NCBI RefSeq assembly: GCF_028736035.1
Contig: NZ_CP117866.1
Location: 1,488,001 to 1,552,000 of the forward strand
DNA length: 64,000 nt
Direction: 5' to 3'
Origin: Streptomyces sp. T12
GTDB taxonomy: Bacteria > Actinomycetota > Actinomycetes > Streptomycetales > Streptomycetaceae
The translations under genes were made by a program, and so were the position numbers. The notes beneath the pieces were generated by a model. It did no database searches and was not told where the DNA came from. It was given only the letters and a program-made list of their open reading frames with translations. Position 1 is the stretch's first letter; each line of letters opens with the position of its first letter. Below, one piece after another: positions 1 through 64,000 of the stretch.

Positions 1-501
1 GAACTGGCCGGCGACCAGTGGAACGAGGGCGACGTGTCCTGCTCGGTGGTGCGCCGGGTCGCGCTGCCGGACGCGTTCTTCGCGCTGGACGGTCTGCTGG
101 AGACGTTCCTGACGGTGCTCGACGAGTTCGGTGCGTTCCCGGCGGTCGTGGCGCGTGAACTGGACCGTTACCTGCCGTTCCTCGCCACCACCAAGGTGCT
201 GATGGGCGCGGTGCGCGCGGGCGTGGGCCGTGAGCTGGCGCACGAGGCGATCAAGGAGAACGCCGTCGCCTCCGCGCTGGCGATGCGCGAGCAGGGCGCC
301 GAGCGCAACGAACTGCTCGACAAGCTCGCCGCCGACGAGCGCATCCCGCTCGACCGCGACCAGCTGGACGCGCTGATGGCCGACAAGCTGTCCTTCACGG
401 GCGCCGCGGCCGACCAGGTCGGCGTCGTCGTGGGCCGCATCGAGGAGATCGTGAAGCAGCGCCCCGAGGCCGCGGGGTACACGCCCGGGGCGATCCTCTG
501 A
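1..501 (+). CDS. purB: Adenylosuccinate lyase, C-terminal part (partial at window start)
   Basis: Frame 1 is open from the first base and encodes the last 166 residues of adenylosuccinate lyase; the start lies outside the window. The enzyme splits adenylosuccinate and SAICAR with release of fumarate in purine synthesis. The visible part matches the family's C-terminal helical region, including the segments RRVALPDAFFALDGLLETF and HEAIKENAV. The stop TGA at 499-501 overlaps a CTG that could start the next gene, so the two are probably co-transcribed. Identity rests on family recall of this C-terminal pattern; the catalytic signature loop is upstream of the window. Confidence 0.9.
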   Translation, partial: ELAGDQWNEGDVSCSVVRRVALPDAFFALDGLLETFLTVLDEFGAFPAVVARELDRYLPFLATTKVLMGAVRAGVGRELAHEAIKENAVASALAMREQGAERNELLDKLAADERIPLDRDQLDALMADKLSFTGAAADQVGVVVGRIEEIVKQRPEAAGYTPGAIL

Positions 502-521
502 CGCGTTTCACCGCAAAGGAG

Positions 522-1046
522 TTGGAGGCCGCTCGCGACCGTCTGGTGCCGGACGTCGTCGCGAACGGCCTCCACGTGCTGTTCTGTGGCATCAACCCCG
601 GTCTGATGACGGCCGCGACCGGCCATCACTTCGCCCGCCCCGGCAACCGTTTCTGGCCGGTCCTGCACCTGTCCGGTTTCACGCCGAGGCTCATGAAGCC
701 GTCGGAACAGGGTGAGTTGCCGTCCTACGGGCTCGGCATCACGAACGTCGTCGCGCGGGCGACCGCGCGGGCCGACGAGCTGAGCGCCGAGGAGTACCGC
801 GAGGGCGGGCGGCTGCTGGCGGCGAAGGTGACGCGGCTACGGCCGCGGTGGCTGGCCGTGGTGGGCGTCACCGCGTATCGGGCCGCCTTCGACGACCGCA
901 AGGCTCAGGTCGGCCCGCAGGAGCGGGCGATCGGGGACACGCACGTGTGGGTGCTGCCGAATCCCAGCGGGCTGAACGCGCATTGGACGGCGGCGACGAT
1001 GGCGGAGGAGTTCGCGCGGTTGCGGGTGGCGGCGGAAGAGGGCTGA
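522..1046 (+). CDS. mug: G/U mismatch-specific uracil DNA glycosylase
   Basis: Encodes a Mug/TDG-type glycosylase that removes uracil or other bases from G:U and G:T mismatches, starting base-excision repair. The family hallmark GINPGLMTAATGHHFARPGN is near residue 23, and the second active-site motif NPSGLNAH is near residue 146. The listed start is TTG 522, but an AAGGAG lies directly against it, too close for a ribosome site. In-frame CTG 498, overlapping the purB stop and adding an N-terminus LTRFTAKE, is the likelier natural start. Short spacing to purB suggests one transcript. Confidence 0.88.
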   Translation: MEAARDRLVPDVVANGLHVLFCGINPGLMTAATGHHFARPGNRFWPVLHLSGFTPRLMKPSEQGELPSYGLGITNVVARATARADELSAEEYREGGRLLAAKVTRLRPRWLAVVGVTAYRAAFDDRKAQVGPQERAIGDTHVWVLPNPSGLNAHWTAATMAEEFARLRVAAEEG

Positions 1047-1050
1047 CGAG

Positions 1051-1479
1051 TCACGGTGGGTCGACTGCCGTGACTACGGCCATGAGCTTCACGTCATCGG
1101 CCTCGTCCCGGTCGGCGACAACGACTGCGACCCAACGACCTGTTCCCTGTGCTTCCCAGAGGTAGGCCAAGCGGGCGCGGGCGCTGAGCGAGGCCCAGGG
1201 CTCGGGTATCTCCTCCTGTGCGGTGCGCAGCACTATGGTCTGCAGGTTGTAGGGATGCGTCTCTCCCCAGCGGGGCGCGAACTGCTCGTACAGGGCGTCG
1301 CGGTACTTCTCGCACTGCTCCACCGTCGCCGCACGCGTCCCACAGTCACCCTGACTGCTCTCCAACACCACGACGTGGTAGCCGGGTCCGCTCCCGCCTC
1401 CGTCACACGAGGTGTGCTCCGCCGCGAACGGGCGGAAGCACAGCTCGTCGACGAGGGCGATGTGCCGTGCGATGTCCAT
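1051..1479 (-). CDS. Hypothetical protein conserved in Streptomyces (142 aa)
   Basis: A 142-residue soluble acidic protein with no catalytic motif I recognise. It contains a Cys pair (TSCDGGGSGPGYHVVVLESS and QGDCGTRAA), a tyrosine-rich centre and an acidic tail around DRDEADDVKLMAVV. I recall similar proteins in other streptomycetes but no function. The frame is open far upstream, but that part is antisense to or out of frame with the neighbouring ABC genes. ATG 1479 is chosen because homologues begin here and because a promoter-like element ends 8 nt before it, suggesting leaderless mRNA. It converges on mug with a 4-nt gap. Confidence 0.72.
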   Translation of the reverse strand: MDIARHIALVDELCFRPFAAEHTSCDGGGSGPGYHVVVLESSQGDCGTRAATVEQCEKYRDALYEQFAPRWGETHPYNLQTIVLRTAQEEIPEPWASLSARARLAYLWEAQGTGRWVAVVVADRDEADDVKLMAVVTAVDPP

Positions 1480-1486
1480 GTGGTCC

Positions 1487-1509
1487 AGTAAACCCGGCCC
1501 CACTGACAA
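1487..1509 (-). promoter_or_regulatory. RecA-NDp/PafBC-like promoter of the 1051-1479 gene
   Basis: On the minus strand TTGTCAGTG (1509-1501) is followed after 8 nt by TTTACT (1492-1487). The DNA-damage promoter consensus of mycobacteria and relatives is TTGTCRGTG-N8-TANNNT. The 9-mer is exact; the second base of the -10 element deviates. The ATG begins 8 nt after the element, as in a leaderless transcript. Confidence 0.45.
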
Positions 1510-1520
1510 TTGGCGTGCCG

Positions 1521-2246
1521 TCAGGCGTCCCGTCGCCGCACGCTCCACGCCCCCGCCAGCAACGCGGCCCCCGTCCACAGAGCGGTCACCGTCAGTCCCG
1601 ACCACGGCCCGAGGGTGCCGTCGTAGGTCTGGTGAAGGACGATCTGCCCCGCCCTGTCCGGCAGGAAGTCCGCGACGGTGCCCGCGGCGTCGCCGATCAC
1701 GAACGACACCACGAGGATGAACGGGATCAGAATGGACAGCGTGGCGACACCGCTGCGCAGCAGGGCGGTGAGGCCGGCCGCGAACAAGGCCATCAGCATG
1801 AGATAGATGCCGCAGCCCACCACCCCGCGCACCTGCTCGGCCACGGTGAGCCCGCTCGCGGCGGAGCCGAGTCCCGCCCGTGCCACGACGAGCGCGGTGA
1901 AGGCGGTGACCAGTCCGACGAGCAGGGTCGGCACGGCGATGGCCGTCACCTTGGCGGCGAACCACCGTCCACGCTGCGGGACCGCGGCGAGCGAGAGCCG
2001 GAGCGCACCGCCGTGGTACTCCGCCGACACAGCCATCGCGCCGAAGGAGATGGCCGCGATCTGGCCCGGCAGGACACCGGACAGCGCCATGAAGAGAGCG
2101 TCGAACTCCGGGTCGGAGTCCTCGGAGACACCGGCCATGGCGGAGAACGCTGTGGTCACGGCGAACAGTGCCAGCAGCGCTCCCGGGAGCGATCGCAGCG
2201 TACGGATCTTGAGCCACTCCGTGTGGAGCACGGGTGCGAATGCCAT
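1521..2246 (-). CDS. ABC-2 type transporter permease
   Basis: A 241-residue integral membrane protein with about six hydrophobic helices, typical of ABC-2 permeases that work with a separate ATPase as a 2+2 exporter. The N-terminus HTEWLKIRTLRSLPGALLAL is the usual cytoplasmic lead-in of this family, and the C-terminus WSVRRRDA is the usual basic tail. Its start is 2 nt after the stop of the ATPase gene, so translation is coupled. The diverging sensor kinase/regulator pair is a common arrangement for exporters induced by peptide or envelope stress. The substrate cannot be told. Confidence 0.85.
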   Translation of the reverse strand: MAFAPVLHTEWLKIRTLRSLPGALLALFAVTTAFSAMAGVSEDSDPEFDALFMALSGVLPGQIAAISFGAMAVSAEYHGGALRLSLAAVPQRGRWFAAKVTAIAVPTLLVGLVTAFTALVVARAGLGSAASGLTVAEQVRGVVGCGIYLMLMALFAAGLTALLRSGVATLSILIPFILVVSFVIGDAAGTVADFLPDRAGQIVLHQTYDGTLGPWSGLTVTALWTGAALLAGAWSVRRRDA

Positions 2247-2248
2247 GG

Positions 2249-3169
2249 TCAGGCCTCCTGCGACGGTGCGGTGAACTCGGCCTCGGTCGCGGTCAGGTCC
2301 AGATAGGCCTGCTCCAACGTGCCTTCTTCCGCCGCGAGTTCGAGGACGGGGACGCCTGCCTGGGAGATCAGGCGGCCGATGTCGTCCACGCGCGCGTGGT
2401 GCACGCTCCAGTGCCCGTCCTCGTGCTGGACGGCATCGTGGCCGTGTCGGGCGAGGGCGGTCTTGAGGGCGGTGGCGTCCGTGGTGCGGATGCGGACGCG
2501 GGGTTCCACGCGCGCGTGGATGAACTCCCGCATCGGGGTGTCGGCCAGCAGGCGACCCCGGCCGAGGACCACGAGGCGGTCGGCGAAGGACGCGGTCTCG
2601 TTCATGAGGTGGCTGGAGACCAGGACCGTGCGCCCCTCCCCCGCGAGGCGACGCAGCAACTGGCGTATCCAGATGATGCCTTCGGGGTCGAGGCCGTTGG
2701 ACGGCTCGTCGAGCATGACCACCTCAGGGTCGCCGAGGAGGGCGGCGGCGATGCCGAGCCGCTGGCGCATGCCCAGGGAGTACGTCTTCACCCGCCGACG
2801 CGCGACCGACGCGAGGCCCGTCTCCTCCAGCACCTCGTCGACCCTGCGGTTCGGGATGCGGTTGCTCGCGGCCAGGACACGCAGATGGTCACGAGCGGTG
2901 CGGGAGCCGTGCGCGGCCTGGGCGTCGAGCAACGCGCCCACATGGCGCAGGGGTTCGTGGAGCGTCGCGTAGGCGCGGCCGCCGATCGTGGCGGTTCCGG
3001 AGGTCGGCCGGTCCAGGCCGAGCACGAGCCGCATGGTGGTGGACTTCCCGGCGCCGTTGGGGCCGAGAAAGCCGGTGACGCGGCCGGGCTCGACGTGGAA
3101 GGTGAGGTGGTCCACGGCCCGGCGGGCGCCGTACTCCTTGGTGAGGTCTTGGACGTCGATGCTGGTCAT
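2249..3169 (-). CDS. ABC transporter ATP-binding protein
   Basis: A 306-residue ATPase of the DrrA/BcrA-like exporter class. Walker A GPNGAGKST is near residues 36-44, the Q-loop follows, the signature LGMRQRLG is near residue 132, and Walker B VVMLDEPSNGLDPEG is followed by the switch histidine SSHLMNE. The C-terminal extension of about 90 residues ending in EQAYLDLTATEAEF is typical of drug and peptide exporters. It is first in a two-gene operon with the permease and diverges from the sensor kinase across about 108 bp. Confidence 0.9.
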   Translation of the reverse strand: MTSIDVQDLTKEYGARRAVDHLTFHVEPGRVTGFLGPNGAGKSTTMRLVLGLDRPTSGTATIGGRAYATLHEPLRHVGALLDAQAAHGSRTARDHLRVLAASNRIPNRRVDEVLEETGLASVARRRVKTYSLGMRQRLGIAAALLGDPEVVMLDEPSNGLDPEGIIWIRQLLRRLAGEGRTVLVSSHLMNETASFADRLVVLGRGRLLADTPMREFIHARVEPRVRIRTTDATALKTALARHGHDAVQHEDGHWSVHHARVDDIGRLISQAGVPVLELAAEEGTLEQAYLDLTATEAEFTAPSQEA

Positions 3170-3248
3170 GGCAGCAGCCTGGCCGTTCGTGACGGGTCAG
3201 GGACTCCCCCGCCCGAGGAGATCGTCTCCCCCGTGCGGGGGAGGTCCG

Positions 3249-3271
3249 TTGTCAGTGGTGGCTGGCACGAT
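3249..3271 (+). promoter_or_regulatory. RecA-NDp/PafBC-like promoter of the sensor kinase gene
   Basis: TTGTCAGTG (3249-3257), 8 nt, then CACGAT (3266-3271). The 9-mer matches the TTGTCRGTG-N8-TANNNT consensus exactly; the -10 has C for the first T. The kinase ATG at 3278 is 7 nt past the element, the same geometry as at 13741-13770, which implies a leaderless transcript. Confidence 0.5.
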
Positions 3272-3277
3272 GACGAA

Positions 3278-4447
3278 ATGGTCCGCTTGCTGCGCCCGTT
3301 CGGCCGGGCGGTGACGTACACACGATTGCTGCATCTGTTCATCGCCATCGTGTGGCCGTCGATGTTGCTGTTCATCCAGGAAGCGTGGTGGACCTGGGTG
3401 TTGGCGGCCGTGCTGCTCGCCCCCGCCGGGCTGGTGCCCGCGATGCGCACCGTGGAGGGGCTGCAGGCAAGGCTGCTGCTGACCGGTCACCGGCACGACA
3501 GTGCGAGCACCGACATCGTCGTCGCGCCGTCCGCCTCCTGGAGTGACCGCGGGCGGCTTGTCGTGTGGCTGGAGGCGCGGCTCCTGCTCGGCTGCGCGAC
3601 CTCGATGTTCACCGTCCAACTGCTGATCGCCTCGGTGGACTTGGTGTTGTCGGGGCTCGGCCGCGGCGCCGAGGGAAGCGTGCTGCTCCACCTCGACGGC
3701 CACCACTGGTGGCACGTCCTGCTCGCGCCCGTGGCGCTGGTCGCGCTGGCGCTGACCGTGGTCGGCTCGGGCCGGCTCATCACCGCTCTCGCCCACCGGC
3801 TCCTGGGCCCCTCCCCCGCCGAGCGCCTGGCCGCCCTGGAGGAGCGCACCGAGCAGCTTCTGGAGCGCACCCGCATCGCCCGCGAACTCCACGACTCCAT
3901 CGGCCATGCCCTGACCGTGGCCGTGGTGCAGGCGGGTGCCGCGCGGGCGGCGGGCGACCCCGCCTTCACCGACCGGGCGTTGGACGCCATCGAGGAGACC
4001 GGCCGGGCCGCGCTGGAGGACCTGGAGCGTGTCCTCGGCATCCTGCGCGAGTCCGAGCGCCCGGTCAGCAGCAGGCCGACGCTCACGGACGCCGACCGTC
4101 TGCTGGAGTCCGCGCGTGCCTCCGGCGCGAAGGTCGACGTCGACCTGACCGGGCCGTTGGACACGGTGCCGGGCCCGGTCTCCCGCGAGGGCTACCGCAT
4201 CCTCCAGGAGTCGCTGACCAATGTGCTGCGGCACGCGGGCGCCGTCCCGGTGCGGATCCGCATCGAGGTCACGGACGGCACCCTCGGCCTGGAGGTCCGC
4301 AATCCGCTCACCGCCGACATACCCGGGCCCGGCAGAGGCAGCGGCTTGCGCGGGATACGCGAGCGCGCGGCCCTGCTGGGCGGACGCGCGCGGACCGGTC
4401 CCGCCGAAGGTGACTGGCAGGTACATGTGGAGCTGCCCCTCGGTTGA
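3278..4447 (+). CDS. Sensor histidine kinase, NarL/DesK type
   Basis: A 389-residue membrane sensor. About four hydrophobic helices occupy residues 10-55, 105-130 and 145-180. The HisKA_3 dimerisation motif is [15 protein letters not shown] with the phospho-accepting His near residue 208, followed by an HATPase domain with N-box [12 protein letters not shown] and G-box [16 protein letters not shown]. It would autophosphorylate and pass phosphate to the regulator 14 nt downstream. The open frame runs about 1 kb further upstream through the ABC gene's antisense strand, but ATG 3278 fits the promoter and the family. The divergent ABC exporter is its likely target. Confidence 0.88.
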
Positions 4448-4461
4448 TCTACGCTGACCGG

Positions 4462-5124
4462 ATGCCGGTCACCGTTCTCCTCGTCGACGACGAACCCCTC
4501 GTACGCGCCGGTCTGCGGGCGGTGTTGGAGGCGCAGCCCGACATCGAGGTCGTCGGGGAGGCGGCCGACGGGGCGGCGGTGATTCCGCTGGTGCGGCAGC
4601 TGCGGCCGGACGTGGTCGCCATGGACGTACGGATGCCGCTGCTGGACGGGATCGAGGCCACGCGCGCGGTGCTGCGGACGGTCGACGAGCCGCCGAAGAT
4701 CGTCGTCATCACGACCTTCGAGAACGACGAGTACGTGTACGAGGCGCTGCGGGCCGGCGCCGACGGCTTCCTGCTGAAGCGGGCCCGGCCGGCCGAGATC
4801 GTGCACGCGGTGCGGCTGGTGGCCGAGGGCGAGTCGCTGCTGTTCCCCGCCTCGGTGCGGCAGCTCGCCGCACAGTACGGCGACGACGGCGGGAACCGGG
4901 CGGCGCGCGCCGTACTGGAGCGGGCCCGGCTGACCGAGCGGGAGGCCGAGGTGCTGCGGCTGATGGCGCGCGGCCTGTCGAACGCGGAGATCGCCGCCCG
5001 GCTGGTCGTCGGCACGGAGACGGTGAAGTCGCATGTGAGTGCCGTCCTGGCCAAACTCGGGGCGCGGGATCGCACGCAAGCGGTGATCACGGCGTACGAG
5101 TCGGGGTTCGTGGCGCCGGGGTGA
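4462..5124 (+). CDS. Response regulator, NarL/FixJ family
   Basis: A 220-residue regulator with an N-terminal receiver (acidic pair LLVDDEP, phospho-acceptor Asp in VAMDVRMP near residue 53, conserved Lys in FLLKRARP) and a C-terminal LuxR-type helix-turn-helix ([20 protein letters not shown] through [13 protein letters not shown]). It is the partner of the kinase 14 nt upstream. ATG 4462 is preferred over an upstream in-frame start because it gives the canonical [11 protein letters not shown] receiver N-terminus. It likely controls the neighbouring ABC-2 exporter operon. Confidence 0.9.
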
Positions 5125-5279
5125 TCCGGGCCGGCGGGGCGAGCGGCGTGGCCCGACGGCCGGTTCGGCGGTGCCGGTGAACGGACCGGTCAGTAGGCGG
5201 GAGGGTGCCCACCCCTCGCCCGCGCCCGCCCCGGCGAGTAGCATCCGCCCAACATGCGCACGAGCTGGGAGGACGGACG

Positions 5280-6437
5280 TTGGGGCAGCTGACCGGCGGG
5301 GATCCCTCGCTGCTGCGAAGGATCAATTCCGCGGTGGTGCTGCACGCGCTGCGTGCCACGGACGCCGCGACACTGACGGAGATCACCCGGGTCACCGGGC
5401 TGTCCCGCCCGACGGTCGAGGGCGTCGTCGAGGGCCTCATCGAGGCGGGTTACGTCGTCGAGAAGGCCGCCGACGAGAGTGTCGTACGGCGCCAGGGGCG
5501 GCCCGCGCGACGGTTCCGGTTCCGGGCCGAGGCCGGTCATCTGCTGGGCGTGGACATCGGGTCGCATCGGGTCGCGGCGCTCCTCGCCGACCTGGACGGC
5601 CGGGTGCTCGGCTCCATCGCGAAGGACGTCGACGAGACGGCTCCGGCCGACGAGCGGCTCGAACGGCTGCGTACCGCGGTCGCCGAACTGCTGCGCCGGG
5701 CCGGTGTCGCACGCAGCTCGCTGCGGGCCGTGGGCGTCGCGACGCCGGGCATCGTCGAGGCGGACGGCACCGTGCGGCTCGGCGCCGCGCTGCCCGAGTG
5801 GACGGGGTTGCGGCTGGGCGAGCGGCTGAGCCGGTCCTTCAAGTGCCCGGTGCTGGTGGAGAACGACGCCAACGCGGCGGCGGTGGCCGAGCACTGGAAG
5901 GGATCGGCCACCGAGTCCGACGATGTCGTGTTCGTGCTGGCCGGGCTGAGCCCGGGCGCCGGGTCGCTGATCGGCGGGCAACTGCACCGGGGCTTCGGCG
6001 GGGCGGCCGGCGAGATCGGCGCGTTGCATCTGCTGGGTCGTGAGGCGACTCCGGAGACCCTGCTGTCCACCACGGACGAGCCGCTGCGGCCCCTCGACGA
6101 GCACGCCGTCGCGGAGGTCTTCGCGCAGGCCCGAGAGGGCGACCAGGGGGCCCGCGCGGCCGTCGACCGCTTCATCCAGCGTCTCGTCCACGACGTGGCC
6201 GCCCTCGTCCTCGCCCTCGACCCCGAGCTGGTCGTCGTCGGCGGCTGGGCGGCCGGGCTGGACGGTGTACTGGAGCCCCTGCGGCGCGAGCTGGCCCGCT
6301 ACTGCCTGCGCCCGCCGAAGGTCGCCCTGTCCCTGCTCGGCGAGGCGGCGGTGGCGACGGGCGCGCTGCGGCTGGCTCTCGACCATGTGGAGGAGCAGCT
6401 GTTCGCGGTGGAGGGGACGGTGACGGCGCGGCGCTGA
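5280..6437 (+). CDS. ROK-family transcriptional regulator
   Basis: A 385-residue regulator: N-terminal winged helix (TLTEITRVTGLSRPTVEGVV) then a ROK sugar-kinase-like fold with the ATP/sugar segments LGVDIGSHRVAALLADLDG, VATPGIVEADG and ENDANAAA. Such proteins usually sense a sugar or phosphosugar. TTG 5280 is chosen because GGAGGACGG precedes it at good distance and homologues begin GQLTGGDPSLLRRINSAVV. The zinc-site motif of typical ROK proteins (CGxxGCxE) is absent; the equivalent segment reads GEIGALHLLGREATPE. A TAGCAT at about 5239 could be its -10. No sugar operon is adjacent. Confidence 0.85.
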   Translation: MGQLTGGDPSLLRRINSAVVLHALRATDAATLTEITRVTGLSRPTVEGVVEGLIEAGYVVEKAADESVVRRQGRPARRFRFRAEAGHLLGVDIGSHRVAALLADLDGRVLGSIAKDVDETAPADERLERLRTAVAELLRRAGVARSSLRAVGVATPGIVEADGTVRLGAALPEWTGLRLGERLSRSFKCPVLVENDANAAAVAEHWKGSATESDDVVFVLAGLSPGAGSLIGGQLHRGFGGAAGEIGALHLLGREATPETLLSTTDEPLRPLDEHAVAEVFAQAREGDQGARAAVDRFIQRLVHDVAALVLALDPELVVVGGWAAGLDGVLEPLRRELARYCLRPPKVALSLLGEAAVATGALRLALDHVEEQLFAVEGTVTARR

Positions 6438-6547
6438 CGCGCTCGGAGGTCAGCCGCCGGACCGCCCCGGTGCAGTGCCAGGTGTGCTGGTGAACGCGTC
6501 GCGCCCCGGAGTGGCTCCGGGGTGCGAGGCATGTGCCGGTACGGCGG

Positions 6548-7309
6548 TCAGGACGCCCGGCGTTCCGGGTCCTGGTGGATCTCCACGCCGCCGGAGTCAC
6601 CGAAGGTCAGCCGGCACGTGTCCGCGCGGTAGGTGGCGACGGAGAGCGCCGCGGTGCGGCCCTCGGCGATGTAGCGGGTGGTCACGACGAGGACGGGCGC
6701 CCCCGGCAGACGGTCCAGCTCCTTGGCGTCGTCGGCGCGGGCCGAGCCCAGCTCGACGGCGTTCTCCTGGCCCTCCAGTTCCCGGCGCTGCAGCTCGCGC
6801 AGCACGGCACGCGCGCGTGCCGCTCCGGACGGGGTGTCGATGGCGGAGAGGTCGGGCACCGACGACTGCGGGATGTACAGCAGCTCGGCGGCGACGGGCT
6901 GCCCGTGCGTCACGCGGGAGCGGCGCACGATGTGCACGGGCTCGTCCCGGCCGCTCTCCAGGGCGTCGGCGACGGACGCGGGCGGAGCCGCCAGTGCGCA
7001 GTCCACGGGCTGCCAGACGTCGTCGGCCGCACCCGGCCAGGCGTGCTGCTCGGTGCCGACGGCGACTCCCACGCGCGGCGGCGCGACGGTCGTACCGACA
7101 CCGCGGCGGCGCTGCAGCCTGCCTTCCAGTTCGAGCTGTTCCAGTGCCTGGCGGAGTGTGGCCCGGGCGACGCCGAAGCGGGCGGCCAGGTCGCGCTCGT
7201 TGGGCAGGATCTCGCCCACGGAGAACTCGGATTCCAGTGCCTCAGTGAGCACGGTCCTCAGGTGCCAGTACTTCGGTTCCGGCACCGATTCCAGCTGCGT
7301 GGTCCCCAC
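6548..7309 (-). CDS. GntR/HutC-family transcriptional regulator
   Basis: A 253-residue regulator. The winged helix at about residues 15-75 includes LPNERDLAARFGVARATLRQ and GRLQRRRGVGT, and the C-terminal UTRA ligand domain contains EPVHIVRRSRVTHGQPVAAE. The family represses genes for sugar, amino-sugar or histidine use and binds palindromes of TGGTC-NN-GACCA type. Such a site lies about 100 bp upstream of its start (7407-7420), so autoregulation or control by a related HutC regulator is plausible. It is monocistronic; neighbours give no clue to ligand. Confidence 0.88.
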   Translation of the reverse strand: MGTTQLESVPEPKYWHLRTVLTEALESEFSVGEILPNERDLAARFGVARATLRQALEQLELEGRLQRRRGVGTTVAPPRVGVAVGTEQHAWPGAADDVWQPVDCALAAPPASVADALESGRDEPVHIVRRSRVTHGQPVAAELLYIPQSSVPDLSAIDTPSGAARARAVLRELQRRELEGQENAVELGSARADDAKELDRLPGAPVLVVTTRYIAEGRTAALSVATYRADTCRLTFGDSGGVEIHQDPERRAS

Positions 7310-7406
7310 CCTGTCCTCCGCAATCGCCGTGGCCCATCGGCGTTTTAGCGCCCTTGTTTATTAAAGGTTGTTTCACTTCTCTGCGACCATAGGGCGGCCC
7401 TGAGGG

Positions 7407-7420
7407 TTGGTCAAGACCAA
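7407..7420. promoter_or_regulatory. DasR/HutC-type palindromic operator (dre-like)
   Basis: TTGGTCAAGACCAA is a perfect 6-bp inverted repeat around a 2-nt centre. It agrees with the core TGGTC-NN-GACCA of the DasR-responsive element known in Streptomyces. It lies upstream of the GntR gene (start 7309) and downstream of the sigma gene stop, close to the AT-rich stretch 7340-7375 that probably holds the GntR promoter. Confidence 0.55.
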
Positions 7421-7480
7421 TAGCCGGGAACGTTCACGGCGGCGGCGCGCGCCGCCGCGTCCGTGACGCGGCGGCGGGAT

Positions 7481-8365
7481 CTACTCCGTCGCCAGCGACG
7501 TCAGTTTGTCGGGGTTGCGAATGATGTAAACGGCCTGGACGCGCCCGTCCAGCACGTCCAGCTGGAAGACCGCATCGGGCTTGCCCCCGGACAGGGCCAG
7601 CACCGCGGGTCCGCCGTTGATCTCCAGGAAGCGCCAGGACAGATCGGCAGCGCCCTTGCGCGCGGCGCCTACGATGAAGCGGCCCACCTTGTCGGCCGTC
7701 TCCAGGACCCGCAGCGGCGCCTTGGCCTTCCCTCCGCTGTCGCCCACGAGGCGGACGTCCGGGGCCAGCAGGGACATGAGCCCCTCCAGGTCGCCGCCCG
7801 CGGCCGCGGCCAGGAATCGTTCGGTCAGATCGCGTCGCTGGGTGGGGTCCACCTCGTAGCGCGGCCGCCGCTCGTCGACGTGCTTGCGGGCCCGCCCGGC
7901 CAGCTGCCGCACCGCCGCCTCGCCGCGGTCGAGCATGGTGGCGATCTCGGCGTACGGATAGCCGAAGGCCTCCCTGAGGACGAACACCGCCCGCTCCAGC
8001 GGTGACAGCGACTCCAGGACGACGAGGACGGCGAGGGAGACGGAGTCGACGAGGACGGCCCGCTCCGCACTGTCCGGGACGGTGTGCCCGAAGTCGGTGA
8101 CGTACGGCTCCGGCAGCCAGGGGCCGATATAGGTCTCACCCCGCGCCTTGACCTGGCGCAGCCGGTCGATGGCGAGGCGTGCGGTGATGCGCACCAGGTA
8201 ACCGCGCGGTTCGCGCACCTGTGACCGGTCGGCGCCGGACCAGCGCAACCATGCCTCCTGCACCACGTCCTCGGCGTCGGCCACGCGGCCGAGCATGCGG
8301 TAGGCGACCCCCAGGAGAACGGGGCGGTGCTCTTCGAAGACGTCGGTCTCGGTGTCGGTGGTCAC
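7481..8365 (-). CDS. ECF sigma factor, SigJ/ECF41 group with SnoaL-like C-terminal domain
   Basis: A 294-residue ECF sigma. Region 2 is near residues 10-75 (YRMLGRVADAEDVVQEAWLR), region 4 near 110-165 (LSPLERAVFVLREAFGYPYA), and there is a C-terminal NTF2/SnoaL-like domain. The linker WLPEP, the GDSGGKAKAP segment and the terminal NPDKL are marks of the ECF41 group, whose C-terminal domain modulates activity instead of a separate anti-sigma factor. ECF41 genes usually sit beside an oxidoreductase or carboxymuconolactone decarboxylase; here the divergent neighbour is an alpha/beta hydrolase. GTG start at 8365. Confidence 0.9.
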   Translation of the reverse strand: MTTDTETDVFEEHRPVLLGVAYRMLGRVADAEDVVQEAWLRWSGADRSQVREPRGYLVRITARLAIDRLRQVKARGETYIGPWLPEPYVTDFGHTVPDSAERAVLVDSVSLAVLVVLESLSPLERAVFVLREAFGYPYAEIATMLDRGEAAVRQLAGRARKHVDERRPRYEVDPTQRRDLTERFLAAAAGGDLEGLMSLLAPDVRLVGDSGGKAKAPLRVLETADKVGRFIVGAARKGAADLSWRFLEINGGPAVLALSGGKPDAVFQLDVLDGRVQAVYIIRNPDKLTSLATE

Positions 8366-8496
8366 CTCACCATCCCAGCCGACGCGTCCGGCCGTGTCCA
8401 GGCGAAATCGGCGCCGCCGGGCATGAAGGATTCAATCCCGTGGGGCGCGGGACGCGTTGAGGGGCCATCCGTCTTCCAGGTCGGCGGCCACCAGGG

Positions 8497-8512
8497 GCTA
8501 CCCGTCGGTAGC
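8497..8512. repeat. Inverted repeat GCTACC-N4-GGTAGC in a divergent promoter region
   Basis: A perfect 6-bp inverted repeat with a 4-nt spacer lies 58 bp upstream of the alpha/beta hydrolase start, in the 204-bp region shared with the sigma gene. It could be an operator. Nothing links it to a specific regulator, and it could be chance in GC-rich DNA. Confidence 0.3.
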
Positions 8513-8569
8513 AATTGCTGACAAGCTGTCTAAGCCGTCCGTCAGCATGTCCCAGACGAGGAGCACCCC

Positions 8570-9400
8570 ATGTCCGCCACCGTCTCCTTCGAGGTCCCCT
8601 CTCCCCGCGGCCCGCAGAGCGTGACCGTCGACTACGCGCGCGTGGGGCACGGTGAACCACTGCTCCTGCTGCACGGCATCGGTCACCACCGGCAAGTCTG
8701 GGACCCGGTGGTGGACATCCTGGCGGCCGAGCGTGACGTGATCTCCGTGGACCTGCCCGGGTTCGGCGCGTCTCCCGGCCTGCCGGACAGCCTCAGCTAC
8801 GACCTGGCCACGACGACGGCCGTCTTCGCGGCCTTCTGCGAGGCCGTGGAACTCGACCGGCCGCATGTCGTGGGCAACTCCCTGGGCGGACTCATCGCGC
8901 TGGAGCTCGGCCGCGAGAAGCTCGTGCGGTCCGTCACCGCGCTGTCCCCGGCCGGGTTCTGGTCCGAGGCCGAGCGACGCTATGCCTTCGGCGTGCTGCT
9001 CGCGATGCGGCACATCTCCCGGCGGCTGCCGGTGCCGCTGGTGGAGCGGCTGTCCCGGTCGGCGGCCGGTCGTACGGCCCTGACGAGCTCGATCTACGCC
9101 CGCCCGGGCCGCCGTTCACCCGAGGCCGTGGTCGCCGAGACCCTCGCGCTGGCGCGGGCCACGGGCTTCGATCAGACCCTCCGGGCCGGCCGGACCGTCC
9201 AGTTCGCCGACGACATCCCCGGGATCCCGGTCACCGTGGCGTGGGGCAGCAGGGACCGGCTGCTCGTGCGCCGGCAAGGGGTGCGCGCCAAGCAGATCAT
9301 TCCCCGGGCGCGTCTCGTCAGGCTGCCCGGCTGCGGCCACTGCCCGATGAACGACGACCCGGCCCTGGTCGCGCGCGTCATCCTCGACGGCAGCCGCTGA
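8570..9400 (+). CDS. Alpha/beta hydrolase
   Basis: A 276-residue cytoplasmic hydrolase with the oxyanion motif LLLLHGIGHHRQVWD near residue 30, the nucleophile elbow GNSLGG (Ser near residue 104), a later Asp region AWGSRDRLLV and the catalytic His in GCGHCPMND near residue 263. The Ser-Asp-His set is intact. The substrate is unknown; such enzymes act on esters, lactones or epoxide-like compounds. It diverges from the ECF41 sigma gene and is its best local candidate target. The EamA reading frame runs antisense across its last 285 bp. Confidence 0.85.
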   Translation: MSATVSFEVPSPRGPQSVTVDYARVGHGEPLLLLHGIGHHRQVWDPVVDILAAERDVISVDLPGFGASPGLPDSLSYDLATTTAVFAAFCEAVELDRPHVVGNSLGGLIALELGREKLVRSVTALSPAGFWSEAERRYAFGVLLAMRHISRRLPVPLVERLSRSAAGRTALTSSIYARPGRRSPEAVVAETLALARATGFDQTLRAGRTVQFADDIPGIPVTVAWGSRDRLLVRRQGVRAKQIIPRARLVRLPGCGHCPMNDDPALVARVILDGSR

Positions 9401-10282
9401 CCCGCGCGGGGCACGCGTCAACGCGCCGGAGCCCAGGGCGACTCCGGCGCCGACGAGCGCGCTGCCCAGGGCTTGGACGGCGCCGTAGGAGCCGGTTCCG
9501 ACGAGCGGGGCGGTGCAGGCGGCGGCCACCGGGATGAGGCCGGAGAAGAGCGTGGCGCGCTCGGCGCCGATCCGTTGCATGCCGATGTACCAGCACACGA
9601 AGCCGACGACGGTCACGACCACCGCCTGCCACAGCAGCGCGACGGTCTCCGTGGCGTCGGGGCGCCGCAGCCACGCGGTGCCGTCCAGCAGCAGCCCTGC
9701 CGCCGCGGACTCCACGGCGGCGATCCCGCACACGGTGGCGGACAGCAGCCGCGGTCCCAGGGGCCGCAGCACGGGCACGGCGAGGACCGCGAAGCCGACC
9801 TCGCCCACGAGCGCGCACGCGGAGAAGGCGATACCCGTGCCGTCCGTACGGCCCCAGCCCTGCACCGCGAACGCGCCCGCAGCCACGATCAACGCCCCGT
9901 ACAGGACGGTGCGTTGGGGGCGGCGTCCGTCCAGCAGAGGGACGACGACGGCCACGACCACGGGCGCACAGCCGACGAAGACACCGGGCACCGCCGGTTC
10001 GGCCGTGCGCTCGGCGGCGATGACGGCGAGGTTGAAGCCGACCATGCCGACGGCCGCCAGCACCGCGAGGCGGGCCCACTGACCGGCGGCGAGTACCCGC
10101 AGCCGGGCCGTGGCGTCGCGCCCCGCCAGCGGGACGAGCAGGAGACAGGCGAGGCCGTAGCGCAGGGACTGGCCGCCTGCGTACGGGTAGTCGCCGAGGA
10201 GGCTGTTGGCGGTGAAGGACCCTCCGACAAGGACACAGGCGAGCGCGGCGAGCAGGGCACCGCGCGTGGTGGTGGCGTTCAT
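9116..10282 (-). CDS. EamA/DMT-family transporter with antisense 3' extension
   Basis: Residues 1 to about 290 form the usual ten hydrophobic helices of an EamA (drug/metabolite) exporter, with two repeats starting near residues 8 and 150. After SGALTRAPRG, near base 9405, hydrophobicity ends and the frame runs about 95 more residues on the strand opposite the hydrolase gene, giving an arginine/proline-poor polar tail unlike the family. A one-base shift near 9435 would give a stop (TTGACG contains TGA). So either the tail is real and the genes overlap by 285 bp, or a frameshift removed the natural stop. It diverges from the MocR regulator. Confidence 0.75.
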   Translation of the reverse strand: MNATTTRGALLAALACVLVGGSFTANSLLGDYPYAGGQSLRYGLACLLLVPLAGRDATARLRVLAAGQWARLAVLAAVGMVGFNLAVIAAERTAEPAVPGVFVGCAPVVVAVVVPLLDGRRPQRTVLYGALIVAAGAFAVQGWGRTDGTGIAFSACALVGEVGFAVLAVPVLRPLGPRLLSATVCGIAAVESAAAGLLLDGTAWLRRPDATETVALLWQAVVVTVVGFVCWYIGMQRIGAERATLFSGLIPVAAACTAPLVGTGSYGAVQALGSALVGAGVALGSGALTRAPRGSAAAVEDDARDQGRVVVHRAVAAAGQPDETRPGNDLLGAHPLPAHEQPVPAAPRHGDRDPGDVVGELDGPAGPEGLIEARGPRQREGLGDHGLG

Positions 10283-10306
10283 GGCAGCGACGCTAGGAAC
10301 CGCCGC

Positions 10307-10328
10307 GGTCCGGATTAAGGTCCACTTT
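10307..10328. promoter_or_regulatory. Candidate MocR/PdxR-type operator
   Basis: In the 47-bp divergent region GGTCC occurs twice 12 bp apart (10307 and 10319). The minus strand across the second copy reads AAAGTGGACC, close to the AAAGTGGWCTA element reported for PdxR-type MocR regulators. It sits directly before the MocR start at 10330 and 25-46 bp from the EamA start, as expected for a regulator of the divergent pair. Confidence 0.45.
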
Positions 10329-10329
10329 C

Positions 10330-11859
10330 ATGACTCCATCGGAGACCAATTCCGCCGGGGGGCCGGCCGGGCAGACCGAGCGCACAACGCCCTCTACGGC
10401 ACCCTCCGCAGGCGACGCGGAGCGTCATGTGCCCTCCCCCGCCTGGGAGTTGCTCCTGCCGGCAGCGTCGGCGCCTGCACGCGCGCGAGGGCGTTCGCTG
10501 CAGGCGGCGTTGCGTGAGGCGGTGCGGTCGGGGCGGCTCACGCCAGGTACGCGGCTGCCGTCGAGCCGGGATCTCGCCGCCGACCTCGGTGTGTCGCGCG
10601 GGCTGGTCACCGAGGCGTACGAACAGTTGACGGCGGAGGGCTATCTGCGCAGCGGCCGGGGTGCCGGGACCTGGGTGGGCGACGCCGTACGGGCCGCCCG
10701 GCCACGCGCGCGTGACCTCGCTCCGCGCTCCACCGACGCCAGGGCCGACTTCGTACCCGGGACGCCGGACGTGTCGCTGTTCCCGCGTGCCGCGTGGGCG
10801 GCGGCCCAGCGCGGGGTGCTGGCCGAGCTGCCGCACCACGAGCTCGGCTATCCCGACCCGCGCGGGCTGCCCCGGCTGCGTACGGCACTCGCCGAACTGC
10901 TCGCTCGCCGGCGAGGTGTCGTCGCGGACCCCGAGCGCATCGTGGTCGTCTCCGGCGTGGCGCAGGCGACGACGCTGCTCGGCCTCGTGCTGTACGCGCG
11001 CGGGATGCGCGAAGTCGGCGTCGAGGACCCGGGGAGCCCGCAGCACGACGCCCTCTATGCCGCCGCCGGCGTCACCACCCTGCCGCTGCCGCTGGATGAC
11101 GAGGGGCTCGCCATGGGGCCACTGCGGGAGTCGGGCGTACGGTCCGTCGTCACGACACCGGCCCACCAGTTCCCCACCGGCATCGCCTACTCCGCCCGTC
11201 GTCGCACCGAGCTGCTCGACTGGGCGCGGTCCGTCGAGGGCTTCGTCCTCGAGGACGACTACGACGGCGACTTCCGGTACGACCGCGCCCCCGTCGGGGC
11301 ACTCCAGGGACTCGACCCGGAACGCGTCGCGTATGCGGGGTCGGTCAGCAAGTCCCTCGCTCCGGGCCTGCGGCTGGGCTGGCTGCTCGTGCCGGAGTTA
11401 CTGGCCGACGAGGTCGTCGAGCGCAAACGCACCATGGATCTCGGTTACCCGACCCTGGATCAGGCGCTGTTCGCCCGGTTCCTGGAGCGTGGTGACTACG
11501 ACCGCCAGTTGCGCCGCTGCCAACGCGCCTACCGGGAGCGTCGCGACACCCTCGTCGCCGCTCTGGAGGAGCACTTTCCGGGCGCGCAGGTGACCGGGAT
11601 CGCCGCGGGGCTGCACGTCATCGCCGCACTGCCGGAACGGTACGGACCCCAGGAGCGGTTCCTCGCGCGCGTGGCCGCGGCCGGTGTCGCGGTGCGCCCC
11701 CTGACGGACTACGCACACGCGCGTGCCGGTGACAGCGGCCGGCCAAACGTGCGGCTGGTCCTGGGATACGCGCACCTGTCGCCCGCCCGGATCCGGGCGG
11801 GCGTACGGCTGATGGCCGAGGCGGTCGCCGGCCGGGGCGCCGCAGCTGCCGGTAGGTGA
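10330..11859 (+). CDS. MocR/PdxR-type regulator (GntR helix-turn-helix plus aminotransferase domain)
   Basis: A 509-residue fusion. A winged helix near residues 55-110 (PGTRLPSSRDLAADLGVSRG) is joined to a class I aminotransferase-like domain with PLP lysine in SVSKSLAPGLRLGW and the Asp/Tyr region LEDDYDGDFRY. These proteins sense PLP or amino compounds and usually control a divergent gene, here the EamA exporter. A rare TTA leucine codon at 11398-11400 is in frame (PELLADE), so efficient translation should need the bldA tRNA. ATG 10330 is supported by the short divergent spacing. Confidence 0.9.
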   Translation: MTPSETNSAGGPAGQTERTTPSTAPSAGDAERHVPSPAWELLLPAASAPARARGRSLQAALREAVRSGRLTPGTRLPSSRDLAADLGVSRGLVTEAYEQLTAEGYLRSGRGAGTWVGDAVRAARPRARDLAPRSTDARADFVPGTPDVSLFPRAAWAAAQRGVLAELPHHELGYPDPRGLPRLRTALAELLARRRGVVADPERIVVVSGVAQATTLLGLVLYARGMREVGVEDPGSPQHDALYAAAGVTTLPLPLDDEGLAMGPLRESGVRSVVTTPAHQFPTGIAYSARRRTELLDWARSVEGFVLEDDYDGDFRYDRAPVGALQGLDPERVAYAGSVSKSLAPGLRLGWLLVPELLADEVVERKRTMDLGYPTLDQALFARFLERGDYDRQLRRCQRAYRERRDTLVAALEEHFPGAQVTGIAAGLHVIAALPERYGPQERFLARVAAAGVAVRPLTDYAHARAGDSGRPNVRLVLGYAHLSPARIRAGVRLMAEAVAGRGAAAAGR

Positions 11860-11923
11860 CCGGAACCGTACGTCTGCCTGTCTCCCGCATGACTCCCCGG
11901 GTTCCTTGCCGATGCGGTCAGTT

Positions 11924-11941
11924 GTTCACTTGTGGTTTCCG
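11924..11941 (+). promoter_or_regulatory. Weak PHO-box-like direct repeat upstream of the phosphatase gene
   Basis: GTTCACT (11924-11930) is followed at 11-nt spacing by GTTTCCG (11935-11941). Streptomyces PhoP sites are 11-nt repeats of GTTCACC; the first unit matches 6 of 7 and the second 4 of 7. It lies 68-85 bp upstream of the PhoD-like gene. Suggestive only. Confidence 0.25.
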
Positions 11942-12008
11942 TGTGCGCTGCGGCGCACCAGTAGTTGTGGCACTGCACACTGGCCGGATCCCGCCCCTGG
12001 AGGCCTCC

Positions 12009-13583
12009 ATGTCACACCGTCCGTTCCCGGGTCGTCGCAGCGTCCTGCGCGGCTCGCTCGCCGCCTCGGCGGCGCTCACCCTGCCCCCGGCGCTCGGCTC
12101 GGCACCGGCGTTCGCCCTGTCGGGTCGCCCCAAGGCGGGCTGGGGCGTTCAGGCGGGAGACGTGACCTGCGACTCGGGGCTGGTGTGGGTGCGGTCGGAC
12201 CGTCCGGCCCGGATGATCGTCGAGACGTCCGCGACCGAGTCGTTCCGCAACCCGCGCAGATGGCAGGGCCCGCTGCTCGGCGCCGACACGGACTTCACCG
12301 GCACGACCCGGCTGCGCGGCCTGCCGTCCGGCGAGCAGATCCACTACCGCGTGCTGCTCGCCGACCCGGACGACCCGCGCCGCACCGGGGAGCCGGTCAC
12401 CGGCACCTTCCGTACGCCCTCCGCGCGGCGGCGTGACGGCGTGCGCTTCGTGTGGTCGGGCGATCTGGCCGGGCAGGGCTGGGGCATCAACCCGGACTTC
12501 GGCGGCTACCGGATCTACGACGCGATGGCCGCGCTGGACCCGGACTTCTTCATCTGCAGCGGCGACAACATCTACGCCGACGGACCGATCTCGGCCGCCG
12601 TCACCCTGCCCGACGGGAGCACCTGGCGGAACATCACCACCGAGGAGAAGTCCAAGGTCGCCGAGACGCTGGCCGAGTTCCGCGGCAACTTCCGCTACAA
12701 CCTGCTGGACGAGAACCTCAAGCGGTTCAACGCGCAGGTCCCGTCCATCATCCAGTGGGACGACCACGAGGTGACCAACAACTGGTACCCGGGTGAGATC
12801 CTCGGCGACGCCCGCTACACGGAGAAGAACGTCGACGTCCTGGCCGCTCGCGCCCGGCAGGCGTTCTCGGAGTACTTCCCGATCTCGACCCTGCGCCGCC
12901 CCGACGGCCGCGTGTACCGGGTGATCCATCAGGGTCCGCTGCTGGACGTGTTCGTGCTGGACATGCGGACCTACCGCAACGCCAACTCGACGGACGACCA
13001 GGCCACCGACGCTCAGGGCATCCTGGGCGCCGAGCAGCTGGACTGGCTCAAGCGTGAACTGTCCCGCTCCCGTGCGGTGTGGAAGGTGATCGCCTCCGAC
13101 ATGCCGCTCGGCCTGGTGGTACCGGACACCGGCGACGGCAAGCCGAACATCGAGGCCGTCGCTCAGGGCGACCCGGGGGCTCCGCTGGGGCGTGAGCTGC
13201 AGATCGCCGAGCTGCTGCGGTTCATCAAGCACCGCGGGATCACGGGCACGGTGTGGCTGACCGCGGATGTGCACTACACCTCGGCCCAGCACTACCAGCC
13301 GTCGCGGGCGGCCTTCACCGACTTCGCGCCGTTCTGGGAGTTCGTCTCCGGCCCGCTCAACGCGGGCGCGTTCCCGGCGAACACCCTGGACAACACCTTC
13401 GGCCCGGAGCGGGTGTTCATCAAGGCGCCGACGACCGCGAACGTCTCGCCCGCCGGGGGCTACCAGTTCTTCGGCGAGGTCGACATCGACGGCGGCAGCG
13501 GCGAGCTGACGGTGCGCCTGCGCGAGTCGGACGGCACCGTGCTGTTCACGCAGGTGCTGCAGCCGGGCCGGGTCGGTCAGTGA
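12009..13583 (+). CDS. Secreted PhoD-family alkaline phosphatase/phosphodiesterase
   Basis: A 524-residue protein with a Tat signal peptide (PGRRSVLRGSLAASAALTL, residues 7-25). An N-terminal PhoD_N domain follows, then a metallophosphatase core: WSGDLAG, FICSGDNIYADGPIS, QWDDHEVTNNWYPG, the DMRTYRN segment and WLTADVHYTSAQHY supply metal ligands. It should release phosphate from phosphoesters outside the cell using Ca/Fe. ATG 12009 is chosen for the twin-arginine N-terminus; the open frame extends 51 codons upstream without homology. A strong hairpin follows at 13617-13655. Regulation by PhoP is possible but the upstream repeat is weak. Confidence 0.92.
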   Translation: MSHRPFPGRRSVLRGSLAASAALTLPPALGSAPAFALSGRPKAGWGVQAGDVTCDSGLVWVRSDRPARMIVETSATESFRNPRRWQGPLLGADTDFTGTTRLRGLPSGEQIHYRVLLADPDDPRRTGEPVTGTFRTPSARRRDGVRFVWSGDLAGQGWGINPDFGGYRIYDAMAALDPDFFICSGDNIYADGPISAAVTLPDGSTWRNITTEEKSKVAETLAEFRGNFRYNLLDENLKRFNAQVPSIIQWDDHEVTNNWYPGEILGDARYTEKNVDVLAARARQAFSEYFPISTLRRPDGRVYRVIHQGPLLDVFVLDMRTYRNANSTDDQATDAQGILGAEQLDWLKRELSRSRAVWKVIASDMPLGLVVPDTGDGKPNIEAVAQGDPGAPLGRELQIAELLRFIKHRGITGTVWLTADVHYTSAQHYQPSRAAFTDFAPFWEFVSGPLNAGAFPANTLDNTFGPERVFIKAPTTANVSPAGGYQFFGEVDIDGGSGELTVRLRESDGTVLFTQVLQPGRVGQ

Positions 13584-13616
13584 TTCCCGTAGCCTGATCT
13601 CCCGTAGCCTGAAACC

Positions 13617-13655
13617 CGTGCCGCGCACCGGTGTCATCCCCCGGTGTGCGGCACG
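13617..13655 (+). terminator. Hairpin terminator after the phosphatase gene
   Basis: A 15-bp stem with one G-U pair (CGTGCCGCGCACCGG / CCGGTGTGCGGCACG) and a 9-nt loop begins 33 nt after the stop codon. There is no strong T tract, as usual in Streptomyces. The right arm is partly repeated directly after it (GTGCGGCACGGT twice), and CCCGTAGCCTGA occurs twice between stop codon and stem. Confidence 0.65.
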
Positions 13656-13740
13656 GTGGTGTGCGGCACGGTCGTCCTGGCCGTGGGGGACTCCTGCCGA
13701 ACTCCCCCTCCCACACCGGGTTTTCGCAGGTCAGGACCGA

Positions 13741-13763
13741 TTGTCAGTGGTCACCTCTACGGT
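13741..13763 (+). promoter_or_regulatory. RecA-NDp/PafBC-type DNA-damage promoter of the SWIM-DUF6493 operon
   Basis: TTGTCAGTG (13741-13749), 8 nt, then TACGGT (13758-13763): a full match to the LexA-independent DNA-damage promoter consensus TTGTCRGTG-N8-TANNNT. The start codon ATG 13770 lies 7 nt after the -10 element, so transcription probably begins at or next to the ATG and the mRNA is leaderless. Confidence 0.75.
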
Positions 13764-13769
13764 TTTTCC

Positions 13770-15179
13770 ATGACGCGATCTCTACAGGCCGTGGCCTATC
13801 GCCGACCCTCCGTGCTGGAGTCCGCAGTGGACGGACAGCGCTTGGGGCTCGAGACCTCACGGGGTGCGACGCCTTCGGGCGTCGAGGACCATCCGCGGTT
13901 CTTCGCAGGCTTCCTGACGTCTCCTCAGGTGGCCTCGGCCGGGCTGCTCGCGGTGGCCGACGTGGCGGCCGCGCGCTACTACCAGCGGCAGCTGCGCGCC
14001 TCCCTCGACCCGGTGGTGACGGGCAACGGCGACCGGCTGCGCTTCGAGTCCTTCTCGGGCTGCTGCGGGGTGTACGCCCGCCTGGACGTGCTGGAGGCGG
14101 GCCTCGACGGCGGCGAGGTGGGCCACGGCACGACGAACGTCGACGTCAACAACCCCCTGCGCGAGGCCCTGTCCAGGATCGGCGCGGACGATCCGCTGCA
14201 TCTGCGGGTGGGCCCGCAGGAGTTGGCCGTGACCACGCTGGACGGTCCGGTCGTGGAGAAGAAGGTGCCGCTCCCGGACCGCTGGCTGCGGGGCTTCGCG
14301 CAGGCTCAGGTGACAGCGGCCGGCTTCGACCTGCGGGCCGAGCTGCCGGCCGCCGAGGCCGTGCGGTTCCTGCGTGCGCTGCCGCGCGGTGGGGCGCGCG
14401 GCGCTTCGGTGGGCGCGCGGTGGGTGGTGCCCTCGGGGAGCGGGCTGCGGCCGACCACGCGCGCGGTGCCCGGTGCGGTGTGCCTGCCCGGCCCCGAGCG
14501 ACTGATCGCGCTCCAGCGGGTGCTGCGCCATGCCACGGCCCTGCGGGTGTACGGCCCCGCGGTGACCGGCGGGGGCGCCGCGACAGCCAGTGCCTGGGAG
14601 GCGGTCCTGCCCGGTATGCGGCTGACCTTGACACTGTCGCCGGACGCCTCGCGCGGCTTCTCCGGTGAGGGCGGCGTCCTCGACGCGCTCGCCACCGACG
14701 AGGCCGCCGAGGACGCGGAGCTGGTCGCGGTGCTGCTGGCCTGGGAGCCCCGCATCGACGTCGCCGACCTGGCGGCAGCGTCGGGCCTCACGCCCGAGCG
14801 GGTCCGGTCGGCTCTGATCCGTCTGGGCACGTCGGGGCGGGTCGGCTACGACACGGCGGAGGCGGCCTACTTCCACCGGGAGCTGCCGTACGACGCCGAG
14901 CGCGTGGAGCGCCACAATCCACGGTTGCGCTCGGCCCGCGCGCTGGTGTCGGCGGGCGCGGTCGCGCTGGACGGCGCCGTGGGGACGGTGACGGCCGAGG
15001 ACGGCCATGTGCACCGGGTGCGCGACGCGGCGGGGGTGCTCAGCTGCAGCTGTCTGTGGTGGGCGAAGTACCGGGGTGGGCGCGGGCCGTGCAAGCACGC
15101 GCTGGCGCTGCGGATGGTGCGGCGAGGCATCGCTTCGGCGCAGGCGGACATGGCACGGGTCGACGGGGGTGCGCGATGA
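13770..15179 (+). CDS. SWIM zinc-finger domain protein
   Basis: A 469-residue protein with a C-terminal SWIM zinc finger: CSCLWWAKYRGGRGPCKH near residue 430 has the CxC...CxH ligands. The domain usually binds DNA or protein partners. The N-terminal 400 residues are a family-specific region with no enzyme motif I recognise. ATG 13770 is fixed by the damage promoter that ends 7 nt before it; an earlier in-frame start at 13644 would lie upstream of the promoter. It overlaps the DUF6493 gene by ATGA, so the two are translationally coupled and probably function together, by inference in the DNA-damage response. Confidence 0.85.
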   Translation: MTRSLQAVAYRRPSVLESAVDGQRLGLETSRGATPSGVEDHPRFFAGFLTSPQVASAGLLAVADVAAARYYQRQLRASLDPVVTGNGDRLRFESFSGCCGVYARLDVLEAGLDGGEVGHGTTNVDVNNPLREALSRIGADDPLHLRVGPQELAVTTLDGPVVEKKVPLPDRWLRGFAQAQVTAAGFDLRAELPAAEAVRFLRALPRGGARGASVGARWVVPSGSGLRPTTRAVPGAVCLPGPERLIALQRVLRHATALRVYGPAVTGGGAATASAWEAVLPGMRLTLTLSPDASRGFSGEGGVLDALATDEAAEDAELVAVLLAWEPRIDVADLAAASGLTPERVRSALIRLGTSGRVGYDTAEAAYFHRELPYDAERVERHNPRLRSARALVSAGAVALDGAVGTVTAEDGHVHRVRDAAGVLSCSCLWWAKYRGGRGPCKHALALRMVRRGIASAQADMARVDGGAR

Positions 15180-17815
15180 GTTCACTGATGGACGCGGTAC
15201 GGGCCGGGCGGACGGCCGACGCGGTGAGTCTGCTGGACGGGATGACGGACGCCGAACGGCGGGTGCTCTTCCCCGAGTTGAGGGCATTGCGCAAGGAGCT
15301 GCGGGCGGATCAGTGGACGATGCAGTCCCGCCGCGCCTATCCGACCCTGCATGCGGCGGGGGCCGCGTGCCAGACCGGTGCGGCGGGCGTGGCGAGTTGG
15401 CTGGCGGCCTCCGACATGCGCTGGTGGCCCGCGTCACCGGGAGTGCTGATCGACGTCCTGGGTGACCGGGCACCCGGCTGGCTCGCCGATGTGGCGCACC
15501 GGATCGCCGAGCGGCCGGTCGCTGCGCAGGTGCCGTATGAGCTGATGGCGGGCCTGGTGCGGCTTTCCGGCTGCCCGGTGCCGACGACCGAGGCCTACGT
15601 CCACGGGTGGGTGGAGCACATCAGCCACGTCTGGCAGCGCGGCGACACGGTCCTGGACCGGCTGCGCAAGGACCCGCACCTCGCGCAGCTCGCGGCCGCG
15701 CTCTTCGAGACGAACGACATCGGCAGCCGTCTGGCATGGGCCCCGACCGAGGGTCCGAACAGCTGGACCGAGGCGCTCGCGCGGCTCACCGCCGAGGGAG
15801 TCCTGGACCGGAAGGCGACGGTCGACGCATGCCTGGCCCGGCTGCTGCGGGGCGGTCCGGCGGCCGACCACCGGGTGTTCCTGCGCATGCTGCAGGCATT
15901 CGCGCTCACCCGGGACGAGGAGCGGGAGCACACGGCCGACTGGCTGGCACTGGCCTGCGACGCCGCCTCCGTCGTGGCCGCGCACGCCCAGTCGGTGCTC
16001 GCGTCACTGGCCCTGGACGGTGAACTGACCACCCACCAGCTGGTCGAGATGTCGGGCGCCGTCCTCTTCCGCACCGAGAAGAAGCTCGTACGCGCCCAGC
16101 TCGTGCTGCTGGGCAAGGTGATCGCCCGCGACCCGCTCGCCGCCGGGGAGCTGCTGCCCGCCGCCGCACAGGCCTTCGGGCACGAGGACTCGGACGTGCA
16201 GGAGCGGGCGCTCAAGCTGGTGGAGCGGCATGTCGGCAAGGTCCAGGGCGAGGACGCGCAGAACGAACTCGCGTCGGCTGCCGAGCAGTTGATCCCGGTG
16301 CTGCGAGCGCGGGCGGTCCGGAGCCTGGGAGTGGCTCCGGCGTCCCTGGAGCCGGTGCCGTACGAGGAGGTGCTGCCGCCCGCACCCGAGCCGGTGCGGG
16401 TCGCACCCGCACCGGAGTCGGTGACCGAACTCGCCGAAGAGGTCGGTGCATTGCTGGCGTCGGGCGCGGACGTGGCGACGTTCGAGCGCACGTTGGACGG
16501 TTTGGTGCGCCATGCGCACCAGGACAGGGCCGCTTTGGTGGAGGCACTCGGCCCCGTCGTGGCGCGCCTGTGGTGGGTCACCGCGGAGTCCCCGCAGATC
16601 CGGCCGAGCGAGTACTTCGGCAACCGGCCGCACAGCCTGGAGCTCCTGCTCGCGACGCTGCTCGACAAGGTTCCCACCGCCGCTCTGCACGCCGCGGTCC
16701 AGCACGGGACGTCGGGGTCCGAGTGCGTCCACGGCGCGCTCGCTCGTGCCTTCAACGCCCGTATCTGGGAGGTGGCGTACCGGATCCGTACGGAACCGCT
16801 GCCGTTCCTGCTCTCCACCCCCACCTGGGGCACGGGCCTGCTGGAACCGGACGAGCTCGTGAGTCGCCTCGCCGAGTACCGGCGCCGTGACGCGCAGGTC
16901 TCGGCGGCCGACTTCGCTCAGGCGCTGCTGCGGGTGCGGCGCGAGGACCGTACGGCGGCCGCGTCGGCAGCGTCCCGCGCGGCGGCGCTCGGCACCGTCG
17001 AAGGGGCACGGCTCGCGAGGTGGCTCACCGCCCAGTCCCCGGCTCTGCCCGCCGAGAGACGGCGGACGGCCGGTCCGCGCATCCTGCTGGAGTTCGGTGA
17101 GCTCCTGGAGCTGCAGGAGGACTTCCCGGCGGAGTTCCGGCCTCTCGGCCGACCGGTGAGCGTCTACCGGGAGCGCTGGCACTGCTACCACTGGGAGGAC
17201 TCCATACGTCAGCACTGGCTCGCCCTCCTGCCCGAGCGGCGTGAACTCGTCGCGGCCAGGCTGCTGCGCGACCTGTCCACGGTCGCCGTGGACGAAACCC
17301 GGGGTGCCGCCGCGATCCTCCCGCTCCTCGCCGAGTCCGGCGGCGAGGCCGGTGAGGCCGTACACCTGGCCGTGGCGTACGGGCTCGGTGCACGGCATCC
17401 GGAGGACCGGCTCGCCGCCGTGGACGCCCTGCTGGTGCTGGCTGCGCGCGGGCAACTGGACGCGGCCCGGCTGGGCGCGGATCTCGGGCAGTTGGTGCGG
17501 CGCGGGGCCGTGAAGACGTCGCGGCTCGTGGAGTCGGCGCGGACGGCGGCGGCCACGGGGGCGAACGCGACCATATGGGGGATGCTCCGGCACACCCTGC
17601 CCGTCCTGCTCGCCGATCTCGCGACCGCAGGGGCGGCCGCGCCGGCACGGGGACTCGCGGATCTCCTGGCCGTGGCCGCGGAATGCGCCGAGCGAACGGG
17701 GGCACGCGAGGAACTGCCGCACCTGGCGCGGACGGCGGACCGCCGTGGCTCCTCCCGGCTCGTGACCCAGGCCCGGCGGCTGCGCAGCGCGCTGGCGGAG
17801 CCGGTGGCCGCCTGA
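15176..17815 (+). CDS. DUF6493 family protein (large helical repeat protein)
   Basis: An 879-residue soluble protein rich in alanine, leucine and arginine with repeated helical pairs, reading like an all-helical HEAT-type scaffold. No Walker, nuclease or protease motif is visible. A proline-rich break near residues 385-410 (LPPAPEPVRVAPAPESV) separates two halves. The family is typically encoded next to a SWIM-domain protein, as here. ATG 15176 overlaps the upstream stop codon (ATGA); the open frame extends 40 codons further back inside the SWIM gene without homology. Function unknown; the shared promoter points to DNA-damage induction. Confidence 0.85.
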   Translation: MSSLMDAVRAGRTADAVSLLDGMTDAERRVLFPELRALRKELRADQWTMQSRRAYPTLHAAGAACQTGAAGVASWLAASDMRWWPASPGVLIDVLGDRAPGWLADVAHRIAERPVAAQVPYELMAGLVRLSGCPVPTTEAYVHGWVEHISHVWQRGDTVLDRLRKDPHLAQLAAALFETNDIGSRLAWAPTEGPNSWTEALARLTAEGVLDRKATVDACLARLLRGGPAADHRVFLRMLQAFALTRDEEREHTADWLALACDAASVVAAHAQSVLASLALDGELTTHQLVEMSGAVLFRTEKKLVRAQLVLLGKVIARDPLAAGELLPAAAQAFGHEDSDVQERALKLVERHVGKVQGEDAQNELASAAEQLIPVLRARAVRSLGVAPASLEPVPYEEVLPPAPEPVRVAPAPESVTELAEEVGALLASGADVATFERTLDGLVRHAHQDRAALVEALGPVVARLWWVTAESPQIRPSEYFGNRPHSLELLLATLLDKVPTAALHAAVQHGTSGSECVHGALARAFNARIWEVAYRIRTEPLPFLLSTPTWGTGLLEPDELVSRLAEYRRRDAQVSAADFAQALLRVRREDRTAAASAASRAAALGTVEGARLARWLTAQSPALPAERRRTAGPRILLEFGELLELQEDFPAEFRPLGRPVSVYRERWHCYHWEDSIRQHWLALLPERRELVAARLLRDLSTVAVDETRGAAAILPLLAESGGEAGEAVHLAVAYGLGARHPEDRLAAVDALLVLAARGQLDAARLGADLGQLVRRGAVKTSRLVESARTAAATGANATIWGMLRHTLPVLLADLATAGAAAPARGLADLLAVAAECAERTGAREELPHLARTADRRGSSRLVTQARRLRSALAEPVAA

Positions 17816-17945
17816 CGCGGCATGGCACCGCCCCTGTCGGTCCCGCAACCTGATTGAAAAATTCACAAACCAGGCATAAGGGTTCTTTACCGCCCGGTCA
17901 CAAAGCGTTCGTGATCACGCAACACCGTTCCTTCACAGTGGGTGC

Positions 17946-19418
17946 ATGAGTCGAGACATGTCTGATGTGACGCGCGCAAAGCACGGACGTCCTGTACACC
18001 ACTGGCGGCGGGACGTCATCGAACTCGCCGCGCTCTTCACGGCGGTGGCGGTGGCCGACGCGGTGGCGAACCTGATCGGGCACGGGCCCGACGGGCCGGC
18101 GGTGCTGCTGGTCTCGGCGGCCGTGCTGGCCGCCACGGCGGGGTTCCACACATGGTGGGCACGCCGCCACGGTCACGCACCGCCGACAGGCGATACCGGT
18201 GCCCGGCCGCGCTCCGAGGAGCGGGCCGGGCGGTCGGACGCCGGACAGCCGGACCAGTCGGAGGACGCGGCCGCGACGGTGCCCGGAGAGAGTGCGCTGT
18301 GGCGGATGCGGACGACGGTGAAGGACGAACCGGGATCGCTGGCCGCGCTGTGCACGGCGCTCGCCGAGCTGCGGGTGGACATCCTGAGCCTGCAGACGCA
18401 TCCGCTGGCCGAGGGCACGGTGGACGAGTTCCTGTTGCGTGCGCCCGGCGGGCTCGCGGCGGCCGAGATCACCCGAGCGGTCTCGATGGCCGGCGGTGCC
18501 GGGACCTGGATCGAGCGGGCCGACGCCCACGACCTGGTGGACGCGCCGACCCGGGTGCTCGGCCTCGCCACCCGTACCGCCCTGGACGCGGCCGAACTTC
18601 CGCTGGCACTGCGGCAGTTGCTGGGCCGCTGCACCATCCGGTCGCTGCCCGCCGTGCCGGCCGGGGGCGGCCGGGGGCCGGAGCCGGTACCGGTGGAAGG
18701 GGCTCTGGACGACACCGTGATGCGGCTGCGGGCGCCGGAAGGTGGAGTGATCACTGTGGAGCGGCCGTATCTGCCGTTCACGCCGACCGAGTTCGCGCGG
18801 GCGCGGGCGCTGGTGGAGCTGGACGCGCGGCTCGGCCCGCGCGTGCCGCGCAGCCAGGACGTGCTGACGCTGCCGGAGGGCAACGACATCACCGTGCGGC
18901 GGGCGGACACCGGTGACCATCGGGCCGCCAGGGAGATGCACGAGCGGTGCTCGGCGCGAACGCTCGGGATGCGGTACCACGGGCCGGTCGGCGATGCCGA
19001 CCGCTATCTCAACCATCTGCTCAGTCCGCGTTTCGGGCGGACGCTCGCCGTGCAGACCGCGTCGGGGCGCATCGTCGGGCTCGGTCATCTGCTGTGGGAC
19101 GGTGACGAGACGGAGGTCGCGCTGCTCGTCGAGGACGAATGGCAGCGGCGCGGCATCGGCGGTGAGTTGCTCGGCAGGTTGGTGGCGATGGCGGTCGAGG
19201 CGGGCTGCGAGAGTGTGTACGCCGTGACGCAGTCGTCCAACACCGGCATGGTCGCCGCGATGCGTGGCCTGGGCCTCCCCCTCGACTATCAGATCGAGGA
19301 GGGGACCCTGGTCATCACGGCCCGGCTGAACGCTCCGCTGGTTGAGCCGGAGGGCAGCGTGGGGGTTACGGGGCGACTGTCGAGTGCGGGTGAGTTGTGG
19401 AGGGCCGAAGCACCGTAG
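17946..19418 (+). CDS. GNAT acetyltransferase with membrane anchor and ACT domain
   Basis: A 490-residue three-part protein. Residues 22-70 hold two hydrophobic helices. Residues 120-200 form an ACT-like domain (MRTTVKDEPGSLAALCTALA then VDILSLQTHP), which in other proteins binds amino acids. Residues 310-470 are a GNAT acetyltransferase with the acetyl-CoA loop EDEWQRRGIGGELLGRLV. It may acetylate a target in response to an amino acid. The upstream 130 bp are unusually AT-rich (TTGAAAAATTCACAAACC) and likely contain its promoter. Its end overlaps the convergent PLP gene by 53 bp. Confidence 0.82.
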   Translation: MSRDMSDVTRAKHGRPVHHWRRDVIELAALFTAVAVADAVANLIGHGPDGPAVLLVSAAVLAATAGFHTWWARRHGHAPPTGDTGARPRSEERAGRSDAGQPDQSEDAAATVPGESALWRMRTTVKDEPGSLAALCTALAELRVDILSLQTHPLAEGTVDEFLLRAPGGLAAAEITRAVSMAGGAGTWIERADAHDLVDAPTRVLGLATRTALDAAELPLALRQLLGRCTIRSLPAVPAGGGRGPEPVPVEGALDDTVMRLRAPEGGVITVERPYLPFTPTEFARARALVELDARLGPRVPRSQDVLTLPEGNDITVRRADTGDHRAAREMHERCSARTLGMRYHGPVGDADRYLNHLLSPRFGRTLAVQTASGRIVGLGHLLWDGDETEVALLVEDEWQRRGIGGELLGRLVAMAVEAGCESVYAVTQSSNTGMVAAMRGLGLPLDYQIEEGTLVITARLNAPLVEPEGSVGVTGRLSSAGELWRAEAP

Positions 19419-20601
19419 GGGCCGCCGCTTCCAGCGCTCCGTTGAGGTCCGCCCACAGGTCCTCCACGTCCTCCAGACCCACCGACATCCGCAGCAGCCG
19501 GTCGCTCACCCCGGCACCCCGGCGGTCGTCCTCGTCCACGATGCGGTGGCTGATGGACGCCGGGTGCTGGATGAGGGTGTCGACGCTGCCGAGGCTGACG
19601 GCGGGGGTGATCAGGCGGACGCCGGCGATGACGTCGTGCGGGTCGTCGTGGACCTCGAAGGCGATCATGGCGCCGCCGATGCGCGGGTAGTGGACGCGGG
19701 CGACGCGCGGGTCGGCGGCGAGGCGGCCGGCGAGTTCGGCGGCGGTCGCGGAGGCGGCCCGTACCCGGACGGGAAGGGTCGCCAGGCCGCGCAGCAGCAA
19801 GTAGCCGGCCAGCGGGTGCAGGACGCCGCCCGTGGCGAACCGTATCTGCCGCAATCGTCCGGCGAACTCCTCGTCGCAGGCCACCACGCCCGCCATCACG
19901 TCCCCGTGCCCGCCGAGGTACTTGGTGGCACTGTGCAGCACCAGCCGTGCGCCCTGTTCGGCGGGGCGCTGCAGCACGGGCGTGGCGAAGGTGTTGTCCG
20001 CGAGCAGCGGGACCGAGCCGCAGGCATGGGCCACCGCCCGCAGGTCCACCTCGGCCAGCGTGGGGTTCGCCGGGGACTCGACCATCACCAGGCCGGTGTC
20101 CGGACGCACTGCCTCCGCGATCCCCGCGGGGTCGGTCCAGGTCACCTCCGAGCCCAGCAGTCCGGCGGTCAGCAGGTGATCGCTGCAGCCGTACAGCGGG
20201 CGTACGGCGACGACGTGGCGCAGGCCCATCGAGGCCCGTACGAGAAGAACCGCGCTCAGCGCCGCCATCCCGCTGGCGAAGGCGACCGCCGCCTCGGTGC
20301 CCTCGAGGCGGGCCAGGGCGGTCTCGAAGCGGGCGACGGTCGGATTGCCGAGGCGGCCGTAGACGGGCGGGCCGTCCGGCTCCGCGCCGGTCGTGGCGAA
20401 CGCGTCGATGCGGGCGGCCTCGCCACGGCTGTCGTAGGAGGGGTAGGTGGTCGACAGGTCGATCGGCGGGGCGTGCAGTCCCTGCCGCGCGAGGTCGTCG
20501 CGGCCGGCGTGCACGGCCTCCGTGGCAAGGGCTCTCGGTGCGGTGCGTACGTCGTCGTACCCGTGCATACCGTCGTATGCCTCTCTGCTCGCTGAGTCCA
20601 T
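19366..20601 (-). CDS. Cys/Met metabolism PLP-dependent enzyme (trans-sulfuration family)
   Basis: A 411-residue enzyme of the cystathionine gamma-synthase/gamma-lyase fold: PLP-binding Tyr/Arg segment PVYGRLGNPTV, phosphate-binding SGMAALSAVL, Asp in LLADNTFATPV and Schiff-base lysine in HSATKYLGGHGD. It probably eliminates or replaces the gamma-substituent of a sulfur amino acid, such as methionine or cystathionine. A divergent Lrp regulator 60 bp away suggests amino-acid control, the usual pairing for methionine gamma-lyase-like enzymes. Start ATG 20601 is chosen; ATG 20568 (MHGYDD) is an alternative. Confidence 0.87.
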   Translation of the reverse strand: MDSASREAYDGMHGYDDVRTAPRALATEAVHAGRDDLARQGLHAPPIDLSTTYPSYDSRGEAARIDAFATTGAEPDGPPVYGRLGNPTVARFETALARLEGTEAAVAFASGMAALSAVLLVRASMGLRHVVAVRPLYGCSDHLLTAGLLGSEVTWTDPAGIAEAVRPDTGLVMVESPANPTLAEVDLRAVAHACGSVPLLADNTFATPVLQRPAEQGARLVLHSATKYLGGHGDVMAGVVACDEEFAGRLRQIRFATGGVLHPLAGYLLLRGLATLPVRVRAASATAAELAGRLAADPRVARVHYPRIGGAMIAFEVHDDPHDVIAGVRLITPAVSLGSVDTLIQHPASISHRIVDEDDRRGAGVSDRLLRMSVGLEDVEDLWADLNGALEAAAPTVLRPSTTHPHSTVAP

Positions 20602-20649
20602 GGGCGGAAGACTGAACACCGGCCGGGTGGCGGCGACGAAACCCCGTGT

Positions 20650-20655
20650 TACGTT
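20650..20655 (+). promoter_or_regulatory. -10 element of the Lrp gene, leaderless
   Basis: TACGTT ends 7 nt before the Lrp ATG at 20662, so the transcript probably starts at the ATG. No convincing -35 is seen about 17 nt upstream (GTGGCG), consistent with a regulated promoter. Confidence 0.4.
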
Positions 20656-20661
20656 CGGGCC

Positions 20662-21168
20662 ATGGCTGAATCTGTCGTACTGGATCCGGTCGACCTGCAT
20701 CTGCTGCGGCTTCTGCAGAACGACGCCCGGACCACCTACCGCGATCTCGCCGCGCAGGTCGGGGTCGCGCCGTCGACCTGTCTGGACCGGGTGACGCGGC
20801 TGCGCCGTGCGGGCGTGATCCTCGGCCATCAGCTCCGGCTGGACCCGGGCAAGCTCGGCCGAGGGCTTCAGGCGATGCTGTCGGTGCAGGTCAGGCCGCA
20901 TCGGCGGGAGCTGGTGGGGCCGTTCGTGGATCGGATCCGGGCGCTGGCGGAGTCGCGGACCGTCTTCCATCTCACCGGGCCGGACGACTATCTCGTCCAT
21001 GTCGCGGTCGCGGACATGGCGGATCTCCAGCGGCTGGTGCTGGACGAGTTCACGTCCCGGCGTGAAGTGGCGCGGGTGGAGACGCGGTTGATCTTCCAGC
21101 AGTGGGACTGCGGGCCGCTGCTGCCACCCGACGCGCCGGGAAACACGCCCTCAGCGAAATCGGCCTGA
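20662..21168 (+). CDS. Lrp/AsnC-family transcriptional regulator
   Basis: A 168-residue regulator with N-terminal helix-turn-helix (DLHLLRLLQNDARTTYRDLA and VAPSTCLDRVTRLRRAGVI) and a C-terminal RAM ligand domain (HLTGPDDYLVHVAVADM). It diverges from the trans-sulfuration enzyme and most likely controls it in response to an amino acid. No ribosome site is present; the -10 element TACGTT ends 7 nt upstream, suggesting leaderless translation. Confidence 0.9.
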   Translation: MAESVVLDPVDLHLLRLLQNDARTTYRDLAAQVGVAPSTCLDRVTRLRRAGVILGHQLRLDPGKLGRGLQAMLSVQVRPHRRELVGPFVDRIRALAESRTVFHLTGPDDYLVHVAVADMADLQRLVLDEFTSRREVARVETRLIFQQWDCGPLLPPDAPGNTPSAKSA

Positions 21169-21232
21169 CTCGGGGCAGGGGCGAGTGAAACCAGGCTGAC
21201 GCGGCAGCGGTCGCCGTATGAGGATGGACCGC

Positions 21233-22921
21233 ATGTCAGAGACCAACAGCCCGCTGCCCCGTGAGGTCGCCGACGCCTACGTCGACGAGCTCATCGCCCT
21301 CGACCCGGTCACCGGTACGTATCTCGGCGTGAAGGAGAGTTCGAGCAAGCTCCCCGACCTCTCGCCCGCGGGCCAGGAGGCGCTCGCGGACCTCGGGCGG
21401 GCCACGCTCGCGCGGCTCGACGAGGCCGAGCGCCGGCCCGGCGCGGACAGTGACATCGAGCGCCGGTGTGCGCGCCTGCTGCGCGAGCGGCTGACCGCGG
21501 AACTCGCTGTGCACGAGGCCGACGAGGGCCTGCGCTCGGTCGGCAACATGGCCACCCCCGCGCACTCGGTGCGCGAGGTCTTCACCGTCACGCCGAACCA
21601 GTCCGACGAGGACTGGGCGGCGATCGCCGAACGGCTGCGCGCGGTGCCGGCCGCGTACGCGGGCTACCGCGAGTCCCTCGCCCTGGGCCTGGAGCGCAAG
21701 CTGTACGCGGCTCCGCGCCCGACCACCACCTTCGTCGAACAGCTCACCGAGTGGTCCGACTCGGGCGAGGGACGCGGCTGGTTCGAGGACTTCGCCTCGG
21801 CCGGTCCCGAGTCGCTGCGCGCGGAGCTGGACGAGGCCGCCCGCGGGGCGACGGCCGCCGTGGTGGAGCTGCGGGACTGGATGCGCGACGTGTACGTGCC
21901 GGCGATCGAGGGCGCGCCGAACACGGCGGGCCGCGACCGTTACCTCCGCTGGGCCCGTTACTTCAACGGCATCGACCTCGACCTGGACGAGGCGTACGCG
22001 TACGGCTGGTCCGAGTTCCACCGGCTGCTCGGCGAGATGAAGAAGGAGGCCGAGAAGATCCTTCCGGGCGCCGCGACGCCGTGGGTGGCGCTGGCCCACC
22101 TGGACGAGCACGGCAAGCACATCGAGGGCGTCGACGAGGTCCGCGAGTGGCTCCAGGGCCTGATGGACGAGGCGATCGAGAAGCTCGACGGCACGCACTT
22201 CGAACTCGCCGAGCCGGTACGCAAGGTGGAGTCGTGCATCGCCCCGCCCGGCGGTGCGGCGGCGCCGTACTACACGCCCCCGTCGGAGGACTTCTCGCGT
22301 CCGGGCCGCACCTGGCTGCCGACGATGGGCCAGACCCGCTTCCCGGTCTACGACCTGGTCTCGACCTGGTACCACGAGGGCGTCCCCGGCCACCACCTCC
22401 AGCTCGCGCAGTGGGCGTACGTCGCCGGGAACCTCTCCCGTTACCAGGCCACCATCGGCGGGGTCAGCGCCAACGCCGAGGGCTGGGCGCTGTACGCGGA
22501 GCGGCTCATGGACGAGCTCGGCTTCCTCACGGACCCGGAGCACCGGCTCGGTTACCTCGACGCGCAGATGATGCGGGCCGCCCGTGTCATCGTCGACATC
22601 GGCATGCACCTGGAGCTGGAGATCCCGGCCGACTCCCCGTTCCACCCGGGCGAGCGCTGGACTCCGGAGCTGGCCCAGGAGTTCTTCGGCTCGCACAGCA
22701 GCCGTCCCGCGGACTTCGTGGAGAGCGAGCTGACCCGGTATCTGACGATCCCGGGGCAGGCCATCGGCTACAAGCTCGGCGAGCGCGCATGGCTGCTCGG
22801 CCGCGACAAGGCGCGCGAGCGGCACGGCGACGCCTTCGACCTCAAGGCCTGGCACATGGCGGCCCTGTCCCAGGGGTCGCTGGGCCTGGACGACCTGGTG
22901 GACGAACTGGCCGCCCTGTGA
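21233..22921 (+). CDS. DUF885 family protein (putative metallo-peptidase)
   Basis: A 562-residue cytoplasmic protein of the DUF885 family. The conserved WYHEGVPGHHLQLAQW near residue 380 resembles an HExxxxH zinc site, and the N-terminal part is helical, as in M3-like oligopeptidases. ATG 21233 (MSETNS) is preferred to ATG 21218, because 21218 overlaps a plausible -10 (GAGGAT, 21220-21225) with CTGACG 18 nt upstream, which would make 21233 the first codon of a leaderless transcript. Substrate unknown; peptidase activity is inferred from the motif only. Confidence 0.85.
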   Translation: MSETNSPLPREVADAYVDELIALDPVTGTYLGVKESSSKLPDLSPAGQEALADLGRATLARLDEAERRPGADSDIERRCARLLRERLTAELAVHEADEGLRSVGNMATPAHSVREVFTVTPNQSDEDWAAIAERLRAVPAAYAGYRESLALGLERKLYAAPRPTTTFVEQLTEWSDSGEGRGWFEDFASAGPESLRAELDEAARGATAAVVELRDWMRDVYVPAIEGAPNTAGRDRYLRWARYFNGIDLDLDEAYAYGWSEFHRLLGEMKKEAEKILPGAATPWVALAHLDEHGKHIEGVDEVREWLQGLMDEAIEKLDGTHFELAEPVRKVESCIAPPGGAAAPYYTPPSEDFSRPGRTWLPTMGQTRFPVYDLVSTWYHEGVPGHHLQLAQWAYVAGNLSRYQATIGGVSANAEGWALYAERLMDELGFLTDPEHRLGYLDAQMMRAARVIVDIGMHLELEIPADSPFHPGERWTPELAQEFFGSHSSRPADFVESELTRYLTIPGQAIGYKLGERAWLLGRDKARERHGDAFDLKAWHMAALSQGSLGLDDLVDELAAL

Positions 22922-23601
22922 TCAGCGCCGGAACCCGCCCTCGGAGTCGATGACCTGACCGGTGATCCAGCCCGCCTCGTCCGTCGCCGGCCAGGCGATG
23001 AGGCGGGCCGGGTCGTCGGGCATGCCCCACCGGCCGGCGGGGAAGCGGGCCGCCACGGCCTTGTACGCCTGTCCTGGCCGGAGGTCATCATCACGACGCG
23101 GCCGCCGGGGCCGGCCGGCCTCAGCCGGGCGTGTGCCTGGACGAGGAGCAGCACCGAGCGGGTGTCGACCGCCCAGTGCGCGTCGAGCATCGCGGCGTCG
23201 ATCTCGTCGAGGGTGCCGTCGGAGCCGCTCCGCGCGTGGTTGGCGATCAGGATGTCGAGCTGCCCGCCGAGTGCCGCGGCGGCCGTGGCGACCGGTTCGG
23301 CGGGCGCGGCCGGGTCGGTGAGATCGGCGGGCCCTGCGAGGACCTGGGCATCCGGGTCGCCGAGCGCTTGGCGCACGGAGGCGACGACGTGCTCGGGGCG
23401 GTCGGCTCCCCACGGCATGGCGGCGTCGTGCGGCCCATGGTGGTGCAGATGGACGCTCGCCCCGTACGCGGCGAGCCGCCGGGCCACGGCGTGACCGATG
23501 CTGGCGCGTCTGCCGGCCCCGGTGACCAGGGCGGTCCGGCCGCGCAGGGGCAGGGGATCGCGGCGCAGGGCCTCGGGGGCGGGGTGCGGGAGTCGGGGCA
23601 T
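22922..23601 (-). pseudogene. Short-chain dehydrogenase/reductase, frameshifted with catalytic-region deletion
   Basis: From ATG 23601 the first about 175 residues are an SDR Rossmann fold: ALVTGAGRRASIGHAVARRL and NHAR in place of NNAG, up to RVVMMTSGQ. At about 23075 the frame changes, and the normal SDR C-terminus (GRWGMPDDPARLIAWPATDE to EGGFRR) continues in another frame to the stop at 22922. Between them the segment with the YxxxK catalytic pair, roughly 45 residues, is missing. Both deletion and frameshift make the gene inactive. It converges on the DUF885 gene with no gap. Confidence 0.8.
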
Positions 23602-23664
23602 GGCAGTCCATGAGGGGGAACGGCCGGGTGCGGCGCACCCGGTTGTTCGCGCGGGCCCGCCGGG

Positions 23665-24180
23665 TCAGTTCGGCAGTCGTCGGAGCTGGACGAGCCCCAG
23701 CCAGGTTTCCGGGCCGGGCTGCACCTGGGCGGCACGGACCGCGTACGCCCCCGGCTCCAGGGCCACCCGCAGGTGCTCGGTCCGTTCCGTCTCCGGTCCT
23801 GGCCAGGCCGAGTCGAACAGGACCACCGTTCCCGGCACGTTCCAGCGCACCTCGCGTTCCCAGACCGCCGCGGCGAGGGCAGCCGGGACCCCGGCCAGGA
23901 GTTCCTCCTCGGAGTCGGCCGCGCACCAGCGTACGAAGATGCCGTGGTCGGGCAGATAGGAGGTCGAGGCGGGCTCGTCGCCGAACACCAGCGCCGCGCT
24001 GTCGCCCACGGGCAGGAGTCCGACGGACCCGTCGACCTCGCAGGCCCGGTCGTAGTCCGAGGCCGTCTCGTCGCCGTCGGCGCCCGCCCAGAACGGCAGC
24101 ACCGTCTCGGGTACGGCTATCAGGGGGCCGCCGCCCGACTCCACCCACTGCACCGTGCCCGGTTCCGCGTATCGCACCAT
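23665..24180 (-). CDS. Imm21-family immunity-like protein
   Basis: A 171-residue protein matching my recall of the Imm21 family: QWVESGGGPLIAVPETVLPF at the N-terminus, YDRACEVDGSVGLLPVG, ALVFGDEPASTSYL, GIFVRWCAADSEEE and a tryptophan-rich C-terminal beta region. Imm21 proteins are predicted antidotes of polymorphic toxins, but many streptomycetes carry them without a toxin. No toxin or secretion gene is adjacent. Start ATG 24180; GTG 24201 is an in-frame alternative. The family assignment is from memory of the pattern. Confidence 0.7.
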   Translation of the reverse strand: MVRYAEPGTVQWVESGGGPLIAVPETVLPFWAGADGDETASDYDRACEVDGSVGLLPVGDSAALVFGDEPASTSYLPDHGIFVRWCAADSEEELLAGVPAALAAAVWEREVRWNVPGTVVLFDSAWPGPETERTEHLRVALEPGAYAVRAAQVQPGPETWLGLVQLRRLPN

Positions 24181-24237
24181 GGCAGCAGAACCTACACGCA
24201 CCGCGGCCTCACCCGGTCGCCGTGTCCGACTCCCGCC

Positions 24238-24726
24238 TCAGCAGCCGCAGTTCTCCGCGTCCACGGGCACCGTCAGCGGGTCGGCCTCACGACGCTCGCG
24301 ACCCTGCCAGGTCTCGAACTCGAAGCCCTCGCGTGCCCAGTACTCGAAGCCGCCGAGCATCTCCTTGACCTGGTAGCCGAGTTCGGCGAGGGCGAGGGCG
24401 GCGCGGGTCGCGCCGTTGCAGCCGGGGCCCCAGCAGTACGTCACGACGGGCACGGACTTGTCGAGGAGCTGCGCGGCCTGCTCGGGGATGAGGGCGTGCG
24501 GGAGGTGGATCGCGCCGGGGATGTGGCCCTGGTCCCAGGACTCGGTGGAACGGGAGTCCAGCACCACGAATCCGGGGTCGCCGTCGGCCGCGAGCGCGGC
24601 GGCGACGTCGGACACGTCGGCGTGGAAGACGAGGCTCGCCCGGAAGTAGGCGGCGGCCTCGGCCGGTGCGGCGGGCGCGTCGCGCAGTACGGGGTTCACG
24701 GTGGTGGTGGTCGTGATGGCGGTCAT
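24238..24726 (-). CDS. Rhodanese-like sulfurtransferase
   Basis: A 162-residue single-domain rhodanese. The CDC25-type N-terminal motif is VVLDSRSTESWDQGHIPGAI and the active-site loop is YCWGPGCNGATRAALALAEL, with catalytic Cys near residue 101. It ends in CGC. It would transfer sulfane sulfur from thiosulfate or a persulfide to a thiol acceptor. The divergent AsnC-type gene 123 bp away is a common partner of this type of rhodanese and is probably its regulator. Confidence 0.88.
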   Translation of the reverse strand: MTAITTTTTVNPVLRDAPAAPAEAAAYFRASLVFHADVSDVAAALAADGDPGFVVLDSRSTESWDQGHIPGAIHLPHALIPEQAAQLLDKSVPVVTYCWGPGCNGATRAALALAELGYQVKEMLGGFEYWAREGFEFETWQGRERREADPLTVPVDAENCGC

Positions 24727-24778
24727 GATCTGGTCCCTCCCTGGCGGATCTCGATGATCAGAAATCTACGGCCGGTGA

Positions 24779-24793
24779 TCTTCTTCCTGAAGA
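24779..24793. promoter_or_regulatory. Dyad TCTTC-N5-GAAGA between rhodanese and AsnC genes
   Basis: A 15-bp inverted repeat with 5-bp arms and a 5-nt AT-containing spacer lies midway in the divergent region. This is the size and form of Lrp/AsnC sites, so it is a candidate operator of the adjacent regulator. Confidence 0.35.
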
Positions 24794-24849
24794 GCCGTTC
24801 CACGGTGTGGGCCTTGATCTGCCGGGGATTCCCCTGCTATTCCTCGGAC

Positions 24850-25296
24850 ATGACCGCGTATTCCCCGGACGCCACTGACTGGCGCATCCTCGATGTCCTC
24901 CAGCGCGAAGGGCGCGCCAGCTTCGCCGAGTTGGCCCGTGCCGTCTCCATGTCCGCGAGCGCGGTCACGGAACGGGTGCGGCGGCTGGAGGAGGCCGGCG
25001 TCATCCAGGGGTACGCAGCGGTCGTCGACCCCGAGGCGCTGGGCATGCCGATCCTGGCCTTCGTGCGTCTTCGGTATCCGAACGGCAACTACAAGCCGTT
25101 TCACGACCTGGTCGCCGCGACGCCGGAGATCCTGGAGGCGCACCACGTGACGGGCGACGACTGCTTCGTCATCAAGGTCGCCGCGCGGTCGATGCGGCAC
25201 TTGGAGGAGGTGTCCGGCAAGATCGGCACGCTGGGCTCGGTGACGACGAGCGTCGTCTACTCATCCCCGCTGCCCCGCCGCCCGCTGGGCCACTGA
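24850..25296 (+). CDS. Lrp/AsnC-family transcriptional regulator
   Basis: A 148-residue regulator with helix-turn-helix (DWRILDVLQREGRASFAELA and MSASAVTERVRRLEEAGVI) and a RAM domain (AHHVTGDDCFVIKVAARSM). It is divergent from the rhodanese gene, so it likely controls sulfurtransferase expression in response to a small ligand such as a sulfur amino acid. ATG 24850 is chosen because residues upstream in the long open frame have no homology. Its stop is 20 nt from the convergent sbcC stop. Confidence 0.88.
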   Translation: MTAYSPDATDWRILDVLQREGRASFAELARAVSMSASAVTERVRRLEEAGVIQGYAAVVDPEALGMPILAFVRLRYPNGNYKPFHDLVAATPEILEAHHVTGDDCFVIKVAARSMRHLEEVSGKIGTLGSVTTSVVYSSPLPRRPLGH

Positions 25297-25316
25297 CGTC
25301 GCCCGACGTCCCCCGC

Positions 25317-28300
25317 TCAGTGGCCCCGCTGCCGCAGCGCCGACCCCGATCTCCCCTTCACGACCTCCAGCTGGGCATGGATCCGCCGCCGCAGATCGGC
25401 GACATGGCTGACGATCCCGACGCTGCGGTCGCGCTCACGCAGGGAGTCGAGGACGTCGAGCACCTCGTCGAGGGTCTGGTCGTCGAGGCTGCCGAAGCCC
25501 TCGTCGATGAAGAGGGTGTCGAGGCGGACCCCGCCGGCCTCGTCGGTGACGACGTCCGCGAGGCCGAGGGCGAGGGCGAGGGAGGCGAAGAACGTCTCGC
25601 CGCCCGACAGCGTCGCCGTGTCCCGCTCGCGCCCGGTCCAGGCGTCGACGACGTGCAGCCCCAGCCCGCTGCGGCCGCGGCCGGCCCGGTCGTCGGAGTG
25701 GACGAGGGTGTAGCGGCCCGACGACATGCGCTGCAGCCGTGCGGTCGCGGCGGCGGCGACCTGTTCGAGGCGGGCCGCCAGCACGTACGACTCCAGGCGC
25801 ATCTTGCGTTCGTTGTCCGCCGAGGTGCCGGCCGTCAGAGCGGCGAGGCGGGCCACGCGGTCGTACTGCTCGCGCAGCGGGGCGAGTTGGCGTACGGCGG
25901 TGGCCGCGCGGGCGGACAGCCGGTCGAGCTCGGTGCAGCGGCGGGCGGCCGCGTCGCGCGCGGAGGCGGCGTCGCGGACGCGCTGTGCCGCGGCGGCAGC
26001 GGCACGCTCCGCGGAACCGAGGTCGGCGGGCGGCTGCCGGCCGGCGGCCGCGGTGTCGGTCTCGGCGAGGACGGCGCGTACGGCTGCCTCCTCGGACTGC
26101 CAGGCGTCCAGCCGTCGTTGGAGCTCGCGGTGGGCGGCGTCGTCGAGGAGCGCGGCGGCCGCGGCCTGCGGGGTGTCGAAGCCCGCGCGGAAGGCGGCGT
26201 CGGCCAGGCGGGCGTCGGCGTCCTTGAGCCGCTGGGCGGTGTCCTCGGCGGCGCGCGCGGTGTCGGCGGCGTCGGTGAGCAGCGCGACCTGCCGCTCCAG
26301 CTGCGCGGCCCGCGCGGCCACGCTGGCGGCGGCGCCACGGGCCTGTGCCAACTCCGCTTCCAGGGCGCCCTTCTCGCGGTCCAGCCGCTCGCGGTGGCCG
26401 ACCCGGGCGGCGGCTCGGACGGCCGCCTGCTGCTGAGCGGAGGTGCGCTGCTCGTGCTCCGCCTCGGCCCGTCGCAGCTCCTCGTGGCCGGAGTGCAGCG
26501 TGGAGGCGTCCCTGCGGGCCTGCGTGAACAGCCGCTCCAACTTGTCGGCGGCTTCCGCGAGTTGGCTGGTCGGCAGGTCGCCGGCCTCGGCGCTCGCGGC
26601 GGCCAGGGCTTCCCGTACGACGCCCAGGCGCCGTTCGTGCTCGGCGTGCCGTTCCTCGGCCCGCTGGTATGCGGCCAGCGCCCGCTCCTCGGCTTCCCGG
26701 TCGACGTGTCCAGCGTCCTTGCGGGCGGGTGCGGGGTGGTCGGTGGCGCCGCAGACAGCGCAGGGTTCGCCGTCCTCGAGCTGTGCGGCGAGTTCGGCGG
26801 CGATGCCGTTGAGGCGCTGTTCCTTGACGTCCAGCCAGTGCGCCTTGGCCTTCAGCGCCGACTCCTGGGCGTCGGAAGCCTGTCGGGCGGCCGTTTCCGT
26901 GTCGCCGGCCAGCTGGTCGCGCATCCGAGCGGCGGCGAGCCGCTGCCGGGCGGGCTCGCGCTGCACGGCCAGCTGGTCGGCGCGGCTCGCGGACTCCTGT
27001 GCGGACTCGATACGGGCCTGCAGTGCGGCCCGGGCCTCCTCCCACCCGGCGAGCCAGGCCTCCGCCTCCAGCCGGACGTCGTCGTCCGCCCGCTCCTGGC
27101 CATCCAGATCCGCGCGCTCCGCGACGAGTTCGGCCAACCGCTGCTCGCCGCGACGGGCCGACTCCAGCCCGCCCAGCTCCTCGGCGACCCGACGCGCGGC
27201 GGCGGCGAGCCCCGCGGCACCGGCGTCGGCGAAGTCGTCCGGCGTCCGGGCAGACGCGTGCGCCCCAAGGGCCTCGCCGTGCCCGTCGACAGAGACGTCC
27301 TCCGGCCGGAAAACCATGTGCCCGGCTCCGGGGCGGCCGCCAGGTCCGTCCCCCGTGCCACGATCCGCCCCCACACCCGCGCCTCCCTCACCGAAGGCAC
27401 CTCGCAGCAGCGCACGCGCGCGTGCCTCTGCCACGGCCGCCCGCCGGTGTTCGGCGTCGGTGGCCTCCCGCAGCTCCAGCGCCGGTGCCACGGCCTCGGC
27501 CTTGCGGGCCCGCTCCATGCTTGCCTGCGCCTCCCGGTGCGCGTCGGCCCTCTCCTGAAGCAGCCGGGCCCGCTCCCGCGCCTCGGCGAACCGCCGCTGC
27601 AGCCGGGCCACTTCGCGTACGCCGGCCAGGGCGTGGTCGGCGGCCGCCTGGGCGGACTCGGCGGCCAGGAGGCGGCAGTGGGCGACGGTCAGCTGCTCGC
27701 GGGCGATGCTGCGGGCGATGGCGGCGGCACCGAGGATGGCGTCGGCCAGGCCCGGCTCGCCCGGTGCCAGGTCGGGCAACCGCATGGCGTCACCCGCCGC
27801 CTGCTGCATGCGATGGGCGTCGGCCAGCAGCGCGGCGTCGCCGTCGCGCACCTGGGTCTCGGCCGACCGTCGGCGCTCGGCGAGGCGCTTCTCGACCTCG
27901 GCGAAGCGGTGGGTGTCGAAGAGGCGGCCCAGCAGCTTGCCGCGGGCCTCGGCGTCGGCGCGCAGGAAGCGGGCGAAGTCGCCCTGGGGCAGCAGCACGA
28001 CCTGGCAGAACTGCTCGCGGCTCATGCCGAGCAGCTGGGTGACCTCCTCGCCGATCTCCTGGTGCGAGCGGCTGAGGTCCTTCCAGGTCCCGGCCTGCGC
28101 GTCGTACTCGCGCAGCCAGCTCTGCGCCTTGTCGAGCGTCGTGCCGGTGCCGCGCTTCTTGGGGCGCTCCCAGGGCGGTTGCCGGGTGATCTCCAACCGG
28201 CGTCCGGCGACGGTGAGTTCGAGGCGGACTTCCGTGCGGGCGCCGACCGCGGCGTGGTCGCTGCGCAGGTTCATGCCACCCTGGCCGCTCTGCCGGGCGC

Positions 28301-28472
28301 CCGGCACGGAGCCGTAGAGCGCGTAGCAGACGGCGTCCAGGACGGAGGTCTTCCCGGCGCCGGTCGGTCCGTGCAGCAGGAAGAGCCCGGCCGTCGACAG
28401 CGCGTCGAAGTCGACGCTCTGGGAGCCACCGAAGGGCCCGAACGCCGTCACGTCGAGGCGGTGGAGCCTCAT
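25317..28472 (-). CDS. sbcC: Exonuclease SbcC (SMC-like ATPase)
   Basis: A 1051-residue Rad50-like ATPase that with SbcD forms an ATP-dependent nuclease trimming hairpins and DNA ends. The N-terminal Walker A is HGPTGAGKTS near residue 37, followed by long alanine/arginine-rich coiled coils, a central zinc hook CAVC near residue 480, the signature LSGGETFFASLALALGLADV near residue 955 and Walker B LFIDEGFGSLD. Start ATG 28472 gives the standard MRLHRLDVTAFGPF and overlaps the sbcD stop by ATGA. An upstream extension of the frame is antisense-type sequence within sbcD. Confidence 0.95.
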   Translation of the reverse strand: MRLHRLDVTAFGPFGGSQSVDFDALSTAGLFLLHGPTGAGKTSVLDAVCYALYGSVPGARQSGQGGMNLRSDHAAVGARTEVRLELTVAGRRLEITRQPPWERPKKRGTGTTLDKAQSWLREYDAQAGTWKDLSRSHQEIGEEVTQLLGMSREQFCQVVLLPQGDFARFLRADAEARGKLLGRLFDTHRFAEVEKRLAERRRSAETQVRDGDAALLADAHRMQQAAGDAMRLPDLAPGEPGLADAILGAAAIARSIAREQLTVAHCRLLAAESAQAAADHALAGVREVARLQRRFAEARERARLLQERADAHREAQASMERARKAEAVAPALELREATDAEHRRAAVAEARARALLRGAFGEGGAGVGADRGTGDGPGGRPGAGHMVFRPEDVSVDGHGEALGAHASARTPDDFADAGAAGLAAAARRVAEELGGLESARRGEQRLAELVAERADLDGQERADDDVRLEAEAWLAGWEEARAALQARIESAQESASRADQLAVQREPARQRLAAARMRDQLAGDTETAARQASDAQESALKAKAHWLDVKEQRLNGIAAELAAQLEDGEPCAVCGATDHPAPARKDAGHVDREAEERALAAYQRAEERHAEHERRLGVVREALAAASAEAGDLPTSQLAEAADKLERLFTQARRDASTLHSGHEELRRAEAEHEQRTSAQQQAAVRAAARVGHRERLDREKGALEAELAQARGAAASVAARAAQLERQVALLTDAADTARAAEDTAQRLKDADARLADAAFRAGFDTPQAAAAALLDDAAHRELQRRLDAWQSEEAAVRAVLAETDTAAAGRQPPADLGSAERAAAAAAQRVRDAASARDAAARRCTELDRLSARAATAVRQLAPLREQYDRVARLAALTAGTSADNERKMRLESYVLAARLEQVAAAATARLQRMSSGRYTLVHSDDRAGRGRSGLGLHVVDAWTGRERDTATLSGGETFFASLALALGLADVVTDEAGGVRLDTLFIDEGFGSLDDQTLDEVLDVLDSLRERDRSVGIVSHVADLRRRIHAQLEVVKGRSGSALRQRGH

Positions 28473-29632
28473 CGCGCCACCTCCCGCACGGCCTCGTCGG
28501 CCCGCACCGCGTCGAAGGCGTCCCGCAGCACGCCCTGTTCGCGCTCGTCGGGCCCGGCGCCCCGCACATGCGCCACGAAGTCCTCCGCGATCTCCTGGTC
28601 GCTCCGGTCCGCGAGCCGCTTCGCATAGGACACGTCGGGATCGTCCGGCGCCCGCTCGGGGGCGAAGACCAGGATGAGCGTGTGCGGGAAGCGCTCGGCG
28701 AGACGGGCCATGGGGTCCGCCGGGCGCACGGCGTCCGTGAGCGTCGCCTCGACCCACGCCTCCTCGTGCCGCGCGAGCCCGGGATCGGCGAGCAGTTCCT
28801 CCAACGTCCCCCGGATCCGGGCCAGCGCACGCGGCACCGGGCACTCGACGCGCTCAGCGGCGACCGCGCCGTCGGCGTCCAGGTCGACGAGCCACATGCT
28901 CTTGCGGTGGTCGGCCTCCGAGAAGGAGTACGGCAGCGGCGAGCCCGAGTAGCGGACGCGCTCGGTGATGGTCTGGCTGCCGTGCAGATGGCCCAGTGCC
29001 GCGTAGTCCACGCCGTCGAAGACCCCGGCAGGTACCGCGGCCACCCCGCCCACGGTGATGTCCCGCTCGCTGTCGCTGGCCTCGCCCCCGGTGACGAAGG
29101 CGTGCGCGAGGACGACCGACCGCGTGCCACGCGCACGTGCGGCGAGGTCGGCCCGTACCCGGTCCATAGCGGCGGCGAGCACGGCCTCGTGCCCGGGCTT
29201 GTCGACGCCGAACTCGTCCTTCACCAGGGCGGGTTCGAGATAGGGCAGGCCGTAGAAGGCCACGTCGCCGAAGTCGTCCCGAAGCACGACCGGTGTGCCG
29301 CACGCCGCGGGCTCGGTCCGCAGATGGATGCCGGCCCGCCCGATCAGCCCCGCGCCCACACCGAGCCGGCGCGCCGAGTCGTGGTTCCCGGAGATCATCA
29401 CCGTCGGCACACCGAGGTCGGCGAGCCGGTGCAGGGCATCGTCGAACAGCTCGACCGCGGCGAGCGGCGGCACCGCCCGGTCGTACACGTCTCCCGAGAC
29501 GACCACCGCGTCCACGCCGCGCTCGCGCACGGTCGTGACGAGATGGCCGATGAACTCGGCCTGGGCCCCGAGCATGTTCACCCGGTGGAACGCCCGGCCG
29601 AGATGCCAGTCGGAGGTGTGCAGAATTCTCAT
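28469..29632 (-). CDS. sbcD: Exonuclease SbcD (Mre11-like nuclease)
   Basis: A 387-residue metallophosphoesterase nuclease, partner of SbcC. All motifs are present: HTSDWHLGR at residue 5, VSGDVYDR near 50, ISGNHDS near 83, VLAHAF near 175 and LGHLHGSQ near 213. ATG 29632 is the canonical MRILHTSDWHLG start. It is first gene of the sbcDC operon with a 4-nt overlap. Upstream, AACCAGCAC occurs twice 10 bp apart near 29680, and no LexA box was found. Confidence 0.95.
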   Translation of the reverse strand: MRILHTSDWHLGRAFHRVNMLGAQAEFIGHLVTTVRERGVDAVVVSGDVYDRAVPPLAAVELFDDALHRLADLGVPTVMISGNHDSARRLGVGAGLIGRAGIHLRTEPAACGTPVVLRDDFGDVAFYGLPYLEPALVKDEFGVDKPGHEAVLAAAMDRVRADLAARARGTRSVVLAHAFVTGGEASDSERDITVGGVAAVPAGVFDGVDYAALGHLHGSQTITERVRYSGSPLPYSFSEADHRKSMWLVDLDADGAVAAERVECPVPRALARIRGTLEELLADPGLARHEEAWVEATLTDAVRPADPMARLAERFPHTLILVFAPERAPDDPDVSYAKRLADRSDQEIAEDFVAHVRGAGPDEREQGVLRDAFDAVRADEAVREVAR

Positions 29633-29856
29633 GAAATCGCTCTGAACCGCACGTTTGCCCCTACTGCACCTCTGAAACCAGCACGAACCAGCACAGGGCT
29701 CGCCGTCAACACCCGCCACGCTAACGCATGCCGCACTCAGGGCGTCTTGCGCGCCGCAACATTGTCATGGACGGACCGGCGCGATCGACGTATCGTGCCT
29801 CGGCCGCACGCTGTTCCGCGGACCGTTTCCTTTCTCGTCCGTGGGGGCCCATCGCC

Positions 29857-30582
29857 ATGTCCGCATCCAGTGATCCACGTCCAGGTCCCCTGCTGCCCGC
29901 AGGTGCGCCCGTGTCGTCTCTCGGTCTCCTGGTCGCAGCCGTCGCAGGGCTCGCTCTGATTGCCCTGTGTGACCTGTTCAGCCTGTTCGCCGGTTTTCGG
30001 CTCCGGGCGGCGATCGACGGAGACGGGGGCTTCGTCACGGCTGCGCAGCAGGAACTGGAAGCCGCTTCCTCGCTGTACGAGACGGCCGGGCGGTACCAGG
30101 TCATCGTGTACTTGCCCGCCGCGATCGTGTTCGTCGTCTGGTTTTTCCGTATGCGCCGCAACACCGGGCTTCTGGCGCCGGACCAGTTCGGCCGGGGCCC
30201 CGGTTGGGCCATTGGAGCCTGGCTCATTCCGCTGGTGAACCTCTGGATGCCGTACCGCATCGCCCTCGACATGTGGGGGGCCGCTACTCCCCTACCAGCC
30301 GAGGGCGAGCGGTACCGGGCGCGGACCTGGCCGGTGAACCTGTGGTGGGCTCTGTTCGTCTTCAGCGTCCTGTTCAATCGGTACGCCGGGACGAAATACA
30401 AGGACGCCGAGACGTTGACGGAGATCAGGGACGGGGTGGTGCAGTACATGGCCGCCGACGTGGTGCACATCGTCGCCGCCGCTGCCGCCGTGTACTTCGC
30501 CGTCCGGCTGACCGCCATGCAGCGGCTCAAGGCGGTTGAGGGGCCGTACCTGTCTGTGGTCGTCAAGGGCGCGTCGGCCTGA
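29857..30582 (+). CDS. DUF4328 family membrane protein
   Basis: A 241-residue protein with about five transmembrane helices: near residues 20-48, 82-102, 118-142, 168-186 and 205-228. The family motif WAIGAWLIPLVNLWMPYRIA is near residue 115. The role of DUF4328 proteins is not known. ATG 29857 is chosen as homologues begin close to the first helix; ATG 29767 is an alternative. It is divergent from sbcD and overlaps a small opposite-strand ORF by 20 nt. Confidence 0.8.
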   Translation: MSASSDPRPGPLLPAGAPVSSLGLLVAAVAGLALIALCDLFSLFAGFRLRAAIDGDGGFVTAAQQELEAASSLYETAGRYQVIVYLPAAIVFVVWFFRMRRNTGLLAPDQFGRGPGWAIGAWLIPLVNLWMPYRIALDMWGAATPLPAEGERYRARTWPVNLWWALFVFSVLFNRYAGTKYKDAETLTEIRDGVVQYMAADVVHIVAAAAAVYFAVRLTAMQRLKAVEGPYLSVVVKGASA

Positions 30583-30733
30583 GGCATCGACAGGGTCCAC
30601 CTCGGGCCGGAACGGGCCGCGTGCCGCTGCGGTAGGTGGAGATGCCCAGGGCCAGCAGCCAGTAACTGAGGATCGCCCCCATCAGGGCGATGCCCGCGAC
30701 GCCGGTCAGGCGCCGCGCGAAGGTTTCCGTCAT
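30563..30733 (-). CDS. Small membrane protein (56 aa), tentative
   Basis: A short ORF: MTETFARRLTGVAGIALMG starts a single hydrophobic helix (residues 9-32) followed by a basic, proline-rich tail. GGGGGA lies 6 nt before the ATG, a good ribosome site. It ends inside the 3' end of the DUF4328 gene. I do not recognise a family. The hydrophobic helix and ribosome site favour a real gene, the length keeps confidence low. Confidence 0.42.
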   Translation of the reverse strand: MTETFARRLTGVAGIALMGAILSYWLLALGISTYRSGTRPVPARGGPCRCLRPTRP

Positions 30734-30842
30734 GGGTGTCCCCCGGGTTGGTGCGTGTGGTGGATGCGCGTCGGTTCGTTTACCGACGGTGTGAATCCTG
30801 CCGCTCGCGGTGGTCGTCGTCGCTGGGCCTGAACACCGAAAG

Positions 30843-30866
30843 AGGGGTGGTCCCGACACCACCCCT
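30843..30866 (-). terminator. Hairpin terminator of the small sigma-factor operon
   Basis: AGGGGTGGT and ACCACCCCT form a perfect 9-bp stem with a 6-nt loop, 80 nt beyond the last stop of the operon at 30947. On the minus strand it is followed by CTTTC, a short T-rich tail. Confidence 0.6.
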
Positions 30867-30946
30867 TGAGGGCACGCCGTACTGCATCGCCTGAGCAGGT
30901 GGATCAGCGCACACACATCGGTGGAATGCAGCCCGGCTCGTGCTGT

Positions 30947-31456
30947 TCAGCGCTCCTCGTCGGGGATTCGTCCCTCGTCGAGGTCCGCCATGAACCGCTC
31001 CAGACGCCTTGCCGCGTCGGCGAGATCGTGCTTGGCCGCTGCCGTGATGACCAGCAGCTTGCGGGTCAGCGCCATCCGTACGCCCTCCGGGACTTGCAGT
31101 GCGCGCACCCTTGCGTGTGCTTCCTTCAGCGGGACCGCGACCGCCGCGTAGAGCTGGAGTTGGCCGTCTGGTTCCACCTCAGGAGACAGGGGACCGACGC
31201 CCTTCTCAGTGCCGCCGATACGCACGCGCCTCTGTCCGACGGCAGTGTGCCGGTGCGCCCGCGTCACCGCTTCTTCTGCTCCGGATTCCGATGAGGACGG
31301 GGCCGAGTGCTGGTTCAGCCACTTGGAGAATCGCGCCAGGCCGGCCTCTGGGTCGAACGCCTCTTCCGCCTGCCGGTCCGCCTCGTGGGACAGTGCACCG
31401 TAGATGCCGCGGAGCACAGACTCCGTCCTGTCGTCCGTACGATCCTCGTCCGTCAT
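30947..31456 (-). CDS. Hypothetical protein downstream of sigma factor
   Basis: A 169-residue acidic and charged soluble protein with no recognised domain. The N-terminus MTDEDRTDDRTES is highly acidic, the middle has a short hydrophobic stretch LQLYAAVAVPL, and the C-terminus is helical (LLVITAAAKHDLADAARRLE). Its start overlaps the sigma gene stop by ATGA, so it is translationally coupled. By position it could modulate the sigma factor, but it has no membrane helix or HxxxCxxC zinc motif of standard anti-sigma factors. Confidence 0.7.
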   Translation of the reverse strand: MTDEDRTDDRTESVLRGIYGALSHEADRQAEEAFDPEAGLARFSKWLNQHSAPSSSESGAEEAVTRAHRHTAVGQRRVRIGGTEKGVGPLSPEVEPDGQLQLYAAVAVPLKEAHARVRALQVPEGVRMALTRKLLVITAAAKHDLADAARRLERFMADLDEGRIPDEER

Positions 31457-32040
31457 GACTGTGAGCCTCCCTTCTGCGGCTTGTCCAGGTCGAACGGCAG
31501 GTATGGGCCCACCTCGTCGATCAGCGTGCGGCGCGCGGTGGACAGGTGGGCGCTGACGGTCTTTTCCGTCATACCCAGGATGCTTGAGATTTCGCGGTAG
31601 GTGTACCCGCATCGCCACCGCAGGAGCGCGGCCGCGTGCTGTCGGGGAGGCATTCGCTCGATCACCTTCCAGCAGTGCTCCAACGCCGCCTCGGTAAGTG
31701 CGAGATGGCAGGTGTCCTGTGGAGACGCCTGGTAGAGCCGGTCCCATACCTCGGCCTGGTATCGCCGGGCCCGTTCGTTTCTACGGAAATAGTCGATGGC
31801 GATGTTCGACGCAGCACCGAACAGCCACCCTGCAAGGGATTCGGCTCCCAAGCGGCGTAACCGACCCCAATTTCCAGCGGCGGCCCGGAAGGTGTCCTGT
31901 ACAACATCCTCGGTGGTCTGCTTGTCCCGCTTGGTGAGCAGGAAGACGTGGCCGAACAGCCGCTGGGCGTGATCGCGGTGGCAACGTTCGAGCTCCGCAC
32001 ACCATTCGCGGGGAATCGGCTGCGGAGGCGGTTCCGTCAC
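31453..32040 (-). CDS. RNA polymerase sigma factor, ECF-like
   Basis: A 195-residue sigma factor with region 2 near residues 20-80 (TTEDVVQDTFRAAAGNWGR and ESLAGWLFGAASNIAIDYFR) and region 4 near 125-180 (MPPRQHAAALLRWRCGYTYR then EKTVSAHLSTARRTL). It carries an in-frame TTA leucine codon at 31858-31860, so it is a likely bldA-dependent gene. GTG start at 32040 overlaps the stop of the upstream small membrane-protein gene (GTGA), and its own stop overlaps the next gene (ATGA), giving a tightly coupled three-gene operon. Confidence 0.85.
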   Translation of the reverse strand: MTEPPPQPIPREWCAELERCHRDHAQRLFGHVFLLTKRDKQTTEDVVQDTFRAAAGNWGRLRRLGAESLAGWLFGAASNIAIDYFRRNERARRYQAEVWDRLYQASPQDTCHLALTEAALEHCWKVIERMPPRQHAAALLRWRCGYTYREISSILGMTEKTVSAHLSTARRTLIDEVGPYLPFDLDKPQKGGSQS

Positions 32041-32354
32041 CCCGCACCCCCGGGCCACTGAGTGCCGTGCTCGTCCCTGTCGTGGCGGGCAGGGAGCGGA
32101 TCGGGGTGTGAACTGCTTCCGACTCTCACCCACAGTTCCGGACAGCCTGGGCCTCGTCCCTGCACCACGATGCTGTCGGTGGGGGCCGTACGGAACACGG
32201 CCACCAAGGTCTTGCGCCGGGACCGCTCCGCACACAGGTGATAGATCATCACAGCGACTCCCATCACCCCCAGTGAGACCAGAAACGGCCAGCTCCCGTG
32301 ACCTGATACCACCATCACCCCGGCCGCCGGCACAGCAGCCTTGCTCATTCTCAT
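32037..32354 (-). CDS. Small membrane protein upstream of sigma factor
   Basis: A 105-residue protein with hydrophobic stretches near residues 5-15 and 20-38 (FLVSLGVMGVAVMIYHLCAE) and a soluble arginine-rich C-terminal half. It overlaps the sigma gene start by GTGA. ATG 32354 (MRMSKAAV) is chosen; ATG 32396 (MTSKGFSL) would add 14 residues. Position and topology would suit a membrane sensor or tether for the sigma factor, but no family is recognised. Confidence 0.62.
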   Translation of the reverse strand: MRMSKAAVPAAGVMVVSGHGSWPFLVSLGVMGVAVMIYHLCAERSRRKTLVAVFRTAPTDSIVVQGRGPGCPELWVRVGSSSHPDPLPARHDRDEHGTQWPGGAG

Positions 32355-32474
32355 GCCACCAGGTCGCGCCGGGAGGGAAAAACCCTTAGACGTCATCTCA
32401 CGTGTGCGGTCTCGACTCCCTTACGGGCGATGCGGTGCCGGACTCATCGGTGTGCTGCCGCGGTGCCGTCCCCC

Positions 32475-33101
32475 TCAAGCGTCCCCGTACGCCTCTTCCC
32501 CGAGCTCGAACCCCGCCGTCCCCGCCGTCGCATCCGCGAGCCACGCCCGGAACGCCTCCACATCGGCGTCCGGCAGACCGATCTCGATCGTGACCGCCTC
32601 TCCGTACTGCACGTCCCGTACCTCGCGCCCGGTCGACCTCAGGTCGTTCTGCACCTTGCCCGCGCGCTGGTGGTCGACGGTCACCGTGGCCAGCCGGAAG
32701 CGGCGCCGCGTGAGGGTGCCGAGGGTGTCCAGCGCCTCGCCGACCGCTCCGCCGTACGCCCGGATCAGCCCGCCGGCACCGAGCTTGACGCCGCCGTAGT
32801 AGCGGGTGACGACGGCGACGACGTACCGCATGTCGCGGCGCAGCAGCATCTGGAGCATGGGGACGCCGGCCGTGCCGCCCGGTTCGCCGTCGTCGCTCGC
32901 CTTCTGGATCGCGGCGTCGGCGCCGATGACGTAGGCCCAGCAGTTGTGGGTGGCGGCGGCGTGCTCCTTGCGGATGGCGGCGAGGAAGTCCTGGGCCTCC
33001 TGTTCGGTGGCCGCCGGGGCGAGCGCACAGATGAAGCGTGAGCGGTTGACCTCGGTCTCGTGCACGCCCGCGTGGGCGACTGTGCGGTATTCGTCCTGCA
33101 T
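32475..33101 (-). CDS. YigZ/IMPACT family protein
   Basis: A 208-residue IMPACT-family protein. The hallmark RYYGGVKLGAGGLIRAYGGA is near residue 100, preceded by SDDGEPGGTAGVPML, and a C-terminal ferredoxin-like domain (DUF1949) follows from about residue 140. Bacterial YigZ is implicated in translation control; the biochemical role is unsettled. It is full length for the family. The gene stands alone between the sigma operon and the SixA gene, all on the minus strand. Confidence 0.92.
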   Translation of the reverse strand: MQDEYRTVAHAGVHETEVNRSRFICALAPAATEQEAQDFLAAIRKEHAAATHNCWAYVIGADAAIQKASDDGEPGGTAGVPMLQMLLRRDMRYVVAVVTRYYGGVKLGAGGLIRAYGGAVGEALDTLGTLTRRRFRLATVTVDHQRAGKVQNDLRSTGREVRDVQYGEAVTIEIGLPDADVEAFRAWLADATAGTAGFELGEEAYGDA

Positions 33102-33148
33102 CCGGCCAGCCTATGCGCAGCGCCCGCGGCCGCCCGCGCGGGAGGCGC

Positions 33149-33691
33149 TCACTTCTTCTTGCCCCGGGCCACCATCACGCCCGTCAGCAGGGCCGTGCCG
33201 GGCGCGAGGGCCCGCCAGGTGGGGCCGTGCCAGGCCAGTACGGCGATCGCCGATGTCGGGAACTTCGTACGGACCTGGTCCAGCGCGTCGTCCAGGCCGT
33301 CCCCGGCGAGTTCGAGGACGAGCTCCTCCAGGCCGGGGTTGTGCCCGACCAACAGCAGCGTCTCGACCTCGGAGGGCACCTCGTGCACGACCGCCAGCAG
33401 GTCGGGTACGTCCGCCGCGTACAGCCGCGGCTCGTGGCGCACCGGCGGCGGCGTGCCCCACTGGGCGGCGGCCAGTTCCCAGGTTTCACGCGCGCGTACG
33501 GCGGTCGAGCACAGGGCGAGGTCCGGCAGACAGTCGGCTTCGGCCAGCATCCGGCCCGCGGCCGGGGCGTCCCGGTGGCCGCGCGGGGCCAGTGGGCGTT
33601 CGTGGTCGGCGACGCCGTCCGGCCAGGCGGACTTGGCGTGCCGCAGGACGACCAGGCGGCGCAGCGGGCCCGCTCCGATACGCGCGGTCAT
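33149..33691 (-). CDS. SixA-type histidine phosphatase
   Basis: A 180-residue phosphoglycerate-mutase-like phosphatase. The SixA motif LVVLRHAKSAWPD is near residue 14 (catalytic His), and the second His is in LLLVGHNPGLEELVLELAG. Basic tail ARGKKK. It would remove phosphate from phosphohistidine on signalling proteins. ATG 33691 overlaps the stop of the upstream CysRS-like gene (ATGA), suggesting coupling. Confidence 0.88.
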   Translation of the reverse strand: MTARIGAGPLRRLVVLRHAKSAWPDGVADHERPLAPRGHRDAPAAGRMLAEADCLPDLALCSTAVRARETWELAAAQWGTPPPVRHEPRLYAADVPDLLAVVHEVPSEVETLLLVGHNPGLEELVLELAGDGLDDALDQVRTKFPTSAIAVLAWHGPTWRALAPGTALLTGVMVARGKKK

Positions 33692-34509
33692 GCCGGGGTT
33701 CCCAGGTCGCGGGTGAGGTCGAGGCCGAGGAGGCGGTCGGCGTAGGCGTACGTCTCGAAGCGGGCGCCGTCCGACAGGTCCGGTGCGGTCTCCACCCGGC
33801 GCAGGACCGCAAGCACCCCGGGGACGTCGAGGTCGTCCTCCCAGGCGGTACGGAGCTCTGTCCGCACCTCGTCGGGGATGGGCCGCGACGGCTGCCGCGC
33901 CCACGCGGCGACGGCACGGCGCCAGCGCAGGAGGGTGTCGTGGGCTTCGCCGAGGGCGGTCGCGTCGAGCCGTTCGGGCACGCTCCTGCGCCGGGAGAGC
34001 AGCGCGAGGCGCAGGGCGGCGGGGTCGGCCTCCCCGGGGGGCGCCTCCGAGTGCACGGGCGCGACGGCGACCCGTACGCCGTCGGGTTCCGCGCCGCCCT
34101 CGCGGACGACGTGGATGACCTGCGCCTCGCCCAGGCCCGATGCGGCGTCCCGGCCTTCCTCGAAGGGCCGGATGCCCAGCGCCGCGGCGCCGGCCCGCAG
34201 CTCCGCCTGCTGCCGGTCGTCGTCGAGCAGTGCCCAGACCGGCGTACCGCCGAGCTCCAGGGCACGGACGAGCAGGTCGGCGACCAGCAGGACGCGCAGG
34301 GCGGTGACGTCGAAGCCGTCCGTATGCGCCTCGATGCGGGTCAGGCCCCGGCGGGCGGGCGCGGCGTCGACGGGCTCGCCGGTTCGGGCGTCGATGATGC
34401 GCAGCACGGAGCGAGCGTAGGCGGCCGCGCGGTCGTCCGCAGCCATCCGGCCCGCTTTCCGGTCAGCGTGGCGCACGTCGGGTCTGTCGGGAGTTCGCTG
34501 GTCATCCAT
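33688..34509 (-). CDS. Degenerate cysteinyl-tRNA-synthetase-like protein
   Basis: A 273-residue protein with two segments that look like worn parts of CysRS or MshC: GFDVTALRVLLVADLLVRAL aligns with the Rossmann start after HIGHAR, and AWEDDLDVPGVLAVLRRVE with the DALR-type segment DDDLNTPRALA. The zinc cysteines, HIGH and KMSKS motifs are absent, so aminoacylation is not possible by the known mechanism. It overlaps the SixA gene by ATGA. Start ATG 34509; ATG 34446 is an alternative. The family link is an inference from segment resemblance. Confidence 0.65.
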   Translation of the reverse strand: MDDQRTPDRPDVRHADRKAGRMAADDRAAAYARSVLRIIDARTGEPVDAAPARRGLTRIEAHTDGFDVTALRVLLVADLLVRALELGGTPVWALLDDDRQQAELRAGAAALGIRPFEEGRDAASGLGEAQVIHVVREGGAEPDGVRVAVAPVHSEAPPGEADPAALRLALLSRRRSVPERLDATALGEAHDTLLRWRRAVAAWARQPSRPIPDEVRTELRTAWEDDLDVPGVLAVLRRVETAPDLSDGARFETYAYADRLLGLDLTRDLGTPA

Positions 34510-34632
34510 GGCCGTACGGTCCGTTCACGCGCGCGACGCGTCTGTCGTACCCGGGCATCGCCACCCCCTGCCGTGCGGATTGCCCGAACGGTACTGCGCC
34601 CGGGCCCGCCCGGACAGGAGTGCGGACCGGGG

Positions 34633-36000
34633 CTACTGGAGTTGCCCCTCGCCGCCTGCGCCAGAGCCGCGTACGCGAGCGCCGCAGCCGCGACGGAGCA
34701 GGGCAGCCGTGTACACGTCCGCCGTCGCCGCCGCGGCCGTGGCCCAGCCGAAGGACCGGGCATGCCGGACCGCGGCCTCGCTCATCCGGGCGGAGCGCGC
34801 CGGGTCGTCGGCGAAGCCGTACAGCGCCCGCGCGTAGTCCGCCGGATCGTGCCCGGGTACGAGAACGCCGCTCACCCCGTCTCGTACGGCCACCGGCAGG
34901 CCACCGACCTCCGCGGCGATCACCGGGGTGCCACACGCCTGTGCCTCGACGGCCACCAGACCGAAGGACTCGCTGTGGGAAGGCATGACCAGGACGGAGG
35001 ACGCCCGGTACCAGTCGGCGAGCCGGTCCTGGCCGACCGGCGGCCGGAACAGCACGACGTCCGAGATGCCGAGGCGGGCCGCCAGCTTCTGCAGGCCTTC
35101 CGGCCTGGCCAGGCCGCTGCCGCTGGGCCCGCCCACGACCGGCACCACGATCCGCTCACGCAGCCACGGCCGCTCCTCCAACAGCCGGGCCACCGCGCGC
35201 AGCAGGACATCAGGCGCCTTCAGCGGCTGTATGCGGCCTACGAACAAGGGCATCAGCGCGTCCTGCGGGAGGCCGAGGCGGGACCGGGCCGCGGCGCGTC
35301 CGGCCTCGACACCCCGGGCGTCGGGGCGGAAGCGCTCCAGGTCGACTCCGGGGTGGACGACGGCGACCCGGCCGCTGTCGGCGTCGTAGTGGCGGAGCAG
35401 TTCGTCCGCTTCCTTCTCGGTGTTGGCTATCAACCGGTCGGCGGCGTGTACGACTTCGGTCTCGCCGAGCACCCGGGCGGCGGGCTCGGGGTTGTCGCCG
35501 TCGGCCAGGTTGGCGTTCTTGACCTTGGCCATGGTGTGCATGGCGTGGACGAGCGGGACGCCCCACCGCTCGGCGGCGAGCCGGCCGACGTGGCCGGAGA
35601 GCCAGTAGTGGGAGTGGACCACGTCGTAGTGGCCGGGGTGGTGGCCTGCCCAGGCCTGCGTCACGCCGTGCGCGAAGGCGCACAGCTGGGCGGGCAGGTC
35701 CTCCTTGGCCAGACCTTCGTAGGGTCCGGCGGCCACGTGCCGTACCAGGACGCCGGGCGCGAGTTCGACGGTGGGCGGAAGTGCGGCGGAGGTGGCCCGG
35801 GTGAAGATCTCCACCTCGATGTCGAGGGCGGCGAGGCGCTTGGCCAGCTCGACGATGTAGACGTTCATGCCGCCCGCGTCGCCGGTGCCGGGCTGGTGCA
35901 GCGGTGAGGTGTGCACGCTGAGCATGGCGACGCGGCGGGGGCGGCCGTGGGCGCCGGGTGTCCGCGTCCGGGGCGGGCCCACGAGGGTGTACCGGCTCAC
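34633..36000 (-). CDS. mshA: MshA-like D-inositol-3-phosphate glycosyltransferase (GT4)
   Basis: A 455-residue GT-B glycosyltransferase. N-terminal [20 protein letters not shown], inositol-phosphate-site residues around [17 protein letters not shown]-site [17 protein letters not shown] and the C-terminal E-x7-E motif [17 protein letters not shown] all fit MshA, the first step of mycothiol synthesis. Streptomyces may carry a second mshA elsewhere, so this could be a paralogue. GTG 36000 ([10 protein letters not shown]) overlaps the fdhD stop by GTGA; the longer open frame upstream lies inside fdhD. Mycothiol links it to MscR at 51 kb. Confidence 0.82.
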
Positions 36001-36857
36001 CTCGCCGACTCTCCCGCCATGGCCCCGGCACGCAGGTCGAGGCGCTGCTCGCCCGCGTACACGTTCATGGAGCTGCCGCGCAGGAAGCCGACGAGGGTGA
36101 GCCCCGTCTCCGCCGCCAGATCCACGGCGAGGGAGGACGGCGCCGAGACCGCCGCCAGCACCGGGATGCCCGCCATGACCGCCTTCTGCGCCAGCTCGAA
36201 GGAGGCCCGCCCGGACACGAGCAGGATGGTGCGGGCCAGCGGCAGTTCGCCATTGCGCAGTGCGCGGCCGATCAGCTTGTCGACGGCGTTGTGCCGTCCC
36301 ACGTCCTCGCGCAGGTCGAGAAGGCCACCCTCGGGCGAGAACAGCGCGGCGGCGTGCAGACCGCCCGTGCGGTCGAACACCCGCTGCGCTGCCCGGAGTT
36401 GATCGGGCAGAGCTGCCAGCAGCTCCGGGGTGACCCGGACCGGGGGTGTGTCGGCGATCGGCCATCGTGCCGTGGTGCGTACGGCGTCCAGGCTGGCCTT
36501 GCCGCACAGGCCGCAGGACGACGTGGTGTACACGTTGCGTTCGAGCGTGATGTCGGGGAGCGGTACGCCGGGGGCGAGTTGCACGTCGACGACGTTGTAC
36601 GTGTTCGAGCCGTCCTGCGTGGCGCCCGCGCAGTACACGATGTTCGCGACGTCCTCGGCCCGGCTCACGACGCCCTCGCTCACCAGGAAGCCGGCGGCGA
36701 GCGCGAAGTCGTCCCCGGGCGTGCGCATGGTGATCGCCAGCGGCTTGCCGCCGAGCCGGATCTCCAGTGGCTCCTCCGCCACCAGTGTGTCCGGACGTAC
36801 GCTCAGCGCGCCGTCCCGGATGCGCACGACGCGCCGTCGCTCGGTGACCCGTCCCAT
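35997..36857 (-). CDS. fdhD: Formate dehydrogenase accessory sulfurtransferase FdhD
   Basis: A 286-residue sulfur carrier that passes sulfur from a cysteine desulfurase to the molybdenum cofactor of formate dehydrogenase. The catalytic CGLCGK is near residue 120, with the family segments [17 protein letters not shown] and [15 protein letters not shown]. The Cys pair is intact. The formate dehydrogenase itself is not in the window, but the downstream one-carbon island makes formate. It lies 54 nt after moaA and overlaps the mshA-like gene. Confidence 0.93.
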
Positions 36858-36911
36858 GGCCTCACTCCCAGTTCTGTCGGTGGACGTCGTTCCCCCCTAC
36901 GGGCTCGGCCG

Positions 36912-37832
36912 TCAGCCCCCGATGGCCGACATCGGCCGGTCGGGCTGCCGGAAGGACGGCTCGTCGAGTCCGGAGCCGGCCTTCTTCCCCCACATCGCGC
37001 GCTTCCACAGCCCCGCGATCTCCTCGTCCGGCACCCCGGAGCGCAGTGAGGCGATGACAGCGACCCGGGCCGGGCCGCCGTCGACGATCCAGCGCTCGGC
37101 GGGCGCGGAGCCGCGCGCCTCATCCGGCTCGGGGGTGAGCGTGAAACGGGTGCGCAGGCTCTCCAGTACGTCCCCGGCGGTGATCATGCCGTCGCGCTGC
37201 CGGCCGTGCTGGGCGTCGAGCGGCACCTGCTCGACGAACCGGAGTTCGTAGTCGTTCTCCATGGCCCACGCGAGCAGTTCGGGTGCCTCGTCGTCGTTGA
37301 GTCCGGGCATCAGGACGGCGTTGACCTTCACCGGGGTGAGCCCGGCGGCCTGGGCCGCGGCCAAGCCCCGCAGCACGTCGTGGTGGCGGTCCCGCCGGGT
37401 CAGGGCCTTGAAGACGGCGGGGCGCAGCGTGTCCAGCGAGACGTTGACCCGGTCCAGGCCGGCGTGCCCCAGGGCTTCGGCGGTGCGCTCCAGGCCGATG
37501 CCGTTGATGGTCAGCGACAGCCGGGGGCGCGGTGCGAGGGCGGCGCACCGCTCGACGATCCCGACGAGGCCGGGGCGCAGCAGCGGCTCGCCGCCGGTGA
37601 ACCGGACCTCGTCCACGCCGAGTTCGGTGACCGCGATCCGGACGAGCCGTACGACCTCGTCGTCCGTGAGCAGGTCGGGGTTGGCCAGCCGGCGCAGGCC
37701 CTGTTCCGGCATGCAGTACGTGCAGCGCAGGTTGCTCCCCCACTCTCGGCTTCGCTCGAGCGGGGGGACCCCCACGTCGGTGAGCGAGACCCGCAGGTCG
37801 GTGGCGACTCGGCCGTAGGTGTCGATGGGCAT
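36912..37832 (-). CDS. moaA: MoaA-like GTP 3',8-cyclase, degenerate (both Fe-S clusters damaged)
   Basis: A 306-residue MoaA-like protein, full frame, but about 20 residues shorter than usual. MoaA makes the first molybdopterin intermediate with two 4Fe-4S clusters. The radical-SAM CxxxCxxC should read DRCNLRCTYC; here [19 protein letters not shown] precedes LRCTYC, so the first Cys is lost and a repeat-derived 12-residue insert is present. At the C-terminus VAVIAS joins directly to LRSGVPDEE, so the CxxC...C segment of the second cluster, about 35-45 residues, is missing. The GTP-binding and central barrel parts are normal. Activity is very unlikely. Confidence 0.85.
37735..37773. repeat. 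Interspersed Streptomyces palindrome inserted in moaA
   Basis: The 39-bp segment CTCCCCCACTCTCGG...GGGGGGACCCCC is GC-rich and partly self-complementary. The same sequence type is common in Streptomyces intergenic DNA, by my recall. Here it is inside the moaA frame and codes for [14 protein letters not shown] in place of the first cluster cysteine. Confidence 0.7.
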
Positions 37833-37901
37833 TGGCTGCGGCCCTTTCTCTCCCGCTCGGTCCTTCTCCTGCTTCGGCCTTCCCCCGCCGCGTCCGTCTC
37901 C

Positions 37902-39284
<1,383 letters not shown>

Positions 39285-39305
39285 GCCATACTCCGTGAGA
39301 TTGGC

Positions 39306-39335
39306 GGGGCGTGCCGAGCGGTCACGGCACGCCCC
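39306..39335 (-). terminator. Hairpin between glyA and sdaA
   Basis: GGGGCGTGCCG and CGGCACGCCCC form a perfect 11-bp stem with an 8-nt loop in the 67-bp gap. As it lies within what looks like one operon it may be a partial terminator or an mRNA-processing stem that lowers sdaA expression. Confidence 0.55.
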
Positions 39336-39351
39336 TGCGGGAGGGGGTCGG

Positions 39352-40608
39352 TTACAGGCCGGGGTACAGCGGGTGCTTGTCCGCCAGCGCCTTGACCCGG
39401 GCCTTGAGCGCTTCGGCGTCGTACGCCGGCTTCAGTGCCGCGGCGATGACGTCCGCGACCTCGGCGAAGTCCTCGGCCTGGAAGCCACGGGTGGCCAGGG
39501 CCGGGGTGCCGATGCGCAGGCCCGAGGTCACCATCGGCGGGCGCGGGTCGTTCGGGACGGCGTTGCGGTTGACCGTGATGCCGACCTCGTGGAGACGGTC
39601 CTCGGCCTGCTGGCCGTCCAGCTCGGACTCGCGCAGGTCGACCAGGATCAGGTGCACGTCCGTGCCGCCGGACAGCACGTTCACGCCGGCCTCACGGGCG
39701 TCGGCGGCCGTCAGGCGCTCGGCGAGGATGCGGGCGCCGTCGACCGTGCGGCGCTGGCGCTCCTTGAACTCCTCGCTCGCGGCGACCTTGAAGGAGACCG
39801 CCTTGGCCGCGATCACGTGCTCCAGGGGGCCGCCCTGGAAGCCCGGGAAGACGGACGAGTTCAGCTTCTTCGCGAAGGCCTGCTTGGCGAGGATGATGCC
39901 GCCGCGCGGGCCGCCCAGGGTCTTGTGGGTGGTGGAGGTGACGACGTCCGCGTACTCGACCGGGTTGGGGTGCAGGCCCGCCGCGACCAGACCGGCGAAG
40001 TGCGCCATGTCGACCCACAGGTACGCCTCGACCTCGTCGGCGATCCGGCGGAACTCGGCGAAGTCCAGCTGCCGCGGATACGCCGACCAGCCGGCGATGA
40101 TCACCTTCGGCCGGTGCTCCTTGGCGAGCCGCTCGACCTCGGCCATGTCCACGAGACCGGAGTCGTCCACGTGGTACGGGACCACGTTGAACTGCTTGCC
40201 GGAGAAGTTCAGCCGCATCCCGTGGGTGAGGTGACCGCCGTGCGCCAGGTCCAGTCCGAGGATGGTGTCGCCGGGCTGGGCGAGGGCGAACAGGGCGGCC
40301 TGGTTGGCGGAGGCGCCGGAGTGGGGCTGGACGTTGGCGTACTCGGCGCCGAACAGCTCCTTGACCCGGTCGATGGCGATCTGCTCGGCGACGTCGACGT
40401 GCTCACATCCGCCGTAGTAGCGCCGGCCCGGGTAGCCCTCGGCGTACTTGTTGGTGGCGACCGAGCCCTGCGCCTCCATGACCGCGACCGGCGCGAAGTT
40501 CTCGGAGGCGATCATCTCCAGGGTGGACTGCTGGCGCTCCAGCTCGGCGTCGAGCGCGGCGGCGATGGCCGGGTCCAGCTCGTGCAGGGGCTGGTTGAAC
40601 AGGGTCAT
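39352..40608 (-). CDS. glyA: Serine hydroxymethyltransferase
   Basis: A 418-residue PLP enzyme that makes serine from glycine and 5,10-methylene-tetrahydrofolate, the direction expected here. The Schiff-base lysine is in [16 protein letters not shown] near residue 228; [18 protein letters not shown] and [17 protein letters not shown] are the usual N-terminal segments. Full length. Its start overlaps the GcvH-like gene by ATGA. It consumes glycine and the methylene-folate made by dimethylglycine and sarcosine oxidases. Probably a second glyA dedicated to this pathway. Confidence 0.96.
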
Positions 40609-41042
40609 CGGCGGTCTCCTTGGGTGTGGGCACAGTGGGCGGCGTAGGCATCGGGGGTCAGCGCGCCGGCGATGTTCTCGACGCGCAGCCGGAACAGCCA
40701 GCCGCCGGTGTAGGGGGCGGCGTTGACGACGCCGGGGTCGTCGGCCAGCGCGGTGTTGACTTCCAGGACCCGGCCCGAGGCGGGGGCGTACAGGCCGCTG
40801 ACGGCGGTCAGTGACTCGATCCGCCCGCAGCTCTCCCCCGCCTCGACCCAGGAACCGACCGCGGGCAGACGGAGGTCGACCACATCACCGAGGGCCTTCG
40901 CCGCGAACGCGGTGATGCCGACGGTGGCGTTGCCCTCGTCCACGACGAGCCACTCGTGGTCCCAGGTGTAACGCAGGTGTCGCGGAATGCTCGTGTCGGT
41001 CTCCCCTGCGGATCCCCGGGAGAGTTGGGGCGCGGAGGTCAT
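40605..41042 (-). CDS. gcvH: GcvH-like protein lacking the lipoyl lysine
   Basis: A 145-residue protein with the glycine-cleavage H fold: [56 protein letters not shown] and [11 protein letters not shown]. In GcvH the lipoylated lysine lies in ES-V-K-A; here the codons read GAG TCA CTG ACC GCC, that is ESLTAV, with Thr for Lys. No neighbouring lysine can substitute, so it cannot carry lipoate. It also has a 15-residue N-terminal extension. It is in a coupled operon (4-nt overlaps on both sides) between the reductase and glyA. GcvT and GcvP are not in the window. Confidence 0.85.
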
Positions 41043-42220
41043 GACACGACGGCCGCGGCGGCGGGGACGAGGGTGCGGCGGAGCCGGTTGAAGAACTTCG
41101 GCTGGTTGAGGGAGAGCACGGCGACGGGGGTGCCCTCGCGCCGGTAGACGGCCGTGAAGGTGCGGCTGTCGATGTCGCCCTCGACGACCTCGGGCTCGGC
41201 ACCGGGGACGACGTATCCGGCGACCTGGATGCGGCTTTGGTACTGGTCGGACCAGAAGTACGGCGCGCTGAGCGGGGCGGCGGCCGGCACACCGGTCAGC
41301 AGTGTGCGGGCGGCGGTCTTCGCCTGCTCGGTGGCGTTGCTCCAGTGCTCGATGCGGGCGTGCCGTCCGGTGAACGGGTTGGGGCAGCGGGCGACGTCAC
41401 CGACGGCGACCACGCCTGGGATGCCGGTGGAACAGCCGGAGTCGCACACGACGCCGTCGTCCACCTGCACCCCGGAGCCGGCCAACCAGTCGGTGTTGGG
41501 CCGCACTCCCACACCGGCCACGACGATGTCGGCGGGCAGCACCCGCCCGTCCGCCAGCCGTACGCCCGTGACCCGGCCCTCGCCGATCAGTTCGGCCACA
41601 CCGGTTCCGCACAGCAGCTGAACCCCGTGATCACTGTGGAGCGAGGAGACCACCAGCCCCATCTCACGCCCGAGTTGGCGCTCCAGGGGTACGGGGAGCG
41701 CCTCGACGACGGTGACGTGGAGCCCGAGCCGGTGTGCGGTGGAGGCCACCTCGGCACCGATGAACCCGGCGCCGATGACGACGACCCGGGGCAGGCCGTC
41801 GAGCAGTTCGGCGCGCAGGGCCTGGGCGTCGTCCAGGGTGCGCAGGGTGTGGACGCCCGCCAGACCGTCGGTGCCGGGGAGAGTGCGGGGGGTGGCGCCG
41901 GTCGCGATGACGACACCGTCGGTGCGCACATGGCGTCCGCCGGCCAGGGTGACGGTGCGGGCGACGGAGTCGAGCCGCACGGCGCGCTCGCCGAGCAGCC
42001 ACTGCGCGTCCAGGATCTCGTACTCGTCCGCGTCGCCGAGCGCGAGCCCCTCGGCGTCGATGTCCCCCTTGAGGAAGTCCTTGGACAGCGGGGGTCGGTC
42101 GTAGGGGGTGTGGCGCTCCTCCCCCACGACGACGATCTCGCCGTCATAGCCCTCTGCGCGCAGCGCGCGGACCGTGCTCAGTCCTGCCAGCGACGCTCCG
42201 ACGACGGTGATGCTCCTCAT
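41039..42220 (-). CDS. FAD-dependent ferredoxin reductase, likely partner of the Rieske oxygenase
   Basis: A 393-residue pyridine-nucleotide-disulfide-type reductase: FAD motif ITVVGASLAGLSTVRALRAE, NAD motif VVIGAGFIGAEVASTAHRLG, the ATGATPRTLPG loop, second FAD site IPGVVAVGDVARCPN and a C-terminal reductase domain. Such enzymes pass NADH electrons to ferredoxins of Rieske oxygenases. It heads the operon reductase-gcvH-glyA-sdaA, whose promoter region holds the putative IclR operators. It is a good candidate for the reductase of GbcA at 45 kb, although no ferredoxin gene or domain is nearby. Confidence 0.85.
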   Translation of the reverse strand: MRSITVVGASLAGLSTVRALRAEGYDGEIVVVGEERHTPYDRPPLSKDFLKGDIDAEGLALGDADEYEILDAQWLLGERAVRLDSVARTVTLAGGRHVRTDGVVIATGATPRTLPGTDGLAGVHTLRTLDDAQALRAELLDGLPRVVVIGAGFIGAEVASTAHRLGLHVTVVEALPVPLERQLGREMGLVVSSLHSDHGVQLLCGTGVAELIGEGRVTGVRLADGRVLPADIVVAGVGVRPNTDWLAGSGVQVDDGVVCDSGCSTGIPGVVAVGDVARCPNPFTGRHARIEHWSNATEQAKTAARTLLTGVPAAAPLSAPYFWSDQYQSRIQVAGYVVPGAEPEVVEGDIDSRTFTAVYRREGTPVAVLSLNQPKFFNRLRRTLVPAAAAVVS

Positions 42221-42241
42221 GCCGGCTCCAGACGGGGAGTT

Positions 42242-42277
42242 GTCTCACATAACACAACGACATTCGCTATACGCAAC
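42242..42277. promoter_or_regulatory. Putative IclR operator pair upstream of the reductase operon
   Basis: Two 17-bp units 19 bp apart (starts 42242 and 42261). The second reads, on the minus strand, GTTGCGTATAGCGAATG; the first is weaker, GTTGTGTTATGTGAGAC. They lie 22-57 bp upstream of the ATG at 42220, overlapping the likely promoter. Same motif and spacing as at 52095, 53767, 53933 and 55241. Confidence 0.6.
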
Positions 42278-42344
42278 ATGCTTTCCGCGCGGTGCGGGCG
42301 TTGTCAAGGGAGGCGTCACATATCAATTCCTGATGATGCTTCAC

Positions 42345-42361
42345 GTTGCGCGATTCGCAAC
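42345..42361. promoter_or_regulatory. Perfect copy of the GTTGCG-N5-CGCAAC operator motif
   Basis: GTTGCGCGATTCGCAAC is the most symmetric copy in the window, with 6-bp arms and a 5-nt centre. It lies 125-141 bp upstream of the reductase start and 33 bp from the PP2C stop. No second unit is found 19 bp away. Confidence 0.6.
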
Positions 42362-42393
42362 CTACGCGGGACGGAGAATCCGAGAGTTCACGG

Positions 42394-45120
42394 TTACGGC
42401 GTCGGCTCGTCCCACTGGTCCAAGAGCAGGTCGCCCATGGCTTCGTCGAGCTCGGTCTCGGCGGCGTCCAGGCACTGCTCGCTCCAGATGACCTTGCCGC
42501 GATCGGTGTACCGGGTACCCCAGCGCCGGGCGAACTGGGCGACGAGGAACAGCCCTCGGCCGCCCTCGTCGGTGGTGGCCGCGCGGCGCAGATGCGGGGA
42601 CGTGCTGCTGCCGTCGGCGACCTCGCAGATCAGGCTGTCCCGGTCGTACAACAGCCGCAGGCAGATGGGATCGCCGCCGTAGCGGATGGCGTTGGTGACC
42701 AGTTCGCTGAGGATGAGCTCGGTGGTGAAGGCGATCTCGTCCAGGCCCCACTCCCGGAGCCGGCGGGCGCAGGCGGCACGGATGGGGCCGAGGACGGCGG
42801 GGTCGGAGGGTACGTCCCAGTCGGCGACCCGGTCCGGGTCGAGCCGTTCGGTGCGGGCCACCAGGAGGGCGATGTCGTCACGGGGGCGGTCGGGCAGCAG
42901 GGCGTCGAACACCGCCTGACAGTCCTGTTCCGGGGTCCGGTCGGGGTGCGCCAGGGCCTGCCTGAGGAGTTCGAGGCCGACGCCCATGTCCCGGTCGCGG
43001 TCCTCGACGAGCCCGTCGGTGTACAGGGCGAGCCGGGAGCCGTCGGGCAGCTGGAGTTCGGCGGTCTCGACCGGCAGGCCGGCGCCCAGGCCGAGCGGTG
43101 GTGAGACCGGGACGTCGGGGAACGAGACGGAGCCGTCGGGGTGGACCAGGGCGGGCCCGGGGTGGCCGGCCCGGGCGACCGTGCAGTGGCCGGAGACCGG
43201 GTCGTAGATCGCGAACAGGCAGGTGGCCCCGGTGATGGCCTCGCTCTCCCCGTCGCTGGTCTCCCTCTCGTCGATGCGCACCACCAGCTCGTCCAGGTGG
43301 CTCAGGAGCTCGTCCGGGGAGAGGTCGAGAGCACAGAAGTTGTGGACCGCGGTGCGCAGGCGGCCCATGGTCGCGGCCGCGTGCAGACCATGGCCGACGA
43401 CGTCGCCGACGACGAGGGCGACGCGGGCGCCGGGCAGCGGAATGACGTCGAACCAGTCCCCGCCGACCCCGGCCTGGGCGGGCAGATATCGGTAGGCCGC
43501 CTCCAGGCCCGACTGCTCGGGCAGACCGCGCGGCAGCAGGCTGCGTTGCAGGGTGACCGCCATGGTGTGCTCGCGGGTGAAGCGGCGGGCGTTGTCGACG
43601 GCGACCGCGGCACGCGCGGCCAGCTCCTCGGCGAAGGCGAGATCGTCCCGCGTGAACGGCTCGCGGTCCGAGCGCCAGAAGTCCACCATGCCGAGCACCG
43701 TGTCGCGGGCCTGCAACGGCACCGTGATCAGGGAGTGGATACCGAAGTCCAGCACGCGCCGTGCCCGCTCCGGATCCTGCGCGTGCCAGCCCGGCGCGTC
43801 GCTCAGATCGGGCAGCAGCACGGCGTGACCGGTGTGCAGGCCCTGCACCTGCGGCATGGTCGGCACGAAGGTGATCCGCTCCCCCGCCGGGATCAGCGGG
43901 TGATCGTCCCGGACGCCGCGTACGGCGATGCGGTCCATGGTGGGGCTCGCGTCGCCGTTCGGTTCCTCGCCCTGCCGGACCGCGTCCAGCAGCTCGACGG
44001 TGACGTAGTCGGCGAACCGGGGAACCGCGGTCTCGGCCAGTTCCTCGGCGGTGCGCACCACGTCCAGCGTGGTGCCGATGCGCACCCCGGCGTCGTAGAG
44101 CAGCTGTAGGCGTTCGCGGGCCACCTCGGCACGGCCCGCCAGGGCGCGCAGTTCGGTGGTGTCCCGCAGGGTGGCCACGCTCCCGCTCGGGGCGGTCGGC
44201 CGCAGGTTGACGGCCAGGAGCCGCTCCCCGGCCAGGATCACCTCGTCGGTGGCCACGCGGTCCGAGGTCAGCAGGGCGGTGGCACGCGGGGCCAGCCCGA
44301 TGTCGGTGACCCGTCGGCCTTCCCCGTCCTCGGGGAGGTCCAGCAGTCGGCGCGCCTCGTCGTTGGCCAGCAGCAGGCGCCCCTCGCCGCTGACGACGAC
44401 CACGCCCTCGCGTACCGAGTGCAGGACCGCGTCGTGGTGCTCGTACATCCGTGTCATCTCGGCCGGATCCAGACCATGGGTCTGCCGCCGCAGCCGCCGG
44501 CTCACCAGCGCCGTTCCGCCCGTGACCAGCGCCAGCCCGCCGACGGCGGAGCCGATCAGCAGCGGCAGCTGGTCCGTCACCTGCTCGTTGATGCTGCTGA
44601 GCGTGATGCCGACGGACACCAGCCCGACGACCTTGCCGTCGGTGTCGAAGACCGGAACCATCGAGTCCGCGGCACGGCCGATGCCGGGCGTGTCATAGGT
44701 CTCCTGGTGCACACGGCCGGCGAGCGCCTCGGCGTAGGAGCCGACGACGTGCTTGCCGATGAGGTTCGGGTCGGGGTGGGTCCAGCGGATGCCCTTCGTG
44801 TCGAACGCGATGATGTAGGCCACCCCGGAGTCCTTCCGGGCCGCTTCCGCCTGTGGCTGGAGCAGGGCGCTGGGGTCGGGGGACTTCATGGCGGCCAGCG
44901 TCCCCGGGGCATGCGCGAAGGTCTCGGCGCCGACGAGCGAGCGCTCGTTCGCCTCCCGGAGGCTCGCGTTCCGGGCCTGGAGCACAAGGGCCGTCAGCGC
45001 GGCGATCACCAGCAGCAGGACGACGGCCACCTGGAGGATGAACACCTGGCCCGCGACGCTGTGCACGCTCAGCATGGAGGGCAGACGTACCGAGGGTCGC
45101 CGCGATCTGGACCTGTCCAT
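42394..45120 (-). CDS. SpoIIE/PP2C-type phosphatase with sensor, PAS, GAF and ATPase domains
   Basis: A 908-residue membrane protein. Helix 26-47, an extracytoplasmic Cache-like sensor (about 50-175, GVAYIIAFDTKGIRWTHPDP), helix about 185-210, PAS (about 230-330), GAF (about 350-510), PP2C phosphatase (VGGDWFDVIPLPGARVALVV and DDIALLVAR) and a C-terminal RsbW-like ATPase (ELILSELVTNAIRYGG, GGRGLFLVAQFA). It probably controls an anti-sigma/anti-anti-sigma switch from an external signal. The Cache part is citrate/dicarboxylate-sensor-like. Its location inside the one-carbon island may be accidental. Stop codon is TAA, rare here. Confidence 0.9.
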   Translation of the reverse strand: MDRSRSRRPSVRLPSMLSVHSVAGQVFILQVAVVLLLVIAALTALVLQARNASLREANERSLVGAETFAHAPGTLAAMKSPDPSALLQPQAEAARKDSGVAYIIAFDTKGIRWTHPDPNLIGKHVVGSYAEALAGRVHQETYDTPGIGRAADSMVPVFDTDGKVVGLVSVGITLSSINEQVTDQLPLLIGSAVGGLALVTGGTALVSRRLRRQTHGLDPAEMTRMYEHHDAVLHSVREGVVVVSGEGRLLLANDEARRLLDLPEDGEGRRVTDIGLAPRATALLTSDRVATDEVILAGERLLAVNLRPTAPSGSVATLRDTTELRALAGRAEVARERLQLLYDAGVRIGTTLDVVRTAEELAETAVPRFADYVTVELLDAVRQGEEPNGDASPTMDRIAVRGVRDDHPLIPAGERITFVPTMPQVQGLHTGHAVLLPDLSDAPGWHAQDPERARRVLDFGIHSLITVPLQARDTVLGMVDFWRSDREPFTRDDLAFAEELAARAAVAVDNARRFTREHTMAVTLQRSLLPRGLPEQSGLEAAYRYLPAQAGVGGDWFDVIPLPGARVALVVGDVVGHGLHAAATMGRLRTAVHNFCALDLSPDELLSHLDELVVRIDERETSDGESEAITGATCLFAIYDPVSGHCTVARAGHPGPALVHPDGSVSFPDVPVSPPLGLGAGLPVETAELQLPDGSRLALYTDGLVEDRDRDMGVGLELLRQALAHPDRTPEQDCQAVFDALLPDRPRDDIALLVARTERLDPDRVADWDVPSDPAVLGPIRAACARRLREWGLDEIAFTTELILSELVTNAIRYGGDPICLRLLYDRDSLICEVADGSSTSPHLRRAATTDEGGRGLFLVAQFARRWGTRYTDRGKVIWSEQCLDAAETELDEAMGDLLLDQWDEPTP

Positions 45121-45190
45121 GCTTCAAGTATTGGCCGTCAATGTTCCGTCGCCCCCCTGCCCTGCCGGAACTCCGCACGACAGACCAATG

Positions 45191-45234
45191 GCCCGCCCAC
45201 CTGCCGGAGGGGCCGCAACAGCAGGTGGGCGGGC
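45191..45234 (-). terminator. Terminator hairpin of the gbcA operon
   Basis: GCCCGCCCACCTGC and GCAGGTGGGCGGGC form a perfect 14-bp stem with a 16-nt loop, 17 nt past the gbcA stop. It separates gbcA from the start region of the phosphatase gene. Confidence 0.75.
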
Positions 45235-45250
45235 GGTACCGGGGGTGGGA

Positions 45251-46384
45251 TCAGTGCGTGGGACGCACCTTCAGCTTGTTCTGGAGCCAGGTGTGGAACT
45301 CGCCGATGTGGTGCTCGCTGGGCACCAGCACGCCGCCCTTGGCGTACGCCTTCGAGCTCATCGCCGGCTGGGTGCGCTCACAGGCGTCGAAGTCCTGCTG
45401 GTTGACCCGGTGGAACAGCTCCACCGAACGGTCCACGTCCTTGCCGCTCTCCACGACGTGCGGCAGGTACAGCCAGTCGCACTCGACGACCGTGCGGTCG
45501 GGCGCCATCGGGTACATCCGGTGGAAGATCACGTGGTCGGGCACGAGGTTGATGAAGACCTGCGGCCGGACGGTGATCGCGTAGTAGCGGCGGTCCTGGT
45601 CGTCGGCGACGCCGGGGATGCGGTCCAGGCCCTCGGAGCCGTCGACGGTGAAGCCCTGGACGTCCTCACCGAACTCGGCGCCGTGGCCCACGTAGTACTG
45701 GGCGGCGTAGCCGTCCGCGAACTCGGGGAGCACCTCGGTGAGTTCGGGGTGGATGGTGGCGCAGTGGTAGCACTCCATGAAGTTCTCGATGACGAGCTTC
45801 CAGTTGGCCTTCACGTCGTAGGTGATGCGGCGGCCCAGCTTCAGGTCGTCTATGCCGTACCGCTCGATCGACTCCAGGTCGCCGAGCCGCTCGACGATCG
45901 CGCCCTGCACGTCGGCCTCGAAGGACGGCGGCTCGTCGGCGAGGCACACCCACACATAGCCGAGCCACTCCCGCACATGGACGTTGATCAGGCCGTACTC
46001 GGTCCGGTCGATGTCCGGCATCGACGTCAGGTTGGGCGCGGCGACCAGCTTGCCGTCCAGGCCGTAGGTCCAGGCGTGGTACGGACACTGGAAGGCCCGC
46101 TTGACCTCGCCGGACTCCTCGGTGCAGAGCTTGGCGCCGCGGTGCCGACAGATGTTGAGGAAGCCCTTGATCGAGCCGTCCCGCGAGCGGGAGATCAGTA
46201 CGCTCTCGCGGCCCACCTGGTAGGTGCGGAAGGCACCGGGCTTGTCCAGCTCGGCGGCGCGAGCCACACAGAACCACATGGCCTCGAAGACCCGCTCCTG
46301 CTCCTGGGCGAAGACCTCGGTATCGGTGTAGTACTCACCGGACAGCGTGGGGATCAGGCTGGGCGGCAGCTTCGTAATGGTCAT
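45251..46384 (-). CDS. gbcA: Rieske non-heme iron oxygenase, probable glycine betaine monooxygenase GbcA
   Basis: A 377-residue Rieske oxygenase alpha subunit. The 2Fe-2S ligands are in CRHRGAKLC and CPYHAWTYG (near residues 78-105); the mononuclear iron ligands follow in NFMECYHCATIHPEL near residue 205. It should oxidise a methyl group of glycine betaine, releasing formaldehyde and dimethylglycine. The assignment over related carnitine or stachydrine oxygenases rests on the adjacent dimethylglycine and sarcosine oxidase genes. It is last in a minus-strand operon from mscR and ends at a strong hairpin. Electrons probably come from the reductase at 41-42 kb. Confidence 0.82.
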   Translation of the reverse strand: MTITKLPPSLIPTLSGEYYTDTEVFAQEQERVFEAMWFCVARAAELDKPGAFRTYQVGRESVLISRSRDGSIKGFLNICRHRGAKLCTEESGEVKRAFQCPYHAWTYGLDGKLVAAPNLTSMPDIDRTEYGLINVHVREWLGYVWVCLADEPPSFEADVQGAIVERLGDLESIERYGIDDLKLGRRITYDVKANWKLVIENFMECYHCATIHPELTEVLPEFADGYAAQYYVGHGAEFGEDVQGFTVDGSEGLDRIPGVADDQDRRYYAITVRPQVFINLVPDHVIFHRMYPMAPDRTVVECDWLYLPHVVESGKDVDRSVELFHRVNQQDFDACERTQPAMSSKAYAKGGVLVPSEHHIGEFHTWLQNKLKVRPTH

Positions 46385-46403
46385 CTCGTCACCTTCGGAA
46401 ATG

Positions 46404-47618
46404 TCAGACGCGCACGCGGCGAGGGTCGAACAGGGCGATGGGGTGCTCGGTGGTGCCTTCGGTGGCCAGATCGGCGAGGATCTCGCCGATGACGGGGACG
46501 AACTTGAACCCGTGGCCGGAGAATCCGCAGGCCACCGTCACCTGCGGATGCTCGGGGTGCCGTGCCAGGACGAAGTGCTCGTCCGGGGTGTTGGCGTACA
46601 TGCAGGCCGCGGCCTTGAGGTAGCGGCCGGGCAGGGTGGGGATGCGCGGGCGCAGGTACGCGGCCATGGCCGCGATCTCGTCCGGGTGGCTCCGGCGGTC
46701 GAGGTGGTCGGGGTCGCAGGAATCGCCCTTGCGGAAGAAGGCGACCTTGGCGCCGCCGTCGGGGCCGTCGGGGCCGTCGAGCGAGGGGAAGCCGTAGATC
46801 TGGGTGCCGTCCGGGTCCTCCCAGATGTACACGGGGTGCCGGTCGGCGGTGAACGGGCGGGTTCCGCCCTCCGGTTGGAACCAGTACATGACCTGACGCT
46901 CCACCGTCACGCGCACACCGAGGTCGGTCAGGAGCCTGGGCGCCCAGGCCCCGGGGGCGATGACCAGCCGGTCGGCGGTGTAGGCGCCGCGGTCGGTGAC
47001 CACCCAGGCTCTGCCGCCCGGGCCGTCGGCCTCCCAGCCGAGGACGAGTTCCGCGAAGTGGAGAACTGCTCGTCGAGGAACGTACATTAGCTCGATCGCG
47101 TGATGATCGACTGCCGGACTTGCGGCGTTGTGGGCTGTTCGGGCTACGGTGATCGAGCGATCTGGGACGCCGGGTACGGCGCCAGCGTGCGGGGCCCCCG
47201 CTCCACCGGAGTGATGGTTCGGGGCCTCCCCGTTACCTCTGGCCGTACCCATTGGCCAGGTCGCACAGGGAACCGGCCTCCTGGGCCCGGACCACGGACA
47301 GGATCCGTGTCGCCGACCCGGGGCTGAGTACGCCGGGGATCCAGTGCGCCCAAGACCGTTCGGGGCGTGCGGCTGAGCGGACTCGCTCCTGCTCAGTCCA
47401 AAGGAACGGTTGTGCTCGGTGGTCATGCCCTGACACCACGAGCGGTAGGTAGGCCGGGTCCTCGAAGTATGCCTGGCGGTAATGCGGGATGTGCCGTGGC
47501 TGGAGCCGAGGTCGTGGGCCAGGCCGAGTACGCGCTGACCGCGGGCGGTGAGGGGATGGGCGGCTGCGCTGCCCATCCCGCCCAGGCCGACGACGATCAC
47601 ATCGTACGAAGTGGCCAT
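46404..47618 (-). pseudogene. SolA-like (N-methyl amino acid/sarcosine) oxidase, chimeric remnant
   Basis: The N-terminus (MATSYDVIVVGLGGMGSAAA to LGSSHGTSRIT) and the C-terminal 210 residues (LHFAELVLGWEADG to FDPRRVRV) are those of a monomeric sarcosine oxidase/SolA FAD protein. About 140 residues between them match nothing in the family. From about 47475 the true frame (RQAYFEDPAYLPLV) is off the ATG frame. Bases 47411-47447 nearly repeat 48043-48080 of the dimethylglycine oxidase gene (YRSW..MTTEH). The frame stays open by chance, so it could be called a 404-residue protein, but the FAD-enzyme core is destroyed. Confidence 0.65.
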
Positions 47619-47677
47619 GTGTCCATCTCCTGGAAACCTTGCCGATGAGGGTTGGTGCTGCCGGCGCACGGGCCGGT

Positions 47678-51926
<4,249 letters not shown>

Positions 51927-52094
51927 GGTCGATCTCCTCGTCGAGGGACGGCCGAATGCGATCTCCGGGATCTTCGGCCTGATGTTCTGGATGGCGGGAG
52001 GGCGTCGATCTCCCCCTGGAGCGGTCGACGCGGGGAGGGAGAGAACTTCTCCGGAGGCCCGGGGGGGGAACCCGGTGGCCGAGCCGCCGCTCAT

Positions 52095-52130
52095 GTTGCA
52101 CATTGCGCAACATTCATCGCTATAAGCAAC
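52095..52130. promoter_or_regulatory. Putative IclR operator pair upstream of the mscR-gbcA operon
   Basis: Unit 1 GTTGCACATTGCGCAAC (52095-52111) is nearly symmetric. Unit 2, on the minus strand GTTGCTTATAGCGATGA (52130-52114), is centred 19 bp further. This is the same motif and spacing as at the other promoters of the island. Confidence 0.65.
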
Positions 52131-52250
52131 GGCCGGACCAAACTGTCTCCCTGTGGACACCCACTGTCAAGGGGTTGGCCGAGCGAAGTTGCCATCCCGT
52201 CGGAAAACGGACGCCGGACACCCGCGGACAGGGTGCCTGTCGCGCACAGT

Positions 52251-52292
52251 CATGCGGCCGGCCGACCTCCTCGGAGGCCGGCCGGCCGCATG
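52251..52292 (-). terminator. Terminator hairpin after the MFS gene
   Basis: CATGCGGCCGGCC and GGCCGGCCGCATG form a perfect 13-bp stem; the 16-nt interior can form a small CCTC/GAGG stem. It lies 26 nt after the MFS stop and insulates it from mscR. Confidence 0.7.
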
Positions 52293-52317
52293 CCGTCGGG
52301 TGCGGTGAACTACCCGG

Positions 52318-53727
52318 TCAGGAGCGTCCGAGCCCGCTTTCGCGCAGGCTGTCGCGACGCCCCTCGTCGGCCGCCGCGGGCGGCGCGGAGCCGGGCACGG
52401 CACTGGTCTCCGCAAGGGTGCGCCCCCGTGTCTCCTCGGCCCACGCGAAGGACACCAGCCAGCCCACCGCGGTGATCCCGGCGCCGATCAGCATGGTCGT
52501 ACCGATGCCCAGCCGATCCAGGGAGATCGGCAGCAGATACGTACCGGCGGCGGCGCCGATCCGGCTGATCGAGGTCGCCACGCCTCCCGCAGTGGCCCGG
52601 ATACCGGTGGGGAACAGCTCGTTGGGATACGTCCACTCCAGCACCGTGGGGCCGCCCGACAGGAGGGCGTAGGCGCAGAAGCACACGATGACCACCGCGA
52701 TGGGGAGCGCGTTGCCGCCGCCGAGCACCGCGAGCGGCACCACCATCAGGGCGAACGACCACACGATGACGGGGCGGCGCCCCACCCGGTCCACCAGCCG
52801 CAGCGCGGGGATACAGCCCAGCACGAACACGACGCTGATCAGCGCCGAGCCCAGGTTGCTCTCGTTGCCCTCCCCGAGCCCGAAGGAGCCCAGGACGGAG
52901 GGGCCGAAGGTGTACAGGGCGAACATCGGCGTGATCTGACACATGTAGAACAACCCGCAGAACAGCGTTCGCCGCAGATAAGTGCCCTGGAACAGGTCAC
53001 GGAACCCGCTCTGTTCCACCGACTGCTCGGCCGCCGACGCCGCGAGCAGTTCCTCGACCGGTACGGTGCGATCGAGGGCTTTCCTGATCGCCTTCTGGGC
53101 GTCGGCGGTACGGCCCTTGTTCACCAGCCACAGTGGCGACTCCGGCGTACCGATCCGCATCAGCAGGATCAGGGCGCTCAGTACGGCACCCGAGGCGAGC
53201 ATCCACCGCCAGGAGCCGTTGCCCGCGATCTCGGCCATCACATAGCCGACCACATAGGCGGCCGCCGCACCGACGTACCAGGCCAGGATGAGGATGCCGA
53301 GCAGTCGGCCCCGGTGTTTGTTCGGCACCCATTCGGCCAGCAGCGACGTCGCGATCGGGTAGTCGGCCCCGATGGCCATGCCGAGCACGAAGCGCAGCAC
53401 GACGAACTGCCAGGTCTCGGTGGCGAACACCGACAGCAACGAGCCGCCGACGAGCACCGCCAGGTCGATGGTGTACATCGCCTCGCGGCCGAGCCTGTCG
53501 GTGACGGGGCCGAAGAACAGACCTCCCACGAAGATGCCGACCAGGGCGGCGGCACCGATGAGGCTCTCGTCCCCGGTACTCAGGTTCAGCTCGTTGCTCA
53601 TGCCGATGAGCGCGACGCCGATGATGCTGAGCAGATAGCCGTCCAGGAACGGGCCGCCGGCACAGGCCCAGGTGAGTTTTCGGTGGAACTTGTTCAGGGG
53701 TGCCTCGTCGACGGCACGGATGGACAT
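52318..53727 (-). CDS. MFS transporter, putative betaine/metabolite:proton symporter
   Basis: A 469-residue major-facilitator protein with 12 hydrophobic helices. Sugar-porter-type motifs are present: GPVTDRLGREAMYTIDL after helix 2, the PESPLWLV segment after helix 6 and DRVGRRPVIVWS after helix 8. N-terminus NKFHRKLTWACAGGPFLDGY. Family members carry sugars, aromatic acids or osmolytes; in this context a glycine betaine or related substrate is inferred. ATG 53727 gives the natural start. Two operator units lie 40-75 bp upstream, and a hairpin follows. It diverges from the cupin gene. Confidence 0.88.
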   Translation of the reverse strand: MSIRAVDEAPLNKFHRKLTWACAGGPFLDGYLLSIIGVALIGMSNELNLSTGDESLIGAAALVGIFVGGLFFGPVTDRLGREAMYTIDLAVLVGGSLLSVFATETWQFVVLRFVLGMAIGADYPIATSLLAEWVPNKHRGRLLGILILAWYVGAAAAYVVGYVMAEIAGNGSWRWMLASGAVLSALILLMRIGTPESPLWLVNKGRTADAQKAIRKALDRTVPVEELLAASAAEQSVEQSGFRDLFQGTYLRRTLFCGLFYMCQITPMFALYTFGPSVLGSFGLGEGNESNLGSALISVVFVLGCIPALRLVDRVGRRPVIVWSFALMVVPLAVLGGGNALPIAVVIVCFCAYALLSGGPTVLEWTYPNELFPTGIRATAGGVATSISRIGAAAGTYLLPISLDRLGIGTTMLIGAGITAVGWLVSFAWAEETRGRTLAETSAVPGSAPPAAADEGRRDSLRESGLGRS

Positions 53728-53766
53728 CTGAACTCCCGGAATGGGGGACGGGGGACCCTGAGCGAC

Positions 53767-53802
53767 GTTGCGACTCAGAAAACGCGTTTCTTCATACGCA
53801 AC
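53767..53802. promoter_or_regulatory. Putative IclR operator pair upstream of the MFS gene
   Basis: GTTGCGACTCAGAAAAC (53767-53783) and, on the minus strand, GTTGCGTATGAAGAAAC (53802-53786), with centres 19 bp apart, 40-75 bp upstream of the MFS ATG. Confidence 0.6.
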
Positions 53803-53932
53803 CGAACATCGATAGCGTGTCGGAGTCAAGACGGGGCACTGAACCTCTTACGACTCCCACGGATGCAGCCCCGCACCCTCACCGCGCAGGCACCCCCGGG
53901 CCCTTGACGATGCCTCACCTCGTCCGCATGAT

Positions 53933-53968
53933 GTTGCACATTGCGATGCCTGTTCTGCATAGAGAAAC
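53933..53968. promoter_or_regulatory. Putative IclR operator pair upstream of the cupin gene
   Basis: GTTGCACATTGCGATGC (53933-53949) and GTTCTGCATAGAGAAAC (53952-53968) are 19 bp apart, 41-76 bp upstream of ATG 54009. Confidence 0.58.
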
Positions 53969-54008
53969 AATGCCCTGTCGCAAACCCAGGAAGATCGGAC
54001 TTGGCACC

Positions 54009-54370
54009 ATGACGATCAGCTTGAACGGCGGCTCACTGCCCTCCGACGAACTGGAGGGCCGGAAGGACCCCGCACCGCCGACGGCCACACCGCTGGGCGA
54101 CCCCGTGCCGACCCGCAGCCGGCGGATCTTCGCCTCGGACGACGACAGGATCGTCAGCGGCACCCGGGAGTGCGAACCCGGGGAGTCCGCATGGGACTTC
54201 GCCGACCGCGGGGGGTCATCCACGTGCTGTCCGGACGCATGACCTGCGAGGAGAAGGTCGGCACGACGACCAAGGTCGGCCCGGGCACCACCGTGGTGTT
54301 CCCCACGGGCCGGCAGGGCACGTGGACGATCCACGAGACGCTGCGCAAGGTCTTCGTCATCTACAAGTAG
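54009..54370 (+). pseudogene. Cupin-domain protein, frameshifted in a G tract
   Basis: ATG 54009 opens a cupin_3 (DUF861)-type protein: MTISLNGGSLPSDELEGR ... CEPGESAWDFADRGG. The rest of the cupin (GVIHVLSGRMTCEEK to HETLRKVFVIYK) continues in another frame to the stop at 54370. One extra G in the GGGGGG run at 54211-54216 would restore a 121-residue protein. The indel is either a true mutation or a sequencing error in the homopolymer. It is preceded by an operator pair and followed by an IclR gene, so it belongs to the regulon. Its role is unknown; related cupins bind small metabolites. Confidence 0.7.
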
Positions 54371-54407
54371 ACGTCCACAGGGGGACCGCCATGCGTGAGG
54401 TCACGCG

Positions 54408-55214
54408 ATGACAGACGCCTTGCACCAGCCGGAGCACTCACACCAGCCGGAGTCCCCGGTGCAGTCGGTCGACCGGGCCGTGGGCATTCTCGAATTCCTG
54501 GGCCGCCACGAAGAGGCGGGCGTCACGGACATGGCCGCCGCACTCGGGGTGCACAAGTCCACCGCGTCCCGGCTGGCCACCGCCCTGGAGGTGCGCGGAC
54601 TCATCGAGCAGACGGAGGAGCGGGGCAAGTACCGCCTCGGCCTCGGCCTGATCCGTCTGGCCGGTGCCGCCACGGTCCGAGTCGATCTCTCCCAGCAGAG
54701 CCGCCGGGTGTGCGAGCAGCTGGCGGACCAGGTCGCCGAGACCATCAACCTGGCCATCCTCGACCACGGCGCCGCCATCAACATCGACCAGGTGCTCGGC
54801 CCCTCGGCCATCACCACCCACAACTGGCTCGGCCGGCGCACGCCGCTGCACGCGACGTCCAGCGGCAAGATACTACTGGCCCATCTGCCCGAGTCCGAGC
54901 TCGCGAGCAGACTCACAACGCCCCTGGAGCGCTTCACACCGCGCACCGTCACCGACCCCGAGACCCTCCGGGCCCAGCTGAAGCGCGCCCGCGCGAACGG
55001 CTGCGCCTACAGCGCCGAGGAGTTCGAGAAGGGGCTGAACGCGGTGGCCGCACCGGTCTTCACCTTCAACGGGGAGATGCTGGCGGCACTCAGCGCCTCG
55101 GGGCCGTCCTTCCGGCTGACCGAGCAGCGACTGCCGGAGGTCTCCGCCATGGTGCGGTCGGCCGCCGAGGAGATCTCGGAGCGTCTGGGCCACTTCCGCC
55201 GGACCACCCCTTGA
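54408..55214 (+). CDS. IclR-family transcriptional regulator 1
   Basis: A 268-residue regulator. The winged helix lies near residues 18-75 (VQSVDRAVGILEFLGRHEEA, LGVHKSTASRLATALEVRG), then the IclR effector domain with GRRTPLHATSSGKILLAHLP near residue 150. It is clearly paralogous to the IclR protein at 56293. It follows the cupin gene by 37 nt and has no operator copy of its own, so it may be expressed from the cupin promoter. A likely regulator of the betaine genes, perhaps binding a pathway intermediate. Confidence 0.92.
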   Translation: MTDALHQPEHSHQPESPVQSVDRAVGILEFLGRHEEAGVTDMAAALGVHKSTASRLATALEVRGLIEQTEERGKYRLGLGLIRLAGAATVRVDLSQQSRRVCEQLADQVAETINLAILDHGAAINIDQVLGPSAITTHNWLGRRTPLHATSSGKILLAHLPESELASRLTTPLERFTPRTVTDPETLRAQLKRARANGCAYSAEEFEKGLNAVAAPVFTFNGEMLAALSASGPSFRLTEQRLPEVSAMVRSAAEEISERLGHFRRTTP

Positions 55215-55240
55215 CCACGCGGTCACCGCCATTCGATTAT

Positions 55241-55276
55241 GTTGCGTATCGCTCATCGTGTTGCGTAATTCGCACC
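55241..55276. promoter_or_regulatory. Putative IclR operator pair upstream of purU
   Basis: GTTGCGTATCGCTCATC (55241-55257) and GTTGCGTAATTCGCACC (55260-55276) are direct tandem units 19 bp apart, 21-56 bp before ATG 55297. Within the pair GTTGCGTA is repeated exactly. Confidence 0.65.
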
Positions 55277-55296
55277 ACCCGACGACGGAGGAAGGC

Positions 55297-56169
55297 ATGT
55301 CTCCTCGACCGCGGCCCGGCCGTGAGTTCGTCCTCACCCTTTCCTGCCCCGACCAGGCCGGTCTCGTCCACGGCGTGACCACCTTTCTCGTGAGCCACTC
55401 GGGCAACATCCTGGAGAGCCAGCAGTTCGACGACCGATTGCAGGACCGCTTCTTCATGCGGGTGCACTTCGACGTCTCGGACCCCGGCATCTCCCTGGAG
55501 GACCTGCGCACCGGCTTCGGCCCGGTGAGCCAGGCGTACGGGATCACCTGGCAGCTGCACGACGCCTCGACCCCGACGCGCACGCTGATCATGGTGTCGA
55601 AGTTCGGCCACTGCCTGAACGACCTGCTGTTCCGCAAGTCCACGGGCGCACTCAACATCGAGATCCCGGCGATCGTCTCCAACCACCGGGACTTCGAACC
55701 GCTGGCGGAGAGCTACGGCATCCCCTTCCACCACATCCCGGTGACCAAGGACACCAAGGCCCAGGCCGAGGCGCGGCTGCTGGAGCTGGTGCACGAGCTG
55801 GAGGCCGACCTGGTGGTGCTGGCCCGCTATATGCAGATCCTCTCCGACGACCTGTGCAAGCAGCTCGACGGCCGGGCCATCAACATCCACCACTCGTTCC
55901 TGCCGAGCTTCAAGGGCGCCAAGCCGTACGTCCAGGCACACCAGCGCGGCGTGAAGCTCGTCGGGGCCACGGCGCACTACGTCACGTCCGACCTCGACGA
56001 GGGCCCGATCATCGAGCAGGAAGTCGTCCGCGTGGACCACTCGCGCGACCCCGACGATCTGGTCACCATGGGCCGTGACGTCGAGGCCCAGGTGCTCGCC
56101 CGCGCCGTCGAGTGGCACAGCGAGAGCCGGGTGCTGGTGAACGGACACTGCACCGTGGTCTTCCGCTGA
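55297..56169 (+). CDS. purU: Formyltetrahydrofolate deformylase
   Basis: A 290-residue enzyme that splits 10-formyltetrahydrofolate to formate and tetrahydrofolate. An N-terminal ACT domain (LTLSCPDQAGLVHGVTTFL) is followed by a formyl transferase-like catalytic domain with LVVLARYMQILSDDLC, INIHHSFLPSFKGAKPYVQA (catalytic His) and GATAHYVTSDLDEGPIIEQE (catalytic Asp). ATG 55297 has a GGAGGAAGG ribosome site. With the operator pair in its promoter it is probably co-induced with betaine breakdown to drain one-carbon units and regenerate free folate. Confidence 0.95.
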   Translation: MSPRPRPGREFVLTLSCPDQAGLVHGVTTFLVSHSGNILESQQFDDRLQDRFFMRVHFDVSDPGISLEDLRTGFGPVSQAYGITWQLHDASTPTRTLIMVSKFGHCLNDLLFRKSTGALNIEIPAIVSNHRDFEPLAESYGIPFHHIPVTKDTKAQAEARLLELVHELEADLVVLARYMQILSDDLCKQLDGRAINIHHSFLPSFKGAKPYVQAHQRGVKLVGATAHYVTSDLDEGPIIEQEVVRVDHSRDPDDLVTMGRDVEAQVLARAVEWHSESRVLVNGHCTVVFR

Positions 56170-56284
56170 CCGGGTGGGCCGTGCGACCATGCGGGCGGCC
56201 GGATCCGGCCATCCCTGCCCGTCTTCCACGGCCCCCGCGGGACCCGTCGCGCCCCTTGGAGACCCACGGAGACCCATGCGTATA

Positions 56285-56321
56285 GTTGCGCCATGAGCAA
56301 CTACACCGCAGATAGCGAAAC
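56285..56321. promoter_or_regulatory. Operator over the start codon of IclR gene 2
   Basis: GTTGCGCCATGAGCAAC (56285-56301) is near-symmetric and contains the ATG (56293-56295). A weaker second unit ACCGCAGATAGCGAAAC follows at 56305-56321, at 20-bp spacing. Binding here would block transcription start or elongation, implying autorepression. Confidence 0.55.
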
Positions 56322-57090
56322 AGCGGCTCCCGCGGTGAACGGGGTGCAGTCCGTCGACCGCGCCGTCAGCGTCCTGGAGATCCTCGCCCAGCGCGGCGAG
56401 GCGGGCGTCAGCGAGGTGGCCGCCGAGATCGACGTCCACAAGTCGACCGCGTTCCGGCTGCTCGGGGCACTGGAGGCGCGCGGCCTCGTCGAGCAGACGG
56501 CCGAGCGGGGCAAGTACCGGCTGGGCTTCGGGATCGTACGCCTGGCCGGCGCGGTCACGGGCCGCCTCGACATCACCCAGCAGGGCCGGCCGGTGTGCGA
56601 GCGCCTCAGCGAGGAGATCGGCGAGACCGTCAACATCGCCGTCCTTCAGGAGCACTTCGCGGTCAACCTGTATCAGGTACGCGGTCCGGGCGCCGTCGGC
56701 ACGCACAACTGGGTCGGCCAGCTCACCCCGGTGTACGCCACGTCGAGCGGCAAGATCCTGCTGGCCCATCTGTCGGCGACGGAGCGCGACGCCGTGCTCG
56801 GGGCGTCCACGGTGCAGAAGCTGACGCCGCACACCCTGACGGCCAGGACGAAGCTGGAGAAGAACCTCGCCGAGGCACGGGAGCGCGGGTACGCCGTGAC
56901 GCTGGAGGAGCTTGAGATCGGACTCCAGGCCCTGGCGGCCCCGATCCGCTCCCGCGACGGCGATGTCATCGCCGCACTCAGCGCCTCCGGCCCCGCGTAC
57001 CGCTTCACCGAGGAACGTATCCACGAAATCGCACCCGTGCTGATCAGCGGCGCGGACGAGATCAGCCGCCGGATGGGCTATCTGGGCTGA
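56293..57090 (+). CDS. IclR-family transcriptional regulator 2
   Basis: A 265-residue regulator with helix-turn-helix near residues 18-75 (VQSVDRAVSVLEILAQRGEA, IDVHKSTAFRLLGALEARG) and effector domain (TPVYATSSGKILLAHLS). It resembles IclR 1 over its full length. Its ATG lies in the best local copy of the operator motif, which suggests autoregulation and makes it the leading candidate for the protein that binds the motif. The transcript may be leaderless, since GCGTATAGT at about 56278-56286 could be a -10. It ends at a bidirectional hairpin. Confidence 0.92.
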   Translation: MSNYTADSETAAPAVNGVQSVDRAVSVLEILAQRGEAGVSEVAAEIDVHKSTAFRLLGALEARGLVEQTAERGKYRLGFGIVRLAGAVTGRLDITQQGRPVCERLSEEIGETVNIAVLQEHFAVNLYQVRGPGAVGTHNWVGQLTPVYATSSGKILLAHLSATERDAVLGASTVQKLTPHTLTARTKLEKNLAEARERGYAVTLEELEIGLQALAAPIRSRDGDVIAALSASGPAYRFTEERIHEIAPVLISGADEISRRMGYLG

Positions 57091-57115
57091 GGGTCCACAG
57101 AGGCTCTCAGCCCAG
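57082..57115. terminator. Bidirectional terminator between IclR 2 and folP
   Basis: CTGGGCTGAG and CTCAGCCCAG form a perfect 10-bp stem with a 14-nt loop that spans both stop codons of the convergent genes. Confidence 0.7.
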
Positions 57116-58039
57116 TGGCGACCGTACCGACGTCGCCGCCTCGACGCCCCAGCGGGCCGTCACGCGCACCGCGTCCGCCGTCGACGCGACGTCGTGCACG
57201 CGCAGACACCAGACGCCCTGTGCGGCGGCGAGCACGGACACGGCGGTGGTCGCGGCATCGCGCAGCCGCGCGGGACGGGGCTGTCCCGTCGTCCGGTCCG
57301 CCAGCAGACTGCCGAGGAACGACTTGCGTGACGCGCCCACGAGGACGGGATGTCCCAGGGCCATGACGTCCCCGAGGCGGCCCAGCAGCTCCCAGTTGTG
57401 GTCGGGCGTCTTGGCGAAGCCCAGCCCAGGGTCGACGACCAGGCAGTCGGGCGCTATCCCCGCCTCCAGCGCGGCGTCGATCCTCAGCCGCAGCTCGTCG
57501 AGCACATCGGTGACGACGTCGTCGTAGACCGCGTTCGCCTGCATGTCGGCGGAGTGTCCACGCCAGTGCATCAGCACGTACGGCGTGCCTGCCCGGGCCA
57601 TCAGCGGCAGCATCTCGGGATCGGCGAGGCCCCCTGAGACGTCGTTGACCAGCCGCGCACCCGCGTCCAGCGCGCGTGCGGCGACCTCGGCCCGCATGGT
57701 GTCGACGCTCACGATCGCGCCCGCCGCGGTGAGTTCCCGGACGACGGGCAGGACGCGTCGCAGCTCCTCCTCGACCGGCGGGCGTGCCGCGCCGGGGCGG
57801 GTCGACTCGCCGCCCACGTCCACGATGTCAGCGCCCTGTTCGAGCAGCGCGAGCCCGTGTGCGACGGCCGCGTCGGCGGCGAACGACAGCCCGCCGTCGG
57901 AGAACGAGTCCGGCGTCACGTTCACGATGCCCATGACCAGGGTCCGGCCGGGGCGTGGCAGGCCGTGGGGGTGGAGTACCGGTGTTCCCGGGCGGGGTGA
58001 AGTGGTGGCGTGGGCGGTGGTGGTCGCGGTGGCGGTCAC
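57107..58039 (-). CDS. folP: Dihydropteroate synthase
   Basis: A 310-residue TIM-barrel enzyme joining p-aminobenzoate to dihydropterin diphosphate in folate synthesis. Motifs: LVMGIVNVTPDSFSDGG near residue 35, DIVDVGGESTRPGA near 70, NDVSGG near 132, DPGLGFAKTPDHNW near 200 and GASRKSFLG near 235. GTG 58039 is the likely start after a basic N-terminal lead. It is downstream of the sox operon but behind a strong hairpin, so it may have its own promoter. Likely a second folP that supports folate supply for methyl-group transfer; this is inferred from location. Confidence 0.88.
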   Translation of the reverse strand: MTATATTTAHATTSPRPGTPVLHPHGLPRPGRTLVMGIVNVTPDSFSDGGLSFAADAAVAHGLALLEQGADIVDVGGESTRPGAARPPVEEELRRVLPVVRELTAAGAIVSVDTMRAEVAARALDAGARLVNDVSGGLADPEMLPLMARAGTPYVLMHWRGHSADMQANAVYDDVVTDVLDELRLRIDAALEAGIAPDCLVVDPGLGFAKTPDHNWELLGRLGDVMALGHPVLVGASRKSFLGSLLADRTTGQPRPARLRDAATTAVSVLAAAQGVWCLRVHDVASTADAVRVTARWGVEAATSVRSPLG

Positions 58040-58084
58040 AGGCGTCCGACTTTCGATGCGTATGACGAGAGATGCTGCACAAAG

Positions 58085-58119
58085 CCCTGTGGGAGCTCCT
58101 GAGCGGAGCTCCCACAGGG
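58085..58119 (-). terminator. Terminator of the sox operon
   Basis: CCCTGTGGGAGCTC and GAGCTCCCACAGGG form a perfect 14-bp stem with a 7-nt loop, 30 nt past the soxG stop, followed on the minus strand by CTTTGT. Confidence 0.82.
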
Positions 58120-58149
58120 GCCGACGGGGTGCGGGCCCGTCGGGTTTTC

Positions 58150-58752
58150 TCAGAGGTACTCGGTCGCCGCGTCGAGCAGCCAGTCCGCCAGATAGCCGGC
58201 GAACGTCGAGCGCACCAGGACCCAGAATCCGGCCCTGGGTTCGTCCCGGGCGACCAGGACGACCTGGGTGCGGCCCAGTGTCGTCTGGGCGCAGCGGCCG
58301 GCGCCGAAGGCCCGCGGGTGCAGGTCCAGCGGACAGCCGTGGGCCAGCAGGTCGTGGGCGCGGGGGCCCGTGACGAGGAGTGTGGTGCGCTGCGCGGAGA
58401 CGTCGGTGACCGAGACGGTCTCGTCCCCCGCGGCCTCCCGGATCCGGCTCTCCAGGTCCCGCTCGCTCCCCGGCGGTCCCACCAGCAGCCACTCGTCCGG
58501 ACCGAGCCACAGCGCGGTCAACTCCCCCGCGCGTACGACGGTGTTCGGCTGGAGCGGCAGTTGCAGGTCCAGTGCGAGCCCGACGGCTTCCGCCGCCGCT
58601 CCCTTGCCGTCGAGACGCACGTTGAGCTGGGCCAGGAAGGGGAGTTCGGCCAGCCGGATCGCACCCCCGGACGCGTGTGTCGCGGTGGCCAGACGGTCGG
58701 CGACATGCGACAGCGGGCTGCGGAGCGGGGCGGTAAGGGCGGTGTCAGCCAT
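58150..58752 (-). CDS. soxG: Sarcosine oxidase gamma subunit
   Basis: A 200-residue subunit of heterotetrameric sarcosine oxidase with the family pattern LPFLAQLNVRLD, LWLGPDEWLLVGPPG, VTDVSAQRTTLLVTGPRAHD and FWVLVRSTFAGYLADWLLDA. It resembles a GcvT-like fold and helps bind the tetramer. ATG 58752 overlaps the soxA stop by 8 nt. It is the last gene of the operon before the hairpin. Confidence 0.9.
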   Translation of the reverse strand: MADTALTAPLRSPLSHVADRLATATHASGGAIRLAELPFLAQLNVRLDGKGAAAEAVGLALDLQLPLQPNTVVRAGELTALWLGPDEWLLVGPPGSERDLESRIREAAGDETVSVTDVSAQRTTLLVTGPRAHDLLAHGCPLDLHPRAFGAGRCAQTTLGRTQVVLVARDEPRAGFWVLVRSTFAGYLADWLLDAATEYL

Positions 58753-61700
58753 CGCGGCGAGCTCCCTCGGGGTCGTAGAGGACAGGGCCGGCGACGGTCA
58801 CCGGCACCAGTTGGCCGCCGACGGGGGCGTACAGCCGCTCGCCGATGCGGTCCCGGCCGCCCTTGATCAGGGCGAGCGCGAACGTCCGGCCGAGGGCGGC
58901 GCTGCGATAGCTGGAGGTGACATGGCCGAGCATGGGGACGGGCGGGGTCGGCAGCACACCGTCGGCGATCAGGTGGGTGCCCTCCGGGAGGAAGGTGCCC
59001 GGGTCCTCGGGGAGCAGGCCGACCAGGTGCTTGCGGTCGGGGCGAGTGGTGTCGGCACGGGCGTAGGACCGCTTGCCGACGAAGTCCGGCTTCTTCTTCG
59101 ACACCACCCAGCTCATGCCGAGGTCCTGCGGGGTGACCGTGCCGTCGGTGTCCTGGCCGATGATCGGGTAGCCCTTCTCGGCCCGCAGGACGTGCATGGT
59201 CTCCGTGCCGTACGGGGTGATGCCGTACGGGGCGCCGGCCTCGTACACGGCCTCCCACAGGGCGAGGCCCTGCCACGGGGACACGTTGATCTCGAAGGCG
59301 AGTTCGCCGGAGAAGCTGATCCGGCAGACCCGGGCCTCGATGCCCGCGACGGTGGTCTCCCGCCAGGCCATGAACGGGAAGTCCTCGTTGGCCACGGCGA
59401 GTTGGGGCGCGAGCGAGGCGAGGACCTCACGGGACCTCGGACCGACGAGCGCGACCGTCGACCACTGCTCGGTCACGGAGGTGCAGTGCACCTTCAGCTC
59501 GGGCCACTCCGTCTGGTGCCACTCCTCCATCCAGTCGAGTACGGCGGCGGCGTTGCCCGTCGTCGTGGTGACAAGGAAACGCTCGGGGGCGACGCGGATG
59601 ACCGTGCCGTCGTCGAAGACCATGCCGTCCGGGCGGCACATGACGCCGTAGCGGATCATGCCGACCTTCAGGGTGCTCATCATGTTGGTGTAGAGCCGGT
59701 CGAGGAGGATACCGGCGTCCGGGCCCTGCACATCGATCTTGCCGAGCGTGGAGGCGTCCATGAAGCCGACGCTCTCGCGGGTGGCCCGGCATTCGCGCAG
59801 TACGGCGGCTTCCATGTCCTCGCCGTCCTGCGGGTAGTACCAGGGGCGCTTCCACTGGCCGACGTTCTCGAACAGGGCGCCGTGCGCGACATGCCACTCT
59901 TGGATGGCGGTCGTGCGGACCGGGTCGCTCAGCACACCCCGGTCGCGGCCCGCGAGGGCGGCGAAGGAGACCGGCGTGTACGGCGGGCGGAACGTGGTCG
60001 TGCCGAGCGCCGAGATGTCCACGCCGAGCAGTTCGGCGACGACGCCGCTGGCCAGGACGCCGGAGGTCTTGCCCTGGTCGTTGGCGGTGCCGGCCGTGGT
60101 GTAGCGCTTGGTGTGCTCGACCGAGCGCAGACCGGCGCCGGTCGCTCGGAGCAGGTCGTCGACGGTGACGTCGCGCTGGAGGTCGACGAAACGCGGACCC
60201 TCCGCGTCACCCGGGACGACGTACACGTGCATCGGCGCCGTCGGCCGTGGCTGCGCGGGCACCTCCGGGAGGCGGGGCGTCTCGGGCGTGTAGCCCTCGC
60301 CCTCGACGGCGCGGGCACCGGCGGCCGCGCCCTGTGCCAGGACCGCGGCCGGGTCGAGGACGCCGCTCGCGCTGCCCGCGACCTCGACGGCCTGGCGGCA
60401 GGTGTCGGGGACGAAGGAGCCCAGCGTCTCGTCGTGGCGCAGCTTGCCGCCGGACTGGCTGAACAGATGCGCCACCGGGTTCCAGCCGCCGGAGACCAGC
60501 AGCAGGTCGGCGGCGAACTCCCGCTGTCCCGCGGACTCTCCGTACGGCGCGACCGTCACGGCGGTGAGGCGTGCCTCGCCGCCTTCCGTGCCGGTGACGG
60601 CGTGGCCGGGCAGGACTTCGATACCGGCCGCCCTCGCGCGCTCGGCCCACTCCCCCGGTTCGGGGCGGGTGTCGACGATCGCCGCGATGGCGAGGCCCGC
60701 CGAGGCGAGGTCCAGAGCCGCCGCGTACGCGCTGTCGTTGGTCGTGAAGACGACCGCGTGGCGGCCGGGCAGGACGCCCTGGCGGTTGACGTGGGTGCGG
60801 GCCGAGGAGGCCAGCATCACGCCGGGGCGGTCGTTGTTCGCGAAGGCCAGCGAGCGCTCGTGGGCGCCGGTGGCGAGGACGACCCGGCGGGCGCGGATGC
60901 GCCAGACGCGTTCGCGGGAGACGTTCTCGGGCGCGCCGGCGCCGAGGTGGTTGGTACGGCGCTCGACGGCGAGGAGATGGTTGTCGTCGTAGTAGCCGAA
61001 GACGGTGGTGCGGGGCAGAACGCGGACCTCGGGGGCGGCGTCGAGCTGCTCCGTCACGTCCCGTACCCAGTCGAGGTGCTCGGCCGTGCCGAGGAGGCTG
61101 CCGCCGAGTTCCGGCTGGTCGTCGGCGATGATGACGCGGGCGCCGCTTCTCGCTGCGGCCGCCGCTGCCGCGAGGCCGGCCGGGCCGGCGCCGACGATAA
61201 GCAGGTCGCAGTGGGCGTGTACGGCGTCGTAGCGGGCGGGGTCCGGGTCGGTCGCGAGGCGACCCTGGCCGGGGAGGCTGGTCGCGACCAAGCCGTCGTA
61301 GAGCTCGACGGTCGTCGCGGGGAGCATCGGCTCCGGGAAGGGTTCCTCGATCTGGATGACGGCGTTGGGTTCTTCGACGCCGGCGGAGAAGATGCCTCGG
61401 GGGCGGCCGAGCTTGATGCTGGTGCCGGCCTGGATGACGCCGTTGGCGAGGAGGGCGGAGGCGAGGGTGTCGCCTCGGTAGCCCTGGTATTCGGTGCCGT
61501 CGAAGGTGAAGGTGAGGGGGGTGTCGCGGTCCACTCGGCCGCGCGTGGTGTGGCGGAACGGCTGGCCCGCGGCGGAGCCGTTGATGGGTGCAGCGCCCCC
61601 GCCGCCCCTACCCGTCCCATCCTGAAGGGGCTCCGCCCCTTCGACCCCGCCAGGGGGCTGCGCCCCCTGGACCCCCATCGGCCCTGAACGGGCCTCGTCC

Positions 61701-62014
61701 TCAAACGCCGGACAGGCTGAAATCACTGGCCTCGGCTCAACAGGTGCCGGGCGTTCCTCACCCGTCCTGTACACCGTCAGGATCTCGTTCGTCGATGTGT
61801 CCCGCACCGCGTTGAACCAGCGGCGGCAGCCCGCCGCGTGGCTCCAGCGCTCGGCGAAGGGGCCCTTGGGGTTGTCGCGGAAGAAGAGGTAGCGGGCCCA
61901 GTCCTCGTCGGAGAGGGACGCCGGGTTCTCCGGGTAGGGCACGTGGGCCTGGCCGCCGTAGTGGAACTCGGCCTCGTCGCGGGGCCCGCACCACGGGCAG
62001 GGGATGAGCAGCAT
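58745..62014 (-). CDS. soxA: Sarcosine oxidase delta-alpha fusion (SoxD-SoxA)
   Basis: One open frame of 1089 residues. Residues 1-92 are SoxD with zinc ligands IPCPWCGPRDE and the later His/Cys in SHAAGCRRW. Residues about 93-148 are a proline/glycine-rich linker coded by an interspersed repeat. From about 148 (SAAGQPFRHTTRGRVDRDTP) on it is SoxA: FTFDGTEYQGYRGDTLASAL, NAD/FAD site LLIVGAGPAGLAAAAAAARS and a C-terminal GcvT-like folate domain. Normally these are two genes. SoxA/B oxidises sarcosine to glycine, giving methylene-folate and peroxide. ATG 62014 is 11 nt after soxB. Confidence 0.88.
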   Translation of the reverse strand: MLLIPCPWCGPRDEAEFHYGGQAHVPYPENPASLSDEDWARYLFFRDNPKGPFAERWSHAAGCRRWFNAVRDTSTNEILTVYRTGEERPAPVEPRPVISACPAFEDEARSGPMGVQGAQPPGGVEGAEPLQDGTGRGGGGAAPINGSAAGQPFRHTTRGRVDRDTPLTFTFDGTEYQGYRGDTLASALLANGVIQAGTSIKLGRPRGIFSAGVEEPNAVIQIEEPFPEPMLPATTVELYDGLVATSLPGQGRLATDPDPARYDAVHAHCDLLIVGAGPAGLAAAAAAARSGARVIIADDQPELGGSLLGTAEHLDWVRDVTEQLDAAPEVRVLPRTTVFGYYDDNHLLAVERRTNHLGAGAPENVSRERVWRIRARRVVLATGAHERSLAFANNDRPGVMLASSARTHVNRQGVLPGRHAVVFTTNDSAYAAALDLASAGLAIAAIVDTRPEPGEWAERARAAGIEVLPGHAVTGTEGGEARLTAVTVAPYGESAGQREFAADLLLVSGGWNPVAHLFSQSGGKLRHDETLGSFVPDTCRQAVEVAGSASGVLDPAAVLAQGAAAGARAVEGEGYTPETPRLPEVPAQPRPTAPMHVYVVPGDAEGPRFVDLQRDVTVDDLLRATGAGLRSVEHTKRYTTAGTANDQGKTSGVLASGVVAELLGVDISALGTTTFRPPYTPVSFAALAGRDRGVLSDPVRTTAIQEWHVAHGALFENVGQWKRPWYYPQDGEDMEAAVLRECRATRESVGFMDASTLGKIDVQGPDAGILLDRLYTNMMSTLKVGMIRYGVMCRPDGMVFDDGTVIRVAPERFLVTTTTGNAAAVLDWMEEWHQTEWPELKVHCTSVTEQWSTVALVGPRSREVLASLAPQLAVANEDFPFMAWRETTVAGIEARVCRISFSGELAFEINVSPWQGLALWEAVYEAGAPYGITPYGTETMHVLRAEKGYPIIGQDTDGTVTPQDLGMSWVVSKKKPDFVGKRSYARADTTRPDRKHLVGLLPEDPGTFLPEGTHLIADGVLPTPPVPMLGHVTSSYRSAALGRTFALALIKGGRDRIGERLYAPVGGQLVPVTVAGPVLYDPEGARRDG
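61597..61735. repeat. Streptomyces interspersed repeat at the soxD/soxA junction
   Basis: A repeat with two perfect hairpins, AAGGGGC-TCC-GCCCCTT (61625-61641) and CCAGGGGGC-TGC-GCCCCCTGG (61650-61670), then GTCCTCAAACGCCGGACAGG. This sequence type is very common between Streptomyces genes, by recall. It replaces the soxD stop and the soxA start and is read in frame on the minus strand. Outer limits are approximate. Confidence 0.75.
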
Positions 62015-62025
62015 GGTTCGGCTCC

Positions 62026-63258
62026 CTAGTGGGCCACCGCGGCAGCGCCGTGCTCGTCGACGAGCGCGCCGGTGGTGAAACGGTCGAGCGAGAAGGGGGC
62101 GTTGAGGGCGTGCGGGATGTCGTTGGCGATGGTGTGGGCGTAGACCCAGCCGACGCCCGGGGTGGCCTTGAAGCCGCCCGTTCCCCAGCCGCAGTTGAGA
62201 TAGAGGTTGTCGACGGGGCTGAGCCCGATGATCGGTGAGGCGTCGGGGCTGGTGTCGACGATGCCGCCCCAGGTGCGCAGCACGTGGGCGCGGGCGAAGA
62301 CCGGGAACAGCTCCAGGGCCGCCGCCATCTGCTCTTCGATGATGTGGAAGGCGCCACGCTGGGTGTACGAGTTGTACGCGTCGATGCCCGCGCCCATCAC
62401 CAGCTCGCCCTTGTGCGCCTGGCTGACGTACACATGGACGGCGTTGGACATGACGACCGTGGGGTGCACCGGCTCCAGGAGCTCGGAGACCAGGGCCTGC
62501 AACGGGTGGCTCTGTATGGGGAGTTCGATGCCCGCCATCGCCGCGAGGACCGAGGTGTGGCCCGCCGAGCAGAGCGCGACCTTGCCGGCCGCGATGGGGC
62601 CGAGGTTGGTCTGGACTCCGACGACGCGGTTGCCGACCACGTCGAGGCCGGTGACCTCGCAGTTCTGGATGATGTCGATGCCGGCGGCGTCGGCCGAGCG
62701 GGCCAAGCCCCAGGCGACGTAGTCGTGCTTGGCGATGCCCGCGCGCGGCTGGTAGGTGGCGCCGAGCACCGGGTAGCGCACGTCCTGCGAGATGTTGACG
62801 ATCGGGCAGACTTCCTTGACGCCGTCCGCGTCGAGCCACTCCGCGTCCACGCCGTTGAGGCGGTTCGCCTCGACGCGGCGCACACTGTCGCGGACGTCCT
62901 GGAGGCTGTGCGCCAGGTTCAGCACGCCGCGCTGGGAGAAGAGGATCGGGTAGTCGAGCTCGTCCGCCAGGCCCTCCCAGAGCTTGAGGGCGTGCTCGTA
63001 GATGCCCGCGCTCTCGTCCCACAGGTAGTTGGAGCGGATGATCGTGGTGTTGCGGGCCATGTTGCCGCCCGCGAGCCAGCCCTTCTCCAGCACCGCGACA
63101 TTGGTGATGCCGTGGTTCTTGGCGAGGTAGTGCGCGGTGGCCAGGCCGTGTCCGCCACCTCCGACGATCACCACGTCGTACGACCGCTTGGGCTCGGGAT
63201 TACGCCACAGCCAGTCGGGGTGGTCGGGGAGGTCGGCGCCGGGGGTGCGGGGGCTCAT
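62026..63258 (-). CDS. soxB: Sarcosine oxidase beta subunit
   Basis: A 410-residue FAD/FMN subunit: [20 protein letters not shown] near residue 28, covalent-FMN His region [40 protein letters not shown] and C-terminal [15 protein letters not shown] with [20 protein letters not shown]. It carries the sarcosine oxidation site with SoxA. It is second in the minus-strand order folD-soxB-soxDA-soxG, 58 nt after folD. Confidence 0.95.
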
Positions 63259-63316
63259 CGGACGTCTCCGTCTTCTGAAAGGTGCGGATACTGCGGGTAC
63301 TTGGGGACGTGCGCGT

Positions 63317-64000
63317 TCATACGGCGGTGGCGTTCCTCTCGGCGGCCTCGACGACGTTGGCCAGCAACATCGCTCGGGTCATGGGGCCCACCCCGCCGGG
63401 CATGGGCGCGACCCAGCCGGCGACCTGGGCGGCCTCCGGGTGGATGTCGCCGACCAGGCCCTCGTCGGTGCGGGTGATGCCGACGTCCAGGACCGCGGCG
63501 CCGGGGCGCAGCATGTCCTTGGTGACCAGTCCGGGCGAGCCGGCGGCGGCGATGACGATGTCCGCCTCGCGTACGTGCCAGGCGAGGCCCTTGGTGCCGG
63601 TGTGGCAGAGGGTGACGGTGGCGTTCTCGGAGCGGCGGGTGAGGAGGAGGCCGATCGGGCGTCCTACCGTGATGCCCCGGCCGATCACGCAGACGCGCGC
63701 TCCGGCGAGCGGTACGTCGTGGCGGCGGAGCAGTTCGACTATGCCGCGCGGGGTGCACGGCAGCGGGGCCTCGACGCCCAGGGTGAGCCGGCCGAGGTTG
63801 ACGGGGTGCAGGCCGTCGGCGTCCTTGGCCGGGTCCATGCGCTCCAGTACGGCGTTGGCGTCCAGGTGGCGCGGCAGCGGGAGCTGGACGATGTAGCCGG
63901 TGCAGGCCGGATCGGCGTTGAGCTCGTCGATCGTCTCCTCGACCTGCTGCTGCGAGGCATCGGCGGGCAGGTCCCGGCGGATGGAGGCGATGCCGACCTG
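63317..64000 (-). CDS. folD: Methylenetetrahydrofolate dehydrogenase/cyclohydrolase FolD (5' end outside window)
   Basis: The last 227 residues of FolD are visible; the frame continues past the window edge, so the start is missing. Motifs: [57 protein letters not shown] and [15 protein letters not shown]. It converts methylene-folate made by the oxidases to 10-formyl-folate, the substrate of PurU. Clustering with sox genes supports this role. The promoter of the folD-sox operon, and any operator there, lies outside. Confidence 0.95.

Follow-up and report, generated by a model that had tools for sequence, protein, structure and literature searches.

In Pseudomonas the genes of betaine or sarcosine catabolism are controlled by GbdR and SouR, which are regulators of the AraC type. 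These proteins, as well as SoxR of Bacillus thuringiensis, are activators that lie outside the IclR family and recognize other sites, and in these respects they differ from the regulon predicted here, with which they share the concern with betaine or sarcosine catabolism. The control of such genes by B. thuringiensis SoxR is reported in PMC4941409.

Sites of the form discussed in this work are known from group 1 of the IclR family, for which the main text of the survey of Suvorova and Gelfand (2021, PMC8222616) gives 17-bp palindromes of the GTT-11-AAC type with the consensus GTTYCRYW3RYGRAAC. For 94 groups the same text reports tandem sites at distances of 18-22 nt and ties them to tetramer binding, so that the architecture of the present operator is, in itself, already known. 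The likeness extends to the GTT and AAC ends, the length of 17 bp, the presence of two palindromes approximately two helix turns apart, the location near the gene start and the tetramer binding that was proposed for the group 1 sites. The difference concerns base 4, which is G here (GTTGC) instead of the C or T of the subgroup consensus (GTTYC); G is found at this position in 83% of 123 sites from other genomes, when read both ways. The contact table of the survey gives no clear fit for this G, and the contact predicted there between His27 and G at positions 10/22 does not fit either, the His being invariant in the proteins under study and the base being T (in our own numbering). A further likeness is with TphR of Comamonas (terephthalate), whose motif in Table 1 of PMC8222616 is TTTTTGCGCATAGCGCAAAAA with a core, TTGCGCATAGCGCAA, nearly equal to the present unit; TphR differs in that it serves another pathway in another phylum and is listed with one palindrome. 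The words betaine, choline and sarcosine do not occur in the main text of the survey, and searches of the openly accessible literature on IclR proteins and on the use of betaine or sarcosine by Streptomyces gave no title or abstract about this operator or regulon. The statement in an initial sequence-only reading of this DNA that no published operator of this form was known for streptomycete betaine use agrees with these searches, with the qualification that tandem spacing is a known family trait (PMC8222616). The betaine operator and its regulon are apparently undescribed and new, of a familiar kind.

The paired operator in the window

The window, i.e. the whole stretch of 64,000 nt that was analysed (G000:C1:1488001-1552000 of the 11.46-Mb genome; positions without the prefix C1 are window positions), holds six copies of a 36-bp operator, each formed by two 17-bp palindromes (GTTGCGYATWRCGCAAC) with a 2-bp linker, so that the units start 19 bp apart. 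The strongest half-sites are the outer ones. The motif copies listed by the sequence-only reading are present, except for a 'weak copy' at 56305, which fails, and its count of four pairs at exactly 19 bp was right in the spacing and low by one, the pairs being five (42242/42261, 52095/52114, 53767/53786, 53933/53952 and 55241/55260). The copy at 42345 is a perfect palindrome and forms the right unit (42345-42361) of a sixth, lopsided pair with a weak left unit. The pair proposed at the start of iclR2 (56285/56305) had to be abandoned, as its units are 20 bp apart and the corresponding 36-mers score 2.7, −3.4 and −12.8 in the three registers. A single 17-bp unit with one mismatch is found over the iclR2 start codon (56285..56301), the second unit in the 19-bp register not being good, and the matching site at a third paralogue, iclR3, is a full 36-bp operator with a score of 35.6.

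The first operator (42242..42277; score 37.0 with the matrix derived from other genomes, which is described below and also gave the other scores of this and the next paragraph) precedes the gbcB1-gcvH-glyA-sdaA run and has a TTGACA −35 box at 42302-42307 on the minus strand. The second (42326..42361; 29.5) belongs to the same promoter region at a distance of 84 bp, and no TTGAC box was found near it. The run begins with the gene of a gbcB1-like ferredoxin/NAD reductase (41039..42220, minus strand), followed by gcvH, glyA (SHMT), sdaA (serine dehydratase), a radical-SAM/MoaA-like gene and fdhD (35997..41042, minus strand), which probably belong to the same operon, the gaps between neighbours on the one strand being shorter than 70 bp. 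A gene for a SpoIIE-type phosphatase with Cache/GAF domains (42394..45120, minus strand) lies inside the betaine island, between gbcA1 and gbcB1, and is also found near gbcA1 in several relatives. The operator at 52095..52130 (42.8; TTGACA at 52165-52170, minus strand) precedes mscR-MBL-dmgdh-solA-gbcA1, of which mscR (50841..51926, minus strand) encodes S-(hydroxymethyl)mycothiol dehydrogenase (TIGR03451, 677.8 bits, the match beginning at residue 82 of the ORF as listed; the listed start is too far upstream and the inferred one is the GTG at 51926), and the others (45251..50844, minus strand) an MBL-fold hydrolase, a dimethylglycine-dehydrogenase-like protein, an N-methyl amino acid oxidase-like protein and the Rieske oxygenase GbcA1.

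The MFS transporter gene (52318..53727, minus strand; inferred start ATG at 53727, the listed ORF beginning further upstream) has its operator at 53767..53802 (36.0), with TTGACT at 53824-53829 on the minus strand. The next operator (53933..53968; 31.8) faces a cupin-like gene and iclR1, with TTGACG at 53904-53909 and a −10-like CATGAT that abuts it. The cupin-like gene itself (53996-54397, between the MFS gene and iclR1) seems to be split across two reading frames, owing either to an error in sequencing or to disruption of the gene; Pfam gave no match on the scanned piece, and the cupin label comes from inspection of the sequence. The operator of purU1, a gene followed by iclR2, is at 55241..55276 (39.7; TTGACC at 55211-55216, with GATTAT abutting the operator), and purU1 (55297..56169, plus strand; ATG at 55297 inferred) encodes a formyltetrahydrofolate deformylase (TIGR00655, 346.5 bits). 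Further on, a gene for a folP-like dihydropteroate synthase with an N-terminal extension (57107..58510, minus strand) is followed by an ORF with SoxD and sarcosine oxidase alpha domains (58745..63022, minus strand), whose listed start overruns into soxB (62026-63258, other frame).

That the paired motif is a chance or compositional repeat was considered in the light of several counts. A loose 17-bp pattern, in which as many as 3 mismatches were allowed, does not exceed chance in the window (45 matches observed versus 59.6 expected) and thus proves nothing by itself, so that it was rejected as evidence; the bare pair GTTGC-N26-GCAAC with at most one mismatch is marginal (4 versus 1.84 expected, a value of 4 being reached by 10/100 shuffles), its genome-wide count being 253 versus 170 for the reversed control; and a very AT-rich stretch approximately 9 kb to the left of the window (G000:C1:1479247-1479310) gave false matrix matches (18.5 with the first five-pair matrix and 12.4 with a later one). 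Against such a repeat stands the result with a weight matrix for which 116 distinct operators of other genomes served as training set, S. regalis being excluded as too close a relative: in the window it finds exactly six sites with a score of at least 10, all between 29.5 and 42.8, while in 60 Markov simulations of the window the peak was 20.4 and 2/60 reached 15, although this is a return test and not a wholly independent one, as it was the own-genome matrix that had located the 116 sites used for training. The phase also speaks against it, with 132 pairs of 17-bp-unit matches (up to 60 bp apart) at exactly 19 bp and only 12 at the next commonest distance, a count that is partly by construction because the 36-bp matrix had supplied the sites from which the unit model was taken. 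The spacing falls within the IclR range (two palindromes with 18-22 nt between centres). By taking also into account the island-only placement and the conservation in several families presented below, a chance origin is refuted, its remaining probability being close to nil.

The island beyond the window and in other genomes

A matrix built from the five window pairs revealed ten more 36-bp operators and one 35-bp variant past the window, leading to a total of 16 plus the variant in this genome, and the operator island spans 46 kb, reaching G000:C1:1576437, 24 kb past the window. The additional operators precede dmgA2 (C1:1554692), BADH (C1:1560505), purU2 (C1:1560648), gbcA2 (C1:1567160), gbcB2 (C1:1568772 and 1568873), a second mycothiol-dependent formaldehyde dehydrogenase gene (C1:1570729; TIGR03451, 698.7 bits) and BCCT (C1:1572824), or lie between betA and iclR3 (C1:1565062 and 1565136); the 35-bp variant, with an 18-bp spacing, precedes fdhF (C1:1576402-1576437). 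The 16 own sites have leave-one-out scores of 22.9-39.9, and a background of 94 kb of the same genome contains no site at 15 or above and one at 12 or above. The 11.46-Mb genome was then scanned with a profile built from the 16 sites by sequence only (E≤10, 150 of 699 first-look candidates scored, both strands listed), and 28/29 matches fall inside the 46-kb island, the only other being at C1:3717460 with an E value of 3.9. The island matches cover 15/16 own sites, the profile missing the training site at 1568873 as well as the 35-bp variant; own sites match by construction, and what is informative is that almost no matches occur elsewhere. An equal density of the pairs at unrelated sites, which the sequence-only reading had named as an outcome that would speak against it, is thus at variance with the distribution of the scored candidates.

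The genes of the island comprise uptake functions (BCCT, choline-type ABC, MFS), catabolic ones (betA, BADH, two GbcA, 82% identical, with their reductases, dimethylglycine dehydrogenases, sarcosine oxidase) and those of C1 and amino acid metabolism (SHMT, GcvH, serine dehydratase, FolD, two PurU). The island also contains two mycothiol-formaldehyde dehydrogenases, both accompanied by an MBL hydrolase, as well as an FdhF/YdeP oxidoreductase, FdhD, a MoaA-like protein and genes resembling folP and pabB. The reactions from choline or betaine to pyruvate and from C1 units to formate belong to established pathways. On the basis of these gene assignments the island would convert choline into pyruvate, the methyl groups being passed via folate or formaldehyde to formate, which would then be oxidized, and the scope of the regulon would be this route together with C1/formate disposal.

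Second operators are found at recurring distances, namely 82-84 bp (6 cases, gbcB1, in this genome and its relatives), 101-103 bp (9 cases, gbcB2, here at G000:C1:1568772-1568908, and a gbcA2/purU1 divergence) and, at badh divergences, 128 bp (4 cases) and 143-144 bp (6 cases). These distances may indicate a looping role or merely reflect the layout of the promoters.

Conservation was studied with a matrix derived from this genome only (score of at least 18, 40-60 kb around IclR genes) in 20 other sequences, namely 7 genomes of the same genus and 13 named loci (Streptomyces, Streptacidiphilus, Sphaerimonospora and a Nocardioides MAG), genes in the relatives being labelled by their best tblastn matches. 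The sequence-only reading had named a lack of conservation in related species as a finding against itself; the pairs are conserved in these relatives, with 123 operators found, of which 119 lie near the starts of island-gene homologues. Taken together with the 16 own sites, 133/139 operators are located between −60 and 330 bp relative to the start of such a homologue, and the 6/139 outside this range include 2 own sites with listed ORFs that start too far upstream. Six outer 20-kb stretches of the relatives (of which L073 still includes the island end) and three proteobacterial IclR loci (30-33% identical) gave no match at 17 or above. At E≤1 the operator model matched in 12/12 named genomes, with best E values of 4.8e-4 to 0.0104, a result that does not enter the counts given here.

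The distribution among the 81 genomes of the same genus was determined by defining as an IclR clade member a best match of at least 247 bits, the best matches of the remaining genomes being below 140. The clade is present in 36/81 and GbcA (at least 68% identity) in 31/81, 30 of which also have the clade (Fisher p 4e-15), and the operator model (E≤0.1, 85 candidates scored per genome, stricter filters) matches in 26/36 genomes with the clade versus 0/45 without it (Fisher p 2e-13); both p values are too small, because genomes of one genus are related and not independent. Four genomes with GbcA and the clade lack a model match (G006, G011, G032 and G062) and have matrix matches of 23-31 beside iclR. 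In G058 GbcA is present and the clade absent, and its 4.1-kb locus has no match at 14 or above. The regulon of the clade is not always a betaine one, since six genomes contain the clade without a GbcA at 68% or above. An operator-like site adjoins the clade iclR gene in three genomes lacking GbcA, at L041 (G061; 28.7), L044 (G003; 22.9) and L050 (G017; 19.7). Model matches were also observed on other contigs or at a distance from the main island: those at G013:C1:551217-553729 mark a second badh-purU2-iclR set, that at G064:C1:1227082 an iclR with a formaldehyde dehydrogenase gene, and two more are at G063:C119:508197 and G022:C65:2814.

In a class-wide draw, in which scoring covered 9 candidates per genome, 70/296 genomes gave a clade-like match (E≤1e-50). 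Among the 30 loci examined, matches at 14 or above were present in 14/14 of the own family, 5/5 of family f26, 2/2 of f18 and 1/1 of f23, and in 0/8 IclR loci of f17 within approximately 1.5 kb of the gene. Operators lie further off from iclR in two Sphaerimonospora loci and a Nonomuraea locus. Two matches were found in an Arthrobacter plasmid locus and one in the Nonomuraea locus, both drawn from the best 8 of 2298 plasmid-search records. In G150, G166, G210, G240 and G329, where a single clade match was found among the 9 candidates scored per genome, operators are present on both sides of iclR.

IclR paralogues and promoter geometry

Candidate readers of the operator are IclR1 (268 aa; 54408..55214, plus strand; Pfam HTH_IclR and IclR_C) and IclR2 (265 aa; 56293..57090, plus strand), both with PF09339 and PF01614 above cut-off, corresponding to the N-terminal HTH and the C-terminal effector domain. 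The two related IclR genes of the sequence-only reading are therefore in place, and to them a third paralogue outside the window has to be added, iclR3 (approximately G000:C1:1565163-1565960, start inferred), which is divergent from betA. IclR2 and IclR3 are 78% identical, and IclR1 is 50% identical to IclR2 and 54% to IclR3. The best PDB relative of an 8-member IclR profile is 1mkm (E 1.1e-41), and the recognition helix HKSTAxRL is invariant in 8/8 aligned clade members. The best NCBIfam match of IclR1 and IclR2 is NF045644, BhcR, the IclR regulator of the beta-hydroxyaspartate cycle; an assignment to BhcR was rejected, the scores of 192.4 and 187.4 bits being far below the cut-off of 350. 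One of the two operators between betA and iclR3 overlaps the inferred iclR3 start codon (GTG AGC AAC), which suggests self-control of iclR3.

It may be argued that an unrelated regulator reads the operator and that the IclR genes are mere neighbours, by considering that IclR binding is a prediction, that eight f17 IclR loci have no nearby operator and that six genomes have the clade without GbcA. However, the form and spacing of the operator match IclR sites, with 17-bp GTT...AAC units in 19-bp tandem, the co-occurrence is 26/36 versus 0/45 genomes, operators adjoin iclR on both sides in the five genomes in which one clade member was found, and the HKSTAxRL helix is invariant in all eight members, so that a regulator of another kind is very improbable. 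The same operator form, co-occurrence and flanking operators support the IclR regulon at betaine and one-carbon promoters that the sequence-only reading had predicted.

As to the promoters, by examining 50 bp on each side a TTGAC pointing at the operator is found for 12/16 own operators, starting 27-40 bp before it (29-32 bp in 10/16), with approximately 0.6 expected by chance at the local rate of 4.4e-4 per position and strand; it is absent within 50 bp at 4/16. Over all sequences, TTGAC lies at −33 to −28 in 65/162 distinct oriented operators, among which orthologous promoters are not independent. It is followed by a 17-18 bp spacer and by a −10-like hexamer that ends 0-3 bp before the operator and has the second A and the last T conserved in 75-100% of the aligned groups. 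A protein bound directly after the −10 box would cover the start site, which is the geometry of a repressor. By contrast, activation, in which an IclR protein at the operator would recruit RNA polymerase in the presence of the inducer, could be put forward by noting that activators and dual regulators also occur among IclR proteins (main text of PMC8222616) and that no TTGAC box is visible at four of the 16 own operators; the TTGAC position in 10/16 sites and the −10-like hexamer ending 0-3 bp before the operator, an arrangement in which a bound protein would prevent initiation, make it improbable. Rfam at gathering threshold gave no match in window positions 34000-64000 or in loci L020/L021, leaving control at the RNA level without Rfam support in these regions.

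The paired motif is, thus, very probably the operator of a clade of IclR-family repressors that would control choline and glycine betaine catabolism. The sequence itself shows the operator with its phasing, gene set, conservation, link to the IclR clade and usual position behind a −10-like box, whereas binding by these proteins, repression, the inducer and the assignment of the three paralogues to sites are what we infer from these features. According to this scheme two dimers (a tetramer) would sit on the two 17-bp palindromes, on the same helix face, immediately behind the −10 box in promoters of the primary-sigma type, where initiation would be blocked. A pathway metabolite (choline, betaine, dimethylglycine or a C1 product) would bind to the C-terminal domain and release the repressor, so that uptake, demethylation, glycine-to-pyruvate conversion and methyl-group disposal would rise jointly, the latter consisting of mycothiol-formaldehyde oxidation, conversion of formyl-THF to formate and formate oxidation.

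Parallel gene sets under one code (two GbcA, two reductases, two PurU and two mycothiol-formaldehyde dehydrogenases) invite an extension of the repressor model in which one operator code would serve all three IclR paralogues and these would assemble into mixed tetramers at the paired site, one 36-bp element integrating two signals. A different paralogue could then occupy each 17-bp half of the operator, and a methylated substrate could, for instance, be one of the signals and a C1 by-product the other. We regard this extension as speculative and rather unlikely.

The present analysis provides a testable map of how these actinobacteria may turn on the use of choline and glycine betaine as food, with approximately 17 operators in one genome, a model able to locate operators in related families, and candidate regulators identified by name. 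Betaine demethylation is joined with the genes of folate, the molybdenum cofactor and formaldehyde/formate in what is likely one regulated unit, and the three sister regulators facing one operator sequence offer a clean system for the division of work among paralogous repressors.
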